From IMG/VR virus record IMGVR_UViG_3300035204_002571, positions 1 through 64,000 of that record: DNA of 64,000 nucleotides. The stretch is one strand, 5' to 3'. Position 1 is the first letter of the stretch. Each line of letters starts with the position of its first letter. This document shows positions 1 through 64,000 of this stretch, piece by piece. The translations under genes and the position numbers were made by a program. This DNA is from a virus. Below the pieces are notes generated by a model. The model did no database searches, was not told where the DNA came from, and saw only the letters and a list, made by a program, of their open reading frames with translations.

Positions 1-2
1 AC

Positions 3-311
3 AAAAGAAGAGGCGACGGAAGAGTTATGGTTATGTTTGGAGATACCGTAGAAGATCTAAAGCTAGGTCCTCATGCGCATCTTGAGCAACAATATGAGCC
101 AGCCTGCTGGACCTTGCCTAATCCAGCAATTAGAGATAGAGATTTAATTGTAAGGTTTGATTTCAATGATGATGTAGAATATATTTACGAAGTCTTAGAT
201 GTAACAAAAGATAAGTTGTTTTATAGGCACTTTACAAGGCAGAGGTTAAGGTTAAAGAGATTAGACAAAACAGATATCGTTTATACTTATCCATATAGTT
301 TGAACGATTAG
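3..311 (+). CDS. Probable head/neck structural protein, 5'-truncated
   Basis: The reading frame is open from base 3, so the start lies upstream of the window and only the C-terminal 102 residues are visible. The first ATG (27) has no ribosome binding site and eight in-frame codons precede it, so it is probably internal. The visible part has an MFGDT motif, an aromatic/Pro stretch (CWTLPNPAIRDRD), then a beta-rich tail with YEVLDVT and a basic RQRLRLKRLDKTD segment ending in a tyrosine-rich tip. From memory this pattern resembles small conserved virion proteins found between head and tail genes of large myophages. That assignment is inference and I recognise no catalytic motif. A gap of 8 nt separates it from the next gene. 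Confidence 0.6.
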   Translation, partial: KRRGDGRVMVMFGDTVEDLKLGPHAHLEQQYEPACWTLPNPAIRDRDLIVRFDFNDDVEYIYEVLDVTKDKLFYRHFTRQRLRLKRLDKTDIVYTYPYSLND

Positions 312-319
312 GAGGTATA

Positions 320-583
320 ATGTATTGGATTAAAAACACATCAGGAAAGCCAGACGCCATGTTAACATTCGCATTTCTGGCTTTCTCAGTGGTAACATTA
401 AATATTTTGTTATCCACTTTTGGTAGAATATCTTTTAAAGAGTTTGAAATAGGCTTTCAGTCTATGGAGGCTGCAGCTATGACTGCATATCTTGCAGCAA
501 CATTTACAGCATACGTGACCAGACGTTGGACGGACAGAAAATATACTGCTGACATGGAAGGCGGGGAAAACGAAAGTGAGTGA
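320..583 (+). CDS. Small two-helix membrane protein (holin-like topology)
   Basis: An 87-residue protein with two hydrophobic segments, about residues 12-33 (MLTFAFLAFSVVTLNILLS) and 48-65 (AAAMTAYLAATFTAYV), followed by a charged tail (RRWTDRK to ENESE). An AGGAGG-type site (gattaggaggtataatg) directly supports the start. Two membrane segments with a charged C-terminus is the topology of class II holins, but no lysis enzyme is recognisable nearby, so a virion or envelope role is equally possible. It overlaps the next gene by 8 nt, which suggests translational coupling in a four-gene mini-operon of small membrane or coiled-coil proteins. Existence of the gene is fairly sure; function is not. 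Confidence 0.65.
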   Translation: MYWIKNTSGKPDAMLTFAFLAFSVVTLNILLSTFGRISFKEFEIGFQSMEAAAMTAYLAATFTAYVTRRWTDRKYTADMEGGENESE

Positions 584-947
584 AGAAGAAACTGAAGATA
601 AAAAAACTTTTGGAAGTGCAGTTTGCGGCTTTTTCAAGGGTGTTGGATTAAAGGTAAAATTAATATTTGGAGCTATAGTAGGCATATTTGGATTTATATC
701 TATTTTTCTTTTAAGAAAAAAAATAAATTCTCGTGCAATTCTTGAATTAGAATTGAAAAAAGCAAGAGAAGAATTTGAAATAGAAAAGGCACAAGAGGAG
801 ATAGATAGAAATGATGGAAAGATTTTACTTTTAGAAGAGAGAATTAAAGATCTCAAAGAGGAGATAGAAAAGCTTGATGAGTTTGAGGCACGTAAAGAGG
901 TTTCAGAAGAAGAGCTTGATGAATTTTTTGATGAACGAGGATTTTAA
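576..947 (+). CDS. Membrane-anchored coiled-coil protein, GTG start
   Basis: A 123-residue protein starting at GTG within the end of the preceding gene. It has an acidic N-terminus, one hydrophobic segment at about residues 25-46 (KLIFGAIVGIFGFISIFLL) followed by RKK, and then a long highly charged helix (about 50-115) with heptad-like Leu/Ile/Ala spacing that reads as a coiled coil. One N-terminal membrane segment plus a coiled coil is the layout of an inner-membrane spanin, but also of many unrelated structural proteins. The stop overlaps the next ATG (TAATG). Confident as a gene because of the coupled overlaps; function unassigned. Confidence 0.65.
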   Translation: MSEEETEDKKTFGSAVCGFFKGVGLKVKLIFGAIVGIFGFISIFLLRKKINSRAILELELKKAREEFEIEKAQEEIDRNDGKILLLEERIKDLKEEIEKLDEFEARKEVSEEELDEFFDERGF

Positions 948-1159
948 TGTTAAAGAAAATAAATAAACTTATACTTTTTTCTAAAAAAGAAAATAACGAA
1001 ATATATAATAAACTTGTATCTATTGCACAAAAGATTGAAAATAGACTTTCATCTGGAGAAAATTATCTTTCATTAAATACGAAAGTAATGGAAGGGCTGA
1101 TTGATGCAAGCAAGGTTGATGTAGAAAAAGGTTTAGGTCAGATAGGGGTAGAGGTATGA
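947..1159 (+). CDS. Small hypothetical protein
   Basis: A 70-residue Lys/Ile-rich protein, probably helical, with a hydrophobic patch near the N-terminus (KLILF) too short for a membrane segment. It starts in a TAATG overlap with the upstream gene and ends in an ATGA overlap with the next one, so it is supported mainly by its fit in a coupled operon. No family recognised. Confidence 0.55.
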   Translation: MLKKINKLILFSKKENNEIYNKLVSIAQKIENRLSSGENYLSLNTKVMEGLIDASKVDVEKGLGQIGVEV

Positions 1160-1626
1160 GGGTGATTTTGAATCAATTTATTTCGATGGCCGTGATAGTA
1201 TCGATTATATTTGCTCCAAGCATTAGTTGGGCCGGAGATGTCGTTCCTGCAGGAACAGAGCTTACAGAGGACTCCTACGTCTTTACGATAGAAGAGGCTA
1301 CAGCGCTCCTTACAAGAGTAGAAGAGCTAGAGGCAAAAGAGTTGGAGCTAAATAAATATAAAGAACTAGAAGCATTAAGGCTTCAGCAAATAGATTTATA
1401 TAAACTTAATCTAGATTATTCGCAATCTCAAATGGAAAGATATGCTCAATTAAATATAACAAATCAAGATCTTATTGATCGTTATAATAAAAGAGATAGA
1501 TTGCAAACTTGGGAGAATATAGGATTTTTAGCATTAGGTATGGCATTAACAGTAGGCGCCTTTGTGGCGGCAGATGCCATAACCGACCAGATGGAAGCAA
1601 GTAGTGCAACTTCAATTAGTTTCTAA
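1156..1626 (+). CDS. Secreted/membrane coiled-coil protein with signal peptide
   Basis: A 156-residue protein. Residues 1-26 form a convincing Sec signal peptide (basic start, hydrophobic core MAVIVSIIFAPS, likely cleavage after SWA). Residues 45-115 are a charged helix with repeated EL/KEL heptads, probably a coiled coil, and residues about 122-142 (IGFLALGMALTVGAFVAA) are a membrane segment. There is no lipobox cysteine, so it is not a standard outer-membrane spanin. Export to the periplasm with a C-terminal anchor would fit a lysis or superinfection-exclusion role, but this is inference. It starts in an ATGA overlap and is the last of the four small genes. Confidence 0.65.
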   Translation: MRVILNQFISMAVIVSIIFAPSISWAGDVVPAGTELTEDSYVFTIEEATALLTRVEELEAKELELNKYKELEALRLQQIDLYKLNLDYSQSQMERYAQLNITNQDLIDRYNKRDRLQTWENIGFLALGMALTVGAFVAADAITDQMEASSATSISF

Positions 1627-1676
1627 TACTAATTATTTTTTAATGAATATAGATATTAAAACTATAAGGAATATTA

Positions 1677-4600
1677 ATGGCAAAATCAAATTATCCAGAT
1701 AAGCTAGATACGTCTATCGAAATACCTGCAGTTAGAGATAATATTATTGAAGTTGGCTCAGATGTTCTCAATAGTGTGCGAACAGCTATATTTCAAATAG
1801 AAAGAACCTTGGGAATAAATCCTCAAGGCGCTGTGGGTAATACCGTTTCCGATAGGCTGAACAAAGCTTTGGATGGAAATGGAAATATTTTAAAAACAGC
1901 TCTTGACAGAGCAAATGTTCTTAGCGGTCCAATTACAGATAAAGATGTATCTAAAACGGCCGCCATCAATGAGAGCAAGCTAAGGTTAGACTATCCTACT
2001 CAGCTATTGCAAGACGAAGTATCTCAACTGATAAGTCAGCTAGATATGATCATGACAACCTTAGAAGAGCTTGCCGTGCTATTGAATGCCCATGTTCATC
2101 CTGATGCAACAAATAGACATTATGGCAAAGCAATCACAATAGAGTCAATCGACTCTACATCATCTTCAACAGGAATGGTGTCTACAGAAACAGTTACAGC
2201 TCAAGATCTTTTTGAAGGAATCTTTCAGTCTCATATAAATTATGATGGCAGTGACATATCAAAGTCTAATAGGTCGCATGAAGCAGATCAGGTATTTTTT
2301 GAAAACGAAGAAGTATCTGCATATACTAACGCAGAGGATGTCCAAGAGGCTATTGAGGATGTTTTTGGATACACTGTTGGTCAACTTGATATTCATCAGA
2401 ACAAACAGCATGACAACGGTATATTAAGAACCTCTATAATTGTTTCTGCAGAAGAAGATGATGAAGGATTTTTGCTGCTTGATGACCAATTGGTCGAGTA
2501 TGACGCGACAAGTCCTACAAACATATATCAATCGGTAGTTGTTCGATTCCCAACGCCACCAGATACGCCCGACACAGAAATAAGAAAATCAGATATATTA
2601 AAAATTACAGATAGTTCTGGATCAACTGAATACCAGGTATATAAAGTTAACTACTCACTTGATGGTTCTACCATAGAAAATATAGAAGTCTTTGGGCACT
2701 TTCCTGAGGCATCAGAGGTTGCAGCTCAGGCAAGAGTCTATAAGAATATAAATAGTGAAGCAAATCACGCCGGCCTATTAACTTGTTGCAGAGAATATCA
2801 GTCTACAACTGGAACCTCATATAGTAATGCAGACATAATACAGGTTGCAAATCCAGATTCAGCTACAATTATATCAAAAAATATAAATCCATCGGAAACT
2901 ACTTTGATATCAAACCGATATTTTAACATAACGGTCGACGATGGGAGCGAGATTGAGCTTGATATATATGAAAGCGCTGCACCTGCACAAAGCTTGGATA
3001 CTATAATAAAGAGTTTAAATGCTCAATTCGCAGAACATGGAGCAAGCGTTTCTGCCTACAGGGTAGACTTTGATGAAAATAGGCCTTCCGAATTAGCGCT
3101 TGTTCACTCGCTTCCCAGTGATTCATCTGCATCTAGAACGTTAACAGTGTCAAGAGGTGATGATGATGCACTGGACTCTTTGGGTTTAGCATCTTATGAA
3201 GACATAACTATAGATGCCGGCCTTGGAACGATATACTATATACAAGGAAAGGCTTATAATACTTTGGGCACAAAGCTGGAAGAAACAGGGCTAAACCTCT
3301 TGGAGGGAACCTCGTCTGTAACCTCTTCGTCTGTAGACTTTGTAGAGTCTGGGGTAAAAGAGGGTGATTTATTAATAATCTCTGGATCTGCAAGCGATGA
3401 TGGAACATATGTTGTTATATCTGTAACATCTAGCAGCATTACTTTGGACAACAATCAGCTATCTGGCGGAAGTTGGGCCGGAGCTTCTGATGATGATACG
3501 GCATTTTATATATATAACAATTCTATATCTTTAAGGCTTATGCAATTTGACACCTCCTCCTCAGGCGGTTCGAATGGAGCAATTGTAGATGTTTTTATGG
3601 ATTATAATAGGGATATATTTTACAATGTAAGATTGGAATACGGAATAGAGGCAAATTCAGGCGGAAATAGTCTTGTTTCTATTGTAAATTTCGAAGGAGA
3701 TCCATCTGTATACACAGAAGACGATGAAGGAGTTTTGTTTGTAGAAGAATCTGTCGATGGGCATCCTCTTTTATCTTTGGATGGCGGGCCAACAGTAGAG
3801 CTAAAGGGGTCAGAGAATACTTATATAGAATTGAAGTCTGGAAGATATGATTTAAAACTATTTATTTATATTGAAAATTCTGCTTTTATATCATTATTTT
3901 TGGCCACAAGCGATATAACAATGCGCCTGTATGGCTTTGAGGGCATTAATGAGGAAGAGAATCTGCTTCTTTCAAGAGCCTTATTTGAGTCTGGAACGTC
4001 CAGAGTGGCTGGAGCAGGCGCTGATTATCCCAGGTTATTTAGAAGACTGAGAAGGGGGAATCTATCCCAAAAAGATTTTGGAACTGATGCGATATATGCA
4101 AACCAGCAAAGGCCATTAAAAGAAACTAGATCAAACGGTGTAATATCAGGTCTTGAGGTAAGTCCATCAGATGAGCCTATAAATGATGAAAATCATTATG
4201 TATTAGATATAGTTCCTGGCGTTTGCTATGTAAAGGGAAAGAGGTTTGAGATTGGCTTAAAAGAAAATCTTGTAACAGGATTATCTTCAGATGATACAGA
4301 TAATATTTTTGTAGCAGTTGACGAATGGGGAAGCCTTGTTTTTGCATCAGCAGACGGCACGACCTGCGAATGTCCTTTTGATCCATATAATTACTGCATT
4401 TTAAGCTCTATAGAATATGATAGTGTAAATGTTGTCGCTGTAGATATGAGGCTTTTTATTGATAATCTTGACCTTACAGTCCTTAATTCGATTACAGTTA
4501 GTCCCCAGAAAGGCATGGGACATTTTTCTGATATCGGATCTGCTATAAAATATGCTAAAAGATTTTCAAAACTATACTCTAAGGCCGGAGTTCCGACTAT

Positions 4601-6845
4601 TCACTTGAAGTCTGGTGTTCATAAGGTTGTCATGAATACGGGCACTGATTTAGGAACTATTGATCAGAGTATAATAAGACAAATATCTTCAGATTATGGT
4701 TTTTATATAAACTTTCCTGTCAATATTACAGGGGAAGGCTATTCTACTGTTATAGATGCCATGAAGTTGTTTAACTCTCAAGATGAAAGCGATGACGACA
4801 GAGCAGTTGCTGGAAGTGCAGATAATGACGCTTGGCTGGTTATAGCCGGACCAAGCCTAACATCAACGCCAGACGGAAACTCTGATGTTATAAGCAATGG
4901 TTTTGTAAATTTAAGTAATTTCAGAATGAATTTGTGCGGAGTAAGGATATATGACGGAACAATAAAGGATCTATCTGGAAACAAGTTAAATTGGGGAGTT
5001 AATATCTCTGATGTTATATTTGACCATTCTGAAAAAGAAAATTTTGGGCAATATAATTGGGGAGTTGACATAAGAAAAGAGGATGCAGGTGCTGGTATAG
5101 ACTTTGGTAATGTAATTATTTCAAATTGTCAATTTTTAAATTCTATAATAAAAACAGTAGATATAAATGCAGAATATCATAAAAATATAAGTATTTTAAA
5201 CAATATATTTAGAGGATCTGGAGACGGGAATCTCGACGGCTCTGGAAATTATGCCTTTTACACAGGAGGCGCTGGTCATATTTTTGATTTTGATGCCACT
5301 CCTTCTGTAAATAATATAGAATTCAGAGGAAATATAATTGCAGATAATGATGGCGGAACAGAAGCTTATATTGATCCAAATAGTAACTTCCCATGGGGTG
5401 ATAGAATAAGCAGAAACTTGGTAGTGGGCGGCGGTGTTGGTATCGGAGTATCAAATCCATACAATACTGAGACCCTGGATAGCCCTGTCCTGCTTCATAT
5501 GAAGAGTAACGAAAATGAAGCAACAATTGTTATGGAAGAGCATATTAACGCTATAGGTGGCCCAGATGTTTTATTTCAGAAGTCACGCGATGGAGGTCTT
5601 GTTGCAGACGGGGATCGGATAGGAACTATTTTTGCATACGGCCATGATGGATCAAATTTTGAATTGGCTTGCGGTATTCGATTCCTAGTAGGAGGCGCCA
5701 CTGATACGAACGATATTCCTGGGGAGATTCGTTTTAAAACTAGATCAATAGGCGATACAAATCACAAAACCAGACTTACTATAAAAGAGGATGGAAACAT
5801 TGGGATTGGAGAAGAATTCACGGATCCTTTATACAAGCTGCATGTTATGGGAACATCTAATGATTCTACCATAACTATAGAACAAGACAATCCCGCAATC
5901 AGCGGTCCTGACCTTCGCTTCCTGAAGACCAAAGGAGGCGGGGCGGTTGAGGAGGACGATTATATAGGCAGTATACAATTTTACGGCCATGACGGAGTTT
6001 ATATTACTAATGGCAGGGCGGCCACAATATATGCGAGAGTAGACGAAGCAGATGCGTCTGCGAATGATGTACCGGGCCGTTTAGATTTTTGTACTAGACA
6101 AATTGGAGATCTCCAGGAGAGAGAGAGGCTTACTATAAAAAATGATGGAAAGATTGGAGTTGGCACCGGTCATCCATCTGCACTTTTGCATATATATGAC
6201 GGCGAATCCCAGCCGTGTATTTTAAGAATCGGAGAAAAAGGCACATTTACGCCTGGAGCATTCGATCACACTGAGTCTCTTGATAGTGCAAAGATTGAAT
6301 TTTTAGCAAATGCTGATCACAATTTCGGAGGAGCCTCTATTGAGTATGTAGCAGACGGGCTTGATAATGGTCTAAAAATAAAACCTCTTAATGCAGCCAA
6401 TTCAATCTTTATTGAAGGCGAGAATATTTATATGCCAGACCTATCAAATGGGGTTGAATGGGAGGTGCATTGGGACCAGACCGATGGGAAATTAGTTTAT
6501 TCTGCATCAACAGAGAGAATAAAAAAAGATATTAGGCCTCACAATATTGGGCTAAATGAAGTTTTAGAAATGAATCCAGTACTTTACAAGCTTAAAGGTG
6601 ATGATACAAATACTGATCGCGCAGGCCTGATAGCAGAGGAGTTATATGATGTAAACCCACTTTTAGCACTGCTTATGGATGACTATGAGTTTGATGATAA
6701 GGGCAAGAGGGGTGAGAAAAAATCTGATAATAAAGTTCCTGGAGGATGGAATTCTCAAACCGTTATTAGTGTTTTAATAAATGCTATAAAAGATTTAAAT
6801 GAAAAAGTTTTAAAATTAGAAGATGCATTGTACAATAAGGAATAA
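1677..6845 (+). CDS. Fibre protein with beta-helix and C-terminal S74 chaperone
   Basis: A 1722-residue virion fibre protein. The first 130 residues (PDKLDT motif, then a helical LLQDEVSQL stretch) form an attachment-type domain shared closely with the next gene. A long Ser/Asp/Gly-rich beta region follows. A GHFSDIGSAIKYAKRFS motif near residue 950 introduces a pectate-lyase-like right-handed beta-helix. Two similar repeats follow (each with GPD, YGHDG, R.TIK.DG.IG.G). The last about 112 residues match the S74 intramolecular chaperone of endosialidases: STERIKKDIRPH, then AGLIAEELYDVNP and a terminal helix. Ser1611 and Lys1616 have the Ser-x4-Lys spacing of the self-cleaving dyad. Known S74 domains trimerise the fibre and are then released. 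Start chosen at ATG 1677 with aagga upstream. Position before the neck genes suggests a collar or short tail fibre. Confidence 0.88.
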   Translation: MAKSNYPDKLDTSIEIPAVRDNIIEVGSDVLNSVRTAIFQIERTLGINPQGAVGNTVSDRLNKALDGNGNILKTALDRANVLSGPITDKDVSKTAAINESKLRLDYPTQLLQDEVSQLISQLDMIMTTLEELAVLLNAHVHPDATNRHYGKAITIESIDSTSSSTGMVSTETVTAQDLFEGIFQSHINYDGSDISKSNRSHEADQVFFENEEVSAYTNAEDVQEAIEDVFGYTVGQLDIHQNKQHDNGILRTSIIVSAEEDDEGFLLLDDQLVEYDATSPTNIYQSVVVRFPTPPDTPDTEIRKSDILKITDSSGSTEYQVYKVNYSLDGSTIENIEVFGHFPEASEVAAQARVYKNINSEANHAGLLTCCREYQSTTGTSYSNADIIQVANPDSATIISKNINPSETTLISNRYFNITVDDGSEIELDIYESAAPAQSLDTIIKSLNAQFAEHGASVSAYRVDFDENRPSELALVHSLPSDSSASRTLTVSRGDDDALDSLGLASYEDITIDAGLGTIYYIQGKAYNTLGTKLEETGLNLLEGTSSVTSSSVDFVESGVKEGDLLIISGSASDDGTYVVISVTSSSITLDNNQLSGGSWAGASDDDTAFYIYNNSISLRLMQFDTSSSGGSNGAIVDVFMDYNRDIFYNVRLEYGIEANSGGNSLVSIVNFEGDPSVYTEDDEGVLFVEESVDGHPLLSLDGGPTVELKGSENTYIELKSGRYDLKLFIYIENSAFISLFLATSDITMRLYGFEGINEEENLLLSRALFESGTSRVAGAGADYPRLFRRLRRGNLSQKDFGTDAIYANQQRPLKETRSNGVISGLEVSPSDEPINDENHYVLDIVPGVCYVKGKRFEIGLKENLVTGLSSDDTDNIFVAVDEWGSLVFASADGTTCECPFDPYNYCILSSIEYDSVNVVAVDMRLFIDNLDLTVLNSITVSPQKGMGHFSDIGSAIKYAKRFSKLYSKAGVPTIHLKSGVHKVVMNTGTDLGTIDQSIIRQISSDYGFYINFPVNITGEGYSTVIDAMKLFNSQDESDDDRAVAGSADNDAWLVIAGPSLTSTPDGNSDVISNGFVNLSNFRMNLCGVRIYDGTIKDLSGNKLNWGVNISDVIFDHSEKENFGQYNWGVDIRKEDAGAGIDFGNVIISNCQFLNSIIKTVDINAEYHKNISILNNIFRGSGDGNLDGSGNYAFYTGGAGHIFDFDATPSVNNIEFRGNIIADNDGGTEAYIDPNSNFPWGDRISRNLVVGGGVGIGVSNPYNTETLDSPVLLHMKSNENEATIVMEEHINAIGGPDVLFQKSRDGGLVADGDRIGTIFAYGHDGSNFELACGIRFLVGGATDTNDIPGEIRFKTRSIGDTNHKTRLTIKEDGNIGIGEEFTDPLYKLHVMGTSNDSTITIEQDNPAISGPDLRFLKTKGGGAVEEDDYIGSIQFYGHDGVYITNGRAATIYARVDEADASANDVPGRLDFCTRQIGDLQERERLTIKNDGKIGVGTGHPSALLHIYDGESQPCILRIGEKGTFTPGAFDHTESLDSAKIEFLANADHNFGGASIEYVADGLDNGLKIKPLNAANSIFIEGENIYMPDLSNGVEWEVHWDQTDGKLVYSASTERIKKDIRPHNIGLNEVLEMNPVLYKLKGDDTNTDRAGLIAEELYDVNPLLALLMDDYEFDDKGKRGEKKSDNKVPGGWNSQTVISVLINAIKDLNEKVLKLEDALYNKE

Positions 6846-6847
6846 TA

Positions 6848-9800
6848 ATGCCAAAGTCAAACTACCCAGATAAATTAGATACGTCAGTAGAGATTCCAGT
6901 AATCAGAGATAATATTACTGAGATAGGCTCTGATGTGCTTAATAGTCTTAGGTCTGCAATATTCAATATTGAAAGATCTCTTGGTATAAATCCACAAGGA
7001 GCAACTGGGAATACTGTTGCTGCAAGATTGTCGAATGCTTTGGACGAAAATGGAAACATTCTTAAAGAAGCCTTGGATCGCTCCAATGTTCTCTCGGGAC
7101 CAATTACAGATTCAGATGTTTCCAAGGTAGCAGCAGTTGACGAAAGTAAACTTCGTCTTAACTATCCAACTCAATTATTGCAAGATCAAATATCAATTCT
7201 GGATAATAAGATTGAGTTATTCATTAAAACTTTAGAGGAATTAAACGCCATAGTCTCTGCTCACGTTCATCCTGATGCAACCAATAGACATTATGCTCAA
7301 GCTATAACCGCTGTTGCTGCAGATGTTGAGGAATCATCCGTGGCAACGACAGCATTGGATGATGGAAATCTTCAAGAAGTTTTGGAAGAAATATATAATG
7401 CGCACATAAACTATACCGGTGAAGGTATTGAGTCGGAAAACAACTCTCACAAAGCATTGCAGCTTTACTATAACAACGAAGACACCTCTGACCTAATATC
7501 TTCATCAAGTGTTCAGGGAGCTATTGACGAATTAGCCTCAATGGAAGGAAAAAGTATAAGGGATGCCAATTTAAATTTTAATTCAAATGGAATAATAAGA
7601 ACCGGATCAGCTTATGATGGGTTTGAAAATGAAGAAGTGGGATCGCTCCTTGTTGAGTCAAGCACTATAACTTACAATTCGCCAGACGGATCAAGCAAGA
7701 GCTTTATATCTTTTGCATCAGGAACAACTCCGTTGGCCGAGGTTAAGCCTTTCGATATATTAACTATATTGGACTCTCCAAATGAAGATGATAATAAAGA
7801 ATATACAATATCAAAAGTTGTATTAACAACAGATGATAATATTGATTACGTAGAACTATTTGGAGGTCCAGCTTATGAGCTTACACCTGGAACCACAGCG
7901 GAAATAACCAAAAGTATATACACCAATTATAATGAGAATGGATTTAACTGTTCGGTTAGGCCAAGATACTTAAAGAGCAATACTCCAGACATACAGGTGG
8001 CGCTACCAAATGCTGCAACAATTATATCCTCAGGAATAAAGCCAAATAATCTTTTGGACGGCTCTGTTGATACAATTGCCTTGGAAATAGATGGTGGAGA
8101 TTCTGTAGAAATAACTCTTTATAATTCAAATTATGAAATACAAACTATTGACACTATAGTTGATGCAGTAAACGAATATGTGGTAGCAAACAAACTAAAT
8201 ATTTTTGCATACAAAATTCGTTCATTAAGATGCTTTGAGCTAGCAATAACTCATGTTCTTCCAAATTTTTCAGAAGATTTAAAAAATCGAACCATAAAAC
8301 TGGTAGAGGCATCATCCAATGATGCATCCGAAGTCCTTGGGATGTCTTATCTTTTAGACAGAGAGGTCGAAGGCTCTGTTGGAAATGCCTATCATATCAA
8401 TGGAAGGCTTTATGAAGATTTTGGACAAATAACGAAATATACGTCGGAATCTCTTTCTATAAACAGTGGAACAACAACCTTGGGGGCTATATCTGCTGAA
8501 TTCATTATCGAGGGAATAAGGGCTGGCGATCTCTGTGTAATAGAGGGTTCTTCTGATCCAGATGATGATGGAACATATAGAATACACTCTTTAACAGATG
8601 AGTTAATCACCCTTGATTCCGCCGGATCATCCTTGTCTGGAGAGCTTTCGGAAGAATCTGCTGTATTTATAATAAGATGTACAGCGCCAGTTGGTGAAAT
8701 GGAATTCGAAGAGATCGACGGACTCATCATGTTTGATGTCTTTGTAAATGAGAATAAAGATATTCATTACTCAAGAAAGATGAACATGGTAGGAAATCTT
8801 CAGGTAGATGAGTTTTACGCCGTAGTGTCTGATGCTTCTAGCGGATTTTTATTAGATGGAGAGGATTACACCCTGGCTATAGATACATCTGGGATGGCAA
8901 CACTAATTCAAAACCCAGGAGGAGCTACCGGAGAGGGAGTTTTCGTAGGTGCCACCGGCACTTATAAAATAATGACTTCGGATGGCATGGCGTTTGTTGT
9001 TCTTGATGTATATACCACGGAGGTTCCGACTGCAAATATAGAATGCAATTTATTGGGATTGAGTGAAGTGAACAGAACGGTACTACACCTTTGCAGAGGA
9101 GTATACTCTACTAAGCTAGGCTTTGTTCTGGGTGACTTGACGCCCGGTTCGGGCGGAGGCGTTCCCAAACTTATAGACAAAAGAATTACCGGAACTACTG
9201 ATGACACCATTATATCAGAACCATTCTTAGAGAGATACATACAGGGGCCGAGAAATGAATTGCGTGGAAGCGGAGTCATAAGGGCGGCAAGCGTAGATAG
9301 CGTTGAAGATAATGGTGATGGAACATGTACAGTAACAGTAAACGCAGGAGTCGTTGTTGTAAATGGTGTTAGATTTGAATATCTTGGAGCATATGATTTA
9401 TTATACAGATATGGCGAAGACGCTGCTGATTTAAACAACTTTTATATTGCATTAGACGGATTCGGATGCTTAGCAGTAGGCGCAGAGGTTGATCCGGCAG
9501 GAGGTACAGATTATATATCTCCATTCGCAGATCAAGTTGTTGCTAACCTTGGGTATGTAGAGCCTACAGGGGTTGCTGCAGAAAGTTTGTCTATAACTGA
9601 TCTCAGACTTTTTGTTGACCATTTAGATTATAAAGTTATAGCAGATATAACGGTTGCTAATGATCAAAGATTTGGACACTTTACGGATATTAAAACAGCT
9701 GTTGATTACGCAAGAATGTTTTCAAAAATGTTTCCCGATATGGGCATTCCGAGCATTTTTATAAAAGAGGGAACATATGAAGTAAGCGAAACAATAAAAA

Positions 9801-10441
9801 TTGATTATGATTTAAATATATCCGGCACAGGAGCGAATACTATAATAAAAAGAAGCGGAGATATGCTTATCGGCGGTGATGGGGTTGATTTCTGGCTATA
9901 CAATGTATTCATCATTGGTGACTTCGAAGATATAACAGATTCCGCTACATACACCTCTTCTGATGATATAATTTATGGAGTAACAATAAAAGATTTAACG
10001 TACAAGCAGGATGACGCATTTAGTGGCCAGGGCTGTGTATTTTTAATAACACAAGAATTAGATGCTGCAACATCGCCAGTTACATTTAGATTTTTAAATA
10101 TAAATTTTATAGGAGACGGAACACCTGCAGATCCAGCAGACTTCCAGGCCAATTCTGACAGTGACCCATGGGAGGTAGCCATAAGATCAGGCATAGGGAC
10201 CGGAACATTTGGAAATCTAATAATAAATGGATGTCACTTTAATTCTATGGGATTCGGAGATGGTCCGGTATATTTGGACGGAAGTTCTGATTTTTATAAT
10301 GTAATTATTACAAACAACATAGCCTTGAACGTTACCAGCGTGTCAGGCTCTTACGGTATAATATCAGACGTCTCTATATCAAGCATTCCTTCCTTAGTAG
10401 GATATGTGGAATCAAGCAATATATCAGATGATCAATATTAG
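6848..10441 (+). CDS. Paralogous fibre protein without S74 domain
   Basis: A 1197-residue protein clearly paralogous to its upstream neighbour. The first about 130 residues are nearly superimposable (KSNYPDKLDTS, INPQGA.GNTV, NVLSGPITD.DVSK), and similarity continues through the beta-rich middle (for example ADLCVIEG/DLLIISG with DDGTY) to the GHFTDIKTAVDYARMFSK motif opening the beta-helix. It stops soon after that region: the two YGHDG repeats and the S74 chaperone of the first copy are missing. The next gene follows directly, so the short form looks established rather than recently broken. Probably a second fibre sharing an attachment site with the first. Gap to the upstream gene is 2 nt. 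Confidence 0.8.
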   Translation: MPKSNYPDKLDTSVEIPVIRDNITEIGSDVLNSLRSAIFNIERSLGINPQGATGNTVAARLSNALDENGNILKEALDRSNVLSGPITDSDVSKVAAVDESKLRLNYPTQLLQDQISILDNKIELFIKTLEELNAIVSAHVHPDATNRHYAQAITAVAADVEESSVATTALDDGNLQEVLEEIYNAHINYTGEGIESENNSHKALQLYYNNEDTSDLISSSSVQGAIDELASMEGKSIRDANLNFNSNGIIRTGSAYDGFENEEVGSLLVESSTITYNSPDGSSKSFISFASGTTPLAEVKPFDILTILDSPNEDDNKEYTISKVVLTTDDNIDYVELFGGPAYELTPGTTAEITKSIYTNYNENGFNCSVRPRYLKSNTPDIQVALPNAATIISSGIKPNNLLDGSVDTIALEIDGGDSVEITLYNSNYEIQTIDTIVDAVNEYVVANKLNIFAYKIRSLRCFELAITHVLPNFSEDLKNRTIKLVEASSNDASEVLGMSYLLDREVEGSVGNAYHINGRLYEDFGQITKYTSESLSINSGTTTLGAISAEFIIEGIRAGDLCVIEGSSDPDDDGTYRIHSLTDELITLDSAGSSLSGELSEESAVFIIRCTAPVGEMEFEEIDGLIMFDVFVNENKDIHYSRKMNMVGNLQVDEFYAVVSDASSGFLLDGEDYTLAIDTSGMATLIQNPGGATGEGVFVGATGTYKIMTSDGMAFVVLDVYTTEVPTANIECNLLGLSEVNRTVLHLCRGVYSTKLGFVLGDLTPGSGGGVPKLIDKRITGTTDDTIISEPFLERYIQGPRNELRGSGVIRAASVDSVEDNGDGTCTVTVNAGVVVVNGVRFEYLGAYDLLYRYGEDAADLNNFYIALDGFGCLAVGAEVDPAGGTDYISPFADQVVANLGYVEPTGVAAESLSITDLRLFVDHLDYKVIADITVANDQRFGHFTDIKTAVDYARMFSKMFPDMGIPSIFIKEGTYEVSETIKIDYDLNISGTGANTIIKRSGDMLIGGDGVDFWLYNVFIIGDFEDITDSATYTSSDDIIYGVTIKDLTYKQDDAFSGQGCVFLITQELDAATSPVTFRFLNINFIGDGTPADPADFQANSDSDPWEVAIRSGIGTGTFGNLIINGCHFNSMGFGDGPVYLDGSSDFYNVIITNNIALNVTSVSGSYGIISDVSISSIPSLVGYVESSNISDDQY

Positions 10442-10448
10442 AGGGATA

Positions 10449-10928
10449 ATGCCTAAATTAAAAGAACAATCAGCGATAGATACAATCTATACTCTACTAG
10501 AAAAAATAGAACTTCTTGACAAACGGGTCCAAGTTATAGATGATAATGTAAAAATCCTTAGCAATAAGGTGTCGAAGCTGAACAAGAATGCTGCAGTAGC
10601 TGCTGTTACTGCTCCGTCCTCTTTTGGTAAGAGTTTTACCGACCTGAGCCCTAAAAAGCAACAGAAAGTTGAGAAATTAGTTCTGGGCAATGTCAAGACC
10701 TACGGGTACATTGTTAACAAGGTTAAGGTACCTATAGAAGATGTTGTTGTAAACGTATATGATGCTAGTAATAAGTTGATTAAGAACTCCAAAACTAACG
10801 CAGAAGGATATTGGGAAGTTCGGTTGCCTTCCGGAAAATATGGAGTAGAATATATCCATAAAAGGTTCAAGCCAATTAATAGAGTGATTGAACTTTCTGA
10901 TGAACTCCGCGAGTATGAGGTGAGATAA
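10449..10928 (+). CDS. Coiled-coil plus Ig-like (carboxypeptidase-regulatory type) structural protein
   Basis: A 159-residue protein. Residues about 5-47 have heptad spacing (TLLEKIELLDKRVQVIDD) and probably form a short oligomeric coiled coil. A Ser/Ala-rich linker follows. Residues about 85-145 (GYIVNKVKVPIEDVVVNVYD, then AEGYWEVRLPSGKY) match the carboxypeptidase-regulatory/CNA-B-like beta sandwich in pattern. Start placed at ATG 10449 with GAGGG upstream, rather than the in-frame ATG at 10404 inside the fibre gene. Coiled coil plus small beta domain, between fibre and neck genes, suggests a whisker, collar or fibre-accessory protein (the position of T4 wac); inference. Confidence 0.65.
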   Translation: MPKLKEQSAIDTIYTLLEKIELLDKRVQVIDDNVKILSNKVSKLNKNAAVAAVTAPSSFGKSFTDLSPKKQQKVEKLVLGNVKTYGYIVNKVKVPIEDVVVNVYDASNKLIKNSKTNAEGYWEVRLPSGKYGVEYIHKRFKPINRVIELSDELREYEVR

Positions 10929-11278
10929 TGTTTGCTGTTAAAATTTTTAGTAAAAAAAGAAGAAAAAATAATATTTTGGAACGAACAATTCAAAATCTAT
11001 CTGATTTTCTTAAGAAAGAAATGAGCTGCGATGTTAATATGGTTTCCGATAATAATTCCATAGAAATGGTTTCTGGTAATTTAGATACTAATAATGGTGA
11101 GATAGTCACAGAACTAATGTTTAAAAAAACTATTGTTATTAGTGTTGAAGAATTGAATGATAGACAAAAATTAGATAAGTACGTTAAAGAGATTAAGCAT
11201 TTTTGTACACAGGCTTCTAGTATAGAAGAATTGAAGTATTTACCATTAAATTTCAGGGAACTAGAGAATGATAGATGA
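10928..11278 (+). CDS. Small hypothetical neck-region protein
   Basis: A 116-residue protein starting in a TAATG overlap with the upstream gene and overlapping the next by 11 nt. The N-terminus is basic (KIFSKKRRKNN), then an amphipathic helix (ILERTIQNLSDFLKKE) and beta strands (EIVTELMFKKTIVISVEEL). No motif recognised. Its place just before a terminator-like protein and the sheath gene suggests a neck or tail-completion component, but nothing in the sequence proves it. Confidence 0.55.
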   Translation: MFAVKIFSKKRRKNNILERTIQNLSDFLKKEMSCDVNMVSDNNSIEMVSGNLDTNNGEIVTELMFKKTIVISVEELNDRQKLDKYVKEIKHFCTQASSIEELKYLPLNFRELENDR

Positions 11279-12077
11279 ACAAAATTTGCCGGGACCAGGG
11301 TTTAACGCTGACCATATTGTTTATTCAAGTTTTTTTGTCGATAATCACATTGTTCAGCAGACTGCAATAGTTCATCCGAAAACACTATTGATTGATGGTC
11401 TCAGAAAAGTTTTTAGGAATGATTCTGTCTTTACATACAGGGATGATGAATATGGATACCCTCTTACTCCTGACCAAACAGGTTTGGATATAGATTCAGA
11501 GGATACTACAAAGATATTAATAAGTGATTCATATAGATATGAAGTTAAGTTTTTTCCGGCAATCATAATTAAGTCAAGCGGAGGCTCTTACAAGCCGTTG
11601 TCTTTTAATCAAAATATGACTTATAAATATAGAACAGATCTATTAGAAACAGATTATGGTTCTAGAAAAGTTATTAGTACGCCCACTCATAGGGTTTACG
11701 CTGGTCGTTGGGAGTTGGGATTTGATATAGGAATATATTCTGAAAGTCAAAGCGAATTAGAGGAGCTAACAGATATAGTGTCTATGGCGATACAATATGT
11801 TTTATGGAATGATCTTAGGGCCAATGGCTTATTTGTGAATATGGTAAGAATTGGAGCAGAATCTGCTGAGCCTTATGCTAATGACTATGTATATAATACA
11901 AGCATTAGTTTGAGTACTCTTTCAGAGTGGAGAGTGGAGATACCTATAGAGAATATTGTAGAAAAAATAGCTTTCAGCATCCAGCCTACTTGGCACCCCA
12001 TTCCGGGGCAAAGAACAGAGGCGGATTTGCTATCTAGTCGATTTGATGATATAATAGAATTAACAGAGATACCTTAA
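11268..12077 (+). CDS. Probable neck protein / tail terminator (gp15-like position)
   Basis: A 269-residue soluble mixed alpha/beta protein immediately upstream of the sheath gene. It has TYKYRTDLLETDYG and THRVYAGRWELGFDIGIYS stretches followed by a helix (ELEELTDIVSMAIQYVLWN) and a C-terminal WRVEIPIENIVEKI segment. A strand-helix-strand order with that length (T4 gp15 is about 270 aa) and its position before sheath and tube fit a tail terminator/sheath stabiliser. I cannot show homology without a profile search, so the role is inferred from synteny and size. A 71-nt gap with no clear hairpin precedes the sheath gene. Confidence 0.55.
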   Translation: MIDEQNLPGPGFNADHIVYSSFFVDNHIVQQTAIVHPKTLLIDGLRKVFRNDSVFTYRDDEYGYPLTPDQTGLDIDSEDTTKILISDSYRYEVKFFPAIIIKSSGGSYKPLSFNQNMTYKYRTDLLETDYGSRKVISTPTHRVYAGRWELGFDIGIYSESQSELEELTDIVSMAIQYVLWNDLRANGLFVNMVRIGAESAEPYANDYVYNTSISLSTLSEWRVEIPIENIVEKIAFSIQPTWHPIPGQRTEADLLSSRFDDIIELTEIP

Positions 12078-12148
12078 GAGATTTATAAAAAATGAAACTA
12101 CTAATAATAAATAATTTGATGAGTTATTGCAAACGCGGAGGATTTTAA

Positions 12149-15100
12149 ATGGCTAATATACCCGGAATTTCAGGTTTCATACAACCTGGGGCTTTTGCAA
12201 GAGACAGAGTTATTACTCGCGGTGTCTCTATTCCCGGCGGATTAAGAATAGTTTGCGTCATGGGCGAAGGTCATAGACTAGAAACTATTGTACAATCCGC
12301 TGCAGGCGGAGGTGCGGACGGAGATTCTGACTGCAGTCCAACAGGAAGTGGCGATGGACGGTTTTTTTCGCTTCAAAACTCTCCAGTTATAAGCGGCAGA
12401 ACAGAGCTTAGATTAAATGGAACACTTTTATTTGGAATAGAGGACGAGATTGATGCAGGAGGTTTTAGTTCAGCATTTGACTTTAGGCTGGACCCAGACA
12501 CAGGCTGTATCGAGCTACAAGGTGCATCAATTGGCGACCAGGATGGCAATGGTTATTCTGCAAGCAGCATGAATATAGGGACAGGAACCCTGATAGAGCA
12601 AGATTGCAGTCCGCATTCTACTTTAGACATTCTTGATAGCACGGCTCCTAATGAAAGATGGACAATAAGGTGCGTGAGCGTGGTAAGGGACTCGAATGGA
12701 GACCCTATACCAGGACTTGCTACATTTACAGCCACAGGGTCTACATCTGGACTATTGTATGATTCTGCTGGTAGCCCAATTACTTTTCATAGTTCATATT
12801 ATACATCTGGCAATGGTGCGGTATCTGGCTCTGCAAACGAGTGTGATGACGGATTTGTTGTTGCTTTTGGCGATGCAAGTGGAAATATGTTCGGAACAGG
12901 CTCTGTCGTATTGAGCGATGGAGACGCGACAGCTGGGACTTCGTCTAGATTTGATATTCTAGGTGCAGACTTGGTAGAGCATGGACAGGCACTAGCTGGC
13001 GACTTTTTATGTTTAGATGGATATGCAGGATACGAGATTGAAAGTATTGAGTCTGATGGGACAGATACCACAATAACCGTAACTACAGATAGTCTTGAGG
13101 GCGCTGGCGCTGGTGTTGGCGACTGGACTGACGTAGCTTGGGAGGTAAGGGCTGTTAATCTTCTTATTGACGACGAATCTGTTACGCATGATGTCAGTGG
13201 AAACGCGGTTCTTTTAGATAGCGAAGGAAGCTTCTCAAGTGCAGATATAGGAAAGACTGTAGTTATGTGTCCTGGCAATCTTTTTGCTGGAGGAAAGTAT
13301 ACAGTAGAGGCGGTTACATCGACAAGAAGATTGAGGCTTCATCAATTAGACGATGACTCTTCAGGGTTTCCTGACGCAGCAGAAGATGTGGCTACGTCAG
13401 GTCTTGCAGATACTGGTTTGACATTCCATATGTTAGAAAACAATGGCGTGTTACTGCTGGGGATTGAAGAAGGCTCTGTCGCATTCGAGGTTGGTGATAA
13501 ATTTTATGTAGATGTAAACTCAAGATCTTTAGCTGCAGGTGATGAGTTGGAGGCTGCATATATTTATGAAGCAGATCTTAATGATCCTCAATTTTTTACA
13601 GAAGCTATAGACTTGTTTCACAAGCATGGACTGCCAAGTGAAGATAATACTTTAGCGCTTGGATCCGTAATGGCTATGGAGAATGGTGCCCCAGGTGTCC
13701 TAGCCATACAGTGTAAACCTCCAGTTCCAAGAAGAACTACGGTTACGCTTGTAGAGGAAAGAGACTCCCTTGGTGTTGGAGGGTTTTCAAGCTGCTTCTC
13801 GATAGCTGCAGGAGAATCTGGAGACGCTTGCGAGGTTGATGACCTAAGGTTTGTTATCCCAAGGCCAATAACCGGCCTGCGAAACGGAAGACCTGATCCA
13901 GATACAAGGGTTAATATCTTTTTCGTAAGAGATGGTGAGGACATTCAGTTATTCCCAAACAAAGTTGATTTCTACAATTCTCAGTTAGAATCTGATATTC
14001 AACAAGGAAATTGGATAGAGAGTTCTGATAACTCATTTTCTTACACAATCGTTAATTCGGAAGTGGATATAATTGGCAATGGCGACGAAGGAGAGATTGA
14101 TGAAGACGAAACAGGTGTTTACTTTACAACATCAGAGTTTGATTTTGATGGATCGCATGTAAACTCCGTCATTGTTATTACAAGTCTTGAGGATGCCACT
14201 GAAGCTTGGGATTCCAGGTCAGCAACAACTCAGGAAGATGAAATAGCAGCAGAGCTTGGATTACTTAATAATGGCGTAGAGCTTGTAATTACAGCTATTG
14301 CGGATGACTCCAAGGTGTATGTGGCAGACAATAATAACGGAGAAAGCTTGACAGGATTACTGACCTCTTCTTATGAAGATGTTCAATATTTCATAAAAGA
14401 CTTAGAAAACAGTAGTGATGACGCTTCGCTGTTGCTTCATAAAGATCTAGTTACAAGCGGAGCATTAAAAGAGGGCGATGGCATTAAGATTTCTTACATA
14501 GATGAGAATGATGCAGACTACTTTGATACTAATTGGTTTAATGCGCTAGAGGCGCTAGAAGCTTCGGATGCTCAGATAATGGTTCCACTTCCTTCACAGG
14601 CTATTTCCTCTATCTTTAGAGCGACGGTAAATCACTGTGAGAACATGAGCTCTGTTGCAAACAGGAAAGAGCGAGTTGCGTTTATTGGAGCACAAATGGG
14701 CGTTACAGCCGAAGCTTTGATTGGCACAGAAGAGGTTGCAGTTGAAGACATAGGAATACTAGAGGGTGTTCAGGGCGATGATCCAGAAGAGGTTTTGGCC
14801 GGAAATGTAGAGGATCTTGTAAACTTTAAGCTTAGTGATAATTACACAAGCAATCGATGTGTTTACTTTTTCCCAGATTCAGTAGTGAGAAACGTAAATG
14901 GAACAAATATTGAGTTGCATGGATTTTACATGGCTGCAGCGGCAGCGGGATATTTATCTGCAAGACAGAATGTGGCTATCCCACTAACTCACAAGGCCTT
15001 GTCAGGCTTCTCTATAACAAGAGATAATGTTTTTAGGCAAATTACTTTGAATAGCCTTGGAAACGTCGGCGCTACAGTTGTTGAGCCTGTTACCGGAGGT

Positions 15101-15439
15101 GGCAAGGTTCTGGCCGGAAGAACTACGAGTAATTCAGGATATGTCGAAGATGAAGAGATCTCAATAATGTTTATCAGAGATCATGTCAAACGAGTCTTAA
15201 GAAGTTCGTTAAAAGGATATATAGGAGGGGTGCAAAGTGCTGATACAAATGTTCTTGTATCTGCAAGAACCAACTCTATTATGTCAGGTCTTATTTCGCA
15301 AGGTTTGATTACAAGTTATAAAAATATCTCGGTTGAACAAGATAAAGTTGATCCGAGGCAAATCAATGTATACCTGCAATTTACTCCAGCCTATCCTATA
15401 AATTACATATTTATAGATATAGAAGTTGGGGTCGTTTAA
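12149..15439 (+). CDS. Contractile tail sheath protein (large form)
   Basis: A 1096-residue sheath subunit, which polymerises around the tube and contracts to drive it into the cell. The N-terminus (MANIPGISGFIQPGAFARDR, then SIPGGLRIVCVMGEG) and C-terminus (FYMAAAAAGYLSARQNVAIPLTHKAL, IMFIRDHVKRVLR, IMSGLISQGLI, then VDPRQINVYLQFTPAYPINYIFIDIEV) are typical of the sheath family, whose C-terminal part mediates inter-subunit linking. Between them lies a large Asp/Ser/Gly-rich beta insertion (about residues 40-450), making it much longer than T4 gp18 (659 aa). GGAGG at 12137 supports the start. Only 14 nt separate it from the tube gene. Confidence 0.9.
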   Translation: MANIPGISGFIQPGAFARDRVITRGVSIPGGLRIVCVMGEGHRLETIVQSAAGGGADGDSDCSPTGSGDGRFFSLQNSPVISGRTELRLNGTLLFGIEDEIDAGGFSSAFDFRLDPDTGCIELQGASIGDQDGNGYSASSMNIGTGTLIEQDCSPHSTLDILDSTAPNERWTIRCVSVVRDSNGDPIPGLATFTATGSTSGLLYDSAGSPITFHSSYYTSGNGAVSGSANECDDGFVVAFGDASGNMFGTGSVVLSDGDATAGTSSRFDILGADLVEHGQALAGDFLCLDGYAGYEIESIESDGTDTTITVTTDSLEGAGAGVGDWTDVAWEVRAVNLLIDDESVTHDVSGNAVLLDSEGSFSSADIGKTVVMCPGNLFAGGKYTVEAVTSTRRLRLHQLDDDSSGFPDAAEDVATSGLADTGLTFHMLENNGVLLLGIEEGSVAFEVGDKFYVDVNSRSLAAGDELEAAYIYEADLNDPQFFTEAIDLFHKHGLPSEDNTLALGSVMAMENGAPGVLAIQCKPPVPRRTTVTLVEERDSLGVGGFSSCFSIAAGESGDACEVDDLRFVIPRPITGLRNGRPDPDTRVNIFFVRDGEDIQLFPNKVDFYNSQLESDIQQGNWIESSDNSFSYTIVNSEVDIIGNGDEGEIDEDETGVYFTTSEFDFDGSHVNSVIVITSLEDATEAWDSRSATTQEDEIAAELGLLNNGVELVITAIADDSKVYVADNNNGESLTGLLTSSYEDVQYFIKDLENSSDDASLLLHKDLVTSGALKEGDGIKISYIDENDADYFDTNWFNALEALEASDAQIMVPLPSQAISSIFRATVNHCENMSSVANRKERVAFIGAQMGVTAEALIGTEEVAVEDIGILEGVQGDDPEEVLAGNVEDLVNFKLSDNYTSNRCVYFFPDSVVRNVNGTNIELHGFYMAAAAAGYLSARQNVAIPLTHKALSGFSITRDNVFRQITLNSLGNVGATVVEPVTGGGKVLAGRTTSNSGYVEDEEISIMFIRDHVKRVLRSSLKGYIGGVQSADTNVLVSARTNSIMSGLISQGLITSYKNISVEQDKVDPRQINVYLQFTPAYPINYIFIDIEVGVV

Positions 15440-15453
15440 AATAGGAGAAAGAA

Positions 15454-16089
15454 ATGGCAAGTTATCCAAGCACAAAATCTATACTCGATAATCCAGATAA
15501 TGGCTCTAAGACAAGAACCGGTTTATCAACCCAGATTATCGTGTATGTTAATGGCGAACCTGTTGGCGCAATACAATCTTTTCAAGAGACCCAACAGAGA
15601 GCTAATAAGAGAATTTCAGAAGTAGGTACAGATGGTGTAATTGAAATCGTTCCTCAGTCACCAGCGCAGGTGACCATGACGGTTCAAAGAATTGTTTTCG
15701 ACGGTCTTTCTTTGCCGGAATCATTCTCAAGAGGGTTTAAGAACATTCATGCTCAAAGAATTCCTTTTGATATTATTGTTTTAGATAAGTTTACCGGCAC
15801 AGGTAATGATGCTGTAATGACGACTTATCACAACTGTTGGTTCAGCAATTTGTCAAAGACTTATCAGGTTTCTGATTATACTATCGTAGAGAATGCAAAT
15901 ATTGATGCAGAATTCGTATCCTCCTCAAGAGGCGGGCCCGAAAAGGCTGTTGCATTAAGTCAAGGCGTGGCTGGCTCTCGCGAGATAGCAGGAAGAGACA
16001 CGGACAGTGTCGAACAGGCTGCTGACGCAGGTGCATCAGGCAGACGAGGCGCTCTAGACTTCCCGGGGCTTATATCTGCAGCTTACTAA
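15454..16089 (+). CDS. Tail tube protein
   Basis: A 211-residue protein directly after the sheath, the usual position of the major tube protein that forms the inner DNA conduit. Beta-strand pattern with IIVYVNGEPVGAIQSFQETQQRANKRISEVGTDG near the start and AQVTMTVQRIVFDG in the middle is typical of the tube/Hcp-like fold. A variable polar tail (AGSREIAGRDTDS to LISAAY) follows. An AGGAGA site at 15443 supports the ATG. A strong hairpin terminator lies just downstream, as expected for a high-copy protein. Confidence 0.85.
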   Translation: MASYPSTKSILDNPDNGSKTRTGLSTQIIVYVNGEPVGAIQSFQETQQRANKRISEVGTDGVIEIVPQSPAQVTMTVQRIVFDGLSLPESFSRGFKNIHAQRIPFDIIVLDKFTGTGNDAVMTTYHNCWFSNLSKTYQVSDYTIVENANIDAEFVSSSRGGPEKAVALSQGVAGSREIAGRDTDSVEQAADAGASGRRGALDFPGLISAAY

Positions 16090-16108
16090 ATATAAAAGTC
16101 TAATATTA

Positions 16109-16146
16109 AAAAACACCATCTTTTTCAAGATGGTGTTTTTATTTTT
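16109..16146 (+). terminator. Rho-independent terminator after sheath/tube genes
   Basis: A 14-bp perfect inverted repeat (16109-16122 with 16127-16140, core ACACCATCTT/AAGATGGTGT), loop TTTC, followed by a T-rich run. It sits 19 nt after the tube stop codon. Confidence 0.9.
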
Positions 16147-16166
16147 ATAAAAGAGTATAACAAATA

Positions 16167-16175
16167 TAGTACAAT
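16167..16175 (+). promoter_or_regulatory. Candidate promoter -10 element TAGTACAAT
   Basis: Nine-base element 21 nt before the chaperone ATG and just after the terminator. The same T(A/G)GTAYAAT pattern appears in the gaps before 20136, 27892 and 56327. No good TTGACA-like -35 at 17 bp, so it may be an extended -10 or a phage-specific promoter. Confidence 0.45.
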
Positions 16176-16195
16176 CTAATGAAAAGGAGATTTGC

Positions 16196-16687
16196 ATGGC
16201 CAGAAGAACTGCAAAGATTACTCGCCCTGAAGAAAGTAATGAAGAAAATATAGAAATTGAGCGTGTCGAAGACGGTGATCTTCAGGGTGAGGACGATAGC
16301 GAAACACTGCTCAACTTGGGAAACTTAAGAGACCTGGTCTTTTTAGGCAGACTCAAGGAAGTGGTGGATATTGAGGGATTCAAGTTTGTGGTAACTACCC
16401 TATCTACTCAGCAACAGGTTGATATTATGCACCAAGTTATGAAGACTGATGCAACTGATAGAATTCTTGATATAAAGCCAATAACTGTATCTTATGTTAT
16501 TGATTCGATCAACGGAGTTCCGCTTGAGGAGATCTGTGATGATGATAGTATAACCAATGTGGAAGATAGGCGATTATCTGTAGTTTATGGCTTGCAGTCT
16601 CTTGTTGTAGAAAGACTATATCAAGTATACGAAAAACTTGTTGAAGCGTCTGGTGAAGAAGTTGGTTTAGACCTTTTAAAAGAATAG
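16196..16687 (+). CDS. Tail assembly chaperone, short form (lambda G-like)
   Basis: A 163-residue cytoplasmic chaperone presumed to bind the tape measure during tail assembly. Charged acidic N-terminus, then LGNLRDLVFLGRLKEVVDIEGFKFVVTTLSTQQQVDIMHQV, a pattern common in myophage chaperones of this slot. AAGGAG upstream supports ATG 16196. Just before the TAG stop the frame reads T TTA AAA, a canonical -1 slippery heptamer, and a six-base-pair stem follows. About all of this protein would form the N-terminal part of the longer frameshift product. Role assigned from position before the tape measure and the frameshift architecture, which is the hallmark of G/GT pairs. Confidence 0.85.
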   Translation: MARRTAKITRPEESNEENIEIERVEDGDLQGEDDSETLLNLGNLRDLVFLGRLKEVVDIEGFKFVVTTLSTQQQVDIMHQVMKTDATDRILDIKPITVSYVIDSINGVPLEEICDDDSITNVEDRRLSVVYGLQSLVVERLYQVYEKLVEASGEEVGLDLLKE

Positions 16688-16711
16688 CCGAGGAGCCAAT
16701 CAGCAGGCTCC
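16675..16711 (+). promoter_or_regulatory. Programmed -1 ribosomal frameshift signal
   Basis: Slippery heptamer T TTA AAA at 16675-16681 in the chaperone frame, 3 nt before its TAG stop. After 10 nt a stem GGAGCC (16692-16697) pairs with GGCTCC (16706-16711) around an 8-nt loop. A -1 slip moves into the frame that stays open from 16657 to 17127. Confidence 0.88.
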
Positions 16712-17127
16712 GCTGGAAACTATGCAAGGCTTGGAAGTGTGCAGTTGATGATGAAAGATTCGACCATATAACCGACGCTCAATGGGGTTGGTACGCCCAA
16801 ATGTTTAAGATAGACGAAGAATACCAATATAAATATGATTTAGATTTTCATGAATATTTAGCATCATTTTGGAACTCCGAAGCAGTTCAGAGGCTAAGAA
16901 GTATGCGAGAAATGAAGGAAGATGAAAGATTTGCTTCTGATGAAGAATTTGAGAGACAAATTTTTGATGAAGACTTTAGAAAGAATGATGAACTTATCAA
17001 ATCTATTAAAGAAAAATATAAAAATACTAATTTAGCTGATACTAACAGAGGTAGGGCAAAGGGCGCTAGAGATACTAGAATGCCAAAAGATATGTCTAAA
17101 TTATTTAAGTTAACAGATAAGGAATAA
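16681..17127 (+). CDS. Tail assembly chaperone, frameshift extension (lambda T-like part)
   Basis: The -1-frame part of the long chaperone. The frame is open from 16657 but has no ATG, GTG or TTG until 16801, and that ATG lacks a ribosome binding site, so expression by frameshift at 16675-16681 is far more likely than independent initiation. The fusion would be 162 + 148 = 310 residues. The extension starts RIAEEPISRLRWKLCKAWKC, contains FDHITDAQWGWYAQMFKIDE spanning the internal Met (so conserved-looking sequence begins before it), and ends in a charged helical tail. Known G-T fusions recruit tube subunits to the tape measure. The tape measure gene starts 4 nt after the stop. Confidence 0.85.
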   Translation, partial: RIAEEPISRLRWKLCKAWKCAVDDERFDHITDAQWGWYAQMFKIDEEYQYKYDLDFHEYLASFWNSEAVQRLRSMREMKEDERFASDEEFERQIFDEDFRKNDELIKSIKEKYKNTNLADTNRGRAKGARDTRMPKDMSKLFKLTDKE

Positions 17128-17131
17128 ACAA

Positions 17132-19099
17132 GTGGCGGGACCTGATGAAATAGCCGGAAGTTTGGCTCAGCTGCCTCCGGGCGAAAGAGATAAGGTTTTA
17201 GAGTATTTAAGAGACCTTGAGACTCGTTTGGATAGGACGGCAGAAAGTTCTAATAGAGCAAATGATTCCTTAGGAAGATTCTTTTCTCTTGGGTCAAAGG
17301 CCTCTAGGATACGAGATGAATGGGGAACTGTTTCTACTGCTTTTGAAGACTTAACTGGCAAGGTAACTGCGACTAATAGTGCTATTACGGCATTAAGTGC
17401 TGCTGGAGCAAGCAAACTATTGAAGGGAATTCCCGGAGTTGGGGTTATGGCGGGTATGGTTAGCGGCATAATGAAAGCAAACCAGGGCTTGCAGCTGATG
17501 ACAAAGGGCTCGATGGCTTTAGCGAGAGAGCTAACAGACTTGTTCGATAAGCCATCTGAAGATATGCGAATGTTTGATAATCAAATGTATAATGTAGGAA
17601 GAAGGTTCGGCGGTGCTCACGAGGAGGCTGTAAAATTTGCAGACTCATTAAAAGAGGAGACAGCCAGTCAGTTTGCTAGAGGCATGCACATGACTAGGGA
17701 TGAAATGGGTCAGTTTATAGACGCCACAAGAAACACTAGCTTATCTTTGGAGCAATTAAATAAAAGTGTTGATACTGGTCTTGGGGTTACAAAATTATAT
17801 GCTGTTGCATCAGCTCAAGCTTCGGCTATGAATATAAGCCAGAGTCAAGCAGCTGGGATGCTAAACACTTTAATGAACAAACAGGGGAGAAGTGCGCAAG
17901 ACGCCACAGAGATGATGGGAGCTTACAGTAGTATAGCAGAAAAAACAGGCATAACTACAACAAATGTTGCAAATACATTAAATAGCGCTATAGCAGGGTT
18001 TGAGCAGCTTGGTTTGGCAGCAGATTTTGGTAGGCCAATTCTAGAAGGCTTTGGGAATGTTATGGATGATATGGGTCTTGGTATTGAAAACGCAACACAA
18101 TTGACAACAACTTTAACTCAAGCTTTGGCTGGATTAACAACGAATTATGCAAATGCCTACATAATGATGCAAAAGGGCGGACTGGATATGGGGGCAGGCG
18201 GAGGTGTTTTGGGCGCATCCATTGGCATGCAGGCGGCGATGCTAGATGCAGAAAAGACTGGGGATCAAGCAGCTATTGGTGAGCAGTTAGTTTCTGGATT
18301 AAAAGGAACTTTGGAATCATTTACCGGAGGTGATATAGTAACGGTGCAACAGGCAGCAGAGTCTCCAGAGCTTCAGAATCAATTTTATGTTCAGCAGCAG
18401 ATGCTTTCGAAGCAATTTGGCATAAGTGATCCAAAGCAAGCAACGCGTGTACTTGATCTGCTAGCAGGGCTGGATGAGGCTACAAAGGCTGGAGATGCTG
18501 ATTCAAAGGCAGAATTGCAAAAACAGTTAGCAAATGAGATGGACGGCAGAGATAAAACACTAGGAGAGTGGGATAAGGCCAATAGACAGTTAGAGATTCA
18601 GTCTAATCTTTTGGCAGTAATAGCAAGGCCAACTCTAACTCAGGCTAAAAAATTTGCTGCTGCTGGAATTGAAAAAACCGTTAGTCCCGCCATTGAGGCT
18701 GCAGGCGGGCAGGTGCAAGAGTATGCTGCATCAGGTCAACAGAGCTTGTTTAATTTTCTCAAAGCTCGCGGGCTTATTGATGAGGATGATTCTATATATC
18801 AGACTTTAGCAGCACAAGACAACCCTCCTCCATCGGGCGCTACAGGTGCCGTTACTGAGTTGGATGAACGACAACAACGTCGACGAGCACTTAGGAGTAC
18901 TGCAGTAACTCGGGCGGCGAGGTTTATACCAGAAGTAGAAGGCGAGAGGTCCCCAGGGGCTGCCAACCAAGAATCTGGGCGAGATAGTGATTCGCAAGGT
19001 AGGCCTGTTCATATTACAATAGATCTTACTTCCGAGGCTAGTGAGGTTGTTAGGCTTTCTCAAGATACTCAAAATAGACTATCCGGAGGAGCGGGATAG
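17132..19099 (+). CDS. Tail tape measure protein, GTG start
   Basis: A 655-residue, mostly helical protein that sets tail length. Starts at GTG with AAGGA 8 nt upstream. Helical N-terminus (LPPGERDKVLEYLRDLETRL), a hydrophobic Ala/Gly helix at about residues 88-118 (LSAAGASKLLKGIPGVGVMAG), Ala/Gln/Met-rich helices through the middle and a short beta tail (VHITIDLT). Position directly after the chaperone pair is diagnostic. At about 0.15 nm per residue the length predicts a tail near 100 nm, similar to T4. No peptidase or lysozyme motif seen. Confidence 0.8.
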   Translation: MAGPDEIAGSLAQLPPGERDKVLEYLRDLETRLDRTAESSNRANDSLGRFFSLGSKASRIRDEWGTVSTAFEDLTGKVTATNSAITALSAAGASKLLKGIPGVGVMAGMVSGIMKANQGLQLMTKGSMALARELTDLFDKPSEDMRMFDNQMYNVGRRFGGAHEEAVKFADSLKEETASQFARGMHMTRDEMGQFIDATRNTSLSLEQLNKSVDTGLGVTKLYAVASAQASAMNISQSQAAGMLNTLMNKQGRSAQDATEMMGAYSSIAEKTGITTTNVANTLNSAIAGFEQLGLAADFGRPILEGFGNVMDDMGLGIENATQLTTTLTQALAGLTTNYANAYIMMQKGGLDMGAGGGVLGASIGMQAAMLDAEKTGDQAAIGEQLVSGLKGTLESFTGGDIVTVQQAAESPELQNQFYVQQQMLSKQFGISDPKQATRVLDLLAGLDEATKAGDADSKAELQKQLANEMDGRDKTLGEWDKANRQLEIQSNLLAVIARPTLTQAKKFAAAGIEKTVSPAIEAAGGQVQEYAASGQQSLFNFLKARGLIDEDDSIYQTLAAQDNPPPSGATGAVTELDERQQRRRALRSTAVTRAARFIPEVEGERSPGAANQESGRDSDSQGRPVHITIDLTSEASEVVRLSQDTQNRLSGGAG

Positions 19100-19102
19100 A
19101 AG

Positions 19103-20095
19103 ATGGATTTAATTCAAAGACAAACTATAATATTTTTTCTTCCAATTAGTATTGATGCCTTAACAGATGATCAGAGTCCATATACTGCGTCAAAAGATGG
19201 TAGTGCATTTTGGGATAAAAGACAGTTATATATAAACCCACAATCTATAAGCATTAGAGATGCAAAGCTTGTAAAGCCAGACCTCACAAAGGGAGGCTTC
19301 GTTGTTCAGTACTGGGGAGAGCAGCTTCCTGTTATGGAGGTGCAAGGGGTTACGGGTTCAGCAGGTATAGCTGGAATAAATGTTCTTAAAGATATTTATA
19401 GACATGAGCAAATTCAATATAGACAAGTTTTGGCAGATCGCCAAGCTGAGTTAGCTACAGCTGCATTAGCAGCGGCCGAAGCTGCAGCTTCAGAGTTATC
19501 ATCGCCATCAAATGTTGGCGAAAGCTTAACTCTTGCGGCAGATGTACTGACTGGCGGAGCTTTTTCAAGTGCAGTATCTGGCGTAAGTAACGCAATAGAT
19601 ATAATAACAGATCCGTTCTCTGGAGGTACAAGCTTTGGAGATACATATGGTGGTTCAGGAACATTTACAACGATTCCAACGCTTGCTTCGTTTGCTACAA
19701 ATGTAGACCTGTATCATCAAGGAGAATTTTTTAGAGGATTCTTTACAGGATTTAATGTTACTGAGACAGCAAATGAGCCTGGACATTTTAGTTATACTTT
19801 TTCTTTTACGGTAACCAGAAGGACGGGTAAGAGAGAGAACTTTATGCCATGGCATAGAGAGCCGACAGACGCTGCAGGAGAAACTATTATGAGTCAAAAG
19901 ACTACAGAGGAGAAAGGAGCTTATCCTGGAAATACTAATTTATCTTTTGAGACTGAAATTACAAGACGAGGCCAATTATTTGATGAACCAAATATAGGCT
20001 ATGTTAGCAGCGAATTCGTAGAGCCGATTGTAGACGTAGAAGACCTCTTAAATGAGACACCTGTAAGCAGAAGGAGTCAGGCTAAGGGTGAATAA
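19103..20095 (+). CDS. Baseplate / tube-initiator protein
   Basis: A 330-residue protein following the tape measure. The N-terminal part reads LYINPQSISIRDAKLVKP then GGFVVQYWGEQLPVMEVQGVTG; this 'NPQS...YWG...G.TG' pattern recurs in myophage baseplate proteins that join tube and baseplate. An Ala-rich helical insert follows (about 110-150), and the C-terminal half has FFRGFFTGFNVTETANEPGHFSYTFSFTVTRR, a tube-like beta sheet. Likely equivalent to the gp48/gp54 tube-initiation proteins by order and fold, though this is inference. Start ATG 19103 lies 4 nt after the tape measure stop. Confidence 0.7.
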   Translation: MDLIQRQTIIFFLPISIDALTDDQSPYTASKDGSAFWDKRQLYINPQSISIRDAKLVKPDLTKGGFVVQYWGEQLPVMEVQGVTGSAGIAGINVLKDIYRHEQIQYRQVLADRQAELATAALAAAEAAASELSSPSNVGESLTLAADVLTGGAFSSAVSGVSNAIDIITDPFSGGTSFGDTYGGSGTFTTIPTLASFATNVDLYHQGEFFRGFFTGFNVTETANEPGHFSYTFSFTVTRRTGKRENFMPWHREPTDAAGETIMSQKTTEEKGAYPGNTNLSFETEITRRGQLFDEPNIGYVSSEFVEPIVDVEDLLNETPVSRRSQAKGE

Positions 20096-20104
20096 TTTTA
20101 AAAG

Positions 20105-20113
20105 TAGTATAAT
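20105..20113 (+). promoter_or_regulatory. Candidate promoter -10 element TAGTATAAT
   Basis: Perfect TATAAT preceded by TAG in the 40-nt gap before the hub gene, matching the elements at 16167, 27858 and 56310. No convincing -35 box. Confidence 0.45.
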
Positions 20114-20135
20114 AGTTTAGCAAAGGCGGTTCTGT

Positions 20136-23100
20136 ATGAGTTCTTCTTCAGATTTAAATATTCATAAACAAATGTCTGCAACATTTCAAAGGGTTAGACG
20201 AAATATTGTAGAAGGAAGAGATCCATTCCACGTTTCTTTAGTTGGAACTGGAGCGTCTGTATTTTTGGATCAAAATCATGCAAACTCTATAACTCCAGAT
20301 ACCAGAAACATTGTAGCCATGTCTCCCGAAGCTACTATTCTGGTTAAGAAGAAGGTCTTTTCTTCGTTAAGAAGCGCAAATGACTTAAGATATATAGATA
20401 AGACTGAAAAAATGCTACTATGGGCAACAAAGGCATTGTTTGCATACAAAGTTCAGCAGATAAGGGCTTATGAGAGCCTTACAAAATTCGAAAATTTTTA
20501 TGCTGAAAATCAAATGTATAGCATGAATCTTCTGTCATCGTTTATAAAAGAAGGATCTCTTTTAAATATAGATAAATTGGCATACACTGCTAGTGAATAT
20601 GCTCAGAAGAAGCTAGAAGAGTGGCTTGATGAAACCATAGATAAATGGGTGGATGATGATTACGGAACACCATTTACATATGATATTTCTACAGGATCAT
20701 TTATTGGCAAAGATGAGCCCGTCATACCAACCTCGCCAAGCATTCTAGATCCCGACTCTCTTAGGAGAAATATGCCCAGCTTAAGAGCTACGGTTACCAA
20801 CAGAGAGTATATTCAAACATTATCATCTTCTCAGGCTAATGCTATTTTGGAAAACAAGAAGAATGAATTTAAAGTAGAGTACGAAGGGGTTGATGGAAAT
20901 GCAGCTCTTTTGGGAGAAGCGGAAGAAAACTTATCTATAGAGCTAGATACCTTTCTTAGTGATGTTGCAGATATCGTGGGAATTGGAGCTTCTGCCGAAA
21001 CTTATGAGGCTATGAACGATGATATAGAGGCCACTCTTAGAAGAAATGCATTTTCTGTGGATAATCAGTTGACAACATGGGTTGTTGACCCAGAGAGTGA
21101 GGAGAATTATATAATAGGACCAGGAACTGGGGTTATTGAGGTTGCAATATTCAACAACTTTAATACAACCACCAATTATAATTCGTCGCCATCTTCTGCA
21201 AGCTTCTCTATGACATATCCCTACAGAATTGGAACAGTCTTGGAGGACGATATAGAGCTTGCTATAGAAGAGGCGCTTTACGGGACTGTAGGCGTGCTTA
21301 GCAGCTTGATAGATGGAGAATTTAGGTCAGAGGGCATGGGCTCAATCGCTGGGCCACAGGATAGCACGGCGCCTCCGCTAGACGCATCCTCGGTGTTGTC
21401 TGCAGCTCTTGAGTTGGGCGGAATAGGGTCTATGGATTCGTCTTTAGATACAGATTATATCAGAGATAGGCTTAGAACCTTTTATCTTGGAAAGCCGTTT
21501 ATAAACCCTCCAGACCCTGTGCATTTTTATATACGTGGAAATAGAACTTTTACTGATTACACGTCATCTGGTTCTTCTTATCCAGAAGAAACTAGTGACG
21601 CGCCTTTTGATACAGGGTTCTTAGAGATTGATGACGTAATTTTAAAAGCAGAGTATCAGCTTTATACGACTCAATCTATAAGTTATGAGCAATACAAGGA
21701 GATGAGAAGGTTTCAAGACACTTCTTTTGGAATGATTCATGTATTCGGAGGCTTGGTTCAAAATACATCCGAGACATTTAATGGTGGATTTTGGAATTTA
21801 AATGTTTCATGCATTGATAATATGGAATGGTTAAGGTGGAGCAGGTTTTCTATTAAGCCATCTTTATCTGATCCTAAGAATATACTGGAAGACCCCTTGA
21901 CTCCGTTTGAGTTAGTTAAGGATGAGCTTGGACAGGTTGTTGCTTCGGAGAAGGATTTATTATATGAAAATAAATTATTGCTAGACACCGGTCTTTTAAG
22001 TTTTGATTCTGGACTTTTCGCTGGACAAAATGCTACAGAGGGTAATTTGCTCCAGGGACAATACAATGGGGCAGGCTCTTCAGATGGTAAGAAAATTCTT
22101 CAGCATCCTAATGGGTTTGTTTATAGATGGAAGACTGGAGTGATAACAGCGACTGGAGGGTTCCAGGTCGTTGATGCTACAGGGGAAAATCAAGCTGCTA
22201 CAACACAATTTTCTCAAAGATATTCTGTTACAGCAGCAAATGATGTATTAAACAACTTGGATATTCCAAATATCTTAAGCATCTTAATCGTTGGGCAGCC
22301 ATATAACATAGAGACTTTTATAGAGCAATCTTTTGCGGCACATAATAAAAAAGATACTTCTGTAAATATGTCTCCAGACGATCCATTAACCGGAGTTGTA
22401 GAGGCAGTTAGAAAGCAGAATGAGTATTATGGAAACTTCCATCCATATAGGATGTTAAGTGTAAGTTCATCATCTGCAGAACAGATGATGAGCCAAGCGG
22501 GAGTACGCGAAACTGCAAATAATAATGTAAAAAATCTGCAAAAAAGAAAAGTTAAGATTAGAAAAAAAATAAGAGATTTAAAGAAGAGCATAAAAGTAGG
22601 CGCTAATACAGGAATTCCTGCCTCAGCCCTTGTATCAACATTAGAGGCTGAGATAGCAACTATTGACGCCGCCATATATCAGCAGGTAAAGACTGGCATG
22701 CAAGCAGATGGCGCTTTAACGGCGGCTGATGAGGTTGGCATTCAAATAAGTCTATCCGGATTAGCTCAGATGGGAGAGAGTCTAGTTTCTGGCGATGAGG
22801 ATGAGAATCATGATATAACAAGAGGAATGATGCTTGTTGGCGCTCAAAGAAGAATAGAGGACGTTAGGCTTAATAGGGATAGAAATTTATTTATAGTGTC
22901 GGATCAATATGACATGGCAGACATTAGACCCTTCATTCTTAGTTTAAACGAATCTGGGTGGAACTTGTTCAACAGTGAGTATGTTGACGTTTTTGACAGG
23001 TGCAAGGCTGCTACAGGTCATTTGAAATTAGAATTTTTCTGCAATACACAAGGGCACTTGGAATTTAGACCTCCTCTTTGGAACAGAACTCCTATATCAG

Positions 23101-25379
23101 TTTTGAAAGAATCTATAAGACTACAGGAAGAGTCCAATGTGACTATTATGCCTTCCTTTATAACGGATTTGTTTCAAACAAGGATAGAGGGATTATATTT
23201 AGAAATACACACTTTAAATGTTAAGATTGTATTGCTATCATTAATGTTAGGAAAGTATCCTGACCTATACTTAATACCAAACATGAAGCTTTCAGGCCCA
23301 GCTTCATTGGAATTTTTCGGAGTAAAGGCTCCTGCGGCTGGAGATAGCGCCGGTAGCGGCTTCCTGGGGGGACTAGGGTCATTTTTAACGGGTGGGGGAT
23401 CTTCTCAGAGTGGCGCATTGCAACTAGATATGATGGAGTATGAGAATTCTACAGGAGATTTGGTTGAGCAAAACAATTCATTATTTGGAGAGGGATTAAG
23501 GATCACGGCATCCTTTCAAGACAAGGGTGATATATTAGGTGGAGACACCGAATCTTTGCTTGGAACATTTGATCCAATTTTTCAAGAAGATGTTGGAGCA
23601 TTCAATGATGTGCTTAATGTGGCTGAATCATCAGGATCAAGATCAAATGTTCGGCCGCCTGCGCAGCATTTGGCTAATGCAGAGAACTTGAATTATATAA
23701 GAAACACCTTTAAGAAACAGTTCGGACGAGATCCGGGCAGTGGCCTCGGGCTTGATGCAGCAAGCGGGTTTGTCGATAAAAGCGGCGGATCTGATAAGTC
23801 TAGTTTTATATTTGAAATGGGCGAAGATGATATAGATAATGCTCTTATGAGTAGCAATGGTCTTTTTGCAAAACTTAAAAAAGCTATTTCAAAAAGAGAT
23901 AGCTATGTATCTATGCTTCAGGCTAATTTGGCAAAACAAGAGGAGTTAGAAGAGATTGAGGCCTTTTTAGGAACAGGAACGGAGACAGATGATATAAGCG
24001 TTTCAGATGGTGGTCAGTACGGAATCCCTACGGGAGAGGGAACCGCTGTAGACTTTTTAGAAAAGTTAGCAACAAGCATTGAGAATACTGTAGAGATTAT
24101 AACGGGGAAAGTTGCGGAGGGTACAGTTTATGACCACTTGCTTGAAGATGACTCTAGAAACCTTTTGGGATATGGGTCTGGGAAAAGATATATATTAAAA
24201 GATGAGTATATCATGAACGCTACATTTACAGAGACTCCTCCTGATTTTACAAGAGTAGATATCAAGGGCGATGCACCACTGGGTATGGGCCAAGGCCTTA
24301 ATGCCGGTGTCGATGGCCTGTATTTTTGGGCAGGAGCAACAGACTTTGACCTATGGAGGCAATATGGATACAAATCTGGTGGAGAGATAAAGCTTCCTTT
24401 TGTAAGCGATGTAGAGGGTCAGGCTAGGCCATATGCTATTTTGGAATTAATTTTACAAAAATTAAATATAAACAGAGCAGATATGACGGTTGTAGGTAAT
24501 GAATTTTACCAACCAGGAGACACAATTTATGTGCCATCTAAAGGGCTGCTGTATTATGTTCAATCTGTCTCTCACAACTTTTCATATGGAAGCAGCTTTA
24601 CAACAAAGCTTTCTTTGATATATGGCCATCCACCAGGTCAGTATGTTCCAAGTCCTTTGGATATTATTGGACAGAATCTTGTATCAAATTTCCTTGAAGA
24701 TCCAGCTTTGATATATAGAACCCAAGGAAGCGATGATAACTATAGAGTATTAAAGCCAGATTCAACGCTTGTTTTCTCGGGAAATATAAGCATGGAAGGC
24801 TTGTTAAGCAGTAAGGATAACCAAAGAAGATTTACAAATATGATGATAGATATGACAGGATCTTTGTCTGGATCAAAATATGTTTTAATAAGAGGCTTTG
24901 CCAAAGATGAAAATGATACAGATGGAATTAGGAAGGCAAATGAGAAGCTGGCAGTAGTAAGGGCTTTGCTTGAAAATCCGGCTCAAATCTCTCAAAATAA
25001 TGAACTTAAAAGTATGCGTTTGCCAAATAATATGCCTGTAATATCAGTAAACTCTACAAAGATTATAGAGCAGGTCTCTTACTTAGAGAGAAGTGATGAT
25101 ACAAATCCTATAGGTGAAATAAAATGTATGGACAGAAAGCTTTCTTCTATTTTTAAGTCATCAGTAGATCAGTCCTATACTAATTCTGAAGGAGGAACTG
25201 TGCTAAAGAAAGGTACTGACTTAGGAGTTTTCCCCAAAGGCGGGCCTCTTCAGTCTAGCTGGCTTGATATACGAGAAGATCTTATGAGTGATAAGAGGGG
25301 CGAAATAAAAATTGTCGAAGTTGGAGTTGTAAATATACCAAACAGCCTATTAGATACAACCCTAGAGACTGCCGAGTAG
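20136..25379 (+). CDS. Large baseplate hub protein (gp27/gpD-like) with OmpA-like tail
   Basis: A 1747-residue baseplate hub. The central part (about 905-1040) has a hub-type stretch: RNLFIVSDQYDMADIRPF, then GHLKLEFFCNTQGHLEFRPPLWNRTP. Around 1458-1500, YQPGDTIYVPSKGLLYYVQSVSHNFSYG and SFTTKLSLIYGHPPG match the beta-barrel strand pattern of gp27/gpD-type hubs. Residues about 1540-1655 look different: RGFAKDENDTDGIRKANEKL.VVRALL resembles the N..L...RA...L helix of OmpA-like peptidoglycan-binding domains. The N-terminal third is unrecognised, with a helical KKKVFSSLRSANDLRYIDKTEKM region. It precedes the spike gene, as hubs do. Hub assignment fairly firm; the OmpA-like call is tentative. Confidence 0.75.
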   Translation: MSSSSDLNIHKQMSATFQRVRRNIVEGRDPFHVSLVGTGASVFLDQNHANSITPDTRNIVAMSPEATILVKKKVFSSLRSANDLRYIDKTEKMLLWATKALFAYKVQQIRAYESLTKFENFYAENQMYSMNLLSSFIKEGSLLNIDKLAYTASEYAQKKLEEWLDETIDKWVDDDYGTPFTYDISTGSFIGKDEPVIPTSPSILDPDSLRRNMPSLRATVTNREYIQTLSSSQANAILENKKNEFKVEYEGVDGNAALLGEAEENLSIELDTFLSDVADIVGIGASAETYEAMNDDIEATLRRNAFSVDNQLTTWVVDPESEENYIIGPGTGVIEVAIFNNFNTTTNYNSSPSSASFSMTYPYRIGTVLEDDIELAIEEALYGTVGVLSSLIDGEFRSEGMGSIAGPQDSTAPPLDASSVLSAALELGGIGSMDSSLDTDYIRDRLRTFYLGKPFINPPDPVHFYIRGNRTFTDYTSSGSSYPEETSDAPFDTGFLEIDDVILKAEYQLYTTQSISYEQYKEMRRFQDTSFGMIHVFGGLVQNTSETFNGGFWNLNVSCIDNMEWLRWSRFSIKPSLSDPKNILEDPLTPFELVKDELGQVVASEKDLLYENKLLLDTGLLSFDSGLFAGQNATEGNLLQGQYNGAGSSDGKKILQHPNGFVYRWKTGVITATGGFQVVDATGENQAATTQFSQRYSVTAANDVLNNLDIPNILSILIVGQPYNIETFIEQSFAAHNKKDTSVNMSPDDPLTGVVEAVRKQNEYYGNFHPYRMLSVSSSSAEQMMSQAGVRETANNNVKNLQKRKVKIRKKIRDLKKSIKVGANTGIPASALVSTLEAEIATIDAAIYQQVKTGMQADGALTAADEVGIQISLSGLAQMGESLVSGDEDENHDITRGMMLVGAQRRIEDVRLNRDRNLFIVSDQYDMADIRPFILSLNESGWNLFNSEYVDVFDRCKAATGHLKLEFFCNTQGHLEFRPPLWNRTPISVLKESIRLQEESNVTIMPSFITDLFQTRIEGLYLEIHTLNVKIVLLSLMLGKYPDLYLIPNMKLSGPASLEFFGVKAPAAGDSAGSGFLGGLGSFLTGGGSSQSGALQLDMMEYENSTGDLVEQNNSLFGEGLRITASFQDKGDILGGDTESLLGTFDPIFQEDVGAFNDVLNVAESSGSRSNVRPPAQHLANAENLNYIRNTFKKQFGRDPGSGLGLDAASGFVDKSGGSDKSSFIFEMGEDDIDNALMSSNGLFAKLKKAISKRDSYVSMLQANLAKQEELEEIEAFLGTGTETDDISVSDGGQYGIPTGEGTAVDFLEKLATSIENTVEIITGKVAEGTVYDHLLEDDSRNLLGYGSGKRYILKDEYIMNATFTETPPDFTRVDIKGDAPLGMGQGLNAGVDGLYFWAGATDFDLWRQYGYKSGGEIKLPFVSDVEGQARPYAILELILQKLNINRADMTVVGNEFYQPGDTIYVPSKGLLYYVQSVSHNFSYGSSFTTKLSLIYGHPPGQYVPSPLDIIGQNLVSNFLEDPALIYRTQGSDDNYRVLKPDSTLVFSGNISMEGLLSSKDNQRRFTNMMIDMTGSLSGSKYVLIRGFAKDENDTDGIRKANEKLAVVRALLENPAQISQNNELKSMRLPNNMPVISVNSTKIIEQVSYLERSDDTNPIGEIKCMDRKLSSIFKSSVDQSYTNSEGGTVLKKGTDLGVFPKGGPLQSSWLDIREDLMSDKRGEIKIVEVGVVNIPNSLLDTTLETAE

Positions 25380-25386
25380 AGGATAC

Positions 25387-27783
25387 ATGGCTACAGCAAC
25401 AAATCAAATACTGACCTTAGCAATCTATGAAGGCGATGTTGTAGATGTTAAGAGTGACGGAACAATGCTTTGCACAAGCTCTATTCAGGGGATGGATTCA
25501 CCCATAGAGGTGCCCGGTCTATATGGTGGATGCAGTGATGCAGGAATGTATTCTGGGCAGGGAGGCTCAGGTGTTCAGCCGGGAGACAAGGTGTTGTTAT
25601 GCAGGGTGCATCCCGGAAGTATGGGGGTAACACAGGCTCTTAGAGTTATTCCTGGGAAAAATAGAACAAAAAATACGAAAGAAGTTAGCCCTGGTCCCGG
25701 CCAGCCATCCGGAAGAACCAACTATCCAGTAAGAACATTAAAAGATGGAGACATTATGATCTCCGGCTCTGGCGGAGGCTTTCTTTCGCTGAGTGGAAAC
25801 ATCATAAAAAATGAAGTTTTTGTAGGGAATGTTTTAAAGAGCGGACTGTATGTGGGATGCTCTGGCAAAAAGACGGGTCTAGCAACAGTATCTCACACTA
25901 TTCAGAGTGCTAGCTCTGGGCACAGGCTTTACTGCGGAGATGTAAACAGGGTAGCTGGCGGTTCGAATGGTCCCGCAAGTACATCTGGTTCGGGGCATGA
26001 GATAGGGGCTGTATCGACAGAGACGGTCGGCAGGACAAAAGGTCTTTTGTCTGATTCGGACGCCGCAGAGACATCTTTTCTTGGAGGAGTAAGAAACCCT
26101 GCTATATCACAATATAGATTGGTTATAAATGAAGTTTCTGAACATAGTAAGTTTAAGGGTTGGGATTTAGAGGCCGTATTAAGGTCAAAGCCAGGGATTG
26201 GATCGTTTTCTGGATCGAAAGAAAATAGGGCTCTTGGGGCTGACAATGTACTGCATCTGCAGCCACATCAGTTGATTGAAATAATAGGTGGAAATGTTGT
26301 AAATAATAGCGGCGATATGTTAGATCCAAATTATGGAGTGCTGGATACTGGAGTTTCAGAAGAGTCTGAGGTTAGCTATGAGGAAGCTAGGCTCAATAGT
26401 AGGCGAGGAATTGGTTATCATTTTCAGATGTCTACAAACTCTTTGTCAACAGAAACATCAAATGATGTAAATAATTTTGTTTACGCCATTGACAAAGAAG
26501 GATCTTTGAAAGTTAGCGTTCCAAGGTCTTCTAAGACTGGAAATATTCTATATCCAACTAGTGCCAACTTTTATGATGAGGGCGGCACAGTAAGTTCTGG
26601 GCCAGATAGTCAAGGGATAAATCCTGAAGAGAAAATACCTGTTTTATTAAGAACAAAGGGCAATGAGGCTGCTTTACCCCCGTCAACTGTAGTGACAACA
26701 TCTCCAAGTCAAAGGGCTGTTACAGATACTGCTAGAAAAACTGGAATTAGATTTAAAAATGATAACAATTATTTTCAGGGAGTTAGAGAGGTTATTGGTG
26801 GAGACGGCAAGAATGTTAGAATAAATCCAACGAAATATCATAATATGTATGCTGCGGCTGAAATGTTAATTGCAAATATGGCAGACGGCATCATGGTTCC
26901 AACGGATACATCTGAATGCCCAGGCATAGAGATGGGCAACTCTATAGGCGAACCTTTCGAAAGATATTCAGTAAGCAATGATGGTGATGGAACAGATTCA
27001 AATACCGAGACAAAATTCATGACAGTTATAAAGGTTGCACCAGGTCAGCCTGCCATAGACACTGGAGGCGGAGTAATAGTTGCAGGGACAGATGGGTCTG
27101 CAAGCACAGTGCAAGGAGATGATGATGCTAGAATCAATGTTCCTTATGCAAATGCTTTTACGGTAGGATCAGAGGGCGGAACCGACCTGGAGGAGGGTGC
27201 GAAAAGTCCAGGAGGTAAAAGTGCCAATATAAACTTTGAAGGCTCCATAGAAATGTCGGTAGGAAAAGACGATAACGATCAGAAAAGTATACTTCTAGAT
27301 ACCGCCGGAGCCTTGGTGGCATGGTTTGGAAAAGATAAGAATGATAGAAGCTTAATAGTTCAAACAGATGGAGGGGTTCTTTTGAATGTGGGAGGAGTAA
27401 ATGGAGATGTTTTTAACAAAGGAAGGCTCGATCTAAGGGTTAACGTGACTAACAAGGGGTGGCTTGGAGATGACGACTTTACGCCTCAAGGCGGACCACA
27501 TGCTTCGGATTATTTGATATCAATAAGTGAAAATGGATTGGTAATAGCAGGCATGAAGCCAGACACTCCAATGATAATAAGAAATGATGGAAATTTATCT
27601 ATTGAAAGTACGGCCAAGTTAATTCTAGCAGGACAATCGGTAGAGATGAGAGAGGGGAATCGACCTCCAAGCAAAACGCATAAAGCTCCGGTCTCTCAAG
27701 ATCAAGAGACTCCAACTGCAGAGTCAGTGGCAGATGACGTTGGGTGTCTTATAACGCTTCTTAGTGAAATAACTGGTGATTAA
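25387..27783 (+). CDS. Baseplate central spike protein with OB-fold
   Basis: A 798-residue protein. Residues 1-95 (ILTLAIYEGDVVDVKSDGTMLCTSSIQG, then VQPGDKVLLCRVHPGS) fit the OB-fold of gp5/gpV spikes that sits on the hub. The C-terminal region (GGVLLNVGG, NKGRLDLRVNVTNKG, YLISISENGLVIAGMKPDTPMIIRNDGNLSIESTAKLIL) is a run of short beta repeats like the triple-stranded beta-helix of spikes. No lysozyme domain is visible between them, unlike T4 gp5. Gly/Ser-rich loops fill the middle. Start supported by GAGGA. It lies 8 nt after the hub stop. Confidence 0.75.
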   Translation: MATATNQILTLAIYEGDVVDVKSDGTMLCTSSIQGMDSPIEVPGLYGGCSDAGMYSGQGGSGVQPGDKVLLCRVHPGSMGVTQALRVIPGKNRTKNTKEVSPGPGQPSGRTNYPVRTLKDGDIMISGSGGGFLSLSGNIIKNEVFVGNVLKSGLYVGCSGKKTGLATVSHTIQSASSGHRLYCGDVNRVAGGSNGPASTSGSGHEIGAVSTETVGRTKGLLSDSDAAETSFLGGVRNPAISQYRLVINEVSEHSKFKGWDLEAVLRSKPGIGSFSGSKENRALGADNVLHLQPHQLIEIIGGNVVNNSGDMLDPNYGVLDTGVSEESEVSYEEARLNSRRGIGYHFQMSTNSLSTETSNDVNNFVYAIDKEGSLKVSVPRSSKTGNILYPTSANFYDEGGTVSSGPDSQGINPEEKIPVLLRTKGNEAALPPSTVVTTSPSQRAVTDTARKTGIRFKNDNNYFQGVREVIGGDGKNVRINPTKYHNMYAAAEMLIANMADGIMVPTDTSECPGIEMGNSIGEPFERYSVSNDGDGTDSNTETKFMTVIKVAPGQPAIDTGGGVIVAGTDGSASTVQGDDDARINVPYANAFTVGSEGGTDLEEGAKSPGGKSANINFEGSIEMSVGKDDNDQKSILLDTAGALVAWFGKDKNDRSLIVQTDGGVLLNVGGVNGDVFNKGRLDLRVNVTNKGWLGDDDFTPQGGPHASDYLISISENGLVIAGMKPDTPMIIRNDGNLSIESTAKLILAGQSVEMREGNRPPSKTHKAPVSQDQETPTAESVADDVGCLITLLSEITGD

Positions 27784-27828
27784 CAAAGCCAGCAAGTATA
27801 AGTGGAAGCATTGTGATTAATAATCAAC

Positions 27829-27866
27829 TAATTTATTCATAATTTATATAGATAAATTAGTACAAT
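27829..27866 (+). promoter_or_regulatory. Inverted repeat with candidate -10 element TAGTACAAT
   Basis: In the 108-nt gap before the 2664-aa gene, AATTTAT (27841-27847) pairs with ATAAATT (27852-27858), and CTAATTTATT (27829) is a near-match for the same right arm. TAGTACAAT follows at 27858-27866, 26 nt before the ATG. The site could be a promoter with operator. No other feature seen in the gap. Confidence 0.4.
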
Positions 27867-27891
27867 ACTAGTTAGTTTAGAGAGAAGTTTA

Positions 27892-30800
27892 ATGGCAAGT
27901 AGTTCAGATTATACAGGCATATTGCCGCCTATTGTTGGCAGCATAGTCACCGAAGAAGAATACTCTACTATATATGTAAATTGTAATCCCGAGGCTCAGG
28001 GGTCAAGCACTGCTACGTCTGGAAGAAGCACTCTTGAAAGTCCAGAGTTAGGCGTTATATTTCCTGATAAAGCCAAGACTGATACGGTAGTCCCTCTTAT
28101 AGGCGGCTCCATCGTTACCTTGAAGCTTAATAATGCAGAATTTAACACCTCTAGAGGTAAAAGCGATAATAATGATAAAAATCTAACGAAATATAGAACT
28201 AGAAATTTAAACAAAAAAATAAAAAAAATTCCAGGCATAAGTGCTGCCTCTACAGGGGAGGGCTCAGAGTCTACAGAGGAGAGTACAGCGGCTGAATTTG
28301 TTGAAATTTCCAATCTTGTAGATGCAAGGCTAGAGATAAACAAGGCCTTGTCATCAATGCCTTCTCTCTCTCAGCAGTGGTATAATGCCGGAATCCCAAG
28401 TCTTGTCCTTTCTAGGTTTAAGTCTACAACAATTGATAATGCAGCAGATTTACAAAAAGAGATAGATAAAAAGGCAAAAGACAAGATAAGACTCTCTGGC
28501 TTAAGACCTATCGGAACACTGAAATTTATACCTATAGAAGTTTTGAAAACAATATTGGATATTTTGGCCAATACGGAAAAGGAAGACTTTGGGTTGGCCA
28601 ACTATATTGGTATATCTGGAATAACATTTGCAGAGTTGGCAAAGTATTTAGATGGCTATAAAGAGGACGGCAGAACGTATAGCGGTCTTGGCACAGGGTC
28701 GGACCAGGAAGATAAGTTAATACAGATTTTATTGGAAATATTTCCAATTTTTCACATAGACGAAGACTACATTGATGGAGAAGATGTAAAGGCTGACATA
28801 GGGTATTTTACAGCACATGATGATACGCTTTATGTAAAGATGCCAGACCTGTCTGGCAGGGATAGCTCAGGTTACTCTTCAAACCTATATGGCATCGAAG
28901 AGGATGATGCTGATGAGCATATAACCTTTTGTTTTGAAATGGCAAAGTTTACAGAGTATTCTGCAGTAGCCTTTGATCACGTAGCTCCACCGGTTCTTAC
29001 CTTATCAAGTGGAGACGAAGAATACCCGACCGATGAAAGTGATATCGCCATAACAGTAGAGAAAGAAGGATTGGATCCAGAATCTGGGATTAGTTATTAC
29101 TTGTCTCCTATTGTAGATACTAAAGCTTCGACAAAGGTCAGAGGTTTCAAGGAGTCTTCTGATGCAGTTGAAATGTTTACAGCTCCTGTTCTTACGAAGC
29201 CTTATCTAAAGGATACTAAGCCGATAATTTCTGTCGAAGATGCTTCTTCTGAGTTTGTAGAGATATATGAAAAATTACTAAAACATCTTCAGGATGACGT
29301 TAGTGTGTTCAATCCAGATGATATGGAGAGAAACTCTCTCATATATAATGATGAAAGACTTGTTTTGAGCCCAGAAGCTAATCATTTTGTTTTTGAAGAT
29401 TTAGGATTGCCATTAACCGTGTCTCTGTCAGACGTAGGAATAAGTAATTTATCAGAATTATTAGGAGAGTTAAATCGCCCTGAGATTTTGCTAGGAATGC
29501 GAGGATCAGAGTCTTCGAATGATAAAAGTGATGAAAAGTTTTTTAAGCCAAAAACAGCTTCTGCAAGAGATATTATGGCATCAAATAGGCCGAATATTAT
29601 CCTGGATATTGACGAACAGATTCCTTCTAATTGGATAAAGTTATCTTCTCCAAAGTCTGCAGAAGAAGATGATGAATGGGAATTGGAGATTCCTTATAAA
29701 TCAAAGGCAACGAATGAAGGGACTACGGATGCCGGGTTGGATATTTATAATGATGCGGCCACAGTTGAGTTCGTTCTTTATGCTGTAGATGAATATGGAC
29801 AGATAGTTAGAGCTCCAGGGCAAAATGTAAAAATAAGACCAAAATCATCCATGGTGACGATACTTGACCCCAATGGGTTTGGAAGAAATAATGCCATTAA
29901 CCTATCAGACCCATTGGGGTCAGCCTCTGTTACTGGAGAGGGGCTAGAAGGAATTACAGTTGCAACCTTTTCCTCTGATGAGTTAGGAGAGAATATAGTT
30001 GCAACCCTAGAGGACGGTGTAGATGGGGTTACTATAAAGAGTACTTCAGATAGTTCTGTAAAAATAAAATCAGATGAAACAGTTGCATCCATTGTTGGTG
30101 CTGCGGTTGGCACGTTTTTTATGAGACTTGTATCCTCAAACGGAATATCTTCAAACCCGAAGGCTATTTATGTTTCAGAAGATGGAACCCGTGACGGCCC
30201 GGATGAAGAGGCTGCAAAAATAACTTTTGATGATCCGTTTGGCTTTTCTGTTAAAAAGTTTGGAAAGGCCGTTCACTCTATACCTATAATAATGGATGGC
30301 ACAAATAGTGCAAGTATAACTTTAGAGTATAAGAAAAAAATCTTTACAAGCGATAGCGCTACTCTTTATGCATATATAGCCGTAAGTGATAATGATAATA
30401 ATTTAGCCATCTTAAAAGAGGACGTTGGATGGACCGAGGAAGACGGAGAAGAAAAGGCTCCAATTAAAAAGATATCTATAGAAACAGAGAAATCAACAAG
30501 CAATTTTTATATCCCAACAGCTTTGGAATATGAATTTGGATCATCTGATTTTGAAAGAAAGAATAAACGAAAAGCCGTATTAAAGTTTCTTGGGAGCACC
30601 GGACAGTTTCTTAATCTTAGCAGATTCACTGAGCTTGAGGCTCCGGCCAGTGGTTCGGCATCCAACGAGTATCCTGCCTATATTCTGTTAACAAATAATA
30701 AGTTGAGCGACACATCTGTTAGCACATTAGATACCAAAGGTAATGAGTATGCCGTTATCCCTATAGGGTCCTCTTCGGATGATGATAAATCTTATTCTCC

Positions 30801-33800
30801 GTTTATTTCCGCACCGCATGTTTTGGGACTTGTAACACAAGTTGATGGAAACTCTGGCTCTATGTCTATAGAGTCAAGCATTAGCCGTGAGGCTCTAACC
30901 GCATCGACTAATGAGTTGGATAAAAAGATTAGGCGACTAGATGTTACAAAGATAAAGTCGGGCAAGGAGCAAAACTATAGACTGGTTGCATGCGATAGCT
31001 TGACTAGGCTGGCGGTAGTATTTCGCGGCCCAGATGAGCCAAAGCTGAAAAAGCTTTATAGCGCAAAGCTTGGAACTAAATCTTTAAAGGGTTATAAAGC
31101 CGGCAATGTTAAGTATGCTGGAGATAATTTGCTTGTTGTAAATTATAAAAGCATAAGTGATGTAACCGATGAGGGCTGGGTTGATATAACTATAACAAAA
31201 AAGGATAAAAGGTTTAACGTTACATATGATTCAACCTTATATAATAGGACTACGGTTACATTCTCTGATAGTTCTGAGATATCAGAAGGTTCTTTCACGG
31301 TTGAGGCAAGCGAGGATACAAACGTATTATTATCTGGAGAAGACAGAATAATACCTTTGGTAGAAGACGGAGAGAGTACATCTAAATTTGTTGATTCGCT
31401 TGGGAATGAAAATGCATCTTCAGTTATATTTCCAATGGGGAAAGGCACTCCTCCCTTTTCTCCGTTTCCATTGATACCTGCGGAAAGTTATAAAGATAGT
31501 GCAACTAATTCGGAAGCTTATTTTCTATTTAGCAATCCGATTAAAGTGTATCCCAGTGTGGATCTTGTGTTTGGAGCTATAGACAATAGCATTGTTTATG
31601 GTATGGCCCTGTCCGACTCACCTGTAGACGAAAATGGAAAACCTGGTGTTGAAGTAATAAGCATAAGTACAAGCGGAAATACTTCGGTAGCGATGAGTCT
31701 GGAAGACATAAAGGGAGCTCTGGAAGCTATGGGGGCAGAGGCCGCTGCGGCTCTTGATGCCGCTAAGCAGGGTGCTGAAGATATAGCCGGAGAGGTAACA
31801 GACTTAAAGAAGACTCTAGAAACTACAGAAAATGAGGATGAAAGGGCTGCTCTAGAGAGCCAAATCGCGGACAAAGAAGAAGAGGCTGCTGCAATCAATC
31901 AAACGATAGATGAGTATGAGGCAAACGAGGAAGCAGCTGCGGCTGCTCTTGCAGAGGCAGAGCAGCAAGCCTTAGATGCTAGTTCTGCTGGCTCTGTAGA
32001 CGTTGCAGGCGGCTTTGCAGAGGGCGTCGATGCCGTCACAGAGGGCGTCGATGCCGTTATGGGGGCTGTGGGTGACGCATTGGGTGCGTTGAACGATGCC
32101 CTGTCTCTATTGCAGACGATATCTGACACATTGTCAAGCTTGGCAAATATGGCAAATCAAATTGCTGATGCGGCAGAAGCAGGGTTGGCGTCTGTTTCGA
32201 ATAGACCTTCTGATTTTATCAAGGTAAATATTAAACATGTTTATATAGATAAAGATGCAAATATATCAAATTCTTATGTTTCTATAAAATCAGACCAAAC
32301 AGTGGGCAAATTAGTTGTTTCTACGAAGTTTACGCAAGTAGCTGCAATCAGATTTAATGTTCCAGAAATTATTGAGCTTAGAGTTAAGGACAAAAGCAGC
32401 GAGCCCTACAGGCTCACTCCTCCAAGGCAATTTTCATCTGCAGTGATAAACAGTGGCGACAAGCTTTTTCTTAAGACGATTTGTGCAACGCCAAATACAA
32501 AGGTTGAAATTGGCGGTTTTAGAGTAAAGACCAATAAGGGCAGCCCATTTGAGGAGGGGGAGTATAGAAACTTTGTAACAACAGTTCCAGACTTGAGTCA
32601 GTTTTCATTATTTGGCAGCAGTGATTGTTTGAAGATCACAATGACCAATTCTAATGAAAATAGAATGAGGCTTGTAAGTGTGTCTGGAAACGATATTGCC
32701 TTAAATCTAGATAAGAAGTGGGGCAAAAATATACTTGGAGGAAAGAGAAATAAGTCAGGCCCAGCCACAGATCTTCAAGATGCTCTTGGTGACTTTTATT
32801 TAAGATTTACATCCGTTAAGCTGGAGAAGGCAAACATTGCAAAAGAGTTTTTGCAAAGCTTCTGCGATATGTCGTTCCACTTGACTGCAGAACTATCACT
32901 TCAGCTTAGAAACTTTAAAGTTCTTCTTGTGCCTATTAAGGTCATCTTCTGCATTATTGACGTTATATGTGCCCTTCTTCATCCAATAAGGCTTGTTTTC
33001 GCTATAATTAGATTATTCTTATGCCTATATGATTTGATATTATTATTGCCACAGCTGTCTGTTCCTGCTATGTATTTGGCAATATTGCTTCATATTCTTG
33101 AGTTACTGCTTTGCGTCATCCTGAAGATACTCGGAATTCTAAATGCTATAAACGAAATTATTGCTGCTCTTGAAGTTGCTATAGAGCAGAAGAATTATGC
33201 TTCTATAATGGCCCTTGAGGAAACCTTGAACGAACACTTGTTCAGCCTTGAGGCCGACCTGTCTGTTCTGGAGCCGATTTTAACAATTCTGGCCCTATTC
33301 CTTGAGCTGTTAGGCTTGTTGTTCGCATTTCCTTGTCAGATAGGGGCTGACGAAGATGACGATGCCTGTATTGATCCATCACAACTTGCAGGCTTAATCA
33401 TAGGAAAGGTGGCTCCATTTGGGCGAATAGAGCCCGACGCCTTGCTTCCATTGGCTCAGACTTATACAACACTACCTGTTGATGAGGTCGGAACAAAGGG
33501 TAACACGCCTCCGGAGTCTGCTGACGATGGGGGTACCGTAGAAACAAGTACTGGAACTAATCCTACCAATATCCTGAAAGAGGTTATCGAGTATGGTGGC
33601 GGAAACGTTACAACAGGTGCAGATTACGAAGGAAATACTCTTCCTGGCCTTGTTGATAATATGACGGGTGAAAACAAAACTGTAGAAGAGGGAGGCTTTT
33701 TCTCAGGAGATACAACCGATAGTGGACAGATAGATAATGTTAACTATCAGAATTTACGTTTTAATGAATTTGAGACAGATCAACCAGGGTTTAATGGAAC

Positions 33801-35886
33801 ATTCTCATTATCATTCACTAAGAGTGTAAAAGAATTTGCAATTTTCACAGGGCCAGATCCAAGGATGGTTAGATTTAAGTTTAAAGAAAAGGGCTTAACA
33901 AATGCTTTAGCGTTTATTCCATTTTGGTTTATTTCTATATTCTTTAGAAAGAAGACTATAGATAACCTGCAAACTATGGACTCTCCCCCTGGATTTTTAA
34001 TCCCCAACTCTTCAGGCACAGGTCTTAAAATAGCCGAAACCGGAGATGACATAGGCTTAACAAGCCCTATAGATGGAGAGACCGGAATCTTCTTGGAGAC
34101 AAATGATGGCGGAGCGTCTTATCAGCCTCTTCCGTTGACTGCAACAATAGAATTACAGGAGCCAGGGGTCGACGAGGATACCAACTTGGCCGTTTTTACT
34201 CCCACAACTGTTACAAAGACATTTGGCAACATTCCTATGATAGCTTTAGTTGATGATCAGTTTAATGTATATTTTGTTGAAGAGACAGATGACGGAGGAG
34301 GGATAGTTGTAGAAGATATTGATGGAGTTCCATGCATTACGTCTATTCATGCCAAGATGATCAATCATCCTTCTGCTCCCAAGAAAAAATTTGCAAGAGA
34401 AGATAGAGAGGTTTACAGAGGCAAGGACGATATGCCGGCAAAAAGCGACAGAGCAACCAGCATGTCGGATAGCCCCATTCCTGCTGGTCAAAAGATTATT
34501 TATGAGCAAGCAAATGCAAATTGGGCATTGGGAATTGACGAAGTTATTGAGTCCTATACAACGGATCCATCGGGCAACTATGGCGGCCCCTTTACTAAGT
34601 ATGATGATTTTAATAGTGAAGCAGGAGGCTTTCCTGATGCTCAGACATATTTAGATGACTATGTTGTCGACATCCTGGCGGCAGCCGACCCAGGAGAACC
34701 TCCTTTTCCAGACTATGGTGTATATGATTGGTCAAATGGATCTAAAAAAGAGTTAAAAGATCTTGGAAACTCTATAGATACAGTTAAGGTCTTTGACTTT
34801 CCAAATCTCTACATTGTTGATGTTAGGCAGGTAGCTGACGATATTGCGGCAGCCTGTGGAGCCTCCGGTCCAATGGAACTTCTGCTTGACCTTCCGGGGT
34901 TTGAGAATCCAGATGAGCTTGAAGATAGCATTAAAAGAATGAAGGAATGTACAGAGGAGTTTATAAAGCACTTTAAGGATACAGAGGAAGACGAGGATGG
35001 TATTCCTAAGGGTGTTGCACCACGGATTAAGTACAAGTTGGCCAACGGAATGATTCCGGACAAAACCTCAATACCAGATGCTATTGGGAAGTTTAGAGAT
35101 TTACAGAAATGTTGCGAAGACGAGATAGACGTTATGTGCAAGTTTGTTATAAACCCGCTTAATACATCTTTCAAATTATTGAATGATGATGACGAAACGC
35201 CATTAACAGACTATATAAATCCGGAGCAGAAAGAGCTTAAAGACTTAATTAAATATGATATAATTGATGAATTAGATACAGAAGGAGAGCTTGAAGGTTT
35301 CCCCACGATTACAGGCGCAATGGAATATGCGTCAGGAATTGGTGACCTTGCAGTTGTAGAGGTTGGAGAAAAAGCTCTTATTAAGATTATTCCAAGAGAT
35401 TGTTATGATGAGCCCCTGCATGCAACCCTAGATCTTACAGAGAAGATTAAGATAGATTTCTTAGAGGACGAAACAGGTTCCGCTGAGTTGGTTGAGGTTA
35501 CAGAGGGCAGCGGCGAATTGATAGAGAAGGATGATACAGAATACTCCTTGGCGATAAGCGCTAAAACGAAAGGGAAAGTGGTTATAAAGGCTACGGTTTG
35601 CTCTATGGTAATACAAGCGGTTACAGATAGGGGAATATTAGGTGGGTCATCAGATGAGACAGATGGAGTAGATTGTATAGATGATGTTGAGACAGAGGAT
35701 TCAGATGGTGATGATATTTTTGCTCCAGGATCACTAATGAAAGTAGACAGAACTCTTACAATCTTGTTTGTCCCCGCCGCTGCAGACGGCCCAGGTGCAG
35801 GAAGATATGGTGATGCAGATAGGGAGGAGAGCGCTCGCTCGGCTAAGCCAGGGCCGCAGAAATTTGGTACAAAACTGGAGAATTAA
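27892..35886 (+). CDS. Giant baseplate-region structural protein with hydrophobic helical cluster
   Basis: A 2664-residue protein between spike and wedge genes. N-terminal third: Ser/Asp/Glu-rich beta sequence. About 652-765: an IPT/TIG-like Ig stretch (SMVTILDPNGFGRNNAINL to SSNPKAIYVSEDG). About 1270-1365: an Ala/Glu coiled coil (ALEAMGAEAAAALDAAKQGA). About 1660-1766 and 1794-1818: an exceptionally hydrophobic helical cluster (VLLVPIKVIFCIIDVICALL, LILLLPQLSVPAMYLAILLH, ILTILALFLELLGLLFAF). A shorter one lies near 2005 (ALAFIPFWFISIFF). The C-terminus is acidic with paired Cys residues. Known phage hubs rarely have such membrane-like runs. Role unknown; by position a baseplate component, possibly contacting or entering the host membrane (inference). 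Confidence 0.7.
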   Translation: MASSSDYTGILPPIVGSIVTEEEYSTIYVNCNPEAQGSSTATSGRSTLESPELGVIFPDKAKTDTVVPLIGGSIVTLKLNNAEFNTSRGKSDNNDKNLTKYRTRNLNKKIKKIPGISAASTGEGSESTEESTAAEFVEISNLVDARLEINKALSSMPSLSQQWYNAGIPSLVLSRFKSTTIDNAADLQKEIDKKAKDKIRLSGLRPIGTLKFIPIEVLKTILDILANTEKEDFGLANYIGISGITFAELAKYLDGYKEDGRTYSGLGTGSDQEDKLIQILLEIFPIFHIDEDYIDGEDVKADIGYFTAHDDTLYVKMPDLSGRDSSGYSSNLYGIEEDDADEHITFCFEMAKFTEYSAVAFDHVAPPVLTLSSGDEEYPTDESDIAITVEKEGLDPESGISYYLSPIVDTKASTKVRGFKESSDAVEMFTAPVLTKPYLKDTKPIISVEDASSEFVEIYEKLLKHLQDDVSVFNPDDMERNSLIYNDERLVLSPEANHFVFEDLGLPLTVSLSDVGISNLSELLGELNRPEILLGMRGSESSNDKSDEKFFKPKTASARDIMASNRPNIILDIDEQIPSNWIKLSSPKSAEEDDEWELEIPYKSKATNEGTTDAGLDIYNDAATVEFVLYAVDEYGQIVRAPGQNVKIRPKSSMVTILDPNGFGRNNAINLSDPLGSASVTGEGLEGITVATFSSDELGENIVATLEDGVDGVTIKSTSDSSVKIKSDETVASIVGAAVGTFFMRLVSSNGISSNPKAIYVSEDGTRDGPDEEAAKITFDDPFGFSVKKFGKAVHSIPIIMDGTNSASITLEYKKKIFTSDSATLYAYIAVSDNDNNLAILKEDVGWTEEDGEEKAPIKKISIETEKSTSNFYIPTALEYEFGSSDFERKNKRKAVLKFLGSTGQFLNLSRFTELEAPASGSASNEYPAYILLTNNKLSDTSVSTLDTKGNEYAVIPIGSSSDDDKSYSPFISAPHVLGLVTQVDGNSGSMSIESSISREALTASTNELDKKIRRLDVTKIKSGKEQNYRLVACDSLTRLAVVFRGPDEPKLKKLYSAKLGTKSLKGYKAGNVKYAGDNLLVVNYKSISDVTDEGWVDITITKKDKRFNVTYDSTLYNRTTVTFSDSSEISEGSFTVEASEDTNVLLSGEDRIIPLVEDGESTSKFVDSLGNENASSVIFPMGKGTPPFSPFPLIPAESYKDSATNSEAYFLFSNPIKVYPSVDLVFGAIDNSIVYGMALSDSPVDENGKPGVEVISISTSGNTSVAMSLEDIKGALEAMGAEAAAALDAAKQGAEDIAGEVTDLKKTLETTENEDERAALESQIADKEEEAAAINQTIDEYEANEEAAAAALAEAEQQALDASSAGSVDVAGGFAEGVDAVTEGVDAVMGAVGDALGALNDALSLLQTISDTLSSLANMANQIADAAEAGLASVSNRPSDFIKVNIKHVYIDKDANISNSYVSIKSDQTVGKLVVSTKFTQVAAIRFNVPEIIELRVKDKSSEPYRLTPPRQFSSAVINSGDKLFLKTICATPNTKVEIGGFRVKTNKGSPFEEGEYRNFVTTVPDLSQFSLFGSSDCLKITMTNSNENRMRLVSVSGNDIALNLDKKWGKNILGGKRNKSGPATDLQDALGDFYLRFTSVKLEKANIAKEFLQSFCDMSFHLTAELSLQLRNFKVLLVPIKVIFCIIDVICALLHPIRLVFAIIRLFLCLYDLILLLPQLSVPAMYLAILLHILELLLCVILKILGILNAINEIIAALEVAIEQKNYASIMALEETLNEHLFSLEADLSVLEPILTILALFLELLGLLFAFPCQIGADEDDDACIDPSQLAGLIIGKVAPFGRIEPDALLPLAQTYTTLPVDEVGTKGNTPPESADDGGTVETSTGTNPTNILKEVIEYGGGNVTTGADYEGNTLPGLVDNMTGENKTVEEGGFFSGDTTDSGQIDNVNYQNLRFNEFETDQPGFNGTFSLSFTKSVKEFAIFTGPDPRMVRFKFKEKGLTNALAFIPFWFISIFFRKKTIDNLQTMDSPPGFLIPNSSGTGLKIAETGDDIGLTSPIDGETGIFLETNDGGASYQPLPLTATIELQEPGVDEDTNLAVFTPTTVTKTFGNIPMIALVDDQFNVYFVEETDDGGGIVVEDIDGVPCITSIHAKMINHPSAPKKKFAREDREVYRGKDDMPAKSDRATSMSDSPIPAGQKIIYEQANANWALGIDEVIESYTTDPSGNYGGPFTKYDDFNSEAGGFPDAQTYLDDYVVDILAAADPGEPPFPDYGVYDWSNGSKKELKDLGNSIDTVKVFDFPNLYIVDVRQVADDIAAACGASGPMELLLDLPGFENPDELEDSIKRMKECTEEFIKHFKDTEEDEDGIPKGVAPRIKYKLANGMIPDKTSIPDAIGKFRDLQKCCEDEIDVMCKFVINPLNTSFKLLNDDDETPLTDYINPEQKELKDLIKYDIIDELDTEGELEGFPTITGAMEYASGIGDLAVVEVGEKALIKIIPRDCYDEPLHATLDLTEKIKIDFLEDETGSAELVEVTEGSGELIEKDDTEYSLAISAKTKGKVVIKATVCSMVIQAVTDRGILGGSSDETDGVDCIDDVETEDSDGDDIFAPGSLMKVDRTLTILFVPAAADGPGAGRYGDADREESARSAKPGPQKFGTKLEN

Positions 35887-35889
35887 TAT

Positions 35890-37893
35890 ATGATTGAAAT
35901 ATCGGAATTGCTTACAAGCTACGAAAAGACAAAAGAGGGCAAAGATGGTGTTCCTCCGGATCATTTGAAAACTGCATTTGACGCAGCCATAACGTCTTTG
36001 ACCACAGGCTTTGGGGTTACAGACCTCCATGGTGCTCTCGGTCAAGGCGCAGGAGGTCTATCAGATGAATATGCCAAAATGTTTGAAGGAGTTGCGGAAA
36101 ATTTTAGTACTCTTTTTGCAGAGCTGAACAAGATGAGATCGTCTTATCTTCCGATAGAGTTGATCGAAGGATTGGATAGTGAGGGGGTTCCCAAAACTAT
36201 AGAGGAAGTTGTAGATACACAGTCTATTCTGGAATCGTATGAAAACACATTCTTTAGAATGCTTGGGATGCCATCAACAGCAGATCTCGACGATAATATG
36301 AAATTAACAACTGTCGATGAGACTGGAAAATATGTTAGTGATCAATTCAAGAGTAAGTACGAACCTATATTAGACAAGAGGCAAATAAAAAGATCAGAAA
36401 GACCAGGCGCTCCAACCAATAGTATTTATGATTTTGTATCTGGCTCACAAAGCGCAATACAGCTGCTAGAGAGTGAGGGGTTTACAAAGTCTGAAGAATT
36501 AAAGGCTGTTTTGGCTTCGTTAAAGTTTTTATATGATGCGGATGAGTATGATGCAGCAGGAGTTTCTACGTTAACAGGTCTTATAGGAAACATTGGAGAT
36601 GAAACGGTTGGCTCTACATACTCTGATCTGATAACGGCAGATCTTGAAACATACAAGAAAGGATATGCTTCTGAGGATGGCGAGGAAGCCACGGCATCTC
36701 CTGAGCTTATACAGGTAGCTATATTTAGTATATTAAAAAATTCTTTAATGCATATAGATCCAACTCGAACATATTCTATAAGTACACTGAATTCGTTATT
36801 TAATGAGTTTATAACTTTAAAGCCGGATGTAAACCTTATGCATCTGAATAAAGCTGAGGTTTTTTGGGAATTTTCACATTTATTATTTCCGCCTGTTCAA
36901 GATGGCAGGATAGCAAAATGTATTAATGAGCCAGCGAAGATGGTTGCAGAGCCGTTTACTCCAAACATTTTAAGAACTATAAATGGTCACAAGATGAAGT
37001 CAACGTTGCTGGAGGCGGTTATAAGGATAAGGTTGGATATAATTAGCGGCACGCAAATTGCATCTCCCAATACAGAGCCTGGATCTGTCCGTCCCCCGAT
37101 TACTGCAGGAAATTTTTCAGTACCAGTATCTCATGAGTCTGTTATAGAAAGAATGGGACTTATAGAGTCTTTGATTATAGTGAGATTGTTTACAGCGGTT
37201 CAAGGATTTGCTTTTGATGTTTATAACAGAATAGGAGATATGGTAAGCCTTCAGCATCAAAATGGCAATGTTCCTGGAGGCGAGATGGCTGAGGACAATC
37301 AGGCTACGGCTATTGAAAAAAAGAAATTTTGCGAAACAAACGACCAAAGATGTCAGTTAGAATCTATGAAGCTTATTGAAGACTCTATGTTATTGATATT
37401 GGGAGATAGCGATGTCCCTGAGGTGCTGGACATGCAGGTTGGAGTGGCCCGAAGCTCCGGAATGAAGAATGCACACCTGATGAGCGCTGTTTTGTCAATT
37501 ATGGACGTACCAAGAAGGTTTGTTGAGAGTCGGCTGGCATCTTTGGATGAAGAGCAGGAGCGAGCAGCAGAGAAGGCTGGTGATGCTGCAAGGTCTGCTG
37601 TTGCAAATAAAATTGGAATCTCAAAGGGAGTTGGAGCAATTGATGTTTTGGCTTTTCTGATAGCACTTTTTACAATGAAGGAGAGCGAGCTTTTATGCTT
37701 GCTTACTCCAGAGCAGTTTGAAAATCTTGAGGCAGAATATCCAGATGGATTTTTCAGCAGCTTTACGAGAGAATTGACTATAGATAATGCAGTAAATAGG
37801 GTTACAGATAGGGCTTATGATGCTTATCAGTTATTTAGGCACGCTCTAAGTAAACAAGGAGGCTCCAATACCGTACCTGTTTCTACAGAATGA
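35890..37893 (+). CDS. Baseplate-region protein of unknown function
   Basis: A 667-residue, largely helical and acidic protein with no recognised domain. Notable segments are an N-terminal helix (MIEISELLTSYEKTKEGKD), a Pro-rich stretch (SPNTEPGSVRPPITAGNFSV) followed by a helix (VIERMGLIESLIIVRLFTA), and a C-terminal ALIA-type helix (IDVLAFLIALFTMKESELL). GGAG 9 nt upstream supports ATG 35890, 3 nt after the preceding stop. Position between the 2664-aa protein and the gp25-like gene argues for a baseplate role. Confidence 0.65.
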   Translation: MIEISELLTSYEKTKEGKDGVPPDHLKTAFDAAITSLTTGFGVTDLHGALGQGAGGLSDEYAKMFEGVAENFSTLFAELNKMRSSYLPIELIEGLDSEGVPKTIEEVVDTQSILESYENTFFRMLGMPSTADLDDNMKLTTVDETGKYVSDQFKSKYEPILDKRQIKRSERPGAPTNSIYDFVSGSQSAIQLLESEGFTKSEELKAVLASLKFLYDADEYDAAGVSTLTGLIGNIGDETVGSTYSDLITADLETYKKGYASEDGEEATASPELIQVAIFSILKNSLMHIDPTRTYSISTLNSLFNEFITLKPDVNLMHLNKAEVFWEFSHLLFPPVQDGRIAKCINEPAKMVAEPFTPNILRTINGHKMKSTLLEAVIRIRLDIISGTQIASPNTEPGSVRPPITAGNFSVPVSHESVIERMGLIESLIIVRLFTAVQGFAFDVYNRIGDMVSLQHQNGNVPGGEMAEDNQATAIEKKKFCETNDQRCQLESMKLIEDSMLLILGDSDVPEVLDMQVGVARSSGMKNAHLMSAVLSIMDVPRRFVESRLASLDEEQERAAEKAGDAARSAVANKIGISKGVGAIDVLAFLIALFTMKESELLCLLTPEQFENLEAEYPDGFFSSFTRELTIDNAVNRVTDRAYDAYQLFRHALSKQGGSNTVPVSTE

Positions 37894-37894
37894 G

Positions 37895-37915
37895 AATAAT
37901 ATTTCTATTATTTTT
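37895..37915 (+). terminator. Weak terminator-like hairpin
   Basis: A 7-bp all-A/T stem (37895-37901 with 37906-37912), loop TTTC, then TTT. It lies just after the 667-aa gene's stop codon. All-A/T stems are weak, so termination is doubtful. Confidence 0.3.
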
Positions 37916-37946
37916 AAGGTAAAAAACAGAGTTAGGGGAATATAAT

Positions 37947-38378
37947 ATGTCTTTCGATTTAACCTTGGAAAGAGGTGATATCAAAATAAGTGCAGATGGA
38001 ACCATTGATACGGTTAGTGGCAATTCAAAGTTGCGACAAGATATTATAAAAATATTATTAACCGAGATTGGTGATAATAGGTTTCATCCGAAATATGGAA
38101 GTTATATTGGCGCTTTACAGATAGGTCATTATGCTGATGGAAAGTTGGTGTCTTTAGATCTTGAGGGGTCTGCCAGAAAGGCTATCAGGAACCTTATGGC
38201 ACTTCAGAGAGCACAGGGTAAGAGGCAAAAATTAACGCCGGGAGAGATTATTATAGATATATTGAAAGTTTCAGTTTCTAGAGACGAAGTTGATCCCAGA
38301 CTTTATAATATATTTGTTTCTGTATTGACGAAGAGAATGACAGAAGTTAGAAGCAACGTTACAGTAAGAATAGCTTAG
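37947..38378 (+). CDS. gp25-like baseplate wedge protein
   Basis: A 143-residue protein of the gp25/W family that joins the baseplate to the sheath. It has LTLERGDIKISADGTIDTVSGNSKLRQDIIKILLTEIGDNRFHPKYGS: the ...L.QDI...LLTE.G..RFHP.YGS signature is characteristic of the family, and length is normal. The following SRDEVDPRLYNIFVSVLTK strand region is also typical. It immediately precedes the gp6/J-like gene, the standard wedge order. AGGGG upstream supports the ATG. Confidence 0.88.
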   Translation: MSFDLTLERGDIKISADGTIDTVSGNSKLRQDIIKILLTEIGDNRFHPKYGSYIGALQIGHYADGKLVSLDLEGSARKAIRNLMALQRAQGKRQKLTPGEIIIDILKVSVSRDEVDPRLYNIFVSVLTKRMTEVRSNVTVRIA

Positions 38379-38386
38379 GAGAGAAG

Positions 38387-41300
38387 ATGGCAAGATTTAG
38401 ATCATTTAGTGAGATTGTTTCTACGATGATAGATAGACTGAAACTTTCTCAGCCAAATCTTGATACAAAACCCGGAACTGTTTCTAGGGATTTGTTTGTA
38501 GATTTGCCTGCAGATCAAATAGCAAGGCTGTATTCTTCAATAAACTTGGTGTCAGAAAAGCAATCTCTGGCAACGACTGTAGGAAGAGACTTGGATCGAT
38601 TAGCTTCAAACTTTGGAACCTCAAGAAATACTGGATCATCCGCAAGTGGAATTGTTGTATTTTGCACAAATAGCTTAATGACAGATATATCTATTCCAAC
38701 CGGAACCGTTGTTACTTCGAAAAATGGATCAAAATTTAAAACAATTGGAAACTTTGTAATGTCTTCTGCTGATAAAAATAGATTGGCAGCAAATGCCAAT
38801 CGTATACGGCGTGCGCTGAATATTGCCGGAATCAGCAGCTCATATGCTTTGGAGGTGCCTGTTCAGTCTGTTCGTCCTGGAACTACAGGGAATGTAGGAT
38901 CTCTACAAATAATTAATACAGATCTTGCTTTTCCGGTTTCTGTAACAAATCTGACAGCAATGGTCGGAGGAGCCAACAAGGAGACAGATAACTCTTTTAG
39001 ATCTAGAATTTTGTCTGTTTTTAGCGGAGCAAATATAGGGACATCCTCTGGATATAGAAACTCTATTCTTGGGGTCAATGGTGTGCTTGATGCATTGGTA
39101 GTAGAGCCGGGAAGTTCATTAATGTTAAGAGATGGCACAGAGACGATAGAGACGGGTGACGGGTCAGATAGAATTATAAGCTCTGGAACAGGTGGCAAGG
39201 TAGATATATATGTATTAGGAAGAAAGGTTCAAGAGGTATCTGAATCTTTTATCTTTACAGACTTATCTGGTTCTGGAAATATTTCTGATGAAAGAAATGA
39301 CTATACCTTGGGGCAGGCCGGCCAGGACCCGACCAGAACATCTGAGGAAAGAAGGGTTTTGGCATTTAAAAATGGATCACTACCAGTGCAACCTGTTGAT
39401 TCAATGGTTTCTGTGACCGGCAGCTCTTCGGGTCTTTTTACAGAGTCTTACGAAGATAGCGACGGAGTTGTCTATGGAAACTTTGAGCTGGAAAAGGATT
39501 TAAATCCGGAAACTGGAGGCAGTCCGTTTGGTTTTGACAAAATACATTTTATATCTAATACGAAGATCGTAGAAGGAGAAGGGCTCACGAAGATTGGATC
39601 TTTTAGCTCAGAAGCCCTTTCTTTTAATGATATCAATGAAATAAATCAAGTATATAGAGATATCAATGAAACAGGAGAGAATTCTGAAGTGAGTTCTGCA
39701 GGGAATGAGTTTATAAGTTTAATACACACCCCTATAATTAGAGTTAGTCAGGTTCAAAATAAGACAACTGGAGAGGTATATTCGGTTGTAGATCAAAATC
39801 TGGATTCAGATGGATTAAATACTTCTGGAGTGATAGAGATTTCAGGAAGATCTCTTCCTACTGCTGCAGATATCTTAAGTGTAAATTATACATGGAGGCA
39901 GGTATATGATCCATATGTAGACTACGCCGGATCATCAAGCTTATCCCAGTTTAGAGACTCATCTTTGACTGATTCTATAGACTGGTCCTCTACCGGTGGG
40001 ATTTTCGAAGAAGAGTCCGTAGTAACAAAATCAGAAGATGATTTGATGTTTCAAGTAAAGCTTGCTTATGACATCTCCAAGGTTATCTCTGTATATAAAA
40101 GAGAAGAGGTTGAGTCAACAATTAGCGTGGTTGACACGTCAGGCACAACGGACTTAGTCGGGATTGAGCTTGACTCTGCAGATGAGGCTATAGACAATAT
40201 AGTGTCTATTCGAAGAGCTAGTGATAATTTGGAGCTTTATAATACATTAGCAGCAGATGGAACGTTTGACGCAAGAATTATATATTTGCCATCCGATTCC
40301 GTAGGGTCTATTGATGATGAAGTTGTTGTTTATTATAATAAGGTAGAATTATTTGATATAAACAAAACAGATGGATCATTCTACAATAACGTTGTGGCCC
40401 TACCATCCGAGGGGGTGTTGGACGCAGAAGAGGTTTTTGACACAGTTGAAGACCTGTATTTATCTGGAGATGAAGTTTATGCAACTTATGTTGCAGATAT
40501 AAGCATTGTGCATCCAAGCACAAGCTTGAGCAATCTTCCAATCACAGGAGGAGAGGCTTCGAATACTCTTCTTGGATTAGAGGGTTCTGGGTCTTCTACG
40601 AATCAACCAGTATTTTTCGAATATGATTCAGGGGGAGATCCTCATTCTATTATCAAATTCGGGCCGGCTAATTTGGATATTAAAGTATCGGGAATTTCTA
40701 AACCAGGCAAGATAAAGGTTTCTGGAGTAACTCTGAATAGATATACTGTAGATGTAACTGCCGGGACAGCAATGAGTGGATTTGTGTTTGATATAGAATC
40801 TGAGTTAAAAACAGCATTAGATCTAACCTCTATACCTAGCAATATGGGGATAGCGAGGGTGGATAAGGTATGTTTGCTAGATTCTTATGGTGAAATAGAT
40901 AAAGAGTTTAATATTCTTGGATACTATCTAAATGACATAACATATGATATAGGCTCTGCTCAAGCTGATTCAGACCTAGATAATTCTCACTTTACTTTGC
41001 CATCTACTTCAACTAATAGCGCTATATCTATTAGTTCTGGAGATACGATAAGGGTAGAGCTGCTAGTATATAATACAGAGGGTTATGAAGAATTATATTA
41101 TTCCTCCTCTGAGCTAAGAACTACGAGCAATAGGTTTGCCAGAATCGATAGGGTTTCTGTGTCGTCTGGTTTTAGGTCTGTAACTGGGAACCTAATAGGA
41201 AGTGTTGAGATAATGATGTCAAGCCAGCCGAAGTCTGGCTCTACGTATTATGTTGATTATGACTTTTTGGCGCCAAAAGAGGGCGAGAGAATAACTGTAT

Positions 41301-41710
41301 CTTACAATGTTAACAAACTTATAGCTGACGCTACAGTCGAAATAGAGAGAGTTAGGCCTGTTACCGCAGATATTCTTGTGAAAGAAGCAGAAGACCTAAC
41401 GGTTGACGTAGAGGGCATGCTTCTTATAAATGAAGAAGCCTTGGGAGAGGCAGATAAGATTGTGGAGAATGTAATAAATTCTGTTACGAATATAATAAAT
41501 ACATCAAGCCTTGGTTCTATTGTAGACTATTCAGATATAATAGCCGTAGCCGCTGGAGAGAGCGGGGTAGATTCAGTTAATATTTCCCTATTTAATGAGT
41601 CTGGCAAGACTGGAAGAAAAGCTTTTATAAAGGCATTAGACAATCAAACGATATCTCCTGGAACGGTTATATTCGAAGCAACATCTAGAAATAAATTTAG
41701 AATCAATTAG
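38387..41710 (+). CDS. gp6/J-like baseplate wedge protein
   Basis: An 1107-residue wedge protein. The N-terminus (MARFRSFSEIVSTMIDRLKLSQPNLDTKPGTVSRDLFVDLPADQIARLY, then VGRDLDRLASNFG) and the strand region with IPTGTVVTSKNGSKFK and VPVQSVRPGTTGNVG are typical of the baseplate J family. The NKETDNSFRSRILSVFSGANIGTSSGYRNSILGVNGV stretch is the family core. A long beta insertion follows, and the C-terminus (VTADILVKEAEDLTVDVEGML, SLGSIVDYSDIIAVAAG) returns to the J pattern. It is about twice T4 gp6 or P2 J in length, by the middle insertion. AGGAG supports the start. Confidence 0.85.
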   Translation: MARFRSFSEIVSTMIDRLKLSQPNLDTKPGTVSRDLFVDLPADQIARLYSSINLVSEKQSLATTVGRDLDRLASNFGTSRNTGSSASGIVVFCTNSLMTDISIPTGTVVTSKNGSKFKTIGNFVMSSADKNRLAANANRIRRALNIAGISSSYALEVPVQSVRPGTTGNVGSLQIINTDLAFPVSVTNLTAMVGGANKETDNSFRSRILSVFSGANIGTSSGYRNSILGVNGVLDALVVEPGSSLMLRDGTETIETGDGSDRIISSGTGGKVDIYVLGRKVQEVSESFIFTDLSGSGNISDERNDYTLGQAGQDPTRTSEERRVLAFKNGSLPVQPVDSMVSVTGSSSGLFTESYEDSDGVVYGNFELEKDLNPETGGSPFGFDKIHFISNTKIVEGEGLTKIGSFSSEALSFNDINEINQVYRDINETGENSEVSSAGNEFISLIHTPIIRVSQVQNKTTGEVYSVVDQNLDSDGLNTSGVIEISGRSLPTAADILSVNYTWRQVYDPYVDYAGSSSLSQFRDSSLTDSIDWSSTGGIFEEESVVTKSEDDLMFQVKLAYDISKVISVYKREEVESTISVVDTSGTTDLVGIELDSADEAIDNIVSIRRASDNLELYNTLAADGTFDARIIYLPSDSVGSIDDEVVVYYNKVELFDINKTDGSFYNNVVALPSEGVLDAEEVFDTVEDLYLSGDEVYATYVADISIVHPSTSLSNLPITGGEASNTLLGLEGSGSSTNQPVFFEYDSGGDPHSIIKFGPANLDIKVSGISKPGKIKVSGVTLNRYTVDVTAGTAMSGFVFDIESELKTALDLTSIPSNMGIARVDKVCLLDSYGEIDKEFNILGYYLNDITYDIGSAQADSDLDNSHFTLPSTSTNSAISISSGDTIRVELLVYNTEGYEELYYSSSELRTTSNRFARIDRVSVSSGFRSVTGNLIGSVEIMMSSQPKSGSTYYVDYDFLAPKEGERITVSYNVNKLIADATVEIERVRPVTADILVKEAEDLTVDVEGMLLINEEALGEADKIVENVINSVTNIINTSSLGSIVDYSDIIAVAAGESGVDSVNISLFNESGKTGRKAFIKALDNQTISPGTVIFEATSRNKFRIN

Positions 41711-41718
41711 GGAAAAGC

Positions 41719-44700
41719 ATGTTAAGACCAGTTTCTTTTTCAATACCATCCAGTACTGAACTTAGAGTAAAATTTAATGATGAACCAAATGAATTATTAA
41801 GTAAAGATAATTTCTTAGTCGAATCAGTAAGTGGAAATATTGATGATCTCGAAGTAACAAAAGTTGCAATCGATGGGCGTGCCGTAATTGTAACTACAAG
41901 GCCCCAAGTCGTTGGGAACTTTTATGTCTTAAAGCTTTTAGATTCAGATGAAGTTTTGTTTACATCTGCCAAAGGAACCCCCTTAGTAAATGATGATGTA
42001 AGCAGAGAACTATTCTTTATAGGGCTAAAGAATCATAATCCAATTAGAGATCGAATGGTCTCAAAGGTTCCTAAGCTTTATAATCTAGAAAATTCAAATG
42101 TTAATAAGATTATTGAGGCTCAAGCGGAGGAGTTGTTTCAAGCTCAAAAACATATTGGAGAATTATTAAGTGATAACTACATCTCCGTCGATGTTGTTGA
42201 TGAGCAGAGAACTAGAAGTTCAGGCGCAACAGATAGGCTGATTAATGAGAATGCATATTTAGTAAAAAGAGTTTCCGAAAAGCTTACAAATGCCAGCTTG
42301 ACATTTGATACAATTAATTATACTGAAGACTCTGGTATAGATGGACATTTTTCTATACCAAATTATCCAATATCTTTACAAGAGGTTTACGAAGAAGATG
42401 AGGAGATATCTCTTTCTTCTGAGAACAATAGCTTTAAAGGATTTTTGATATCGTTAACAAACAAAAACGTAATAAAACTAACTAACTTAAAACTTATAAA
42501 ATCTACTGATGAAGAGGATTGCAACGAAGAGACTGGAACAGAATATAATATTTCATTATACAAATATTCGATTAATAACAACAGATATGATCCGACATAT
42601 GCTTTTAGCAATATTGACTTGGAGTCAAATCAGGTATTGCTTTCTGAGTTTGGAAATATAGATGAGCCAACGGTTGGTGATACAATTATGGTGTCATATC
42701 TTTATAAAGACGTTGGAAGAAAGGTTAATGAGGCTTCAATAGAAATATATAATTTACAAGAAGTTGAGTCCGAGTCTGTTCCGACTAATATAACTAGATT
42801 TTTTCTGGATAATGCGCCTATAGTTGACTCTAATAATGATGTTCCAGAGAGGGGCGGCGTGACGTTTAGAACGGGAGAGAACCTGTCAGATGTGCCGGAT
42901 GAATTTCAAAGAGAGCTTGTATTTAACGCCTCAAAGCTGCCATCGAAGCTTGGAGAATATGCAATAGATTATTCGACAGGAGAAGTTATAGTCGTAGGGG
43001 CAGAGGAGATTGGCGATGGGACTGGGGCAAACAATAATATTGCATCATATTTGTATAGAAATGTTTTTTCTAAAAACTTAGATTATTATATAAAAGATGA
43101 TGAGTTTGTTGCATCAAGCAATAGAAGTATCGTCAATGAAGAGGTGTCTATAGACTTTAATTATGATAAAGTTTATGTAGAAGGAGTCGATTATCGAGCA
43201 CCCTGTCATACAGAGGTTTTTAATGAATATGTTGAAAATAACTTTGAATCCTCATTTGTTATTAAGCCTAAAAATACTCCCATAACAAACGTATTTAGAA
43301 TTTTTAATCAGACAACAGGTGAGGTCTATCCGCTGTTGTATCACACAAGAGATGAGGTTGTATTCTCTGGAGTGAGATCTCCAGAATTTAGGACCGAAAT
43401 CAGTGAGTTGGCAGACTTTAACTTGGTTGAACTAGAAAAGTTGAGTCCAATAGGGGAGTTTGTTTGCCCTGCTTTCTCTGTGACAATATCGGCCAATGCA
43501 TCGAATAGTAATATTCAGTTTTATCCGGGAATTCCCGCAGAATTAATTGATTATAATTCTCAAGATTATTTTATAAGAAGCACTGGCCTGGACGGTTCTG
43601 ATGATCTTGAAGACTTGCAAATAAGATTCTTTGGAGAGCCCGATTCTGATAACTTAATACAATCTGTTGCAATAAGCTCTACGGCTACTGCGCCAAGTCT
43701 AAAGGAAGTTGTAACAATTGGAACAAAAGGTTTGGTGTTTAGTCTGGATAACTCTTATATTATAAACAACTCTAGAGATGCAATAGGGTCACATGTGAAT
43801 ACATCTGCAGAGTTTTCTAGATATGATCTTTTTCTTGTAGAAAAGTATTTTAACGAACTCTCTTCAAACCCCGGAACAGAGAGAGTGGGAGATGACAGCC
43901 TGGCATCCTCTATTTTGTCTTCAAAGGGAGACGATTTTTATGAAAACCTATCAAGACTAAGGAGGGTTGGAGATTACTGTATAGACTATAAGCATGGGCA
44001 GGTATATCTTGCGATGTCATATGATCAAGATTACGAACTAGGCAGCGTTAATTACAGGCATGGAGCTATAACGACATTTAATAGAAATATAATCGGAGTT
44101 ACAGAGGCTACTAAAAAGCTCATATCCTCAGACTCTTTGGAGGACTCAACCATAATATATGATAAGGTTTCCAATACCAGCGAAGAAGCAAGCATTCTTG
44201 ATTTAGAAAACACTATTTTGCTGCCAGATGGAGAAACTATGGCGCTAAACTCTGATGGCGAATTAGACGATATATGTATCATCTTGGATGACTATACGGT
44301 TGTTCTTCCGAACAAGGCTTCAGATGTAAACGGAATTTATACGCTAAGCTCATTAGAGGGCGATAACTTATCTTCTTCGGTCAGAGAAATTAGAGAGGAA
44401 GATCTTGGATCAGACCTTATAAACGAGTTGGTCAAAAATGGTGGAGGAAATCTTTATGATTCTACATTTATGACATTTGAAGATAATGTTATAGATCTAA
44501 AGAAGACATATAGTACAAGAGTCGCGGAAAGTGGGGATGACTATACTATTATAATTAATGATTCAGAATTTGGAGAAATTTATAAAATTATACATACGTC
44601 ATCTGGTGCTGAAATATTTGATGAAAAATTAAACGTTATAAAGTTGGATGATTTAGAGGTAGTTTATGCAGAGCAAGATGAAGATGAGGTGATTATAGAT

Positions 44701-47700
44701 ATAAAATCAGGCCCTATATTGGACTCTTTAGACGTAAATGGAGACTTTCTGCTAGATAGCAGAGGCAGCAGATTTAGGATAGTTGACTTTGATCCTGAAA
44801 CATCTCAGGTTGTGGTTTTGACGCCAGCAGAGAATAATGTAGAGGCGGAATTGCCTGAGCTTGGAGGGGCCCAAGTTATTGTTAAAGCTTCGGTAACCTC
44901 GTCCGACACTGGTGTTGTAATAGTTATTCCTTCTGATTCATATATAAACGATAGAGACCCAATAGATGTTATATATACAACGTCTAATACGCCGAGCGCA
45001 GGAACCAAGGTTGGAGTCGATCTTCGTTCTGGAAGGCTTTATTTAAATTACCTGTACTCATATGATGATGTTTATGTATCATATGAATATGGAGATAACG
45101 AGATAGATTGGTCAATTGGAAGCTCTATTTTAGAGGGTCAATCTTATCATGTTACATATAAATATGGAGCATTGAGAGATGCTCTTAAAAAGAATTTTGG
45201 CATATTAACAAAGATTCCATTTTTTCAAAGATTTTCTATAAATACAGATAGAGAGCTATATAGAAGCGCTTTAGAGGGAACGATGCAGGCGTTTACAAAG
45301 GGTCCGACCATTCCGGCCTTTGAAGCTCTTGTTGAATCGTTTACTGATATTTCTCCAGAGATTACTGAGTCAGTTTTTGGTAACTGGATTTTAGGCAGGG
45401 ACTTTCTATCTCCAGAGGAGCTAAAGGCAGATGGTACGTTAGAGTTTAAAACATGTAAATTTGGCGAAGGAGTGATGATAAATAATGATACAGCAATTTA
45501 TATGCCAGCTGTTTCAAATATTAATTTAGACGAAGGAACTATATCTGCATGGATATGCCCAGAGTGGGCCGGAGTAGATAATGATGCTACATTAACGATA
45601 GATATAGATAATATTGGAACAAAAAATTATATTTATAGAATTGGAAGCAATCCCTTTGATTACGATAATCATTTTAATATCCTTGCCTCTGAGCATGCCG
45701 TGGGAGGTTCAGATTATTCATCTCCCAGCATAACTTTACATAACTTTACAAGCTCATGGAAAGATGGAGTTGAAGGTGGAGAGGAAGAGGAATTTATTGG
45801 AGCGTTCGCCCTAACCAAGGAGGAGCCATCTATAGATAGATCTGTAAAGACAGAGCTTGATCTATCTCTTAAGGTATCAAGCTTTTCTGCTCCTGAGGCA
45901 ATAAATCCCCCAAGAAGAAGGCCTTCTGAAGATTTACCTTTCAATAGGGCTAATTTGGGCATTCTGGGCCTTGGAAAGTCGCTTTCTGATGCTTCTAGAG
46001 GTCTGATTGTAGCGGGAAGCGAAGAGGATCTGTATCGCTTCTGTAGCCCAGCCTTTGTGTCTATAGGAGATAAGGAAAAGCTGTTATTTATGATGTTTTC
46101 TTTAAGGCCATTATTTAACCCTGAAAGTGGAAGGATATATACTTTTAGAGTTGGGTATGAGCACATTGAGGCTAATGAAATACCGGATTATAACAGGCTT
46201 CATGTTACTCAAAACTGTGTATGTTCAGTTGATGATACGTTAGAAGAGCTGTCAAAGTTTAGAGATAAAGATTTTCAATCAATCAAGGTTGATTTGGATT
46301 TCAATATAGACTTTGGATATATAAAAGATGTAGATGTTCCATTTGACAATGTTCCATCATCATTCAGGATTCTTGATACGAGAGGGGCCGTGTATGAGGT
46401 GTATGCCTTTTTGGATGAAGATGATAATGTTATATTGGATGAAATTCCGAATACTGTATCTGGGTTTATAGTAAATAGAATTCCGGAAAATCAACAATAT
46501 ATTACGGCACAAGGCGCGGAAGCTATAAACGATCTTCTCCCAACCGGTGAGATAACAGTGCTTTATCAGACAATGTCTGTCTTGACCAACGTTGATCCAG
46601 ATGCAAAAAAATATATTGGATATGAAGGTAAAAGCTACATAGTTGATTGGATGTCAGATTTTGTAAACTTTAATATACTAAGAGATCCAATGAATAATAA
46701 CGTAGAAATAACAGTAAAAAGCTCTGTTGATTCTAGCAAGAAAAATATAAAACTTTTTTATACAGACCTTATCGACGTTGAGATGGAAGAAGCTATTTAT
46801 GAGGGTTTAAATTTTGATAAATGGTTTAATATCGTTGGAGACGTAACCTCTGTGAATAATTCAAGCAGTCTATCTAACAAGATAGCCGTTGGGACGTTAG
46901 ACAGAACTACAAAATCTGTTATTGACATAGGAAGACTAAAGTACTCTGTTCACAACAGGTTTAGTGAGGAGGATGTTTATATAGGAGCAAGCGCCCGTAA
47001 TCCGTTAAGAATACCGTTTGATGTTAATAAATATGATTTTCCAGACACATCAGTTGGGCTGCCATATAATGCAGATTCCGATGAAGGTTTGTTTATATGT
47101 TTTGACGAGCTATGCTTATCTCCGCTGGCAGAAGACGCTGGACAATGGGTATTTAGATCTCGGGCTGGAAATTCTATTTATGCGCCAACTAGTGTATATC
47201 CAACTGAAGATGGGCATGAATTTGGATACTCTTATGTTCCCCTTTCTCATGTATTCTCTGGAACTATAAATACAGACGGTGAATTCTCGTCTGTAGTGAG
47301 GGCTCATAGGGATGAGGATGGAACGGGGTGTCCCACTGGGTTGGTTTGCTCTTCTGAGTACAGATATTGTGGAGATGGCCTGCTAGAGGGTACGGAGAAG
47401 GGCAGTGGATGGAGGCGTATAAACGAAACAAGCTCAGAGCTTATAAATATTTTAATCGGCGGATCTCAAGGCGAGTCTTCCGCATGGATGAAGTTTGGGC
47501 ACTTTAATACGAGCGCTATTGGCGGGGTTTATAGAGCCGGCCCTTCTGAACCGCACGCTGATAACTGCAATCATGACGTAACTGACCCTGCAGGTGGTAA
47601 CCACTTATATACAAAGCTGCCATGTTATGGCGGAGATTACTCCGCTACAGTATCGTTTAAGGTATCGGAAGTAGATCACAAGATTGTAAATTCATCGGCA

Positions 47701-50700
47701 GGAAGGTTCCAGGGGGCAACGTCTGGAGTTATGACCGGAATTACTCCAATCCATATTTATGATGACTCAATAAGCATAAAAGTTTCATTGGCAATAAGCA
47801 ACTCTGGTCAGCCACTGATATTGGTCATCGACGGCTTCTCAGAGGAGATAATTGACATATCGTATTTTAATTGGGACGATGGATTCTTTAACGTTCTTTC
47901 ATTGATTAAGGATATGGAAAATGAAACAATCACAATTACATCCGAGGGCCAAATATTAAGCAAGCTTAATATTAATGATTTTGAAGAGGGCGATACTGAG
48001 GCGTGTGGAAAAGATCTCCGTGATAAATCACCATTTTTTGCAATACACCTATTTGATGCATCGTTGCTAAATATAGTTGATTTTCATAATAAATATTCTG
48101 GAAATATTATAGATATAGGCTTAATAGAGTATAGCGCAAGATTAGAGGATGGTGTTAATGCTTTCGAAGATGAGGATATCTTTATAAGCACAGACTCCAA
48201 GATTGAGTTTGAATTCAATGTAGTTGCTGCCGAAGATGGATATTTAGATGGATATTTAGATGGATATTTTGAAGGTTACGGGTACTCTTCGGATCAAGAG
48301 TTTGATGTAGATGAGGTTTATTTTACATCAGATAAGCTTAGGTATGTTTTTGATAGCGGTGAGGGTGGTTCGGAAAATAGAATCTCTATTTTTAAGGATG
48401 GCAAAGGATTCATGAATTTTAGAATTTATGACAACTCTCTGTCTGCAAGGGGCGATGTTAACATGTATAATATTGCAACAAACATAAAAGACTTTAAACC
48501 AGGAGAGCTTCATCATGTGGCAGCCAGTTGGAGATTGAATACTATTTATGAAAAAGACGAGATGCACCTGTTTATAGATGGTCTTGAAGCTCCAAATATT
48601 TATAAATTCGGCGGACCAGTTCTGGTAAGGATTAATGATAAATTTTCAGATATAAGCAAGGAGGTCTTGCAAGACTTTTTGGTAGATGGCATTGATTTTT
48701 GCAATACTTTTTCAGACGGAACAACCCTGGCGGGATCATCTACTTTTTCGTCAAATCAGGCAGGGTTCACATCAGATATGGTTGGAAGGTCTGTAATATT
48801 CTTAGAGTCCAGTATAGCTCCAACATATGTCGGCAAAGAGTATATTATAAACAGTGTAGATGGAAACAGTGTAACATTTGTTAGGGGTAGTGATTTAGAT
48901 ATAGTTTCTTTTGATACCTCGGCTTCTGATATAATCTTCATGCTTCCTCCGACCGCCGGAATCAAGATGCCGATTGCAACAGATCTGAGAAATAGTGAGT
49001 TTGCGATATTTAAAACAAATTGCGAAGGAGAAGAAGAGGAGCTAGGCGGCGTATTGTATACGGTTGAGGATGGGTCGATAAATGTTCTTAATGGAGAAAA
49101 TGTAATAAATCCACAATATCGAGCTAATATAGATACGAAAATAGTTGAGTTTATAGGGAAAGATGATGAATGCAATTTTACAGGAACTATTGATTTTTCG
49201 GATTTAGATATTCATATAAAAACATTTGGATTGATTTATGCAAATTGCAATGACATAATAAATTTGTCGAGTTCGTCATATTATGTATTAGACAAGAAGG
49301 AATATGATGTTAATAGCGGAAAGAGTGTTATTTTGTCGCATGCGGCAGAGCCTGTATCTCTTGAGGATGTGACAATAAAAAGAATAGTGCTGCCAAGAGT
49401 GATTCCAAGCTTTGAAGATATTAGCGAAGAGTGGGATTACCCATTTGCCAAGATAGAGTTTGAGATGCCTTTGGAGAGTAACGATGGAAGCACGCTGTTA
49501 AGCTGTCAGCCAGGCCAGGTCTATAAAAAGAATGCCGGCAGATATTTGACGTTAAATTTTGATTCTGATAATGTCGTTTTTTGCGGCGAGCTTGACGGGT
49601 ATGTAGATGGGTATGAAGAGGCTGATGCGTATCCAAATATCATAAAGATCGTAGGAGAGACTGTTGACGGAACTAATTATGAAGAATTTACTGTAACAGG
49701 GAATGGAGACATTCATGGCAAAAAGTTGTTTAAATCTGTACAAGAGGTGAAGGGCAGGCTCTACCTGGCCGATTCGGACTACGAGCCATGTGTGATTAGC
49801 ATTTCTGAAACCAACTCTATAACGGTTTCCAATAATGATGGAGAATATGCAGAGGTATTTAAGTATACAAATGGAAGTCTTGTCTTGACATCGGTTGGGT
49901 CGAATGGAGTTTACCCCTTTGAACTGCACCCAGGCAGCTATCATCTGAGCTATCCTGCATTTTTAAAGATAGCCATACCAAATGTTGGAGATAAGGCATA
50001 TATCGGATGCGATATGAATAGCCAGAATCAATTTGGAGGTACAATAGATGAGTTTAGAGTCATAACAGAGATGTCAAGCGACACAAGGCCTACCGAGAGC
50101 GACACAAATGGCACAAGAAGCATTACAGAGGATTATCTGAATCCTAATCCGCATTGTGCAGATGATCAAACGCTTGTATTGGCACACTTTGATGACCCCA
50201 TAGACCTTCAGGCTAGAAAGCTAAGACAGAAGGAGTTTTTAAATACGGAGAGCAACTTTAAGTTCAAGCTGGACTTGGAGGATAGGGAGACACTATTGTC
50301 TTATATAAATAATAAGGATTTATTTGTATCAAAGATGATCCGTATGGGCTATGAGAGGGATGCCGCAATAGAAACGTATATTGAGTGTCACCATGCAATG
50401 GGCGGCCCGCTGTTTAATGAGGCAAAGTTTGTACGAAGCGATGAGATGTTAGTCAGCTCAAGCAGTGTTAATGATGAGTTTGGGCTATCTGCCAAATTCT
50501 TTAATACCCCACCTCTGGTTATGAATAACAGACTTTCTTACTTCAGAAGAAACGAGGGAACGATTGAGTTTTGGGTAAGTCCGCTTATGGATACAGTTGG
50601 AGATGAAGAAGATAGGTATTATGTAGATATTTATTCAATTACAAGAAAAAGAGTTAAATCTTTTTCTCCCACGATAATAGATCTTCCATCTTCTGCTAGA

Positions 50701-51666
50701 GAAATTGTTGGGATACAGCTTATGGAAAATACGCAAGAGTTTTCAGAGTTCTTTTCGCAAGATGAAGTGGATCATGTTTTGTTTGATGATATTTATAGAA
50801 GCGAAATAACCGGCAGACTAACAGGGGGCACTGGCGTTAAAAAGGATTTCTCAATAGGCAGCCGACTTAGTGCTGATGGAAGAAGGGTTTTTCTGGCAGA
50901 AGCTCTTCCGGGAGCGAATGTAGATGTTATAGTTTCATATGCATCTATTGATTCTTCTGGAGACAGGGTATCTGTTTATAAAAACAAGAATAGCCAAATT
51001 GTTTTTTCAATTACTGCAAATGGCGCGGTTAATTCGTTAGTGAAAGATGTTGACTGGGGTAGGAATACTTGGCACAGGATTATGTGTACATATAAAACAA
51101 ATTCTAGCGCTGATACTATGAGGTTGTTTGTCGATGGCGATGAAAGTGGGTTTGTAACATACGGTGAGAATGGGGTTGTATATGGATCCGGGTTTGTATA
51201 TGGCCAAACCACGCAGGAACTCGGAGCATCAAAGCAGGTTGGTTACAATATATCTTTAAAAGATGACTTCAGATTGGTTTGCATTGGATCTGATGTTTTT
51301 GAAAAACAATCAGCATTGTCTAGAATAGATAATATAAGATTTAGTAGAATAATGAGAAACGCGGCAAAAGGGCCGTCTGGAGAATATATAGATACAAATT
51401 ACTCGTCTAATACAGATACTGTGCTTCCTGTGGTTAAAGATAATTCTACAACTATAATTTTAGATTTTGAAGAGGAGAGTTATGAAGATAAATATGCAAC
51501 AGTTATTGATCCGGCAAGTGGGATATTCAACTTTGACATAGAAGTATTAGATAATTTTAGTAATATTAATAGTGATGAAGTTGAAGATTTGATTGTAGAC
51601 TTGGTTAATAGATTAAAGCCGGCGCACACAAATGCATTAGTAAAATTTCCAAGAGAATCATGTTAA
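41719..51666 (+). CDS. Giant baseplate/fibre protein with LamG-like domains
   Basis: A 3315-residue protein after the wedge J gene, the slot of gp7 or tail-fibre connector proteins. The N-terminus (NHNPIRDRMVSKVPKLYNLE, then AEELFQAQKHIGELLSDNY) is helical and attachment-like. Around 1180-1245, GALRDALKKNFGILTKIPFF leads into repeated jelly-roll segments: LDEGTISAWICPEWAG (about 1275), DFKPGELHHVAASWRLN with MHLFIDG (about 2265), and NEGTIEFWVSPLMDT with WGRNTWHRIMCTYKTN and MRLFVDG (about 2945-3145). These match the strand signature of LamG/concanavalin-like carbohydrate-binding domains. Near 2173 there is a tandem DGYL repeat. Likely a host-receptor-binding baseplate arm; binding target unknown. 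Confidence 0.75.
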   Translation: MLRPVSFSIPSSTELRVKFNDEPNELLSKDNFLVESVSGNIDDLEVTKVAIDGRAVIVTTRPQVVGNFYVLKLLDSDEVLFTSAKGTPLVNDDVSRELFFIGLKNHNPIRDRMVSKVPKLYNLENSNVNKIIEAQAEELFQAQKHIGELLSDNYISVDVVDEQRTRSSGATDRLINENAYLVKRVSEKLTNASLTFDTINYTEDSGIDGHFSIPNYPISLQEVYEEDEEISLSSENNSFKGFLISLTNKNVIKLTNLKLIKSTDEEDCNEETGTEYNISLYKYSINNNRYDPTYAFSNIDLESNQVLLSEFGNIDEPTVGDTIMVSYLYKDVGRKVNEASIEIYNLQEVESESVPTNITRFFLDNAPIVDSNNDVPERGGVTFRTGENLSDVPDEFQRELVFNASKLPSKLGEYAIDYSTGEVIVVGAEEIGDGTGANNNIASYLYRNVFSKNLDYYIKDDEFVASSNRSIVNEEVSIDFNYDKVYVEGVDYRAPCHTEVFNEYVENNFESSFVIKPKNTPITNVFRIFNQTTGEVYPLLYHTRDEVVFSGVRSPEFRTEISELADFNLVELEKLSPIGEFVCPAFSVTISANASNSNIQFYPGIPAELIDYNSQDYFIRSTGLDGSDDLEDLQIRFFGEPDSDNLIQSVAISSTATAPSLKEVVTIGTKGLVFSLDNSYIINNSRDAIGSHVNTSAEFSRYDLFLVEKYFNELSSNPGTERVGDDSLASSILSSKGDDFYENLSRLRRVGDYCIDYKHGQVYLAMSYDQDYELGSVNYRHGAITTFNRNIIGVTEATKKLISSDSLEDSTIIYDKVSNTSEEASILDLENTILLPDGETMALNSDGELDDICIILDDYTVVLPNKASDVNGIYTLSSLEGDNLSSSVREIREEDLGSDLINELVKNGGGNLYDSTFMTFEDNVIDLKKTYSTRVAESGDDYTIIINDSEFGEIYKIIHTSSGAEIFDEKLNVIKLDDLEVVYAEQDEDEVIIDIKSGPILDSLDVNGDFLLDSRGSRFRIVDFDPETSQVVVLTPAENNVEAELPELGGAQVIVKASVTSSDTGVVIVIPSDSYINDRDPIDVIYTTSNTPSAGTKVGVDLRSGRLYLNYLYSYDDVYVSYEYGDNEIDWSIGSSILEGQSYHVTYKYGALRDALKKNFGILTKIPFFQRFSINTDRELYRSALEGTMQAFTKGPTIPAFEALVESFTDISPEITESVFGNWILGRDFLSPEELKADGTLEFKTCKFGEGVMINNDTAIYMPAVSNINLDEGTISAWICPEWAGVDNDATLTIDIDNIGTKNYIYRIGSNPFDYDNHFNILASEHAVGGSDYSSPSITLHNFTSSWKDGVEGGEEEEFIGAFALTKEEPSIDRSVKTELDLSLKVSSFSAPEAINPPRRRPSEDLPFNRANLGILGLGKSLSDASRGLIVAGSEEDLYRFCSPAFVSIGDKEKLLFMMFSLRPLFNPESGRIYTFRVGYEHIEANEIPDYNRLHVTQNCVCSVDDTLEELSKFRDKDFQSIKVDLDFNIDFGYIKDVDVPFDNVPSSFRILDTRGAVYEVYAFLDEDDNVILDEIPNTVSGFIVNRIPENQQYITAQGAEAINDLLPTGEITVLYQTMSVLTNVDPDAKKYIGYEGKSYIVDWMSDFVNFNILRDPMNNNVEITVKSSVDSSKKNIKLFYTDLIDVEMEEAIYEGLNFDKWFNIVGDVTSVNNSSSLSNKIAVGTLDRTTKSVIDIGRLKYSVHNRFSEEDVYIGASARNPLRIPFDVNKYDFPDTSVGLPYNADSDEGLFICFDELCLSPLAEDAGQWVFRSRAGNSIYAPTSVYPTEDGHEFGYSYVPLSHVFSGTINTDGEFSSVVRAHRDEDGTGCPTGLVCSSEYRYCGDGLLEGTEKGSGWRRINETSSELINILIGGSQGESSAWMKFGHFNTSAIGGVYRAGPSEPHADNCNHDVTDPAGGNHLYTKLPCYGGDYSATVSFKVSEVDHKIVNSSAGRFQGATSGVMTGITPIHIYDDSISIKVSLAISNSGQPLILVIDGFSEEIIDISYFNWDDGFFNVLSLIKDMENETITITSEGQILSKLNINDFEEGDTEACGKDLRDKSPFFAIHLFDASLLNIVDFHNKYSGNIIDIGLIEYSARLEDGVNAFEDEDIFISTDSKIEFEFNVVAAEDGYLDGYLDGYFEGYGYSSDQEFDVDEVYFTSDKLRYVFDSGEGGSENRISIFKDGKGFMNFRIYDNSLSARGDVNMYNIATNIKDFKPGELHHVAASWRLNTIYEKDEMHLFIDGLEAPNIYKFGGPVLVRINDKFSDISKEVLQDFLVDGIDFCNTFSDGTTLAGSSTFSSNQAGFTSDMVGRSVIFLESSIAPTYVGKEYIINSVDGNSVTFVRGSDLDIVSFDTSASDIIFMLPPTAGIKMPIATDLRNSEFAIFKTNCEGEEEELGGVLYTVEDGSINVLNGENVINPQYRANIDTKIVEFIGKDDECNFTGTIDFSDLDIHIKTFGLIYANCNDIINLSSSSYYVLDKKEYDVNSGKSVILSHAAEPVSLEDVTIKRIVLPRVIPSFEDISEEWDYPFAKIEFEMPLESNDGSTLLSCQPGQVYKKNAGRYLTLNFDSDNVVFCGELDGYVDGYEEADAYPNIIKIVGETVDGTNYEEFTVTGNGDIHGKKLFKSVQEVKGRLYLADSDYEPCVISISETNSITVSNNDGEYAEVFKYTNGSLVLTSVGSNGVYPFELHPGSYHLSYPAFLKIAIPNVGDKAYIGCDMNSQNQFGGTIDEFRVITEMSSDTRPTESDTNGTRSITEDYLNPNPHCADDQTLVLAHFDDPIDLQARKLRQKEFLNTESNFKFKLDLEDRETLLSYINNKDLFVSKMIRMGYERDAAIETYIECHHAMGGPLFNEAKFVRSDEMLVSSSSVNDEFGLSAKFFNTPPLVMNNRLSYFRRNEGTIEFWVSPLMDTVGDEEDRYYVDIYSITRKRVKSFSPTIIDLPSSAREIVGIQLMENTQEFSEFFSQDEVDHVLFDDIYRSEITGRLTGGTGVKKDFSIGSRLSADGRRVFLAEALPGANVDVIVSYASIDSSGDRVSVYKNKNSQIVFSITANGAVNSLVKDVDWGRNTWHRIMCTYKTNSSADTMRLFVDGDESGFVTYGENGVVYGSGFVYGQTTQELGASKQVGYNISLKDDFRLVCIGSDVFEKQSALSRIDNIRFSRIMRNAAKGPSGEYIDTNYSSNTDTVLPVVKDNSTTIILDFEEESYEDKYATVIDPASGIFNFDIEVLDNFSNINSDEVEDLIVDLVNRLKPAHTNALVKFPRESC
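48235..48270 (+). repeat. Three tandem 12-nt repeats (DGYL codons)
   Basis: GATGGATATTTA occurs twice exactly (48235-48246, 48247-48258) and a third time as GATGGATATTTT (48259-48270). In frame it encodes DGYL-DGYL-DGYF. Related DGY pairs occur at 49594-49617 and 54745-54774. Confidence 0.9.
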
Positions 51667-51723
51667 TAGCCTCTATTAATAATCTTGGATGTATCGATAA
51701 GTGTTAAAGCTAGGAGATGTTTG

Positions 51724-54700
51724 ATGGCAAAGGCTAATAGAGAAAAGCTTTCGAGAGTAAACTTTTTTGACGGCCAAAGAGTAACGGAGGCAGATTTAGA
51801 TGATGAGCAAATTCATCATCGTGGTCTAGTCTCTAGTTTAACTAAGGACTTTCATGGAAGCGGTATTGTAAGAGACCGTCTTTTTGAAAGCTATGTTTTA
51901 TTGGATACTGGCGATCCTGGAGCCTATTTAGGCGATAATGAAGAAAATGAATCAGAATTTGTAATCAACTCAGGGACTTATGATGGTAGGGCGATTTTTT
52001 TGGATCGTCAGCCGAGCGATACTGTATATGGAAACAGACTTGAGATTGAGGCTTCAGGGCTTGATGTCGGAGGAAGGCTCACCACAAAGGTTCTGATTAT
52101 TGGGGCTGCTTTTAGCAGCCTGAGTGATACTGGGGAACTTGTATCTGAAGTTATAGAATTTAATGAAAATGTTACAAAGGTTACAGAAAATTATTATACA
52201 CGAGTTGTAGCTGTATTTTTTAATAACTTTTCCGGAGGAACGGGCAGGACCGAGAATAGTTTAAGCGAACAAAGCTTGAATCTATTGACAGATGATGGAA
52301 AAATTGTAATAAGAGAAGCTGAACCATTTAAGGTTTTCGCAAGAACTCAGACCTCTTTTCAGACCAGCTCTCCCAGTATAGAGCTTGCCAACTTTATAAC
52401 ATCTAGCGAAGAATTATCTATAGAGGACGAGATAAAAGAAGGCCTTGGCTCTGTATATAACTTTAATGATCTATATTTTGAATTAGAGGCCCAAGAGGAA
52501 GTAACTTTCAGTGTCGATGGGGACCAGACCACTTCTTATGGACAAAAGTTTTTAGCAAAAGCAGACAATATTCAAAAAATTGATCTTTTATTTTCAGTCG
52601 AAAGAGATGAAGATGCACATTCTGGAGAGGAATATTTCTTCTCCGGAGATATCGTTATATCGATACATAAGTTATCAACAGATATACAATGTGTAACAGA
52701 TCCTCATCCAGATAATTTAATAGACTTTGATCCAGAGCCCTCTCCTATTATGGAGATGTCATACTCCCAAGAGGACCTTGAAGCTCTAGGATATAAGCTG
52801 GATGACACGCCTAAGGTTGTTAGCTTTGATTTCTCTGGAACGTTAATTGCAGATCCGGGGATAGAGCCTTCGCTTGAGGTTGGCGAATATTACGCAGTTC
52901 TAATTAGTCGCCGTGGTGACAATAGAACTGGAACCATTGTTATGCAAAAGGGATACGATAAAGCCTCAAGAAAAATTGGCAATGGCCAAACGCTAAATGT
53001 AATTGAAAGCTTTGGCAAGCAAACAACAAGGTTTATAGAATTTGATCCAAATAATTTGGTATACGTTGATGACATGGATTCATCGTTATGGTTTGTTGTT
53101 CATTCTGATACAGTTGAAGTTACAGACGGAATAGCGTACACCGATGACGGCTTCTTGGTCGTATTGCCAAAAACAGAAGAATATGTTGGCAGCACAGAGA
53201 TCTCTTCCTTTATGAGGGATGTGGCGCTTGCCGATGTATCTGAGGGAACAGACAATTTAGTTGTTCTTCAGCGGCAAGATAACTTTGAAACGCCAGGAAT
53301 ACACCCTAGAACTGGAAACTTTGTAAACACAAGAGTGCAAGACTCACCATCTATTTCGGTTATGTCAACCGATGAGTGGGAGAGTGTAGATGCAGATTAT
53401 CCCCCTATTTTACTTGCAAGGGTTCAGGATAATAATGTAAGAGAAGCTCAAGATATAACGGGAACATTTGATCTGCCTGGATTGGTAGCAAGCAGTGAGA
53501 TCATATTTGTAGACCCTGATTCGGATATGATTAATGAAAACCTGATAAACAGGGTAATAACTCCGGATTTGGATTGCGAGTGTAATGCCAGATATAGAAT
53601 CGTAGGAGTAACATGTGAAAAAGCATATGCTGGAGATCTAAATGGCGATGAGGAAATAACAACTAGTGATATAGTTGATTTGTTAAATGTTGTCGGGAAT
53701 ACTATAAATACAGAAACGACAGAAAGAAGAATTCTCGGCGGTGAGCTAGACCTTGTAGACTTTATAAAGTCAGACCTAAACGAAGACGGGACAGTCGACG
53801 GTTTTGACATAGAGCTAATAGAAGACGCCGTAGATGGATATACCAATTTTACTGTCGAAGAGTCCTTTAATGTATTAACCTTAAAGTTAGAAAATATATT
53901 GGAAGAAGATGATTACCCAGTCTTGTTTGAGGATACGTCATCATCTGGAACTACAGAGAGCCAGGAAGACATTGTTAATTTTGTAACTGATGAGGAAAAT
54001 CAGGCATTAGCAATCAGAATAGGGGATCAGGTCGTTATACCATCAGATTCGTCTGATGCCGGTGTGTACCTGGTTTATTCCAAAACTGTAGACGAAACAG
54101 GTGTAGGAGTCACCCTTTCTGTTACAGATACAGATGGAGAAGAGGTAAGTTTTTCAGGGTCCAGCGCAGGGTTTGATGTTATAATTACAAGCGGAACAAG
54201 GGTCAATCTTTTTGCAGATAACTTAAAGCTTTTGAACGTCCCGTTTGAAGAGAAGAATTGGGCAATATCGTATATTGGAGCACCACATCAGAGTGAGTTT
54301 GTTGATGTATGCGACTTAAGAAGATATGTAGAAACAAACTTTATAGAAGAGTTTGAAGAAGTATGCGTTTGCGATGAAGACCCGTGTATAGAGACTGGCG
54401 ATTGTACTCCTCAGTATAAAAATCAAAAAGTCTTAGCAGATGATTTGTTTATTCCAAGCGGAGAAATTTACAAAGAGCCTGGAGTTCCTTATCATGGCGA
54501 TATAGAGTATTCTACAATAACTATTCCCCTGCCTCCTGGCACTATTGATGACTGCGAAATTGATTTATATACAAACTTTATAAAAGCAGGTTCGGGAAAG
54601 TGCAAAACAGAGTCTGGCTATCCTGCTATGAAGTATTCGGACGGCACGTATGTCGGATGTGAAGATTCAGGGGCAGAAACAGATATAACAAAAGGAAAGG

Positions 54701-56286
54701 TAAAGATAACTCAGTGTATTGCAAGTCTTTATGTAGATGCTTTTGTAGATGGGTATGCTGTAGATGGGTATGCTGATGAAGAAGACGTATCAACATCCGC
54801 AGAAGTTATTGCCGAAAACTTTACAGATCATACTTATCCAAATACGTCTGGATTTTCCGAATGGGCTCCATCTCCCCCTCTTAGCTACCTGGTGGCCTCT
54901 GCCGCCTCGGGATCGAATGAGCCAGTATTTTTTGATTTAGAAACGATTAATGCCGGAGAGAGATACGCAAGAATAAGCCAGCCTTCTGCTTCGGATAACA
55001 TCTCTGGAGATTTTGTTATAGACATAAGAATGTCAAGAACGATTTGGGATGAGAATGAATTAAAGTTTGGAAAAGTTGGATTTTTTACATCATTGGTTAT
55101 AACGAATGATGATGGGACGGAGTCGACTCTCAAGCTTGGGTGGAGACAAACTGCGTATCAAAATGTAGAATTATTTTATAGCGGAGAGATCGTTGACACA
55201 ACGGCTGGAACCGTTGTAAGTGATTTTGATTTCTCCGTAGAAGCGGGAGATGACTTAGGAGACGAAATAAGGTTTAGGCTAAGAAGGGTCAATGAGGCTG
55301 TTTTTGCCATGTATTTTGACGATACTCTTTTGGATTTTTCCGAAAACTTTACTGGCCAACTTGTAAGAATAGGTACAGCACCAGATGTGCAGCCTGGAGC
55401 CGGAGATGCTAGAGCGCATGTTGAAATGGCGCAATATGATAACCCAAATGTTGGAGTTATATACGCAACAACTCTTCATGATATGGTGATTAGATATGAT
55501 TACTCTTCGGTATCTTCAGCAGAAGAGGAATCGGTTGTGCTGAGCAGGGATTCAGACGGCTTAATTGACAGAACTACGGTGACATTCCCAATGCTATTAA
55601 CGCAAAGGACAAATATTGTATCAGCAACATTAAGCATGACTGTTGCCGATGAGGTCGATGCGGCTTCCGCAGTAGAAAGCTTTAATATTATACCTTATGA
55701 TATATTAAATGCAGATAATCTTGGAACCTTGATTGATTATCCGTTAGAAGAAAATGACTCATTCATAGTTACGTTTGAGCCTGGAGAGGCTGTGACCGGT
55801 TCAACAATAGACGTTGACGTAACCTCTCTCGCAATATATTATCTATCACAATCAGGGCATCTGCCAGGATTTTATAAGGCATTAATTATAGAGCCAAGCG
55901 CTACAGCTGAGGCTAGTTTAACAATTTTGCCCAGCATAACCTTGACAGTAGAATATGAAGATATAACCACAGGGGTTGTATTCAAGGTTGGTACAAACTT
56001 GGATCCTAGCACTGGGATAGTATCCTTGCAAACAAAGAATATTTTGTATGATTCATTAAATGAGGCAAATAGAACGGTTTTGAAATTTGGAGTTCATCTT
56101 AAAAAATCAGGATTTATGAATGATGACGTAATTATAGGCATTAAAGATCTTGCAAGAATAGGCATAGGTACATGTATTGATGAAACAGATTTCGAAGAAG
56201 ACGAGCTTTGTTTCTTTATCGCAGGCAGCACTGCAACCGGAACCTTTGTCGAAGGTCCGTTCCCCTGCTATTTCCATCTACCATAA
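51724..56286 (+). CDS. Large baseplate structural protein with dockerin-like domain
   Basis: A 1520-residue protein. The start is ATG 51724 with AGGAG 7 nt upstream; an in-frame ATG at 51685 has no such site. The N-terminus NREKLSRVNFFDGQRVTEADLDDEQ resembles conserved starts of baseplate or fibre proteins in large phages. Residues 638-649 and 684-695 are D-x-N-x-D-x6-D type loops (DLNGDEEITTSD, DLNEDGTVDGFD), each followed by a helix, matching the duplicated calcium-binding loops of dockerin type I. Later parts are beta-rich (TLKLGWRQTAYQNVELFY, VVLSRDSDGLIDRTTVTFPMLL). Cys pairs occur near 905 (VCVCDEDPC). Last structural gene before the glycosyltransferases. Confidence 0.75.
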   Translation: MAKANREKLSRVNFFDGQRVTEADLDDEQIHHRGLVSSLTKDFHGSGIVRDRLFESYVLLDTGDPGAYLGDNEENESEFVINSGTYDGRAIFLDRQPSDTVYGNRLEIEASGLDVGGRLTTKVLIIGAAFSSLSDTGELVSEVIEFNENVTKVTENYYTRVVAVFFNNFSGGTGRTENSLSEQSLNLLTDDGKIVIREAEPFKVFARTQTSFQTSSPSIELANFITSSEELSIEDEIKEGLGSVYNFNDLYFELEAQEEVTFSVDGDQTTSYGQKFLAKADNIQKIDLLFSVERDEDAHSGEEYFFSGDIVISIHKLSTDIQCVTDPHPDNLIDFDPEPSPIMEMSYSQEDLEALGYKLDDTPKVVSFDFSGTLIADPGIEPSLEVGEYYAVLISRRGDNRTGTIVMQKGYDKASRKIGNGQTLNVIESFGKQTTRFIEFDPNNLVYVDDMDSSLWFVVHSDTVEVTDGIAYTDDGFLVVLPKTEEYVGSTEISSFMRDVALADVSEGTDNLVVLQRQDNFETPGIHPRTGNFVNTRVQDSPSISVMSTDEWESVDADYPPILLARVQDNNVREAQDITGTFDLPGLVASSEIIFVDPDSDMINENLINRVITPDLDCECNARYRIVGVTCEKAYAGDLNGDEEITTSDIVDLLNVVGNTINTETTERRILGGELDLVDFIKSDLNEDGTVDGFDIELIEDAVDGYTNFTVEESFNVLTLKLENILEEDDYPVLFEDTSSSGTTESQEDIVNFVTDEENQALAIRIGDQVVIPSDSSDAGVYLVYSKTVDETGVGVTLSVTDTDGEEVSFSGSSAGFDVIITSGTRVNLFADNLKLLNVPFEEKNWAISYIGAPHQSEFVDVCDLRRYVETNFIEEFEEVCVCDEDPCIETGDCTPQYKNQKVLADDLFIPSGEIYKEPGVPYHGDIEYSTITIPLPPGTIDDCEIDLYTNFIKAGSGKCKTESGYPAMKYSDGTYVGCEDSGAETDITKGKVKITQCIASLYVDAFVDGYAVDGYADEEDVSTSAEVIAENFTDHTYPNTSGFSEWAPSPPLSYLVASAASGSNEPVFFDLETINAGERYARISQPSASDNISGDFVIDIRMSRTIWDENELKFGKVGFFTSLVITNDDGTESTLKLGWRQTAYQNVELFYSGEIVDTTAGTVVSDFDFSVEAGDDLGDEIRFRLRRVNEAVFAMYFDDTLLDFSENFTGQLVRIGTAPDVQPGAGDARAHVEMAQYDNPNVGVIYATTLHDMVIRYDYSSVSSAEEESVVLSRDSDGLIDRTTVTFPMLLTQRTNIVSATLSMTVADEVDAASAVESFNIIPYDILNADNLGTLIDYPLEENDSFIVTFEPGEAVTGSTIDVDVTSLAIYYLSQSGHLPGFYKALIIEPSATAEASLTILPSITLTVEYEDITTGVVFKVGTNLDPSTGIVSLQTKNILYDSLNEANRTVLKFGVHLKKSGFMNDDVIIGIKDLARIGIGTCIDETDFEEDELCFFIAGSTATGTFVEGPFPCYFHLP
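54745..54774 (+). repeat. Exact tandem 15-nt repeat (VDGYA codons)
   Basis: GTAGATGGGTATGCT occurs twice in a row, encoding VDGYA-VDGYA inside the dockerin-containing protein. Confidence 0.9.
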
Positions 56287-56309
56287 TTTCTAAAAAAATA
56301 GGCATGTTT

Positions 56310-56318
56310 TGGTATAAT
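56310..56318 (+). promoter_or_regulatory. Candidate extended -10 promoter TGGTATAAT
   Basis: Perfect TATAAT with a TGn extension in the 40-nt gap before the first glycosyltransferase gene, 8 nt before its ATG. Any transcript from it would be nearly leaderless. It matches the pattern of the elements at 16167, 20105 and 27858. No terminator seen upstream. Confidence 0.5.
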
Positions 56319-56326
56319 TATATACC

Positions 56327-57412
56327 ATGAGTGCATTAAAAATTAGATCGCAGGCGATGCTTGGCACAACTCATAGTTGGGCCGTTACCATAAGAAGTCT
56401 TCTTAGAGAGTTCCGAGCAATGGGGCATGGCCTATATTTGAATAGTATAAATGGTTATGATTTATATCCAAAGCAGTGGAATAAATTTAAGAGGGAATGT
56501 GGAGATGCAGATATAGACTTAACCTACACATTGCCAAGAAACTTTCCGCATAGATTTAACAGAAATTCCAAATTAAAATTAGCAATATATAATTATGAAA
56601 CTAGTATTTTGCCTCAAGTTTGGTCTGATAAAATAAAGCATATAGATTATGCCTTGCCATCAAGCAGATTTTCAAAAGAAGTTTTTGTTAACTCGGGCTG
56701 GCCAGAGGAAAAGTGCATCGTAATTCCTCATGGCGTTAACTTAAAAGACTTTCAGGATAAATCCAAAGTAAATAATCTTAAGACAAGAAAGAAATTTAAA
56801 TTTTTAAACGTTTCTATTCCTCATTATAGAAAAAATATAGATGTTTTGGTCGATGCATATTATAGCGCATTTACAGACAGTGATGATGTTTGTCTTTTGT
56901 TAAAAGTTAAGCTTGAAAAGCCAAAATATAAGTTTGAATGCGATGTAATTAAGCAGATTCTAAAGGCTCAAAAAAAGCACAAGGGGAAAAGGCTGCCGCA
57001 AGTAGAGGTTGTGCAGCATAAGTATGATAGTATGGTTCCCTTATATAATACGTGTCATAGTCTAGTTAGCGCATCTTCCGCAGAAGGCTTCGGATTACCC
57101 TTGCTGGAGGCTTTGGCAGCAGGGATGGTGGTTATAGCGCCGAACTGCACAGGTCAGCTTGATTTTTTAAATAGAAGAAATTCCTTATTAGTTGATGTTA
57201 AGGAGATAAAGGCAACAGCTAAGTATCAGTACTGGAGGCCCTCTCCTGGTGCGAAAACTTTTCTTCCAGAGGTTGAATCGTTAGCAGAAAATATGAAAAA
57301 TACTTATGAAAATCATAAAAAATTAAAGAAAAAATTTAAAACAGAAGCTAAAAAAACAGTAGAAAAATTTACTTGGGAAAATGCTGCAAAACAAATATTG
57401 GATATTTCATGA
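56327..57412 (+). CDS. GT4-like glycosyltransferase 1
   Basis: A 361-residue GT-B enzyme predicted to move a sugar from a nucleotide donor. The C-terminal domain has SSAEGFGLPLLEALAAG, with the E-x7-E motif of GT4 retaining transferases that holds the donor, followed by VVIAPNCTGQLDFL. IPHGVNLKDF near residue 140 and FLNVSIPHYRKNIDVLVDAY are the usual linker motifs. First of seven consecutive glycosyltransferase genes and the only one with a gap and candidate promoter upstream. Ends in an ATGA overlap with the next. Acceptor unknown. Confidence 0.88.
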   Translation: MSALKIRSQAMLGTTHSWAVTIRSLLREFRAMGHGLYLNSINGYDLYPKQWNKFKRECGDADIDLTYTLPRNFPHRFNRNSKLKLAIYNYETSILPQVWSDKIKHIDYALPSSRFSKEVFVNSGWPEEKCIVIPHGVNLKDFQDKSKVNNLKTRKKFKFLNVSIPHYRKNIDVLVDAYYSAFTDSDDVCLLLKVKLEKPKYKFECDVIKQILKAQKKHKGKRLPQVEVVQHKYDSMVPLYNTCHSLVSASSAEGFGLPLLEALAAGMVVIAPNCTGQLDFLNRRNSLLVDVKEIKATAKYQYWRPSPGAKTFLPEVESLAENMKNTYENHKKLKKKFKTEAKKTVEKFTWENAAKQILDIS

Positions 57413-58929
57413 ATATATTAGATTCTTATAAAAAGAATAATTGGAAAACAAAGGGCGTAATGTTTTCTGATAAAAATATTATAATGAACTCAAAGTCTAA
57501 ATTATCCTCAGAATTATCTAATTTTAACTCTGTATCTATAAAGATAATTGGCAAAAAGATATCCGGAAATGGTCATCTAATTTTATCTATAAAAAATAAA
57601 AAGAATGAAATATTATTTTCTAAAAATGTAAATTTTACGAAAACATCTTGGTCGGAGCATTCTTTTAAATTTAAAAATAAAGTTGAAAATGGAGTATTAG
57701 AGCTGTCAAGGGGCAAGACATCTTTCGGCAGAGTAGAGATAGGCAGAATCGTTTTAGATGATAATAGGCCAAAGGTTATGCCGAAGAAGAGAAGAGGCAA
57801 TGATAGCCATTTTGATAATTATTTAAATCTTTTAAGTCAATTTTCTTTAAAGAAGAAGGTTGCCGTAATTATTCCTTATGGAATATACGGAGGTGGAGAG
57901 GTATATTTGAAGAATATTTTTGCAAATACTAAAGATATTTTTAATATTGATTTTTTATATTTGTCAAAAAATACACTTAAGTTTGAAATGTCAAATACAA
58001 ACATAAAACATAAAGACATTGGAAATTTAAATCGTCTATCTGCAACACTAGTCAACAATAGGTACGATACAGTTATTTTTTATAATAGCGCAAGAGTTTA
58101 TAATGTAGTCTCAAAGCTGAAGGTGGAAGATAAAATAAATTCAAACATCATTGAAATATATCATAGTGATTTTCTTTGGCAGGATGCAGTCGCCAAGCTG
58201 AGAGAAAGGGTGGGTGTTGACTTTATATTTAGAGTTAGTCAAAATTTAGCTGTTGATATCTTGGGCGTACCAGATGAAAGAAAGATGTTTGTTCCGGTAG
58301 GGATTGATACTAAGCTTTTTATAAGAAAAGAAAATACAGAATTGAGAAGCAAGCTGGGGATTGATAAAAATAAAACTATATTTGGAATGGTGGCCAGATT
58401 GTCTCCTGAGAAAAATATAGAATATGCATTAAGGTTGGTTAAGGGATCAAGAGACATACATTTGCTAATTATAGGCTCAGGGCCATTATCCGGAGCGTTG
58501 CAAAGACTTGTTAAGGAAGATAAGATAGATAATGTATCATTTTTGGGATATAAAAATAATGTTCAAGAATTTTATAATATTTTTGATGCATTTTTATTAA
58601 CCTCAAAAATAGAGGGAACCCCAATATCAATTCTTGAAGCGATGTCATGCTCTTTGCCTATTTACTCAACAGATGCAGGGCAGATAAAGAATGATTTCGG
58701 TCATCTAGATAATTTTCATATATTGAGTGGCTCCCCAGATGATGACAAAGAGTTCATAAAAAGACAAATAAATATGCCTAATTACTGTCAAAACCTAAGA
58801 GAGTATATAGTTGAAAATCATAATATTGATATAGTCTCAAATAAGTTTTTTACAAATATTTTAAATGGTTCATTAAACTTTATAGAAAAAGATAAAGATA
58901 CAGTTATAGTTTCTGGAGAATATATATAA
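57409..58929 (+). CDS. GT4-like glycosyltransferase 2 with N-terminal beta domain
   Basis: A 506-residue protein starting at the ATG that overlaps the preceding stop (ATGA); the alternative in-frame ATG at 57373 lies deep inside the upstream gene. Residues 1-125 form a beta-rich, jelly-roll-like region (HLILSIKNKKNEILFSKNV, FGRVEIGRIVLDD) unlike a normal GT. The GT-B part follows from about 145: VAVIIPYGIYGGGEVYLKN, VPVGIDTKLF, IFGMVARLSPEKNIEYALR, LLIIGSGPL, then KIEGTPISILEAMSC with E-x7-E. Extremely A/T- and Lys-rich compared with the structural genes. The extra domain may bind the acceptor or glycan. Confidence 0.88.
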   Translation: MNILDSYKKNNWKTKGVMFSDKNIIMNSKSKLSSELSNFNSVSIKIIGKKISGNGHLILSIKNKKNEILFSKNVNFTKTSWSEHSFKFKNKVENGVLELSRGKTSFGRVEIGRIVLDDNRPKVMPKKRRGNDSHFDNYLNLLSQFSLKKKVAVIIPYGIYGGGEVYLKNIFANTKDIFNIDFLYLSKNTLKFEMSNTNIKHKDIGNLNRLSATLVNNRYDTVIFYNSARVYNVVSKLKVEDKINSNIIEIYHSDFLWQDAVAKLRERVGVDFIFRVSQNLAVDILGVPDERKMFVPVGIDTKLFIRKENTELRSKLGIDKNKTIFGMVARLSPEKNIEYALRLVKGSRDIHLLIIGSGPLSGALQRLVKEDKIDNVSFLGYKNNVQEFYNIFDAFLLTSKIEGTPISILEAMSCSLPIYSTDAGQIKNDFGHLDNFHILSGSPDDDKEFIKRQINMPNYCQNLREYIVENHNIDIVSNKFFTNILNGSLNFIEKDKDTVIVSGEYI

Positions 58930-60050
58930 TGAGTAATGACTTTCCATCTATAAGATTTTTTGGACGGCCCCATGGGAAGGGAGGATATGGAAATGCCACG
59001 AGAAATATTTGCCTGGCCTTTTCCAGATCCGCTGTAAATACGAGGTTTGAACTAAAGGGTGACAAAAAATTTGTTGATAAAAACTTAAATAATTTTGATG
59101 GAACGCCAAAGGTTGACCTCTATCTTCATACTCCTCCGTTTTCAAGGCATAGATCAAATAATTATAAAATTGGATATTTTTATTGGGAGACAAGTATATT
59201 GCCGAAAAGTTGGGCAAAAGATATTTGCAAGAATGTTAATGAACTCTGGGTGCCTTGCAACTTGACAAAGACGGCGTGTTTAAGAAGCGGCTTTAGTGGC
59301 CCTATAGAGATTCTTCATACACCATGTGATACTGATGTTTCTTTTTCCAATGTAGCGATACCATCTCCTATGACGGAAGAATTGATCTTGTCCGATAATA
59401 CTTTTAAATTTTATTCTATTTTCCAATGGGGAGAGAGAAAGGGTTATACAGAGCTTTTAAAGTCTTACTATAAAGAATTTGATGGTGATGATAATGTTAT
59501 TTTGATATTAAAAGTAAACCCAATAAGAAGTGATAAGAATAATATTGCAAAAATTAAATCAGATATTTTAAAGATTAAAAAGATGGTAAACAAAAAGAAT
59601 TCTCCAAAAATATATCTGATTACAGACCATCTGAACAAACAGGCTCTTATGGGCCTTCACAGGGCTTGTGACGCCTTTGTGCTCCCTCATCATGGCGAGG
59701 GCTGGGGGATGCCTATACATGACGCTATGATGTGTGACAGTCACATTATAACTACATCATTTGGCGGCATAACAGAATTTTTAAATAATGACAATGCATT
59801 TGTAATAGATCACACTCTTGGGGCTGTAAAGCCGGTTAGCTGGAGTCCATGGTATCAGCCGTATCAGAAGTGGGCATACCCAAAGGTTCAGCACCTCAGA
59901 GTGCTTATGAGGAATCTTTATGAAAACAAAGATAAGTACTCAAGCAAACTAGAGAGCGCAAGGGTTTTGGCAGCATCTTTGGATATAAAATCTTGCTCCG
60001 AAAGAATTGAGCAAATATTATTACAAAAAAGATTTAAAAGGTTTTTATAA
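58929..60050 (+). CDS. Glycosyltransferase 3 (GT-B, E-x7-D)
   Basis: A 373-residue GT-B enzyme, TAATG-coupled to its neighbours on both sides. Contains RPHGKGGYGNATRNICLAFS near the start (Gly-rich acceptor-side loop), YYWETSILPKSW, FYSIFQWGERKGYTELL, and HHGEGWGMPIHDAMMCDSH, where the second acidic residue of the E-x7-E motif is Asp. The YWETS and ILP.SW sequences also resemble glycosyltransferase 1 (NYETSILPQVW), so the two may be paralogues. Product and acceptor unknown. Confidence 0.85.
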   Translation: MSNDFPSIRFFGRPHGKGGYGNATRNICLAFSRSAVNTRFELKGDKKFVDKNLNNFDGTPKVDLYLHTPPFSRHRSNNYKIGYFYWETSILPKSWAKDICKNVNELWVPCNLTKTACLRSGFSGPIEILHTPCDTDVSFSNVAIPSPMTEELILSDNTFKFYSIFQWGERKGYTELLKSYYKEFDGDDNVILILKVNPIRSDKNNIAKIKSDILKIKKMVNKKNSPKIYLITDHLNKQALMGLHRACDAFVLPHHGEGWGMPIHDAMMCDSHIITTSFGGITEFLNNDNAFVIDHTLGAVKPVSWSPWYQPYQKWAYPKVQHLRVLMRNLYENKDKYSSKLESARVLAASLDIKSCSERIEQILLQKRFKRFL

Positions 60051-60982
60051 TGGCGAAAATATTAAAAATAGCAGACTGGCTGGTTCATGGCGGCCATCAA
60101 TATGAGTTTTTTAAAACTAATCATGTATTTTTCTGTACAAAGCCAAGCGGCTTCGCCCCAACTCCGCAAGATTTGGGTAGACCAAGAAATAAGAATGTAA
60201 ATTATGTTACAGAAGCTAGGTTATCAAATGAGGCTTATGACATACTCATGGTAAGAACTGGCGTTAATCCTCATAAGTATAAAACACTTAGGTATAAAAG
60301 AGGAAATACCCCAGGGATTGCCGTTGTTCAGACGCACACTCCATCGTCATCTGTGCCGAAATGGGTAAGGTGTATGGTTTGGAATTCTAAAGATACAATG
60401 GTCAAATATATGCAAAAATTCCCGGGTAAAAAACATTTCTATATTCCACATGGATTTGATCCAAATGAGTTTGCAGATTTAAATGTAGAAAGAAACAATA
60501 GGGTTCTCAGCGCGGTAAGTGTTTTTGAAAAAAGAGGGAGCCTTTTGGGGTTTAATGAGTGGAGGTGGGTATCTAATAGGATTGGGAAGTGCGATTTGCT
60601 GGGTCACGGCAATGAAGATCTTAAAGAATCTATAGGATCATTTTCTTTGACCAAATTGGTTAGAAAATATAATAAATATGGTGTTTTTTTAAATACAACA
60701 ACAAAAAGCGCCATGCCAAGAACTAGAGCTGAGGCTTTAATGTGCGGAACGCCATTAGTCACAACGAATAATTTTGGTATAAACAAGTATTTGACTCATG
60801 GCAAAAACTGCCTTTTTGCCAACACCAAAGAGGATATGCTTAAGTGTGTAAAAAAGGTCTTGGCATCAAAGAGCTTGCAGGAAGACTTGGGGGCTGCAGG
60901 TAGGGAGGCGGCAATTAAACATTTTCATATTAATTTGTATATTAAAAGATGGAATGAAGTATTCAAAGAGGCTCTTAGATGA
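60050..60982 (+). CDS. Glycosyltransferase 4 (GT-B, divergent)
   Basis: A 310-residue protein with a GT-B-like C-terminal half: YIPHGFDPNEF, SAVSVFEKRGSLLG, LLGHGN, TTKSAMPRTRAEALMCGTPLVTTNNFGINKYL, and a closing helix HFHINLYIKRWNEVF. Only the second acidic residue of the E-x7-E site is clear; the first is replaced within SAMPRTRAE. The N-terminal half (GGHQYEFFKTNHVFF) is compact. It overlaps the previous stop (TAATG) and the next start (ATGA). A glycosyltransferase by fold; donor unknown. Confidence 0.8.
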   Translation: MAKILKIADWLVHGGHQYEFFKTNHVFFCTKPSGFAPTPQDLGRPRNKNVNYVTEARLSNEAYDILMVRTGVNPHKYKTLRYKRGNTPGIAVVQTHTPSSSVPKWVRCMVWNSKDTMVKYMQKFPGKKHFYIPHGFDPNEFADLNVERNNRVLSAVSVFEKRGSLLGFNEWRWVSNRIGKCDLLGHGNEDLKESIGSFSLTKLVRKYNKYGVFLNTTTKSAMPRTRAEALMCGTPLVTTNNFGINKYLTHGKNCLFANTKEDMLKCVKKVLASKSLQEDLGAAGREAAIKHFHINLYIKRWNEVFKEALR

Positions 60983-61845
60983 AAAAGGTGCTTGCTATAA
61001 CAGACTCCTATAATTGGGCCACTTATTTTAGAGCAAAAAATTTAAAGGAGAATTTAAAAAAATATAATTTTCGAATTATATCATTTCATGATATAAAAAA
61101 AGTAAATTTTAATGATTTTGACATTGTTTATGTTCTTAATTGGCCTATTTATGGCTATATAAGACATAAGATATCAAAAAATAGAAAATATAGACTTGTA
61201 ACGGGCATATCTAGTCATATTGGCAGGAAAAATGCAAAAGAAATGAAAACATTTTTTTCTATTTTTGATTCAATTGGGGTTTCAAACAAGTTTTTGTTTA
61301 AAGAGTTTAAAAACGCAAATATAAAAAATATTGTCTATACTCCGTTTGGCGTAAATCATAATATTTTCAAAAAAACAACAAATCCAAATGATTATAAGTT
61401 TATATTTGGTTGGGTCGGAAACGATAAGAGGCCGGTTAAGAGATATGGCGAAATATGCAAAGTTTTTAAGCAATTAGGGCCAAAATATAAACTATTAACA
61501 GTCACTCAAGGGTCAGGGTTTTCGAGAGAAAAGATGGCGAAGTTTTACAATTCTATTAGCGCTATAATTTGTTATAGCGAATCAGAGGGGACTCCAAATC
61601 CTGTTTTAGAGGCGGCTATGTGTGGCAGGCCTGTTATCTCCACGCTTGTTGGAAATGTGCCTGAGCTCATGGAGGGTGTTAAAGGCTTTCGTCCTGTTAA
61701 TTCTTATAAATCATTGCTGTCTGCTGTAGAGAGGTATGGGGATAGAGTTGATTTGAATAATATTGGATCACGAGTCGGCGCGGCAGCCCAAGACGACTGG
61801 ACCTGGAAGATCAAGTCTAAAAACTTTGTAAGGCTTTTGGGATAA
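60979..61845 (+). CDS. GT4-like glycosyltransferase 5
   Basis: A 288-residue, short GT-B enzyme. YTPFGVNHNIFKK, FGWVGNDKRPVKRY, LLTVTQGSGF and SEGTPNPVLEAAMCGRPVISTLVGNVPELMEG give an intact E-x7-E donor motif and following Gly-rich loop. The N-terminal domain begins KVLAITDSYNWATYFRAKNL, the usual first strand and loop. Starts in an ATGA overlap; 2 nt separate it from the next gene. Confidence 0.87.
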   Translation: MKKVLAITDSYNWATYFRAKNLKENLKKYNFRIISFHDIKKVNFNDFDIVYVLNWPIYGYIRHKISKNRKYRLVTGISSHIGRKNAKEMKTFFSIFDSIGVSNKFLFKEFKNANIKNIVYTPFGVNHNIFKKTTNPNDYKFIFGWVGNDKRPVKRYGEICKVFKQLGPKYKLLTVTQGSGFSREKMAKFYNSISAIICYSESEGTPNPVLEAAMCGRPVISTLVGNVPELMEGVKGFRPVNSYKSLLSAVERYGDRVDLNNIGSRVGAAAQDDWTWKIKSKNFVRLLG

Positions 61846-61847
61846 GT

Positions 61848-62933
61848 ATGAAGATTTTAATAGCATGTACCCAATACCCTTATCATGGTGGAGCTGCAAC
61901 AAATTCATACGCCCTTGTGAAGGGTTTGAGAAAAAGAAAACATAGAGTATGTGGTCTATTTTTTGAAGATAGTCGGGCCAATTGTGATCCAGACAATATT
62001 GGAAAGATTATAAAATCAAGCTCTAAAATTGGAAGCTATAACCAATTGCGTAAAAAAATAATAAGAATGCTAGGCGGAAGTCCAGATATTATATTGGCTA
62101 AAAATTATGTTGCACCTATATATTGCAGAAAGTTATTTCCGAATTCAAAAATAATTTATTTAGTATCTGGGGCTCCTATTATGATGCCTTTGTCTAAGGA
62201 TAATATATCTGCGATTAGATATCTATCTATGGATAATTCAAAAATAAGGAAAAAGTATAGTAAAAACCTTCTTTCTCTAGAGAAGGGGGCTATAAGGGCT
62301 TGTGATGCAGTTATCTTGAATAGCGGAATATCTAGAAAAGTTTTTTTAAAAACAAATGCTAAAAGCTTGCAAAATAGAAAAGTTTTTAAACCTTTAAATA
62401 CCTCTATAGTTATAAACAGAAGAGGGAGGGGTACGAAGGCTAAAGATTTTAATAAGCGAGAGGTAGATATAGCCTTTATTTGTTCTAATTTTTCCAGAAC
62501 AGTTAAGAACGCAGGATTTGCCAAGAAGCTTCTTCTTAACAAAAGGCTTGCCGGAAAAACCAAGCTTGTAGTTGGGCAAAACAGTAAAATGTTTGCAAAT
62601 GTTCCAAATATTATAACTAAAGGTAAAGTGGGCAATAGTACAATTTTTAGTTACTTGAATAAAACAAAGCTAGTCATTTGTACGTCTTATTTTGATGCCT
62701 CGCCAAACATAATTAATGAAGCGCGAGCATCAGGCTGCAATGTTCTTGTGTCTAGAAACTGCGGCTGGCACAGAAGGTATGGAGCCAAAAGCGTGTGCAA
62801 AGATGTATATGGATTAAATGAGTGGATTAATAAAATTTTGTCATCATGCAAAGGGGAGATTGAATATCCAATCATACAGTCAGATAAAGATATTCTTATA
62901 GCATTGGAAAGCATGATCAAGGAGCTGCTATGA
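61848..62933 (+). CDS. Glycosyltransferase 6 (GT-B, atypical donor site)
   Basis: A 361-residue protein. The N-terminus MKILIACTQYPYHGGAATNSYALVKGLRKRKHRVCGLFFE is a textbook GT-B first strand with a GGA(A)T.S loop. The C-terminal region has YFDASPNIINEARASGCNVLVS: the first Glu of E-x7-E is Asp and the spacing keeps a Glu in the second place. The middle is highly basic (INRRGRGTKAKDFNKRE). The sequence IAFICSNFSRTVKNAGFAKKLL resembles the second-domain start. A glycosyltransferase, but divergent from its neighbours. ATGA overlap with a tiny downstream ORF. Confidence 0.78.
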   Translation: MKILIACTQYPYHGGAATNSYALVKGLRKRKHRVCGLFFEDSRANCDPDNIGKIIKSSSKIGSYNQLRKKIIRMLGGSPDIILAKNYVAPIYCRKLFPNSKIIYLVSGAPIMMPLSKDNISAIRYLSMDNSKIRKKYSKNLLSLEKGAIRACDAVILNSGISRKVFLKTNAKSLQNRKVFKPLNTSIVINRRGRGTKAKDFNKREVDIAFICSNFSRTVKNAGFAKKLLLNKRLAGKTKLVVGQNSKMFANVPNIITKGKVGNSTIFSYLNKTKLVICTSYFDASPNIINEARASGCNVLVSRNCGWHRRYGAKSVCKDVYGLNEWINKILSSCKGEIEYPIIQSDKDILIALESMIKELL

Positions 62934-62995
62934 GTATAATTATAGGATGGCTGACCGGGCAAGCGGGTTTGAAAATTATGCCTGAAAGGTTGTGA
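62930..62995 (+). CDS. Possible 21-residue micro-ORF
   Basis: An ATG overlapping the previous stop (ATGA) opens a 21-codon frame (MSIIIGWLTGQAGLKIMPERL) ending at TGA 62993-62995, 6 nt before the next gene. It contains the likely AAGG site for that gene. It could be a coupling peptide, a remnant of a shortened glycosyltransferase (the start resembles a GT-B first strand), or chance. Confidence 0.25.
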   Translation: MSIIIGWLTGQAGLKIMPERL

Positions 62996-63001
62996 GAAAC
63001 T

Positions 63002-64000
63002 ATGTTTGGTACTAAATTTTGGTATAAAAAGAAAAAAATATTATTTGTAGTAGATGTTCAAGGATGGGCATATGACGATAGAGCAAAAACATGGAAATCT
63101 TTGCTTAAAGATGAGTTTGAAATTGATATACTTAGATTGTCAGAGTTTCCAGTTGGAAGTTATAGTTCAGAGTTTTCAATTATAAATAGAAAAATTATAA
63201 ATGCTGCCAATGAAGGGGTGCCCTTAAATTGTTCAAGAATTGTTACAGATCCTAGTTCTGTTAATTATTCTTTTTCAGATTTAGGTAAAATAAAAAAATT
63301 AAAACCAGTATTTGATCATAAAAAATATGATGGGATTGTTTTTTTCTATCATAAGGCGATTGCAGACAGAAGGCTTTTGGCAACTCCCTTTCCAATGAAT
63401 AAGGTAGCGGTATGTATTAATAATGAAAAGTGGAAAGAAGAAGGTGCAGAGTATTTTGCAAAAACTTTTTATTCAGAAGTAAAGATTTTGGTTGGATGTA
63501 ATAAATATATAGTTGATTCTTTTTCTGGGCTTCATCCTAACGTAATGCGCGCTTCCCAATGTGTAGATAGTTCTGTCTTTTTTAAAGATAAAAATCTTAA
63601 TACTAAGCCTAAAAGGAGATTTACAGTTGGGTGGTCTGGCAACCATAGTAATCCGCTCAAAAGAGTTGAGTTAATAAAAAAGGCTTGTAACAAAGCAGGT
63701 GTAACATTATCTATAAAAAAAGATCTTAGTAGGAAGGATCTTAATGTTTGGTATAACAGTATTGATATAGTAATTTGTGCTAGTGAGTCTGAAGGAGGCC
63801 CTATGTTGTTGCTGGAGGCTGGCGCTGTTGGGGTGCCGGCCATTACAGCTAATGTGGGGCTCGCAAGAGAGATGGTGAGTCATGAAAAAAATGGTTTAAT
63901 CTTGAAAGAAGGCAGCGTCAAAAACATAAAAGAACTTATTTTAAAATTAAAAAACAAACCAGATCTCGTAAAAGCTTATGGAAGAAGAGTTCATCAAGAG
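63002..64000 (+). CDS. GT4-like glycosyltransferase 7, 3'-truncated by window end
   Basis: A reading frame of 333 codons from ATG 63002 that runs off the window. The N-terminus KKILFVVDVQGWAYDDRAKTW and the second domain with RFTVGWSGNHSNPLKR and SESEGGPMLLLEAGAVGVPAITANVGLAREM show a GT-B enzyme with intact E-x7-E donor motif. The LVGCNKYIVDSF segment in between is typical of the linker before the second domain. AAGG lies 12 nt upstream. Continues past 64000, so the cassette may hold more members. Confidence 0.85.
   Translation, partial: MFGTKFWYKKKKILFVVDVQGWAYDDRAKTWKSLLKDEFEIDILRLSEFPVGSYSSEFSIINRKIINAANEGVPLNCSRIVTDPSSVNYSFSDLGKIKKLKPVFDHKKYDGIVFFYHKAIADRRLLATPFPMNKVAVCINNEKWKEEGAEYFAKTFYSEVKILVGCNKYIVDSFSGLHPNVMRASQCVDSSVFFKDKNLNTKPKRRFTVGWSGNHSNPLKRVELIKKACNKAGVTLSIKKDLSRKDLNVWYNSIDIVICASESEGGPMLLLEAGAVGVPAITANVGLAREMVSHEKNGLILKEGSVKNIKELILKLKNKPDLVKAYGRRVHQE

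Follow-up and report, generated by a model that had tools for sequence, protein, structure and literature searches.

What would a virus do with seven glycosyltransferase (GT) genes in a row, placed directly behind its baseplate genes? Few examples of virion glycosylation are known in phages, and most involve one or two GTs. In the window, which is the whole stretch of 64,000 nucleotides analysed here, the first-pass annotation had described seven tandem, sequence-diverse GT genes continuing past its end and had guessed that they assemble an oligosaccharide for the virion. Indeed, seven plus-strand open reading frames follow one another from 56327 to beyond the window end, with GT7 ending at record position 64066 ahead of about 23 more genes, and the set is diverse, its closest internal pairs being only GT1/GT3 at 26% and GT5/GT7 at 30%. 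The GT genes and the two baseplate genes before them are as follows:

41719-51666, plus strand: BPbig, a 3,315-aa LamG baseplate/adhesin-like protein, candidate glycan acceptor (PF13385 Laminin_G_3, E 6e-12, near the C terminus)
51724-56286, plus strand: BPdock, a 1,520-aa baseplate-associated protein, candidate glycan acceptor (conserved; no Pfam family)
56327-57412, plus strand: GT1, predicted GT4-type GT-B (PF13692, E 7e-11; PF00534, E 8e-11)
57409-58929, plus strand: GT2, core (PF00534, E 1.5e-27; core synteny)
58929-60050, plus strand: GT3, core (PF00534, E 5e-9; core synteny)
60050-60982, plus strand: GT4, core (PF13524, E 1.5e-12; core synteny)
60979-61845, plus strand: GT5, opening the variable segment (PF13692, E 5e-10; homologues in some relatives only)
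61848-62933, plus strand: GT6, variable, with a weak family match (PF13439)
63002-64000, to 64066 of the record, plus strand: GT7, variable (PF00534, E 1e-18)

By a Glycos_transf_1-type C-terminal domain above the Pfam cut-off (Glycos_transf_1, Glyco_trans_1_4 or Glyco_trans_1_2), six of the seven, GT1-GT5 and GT7, are predicted to be GT-B, GT4-like glycosyltransferases, and the sole family match of GT6 is PF13439 (E 3e-4, below cut-off). The ATGA/TAATG coupling ascribed to the whole series is found at four of the six junctions (ATGA, TAATG, TAATG and ATGA) but not between GT5 and GT6, separated by a 2-base gap, or between GT6 and GT7, separated by a 68-base gap. A sigma-70 scan upstream of GT1 yielded nothing exceeding chance.

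The baseplate context is sound: gp25 (37947), Baseplate_J/gp6 (38387), BPbig (41719) and BPdock lie upstream, BPbig carries the LamG domain that had been noticed, and it is kept upstream of BPdock in all relatives. The dockerin reported in a baseplate protein was not recovered, as BPdock (1,520-1,533 aa depending on the start, 51685/51724-56286) matches no Pfam dockerin family at E<=0.01. EF-hand-like stretches ('DLNGDEE...DLNEDGTVDG') are discernible in it by eye. Its C-terminal part appears to adopt a ConA-like lectin fold, the AF2 model of 880-1260 matching lectin/ConA-like folds in Foldseek. A tblastn search with BPdock of 50,697 deposited phages gave no match; as for the host, the sole match of a BPdock profile, a 4.3-kb MAG contig labelled Zixiibacteriota, is not strong enough to assign one.

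The order BPbig-BPdock-GT1-GT2-GT3-GT4 is unchanged in 14 independent huge-phage records. After GT4, gene content changes almost completely among relatives: only 6 of the roughly 24 own genes beyond it have a homologue of at least 35% in any of nine relatives, and the variable segment usually ends with a UDP-glucose dehydrogenase and an epimerase. The natural conserved core is GT1-GT4, with GT5-GT7 in the variable part, so that the seven GTs do not form a unit as first supposed. In more distant phages GT1 is the only GT remaining beside the baseplate gene, being present in 8/9 distant records; it follows every BPdock relative with sufficient downstream sequence, with one exception, the fragment L102, and the adjacency holds down to about 28-32% identity. 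As far as gene order can indicate, this constancy provides the link between GT and virion genes that characterizes a virion-glycosylation system.

The operon that the seven GT genes open is longer than the window: over another 17.9 kb, to 81919, the record carries about 23 more glycan genes, encoding among others two GT29 (sialyltransferase-family) proteins, KdsA, a CMP-sugar synthetase, RmlA/RmlB, UDP-glucose dehydrogenase, sulfotransferases and methyltransferases. The resulting cassette comprises 30 closely packed genes on a single strand, and the locus is incomplete because the record stops at 81,920, inside an epimerase gene. The statement that nucleotide-sugar synthesis genes are missing is thus correct for the window but not for the locus, where they are found at 68.2-81.9 kb, and the expectation that donors come from the host or from downstream genes agrees with the donor-sugar genes encoded in this extension.

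KdsA, CMP-sugar synthetase, RmlA/B and UDP-glucose dehydrogenase are typical of LPS and capsule loci, and the enzymes might change the LPS, capsule or S-layer glycan of the host during infection, blocking superinfection or progeny re-adsorption, a role proposed for the LPS-type GTs of marine pelagimyophages (PMC7029224). However, a simple hydropathy scan predicted a membrane segment in 0/30 cassette genes, and in the cassettes of ten relatives just 3 of roughly 216 genes had even one and no protein was multi-pass. In line with the absence of multi-pass membrane proteins, no flippase, polymerase, ligase or membrane-bound priming transferase was recognised in the cassette or in the ten relatives, so that the predicted gene set lacks the membrane functions that define a lipid-linked O-antigen or capsule assembly locus. 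This absence is not proof of a virion target, since cytoplasmic GT-B enzymes can use lipid-linked host intermediates. Kdo, the sugar associated with KdsA, is a classical LPS sugar, which counts against a virion target. Remodelling of the host surface is nonetheless unlikely, as it fits poorly with a GT core that keeps its place next to baseplate genes even in divergent phages and leaves the Asp-Gly-Tyr (DGY) tag of virion proteins, described below, unexplained. Glycosylation of modified bases in the phage DNA, as known for single phage GTs (cited in PMC12619734), is extremely improbable: the neighbourhood of the cassette showed no recognisable base-modifying gene, as many as about ten diverse GTs with ulosonate, sulfo- and methyl- genes beside a baseplate are a misfit, and GT content varies while the core keeps its baseplate position.

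Oligosaccharide assembly aimed at the virion, if not by a seven-GT unit, remains the best reading in view of baseplate synteny, the confinement of DGY to exposed virion proteins and the fact that genes for membrane or lipid-carrier steps are missing. The GT genes probably stand at the head of an operon through which the phage assembles a glycan and adds it to its own virion, above all to the baseplate/adhesin proteins whose genes lie directly upstream. Sugars would be added singly, in the cytoplasm, onto folded or assembling virion proteins, with GT1 as the candidate initiating transferase, perhaps priming on the tyrosine of D-G-Y loops, and GT2-GT4 extending a common stem. The variable middle supplies differing transferases and donor-sugar genes (here Kdo/CMP-ulosonate and dTDP-sugar enzymes) together with sulfo-, methyl- and acetyl-transferase-like tailoring enzymes; its products may cap the chain, and in this phage the two GT29 enzymes might add Kdo or a sialic-acid-like sugar. 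The outcome would be a strain-specific glycan coat at the host-contacting end of the particle.

A candidate place of attachment is offered by the DGY motif, which occurs in tandem in both upstream proteins:

48235-48267, plus strand: BPbig tandem DGY loop 1 (DGYLDGYLDGY), by pattern match and as an aligned loop in 25 sequences
49594-49614, plus strand: BPbig tandem DGY loop 2 (DGYVDGY), by pattern match
54748-54771, plus strand: BPdock tandem DGY (DGYAVDGY), in a low-confidence linker preceding the lectin-like domain (pLDDT <50)

Across the 25 aligned sequences loop 1 varies in length and is Tyr-specific, and in BPdock D1009, G1010, Y1011 and D1014, G1015, Y1016 are invariant across 9 homologues. 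AF2 models of the DGY regions have a mean pLDDT of 61-62, a low confidence for which the term 'disordered loop' is not claimed. In the near group DGY was observed 88 times in BPbig/BPdock vs 12.7 expected, all other near-lineage protein classes being at background (observed/expected 0.6-1.1); in distant relatives it is the most enriched tripeptide (213 observed vs 14.1 expected), and the gp6, gp25 and tape-measure-like homologues of G035 contain none. In baseplate loops Tyr follows D[GA] in 123/128 cases, vs 27/773 elsewhere in the same proteins, and Phe, Trp, Ser or Thr in 0/128. Tandem DGY is present in 18/26 and 11/15 records (at most 1 with a reversed-pattern control) and in none of ten control phages, including T4, G, phiKZ and P-SSM2; tandem DGY is missing from three distant fragments (G027, G028, G030), although two of them carry GT1. 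A triple-DGY search of IMG/VR also picks up low-complexity GYGDGYG ORFs and is noisy for that reason; among ORFs of at least 500 aa, to which it was restricted, 14/14 were virion proteins of the GT1-DGY lineage. By these counts DGY is specifically enriched in predicted exposed virion proteins of this lineage. Its association with GT1 may reflect common descent, since both lie within one lineage, and no GT1-free BPdock homologue was found for testing the dependence of DGY on GT1.

The DGY tyrosine may, as a tentative suggestion, be the attachment site. Against it stands the alternative that DGY serves in receptor binding or as a linker: that the loops are unmodified, Tyr/Gly-rich receptor-binding or structural linkers, with the GT operon acting on another virion protein or on the host, is quite conceivable, if short of an even chance, and opposes the attachment site and not the virion target itself. 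In the models the loops appear within lectin-like domains of a baseplate protein or next to them, and like DGY linkers recur in the fibre-like proteins of G034; on the other hand, the exclusive use of Tyr suggests that the phenol matters, and the motif occurs in varied protein contexts within the lineage while being absent from control phages. Sulfation of the tyrosines in place of glycosylation would draw on the three sulfotransferase-like genes of the own cassette and further ones in relatives, and acidic residues near Tyr generally resemble sulfation sites. It is very unlikely, since the sulfotransferases, in contrast to the constant DGY and GT1, sit in the variable part and went unrecognised in some relatives, and sulfating the glycan is a simpler role. 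Returning to glycosylation, one might cautiously envisage a huge-phage lineage with D-G-Y as its sequon, in which the conserved GT1, acting in the cytoplasm, glycosylates DGY tyrosines of exposed virion proteins while an exchangeable downstream cassette builds on them glycans that differ from phage to phage and are at times sulfated and capped with an ulosonate, amounting to lipid-independent Tyr-O-glycosylation for whole virions; this is a possibility rather than an expectation.

In mycobacteriophages, glycans reportedly occur on capsid and tail-tube C termini, and we know of no multi-sugar variable cassette or DGY motif in their virion glycosylation. That system (Freeman et al. 2023, cited in PMC12619734) is a functional precedent for glycan-bearing phage virion proteins. 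The T4-like cyanophages P-SSM2, S-SSM7 and S-SM2 likewise carry large LPS-type sugar-gene clusters in a marine myovirus (PMC3037559), but these sit near hli03/phoH and tRNAs, with function unknown (PMC3037559), whereas the present cassette adjoins the baseplate module; in P-SSM2, tandem DGY is absent and GT1 finds no more than a marginal match. The pelagimyophage host-recognition cluster similarly combines GTs with virion genes in a hypervariable region, with UDP-glucose 6-dehydrogenase among its LPS-related genes; there GT8 dominates and its authors favour host O-chain modification (PMC7029224), in contrast to the fixed-order GT4-type core and Tyr tag found here. Moraphages (ERM huge phages) are large and aquatic, their core genes include gp25, gp6, the sheath gene and four GT orthogroups, and virion or DNA glycosylation is mentioned for them; the likeness, drawn from description only, lies in gp25/gp6 and the four core GTs, and the available text (PMC12619734) mentions no cassette, sugar-nucleotide genes or DGY tag. 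Outside phages, Paenibacillus alvei SpaA and other S-layer proteins carry long Tyr glycans with an adaptor saccharide and a variable chain (PMC2943079), resembling the constant and variable parts and the Tyr attachment proposed here from sequence. Transfer of these glycans is considered to take place during secretion, through an oligosaccharyltransferase (PMC2943079); the phage cassette has no such membrane genes. Here an entire biosynthetic locus of 30 genes, constant in its core and antigen-like in its variable part, is linked with the end of uncultured huge phages that contacts the host, and DGY is a short sequence tag marking candidate acceptor sites. If true, sequence would be enough to predict which virion proteins are glycosylated, and phages would diversify in the serotype-like manner known for bacterial polysaccharide loci.

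The nature of the possible cap is suggested by the variable genes. The two GT29 genes (66145-66777, 76 bits; 67552-68166, 90 bits; PF00777 cut-off 23) are both predicted, from family score and sialylmotif, to encode sialyltransferase-family members; the second aligns to ST3Gal1 (2wml) with its HYWE motif retained, and single-sequence scans of GTDB genomes and IMG/VR with GT29b found no relative. KdsA is a predicted Kdo-8-phosphate synthase with equivalog-level similarity (NF003543, 247 bits, cut-off 242; TIGR01362, 235 bits, below the cut-off of 314; PDB 1fwn, E 4e-54). GT29 beside phage KdsA/NeuB would also indicate sialic-acid-like or Kdo capping of virions. GT29 and KdsA co-occur in exactly the same records (3/14 non-duplicate records, Fisher p 0.003), one of which additionally encodes NeuB and two CMP-sugar synthetases.

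Seven glycosyltransferase genes (GT1-GT7) lie in series on the plus strand, the first starting 40 bases past the last baseplate gene and the last running beyond the window, as the first-pass annotation had described; GT1-GT5 and GT7, six of the seven, are assigned by Pfam to the Glycos_transf_1 superfamily, and GT6 gives a sub-threshold match only. The overlaps reported between neighbouring genes hold at four of the six junctions and fail at the other two. A TATAAT-like box is found about 8 bases ahead of the GT1 start (window 56287-56326, GGTATAATTATATACCATG) and similar boxes stand close upstream of GT1 in the related records G002, G001, G004 and G006 and in the stretch L016, which suggests a possible leaderless transcript start. 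The full IMG/VR record measures 81,920 bases, the window being its first 64 kb, and the remaining 17.9 kb (L002/L055) carry about 23 further plus-strand genes. The earlier view that nucleotide-sugar synthesis genes are missing does not apply to the locus as a whole, as donor-sugar genes are present downstream of the window.

Cassette genes downstream of the window (record coordinates; single values are starts)
continues past 64,000, +, GT7, 3' end
64063-65190, +, protein without match in the family search
65187-66137, +, protein without family match, homologues present in relatives
66145, +, GT29a
66851, +, methyltransferase
67552, +, GT29b
68245, +, HAD-like (read from sequence) + DHDPS/NanA-like protein
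69438, +, KdsA
70216, +, sulfotransferase-like (sub-threshold match)
70665, +, sulfotransferase-like
71333, +, CMP-sugar synthetase
72072, +, WbqC
72779, +, GH130/GH43-like
73734, +, GNAT-like (read from sequence)
74146, +, methyltransferase
74880, +, unknown protein
75809, +, DegT, N-terminal half
76477, +, sulfotransferase
77148, +, RmlA
77822, +, RmlB
78807, +, GSCFA
79880, +, unknown protein
80636, +, UDP-glucose dehydrogenase
last gene, cut by record end, +, GalE-like epimerase

By position only, the proteins at 64063-65190 and 65187-66137 are probably transferases. KdsA matches the solved enzyme 1fwn (E 4e-54), and the alignment of GT29b with mammalian ST3Gal1 covers the sialylmotifs, HYWE included. 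GT29 and KdsA co-occur in the same four of 17 syntenic records (G000, G008, G009, G016), or in 3/14 once duplicates are removed (Fisher p 0.003), and in G009 KdsA is adjoined by NeuB, a HAD-like protein and two cytidylyltransferases. These data support, without proving, the use of a CMP-ulosonate (Kdo or nonulosonate) by the predicted GT29 enzymes. Among deposited phages GT29b matched only one, the unannotated 484-kb metagenomic phage LR756508.1, in which one unannotated glycan cluster (in the stretch L229, 304812-345432) holds at least four GT29-family genes.

With GT3 as query, 26 loci were found, many on contigs of 130-395 kb. Gene tables give the constant order BPbig-BPdock-GT1-GT2-GT3-GT4, BPbig and BPdock being the two baseplate proteins encoded just upstream, in 14 independent records including our own, with three pairs of near-identical duplicates each counted once. 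One additional ORF separates GT3 from GT4 in G009 and G004; G005 is truncated at GT1, with two additional ORFs ahead of GT2; in one further record (L090), GT2 and GT4 are not recognisable. Beyond GT4, gene content differs between records: of about 24 genes of our own, the only ones with a homologue of at least 35% in any of nine relatives are GT5, GT6, GT7, the DegT fragment and the two unassigned proteins. In most records, the variable segment ends with UDP-glucose dehydrogenase, usually together with an epimerase.

In the near relatives (780 ORFs), BPbig and BPdock are the only proteins with tandem [DEN]GY (37 occurrences vs 0.3 expected after shuffling); on whole records, the tandem-DGY DNA pattern matches 18/26 and the reversed pattern none. 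DGY totals 88 in these two proteins against 12.7 expected, and every other protein class of the near group is at background (O/E 0.6-1.1). G012 and G016 also have a tail-fibre-like protein that bears tandem DGY, and a DGYFSDGY linker occurs in two distant GT3-bearing phages (G022, G023). Both DGYs of BPdock are invariant across nine homologues. The BPbig loops vary in length and flanks, and Tyr follows D[GA] in 123 of 128 cases, Thr once, and Phe, Trp, His or Ser never. DGY may alternatively be a site of tyrosine sulfation, a receptor-binding motif or a plain linker. The window also encodes two adjacent long tail-fibre-like proteins (1677-10441) with the common N terminus '[A/P]KSNYPDKLDT', the second having relatives in G012 and G016 that contain DGYTDGY.

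A triple-DGY scan of IMG/VR, in which glycosyltransferases were not a criterion, gave among the matches listed low-complexity ORFs and 14 ORFs of at least 500 aa, all 14 being virion proteins of the same lineage, some just 28-32% identical to our own. In three loci of the listed matches (L110, L132, L158) a GT1 homologue adjoins or lies near BPdock and is followed by other enzymes (GT2-family, GT6-family, epimerase). GT1 was found in 8/9 distant records, the one without it being a 39-kb fragment. DGY is the top enriched tripeptide in the distant records G029, G031, G034 and G035 (213 vs 14.1 expected; z 53, next-best z 8), where it is located in fibre-like, sheath and baseplate proteins; in the same count, it was absent from gp6, gp25 and the tape-measure-like homologue s20 of G035. 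Two giant fibre-like proteins of G034 (3,245 and 5,319 aa; ~64.9-74.7 kb and 83.6-99.5 kb; L246, L247) hold 26 and 38 DGY motifs vs about 2 expected each. None of ten control phages, five of which have gp6 homologues, showed tandem DGY, and the four structural regions examined among them hold just 0-4 DGY per size class. A full-length close GT1 was likewise found in 0/10, Annadreamy giving generic GT4-type matches at 28%.

The earlier proposal of virion glycosylation is strengthened and widened by the fixed core order behind the baseplate genes and by the DGY tag in virion proteins, and a virion-directed glycan locus is the reading we moderately favour. That DGY is the glycosylation sequon is a tentative idea, judged somewhat less likely than not. 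GT1 would prime the glycan on the DGY tyrosine, GT2-GT4 would extend the chain, and the variable enzymes may cap, sulfate and methylate it. GT1 is proposed as the initiator because no other transferase follows the baseplate gene that carries DGY throughout the lineage. The chief weak point of this scheme is that GT1 and DGY are carried by a single lineage, so that their link possibly reflects shared descent alone; that DGY turns up in a variety of proteins and loops speaks for continuing selection.

In a simple hydropathy scan, no protein of the 30 in our own cassette shows a membrane segment, and among about 216 cassette proteins of ten relatives only 3 do (one each), so that a Wzx/Wzy-type lipid-linked pathway is not encoded in the cassette. 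Soluble, stepwise sugar transfer would be the parsimonious mode of assembly; peripheral action of the enzymes on host lipid-linked sugars is compatible with the absence of membrane genes.

The nearest known systems are cyanophage LPS clusters (PMC3037559), the glycosyltransferases of a pelagimyophage host-recognition cluster (PMC7029224), moraphage core glycosyltransferases (PMC12619734), mycobacteriophage virion glycans (as cited in PMC12619734) and S-layer Tyr-glycans (PMC2943079). In the text consulted, none of the systems of these four papers is described as joining a core locked to the baseplate genes with a variable cassette and a Tyr tag. The literature searched, which lacks most subscription papers, gave nothing relevant on tyrosine glycosylation in phages or on a DGY motif.

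In G002, an 824-aa fusion (L036:13967-16438, minus strand) joins a GT4-type glycosyltransferase (residues 201-339) to a tubulin/FtsZ GTPase domain (residues 430-594, PHROG PhuZ); this pair is fused in four relatives (G002, G005, G007, G018) and separate, with adjacent genes, in three (G009, G012, G016). Within the window, 27892-35886 encodes a tape-measure candidate of 2,664 aa that has some five hydrophobic segments.
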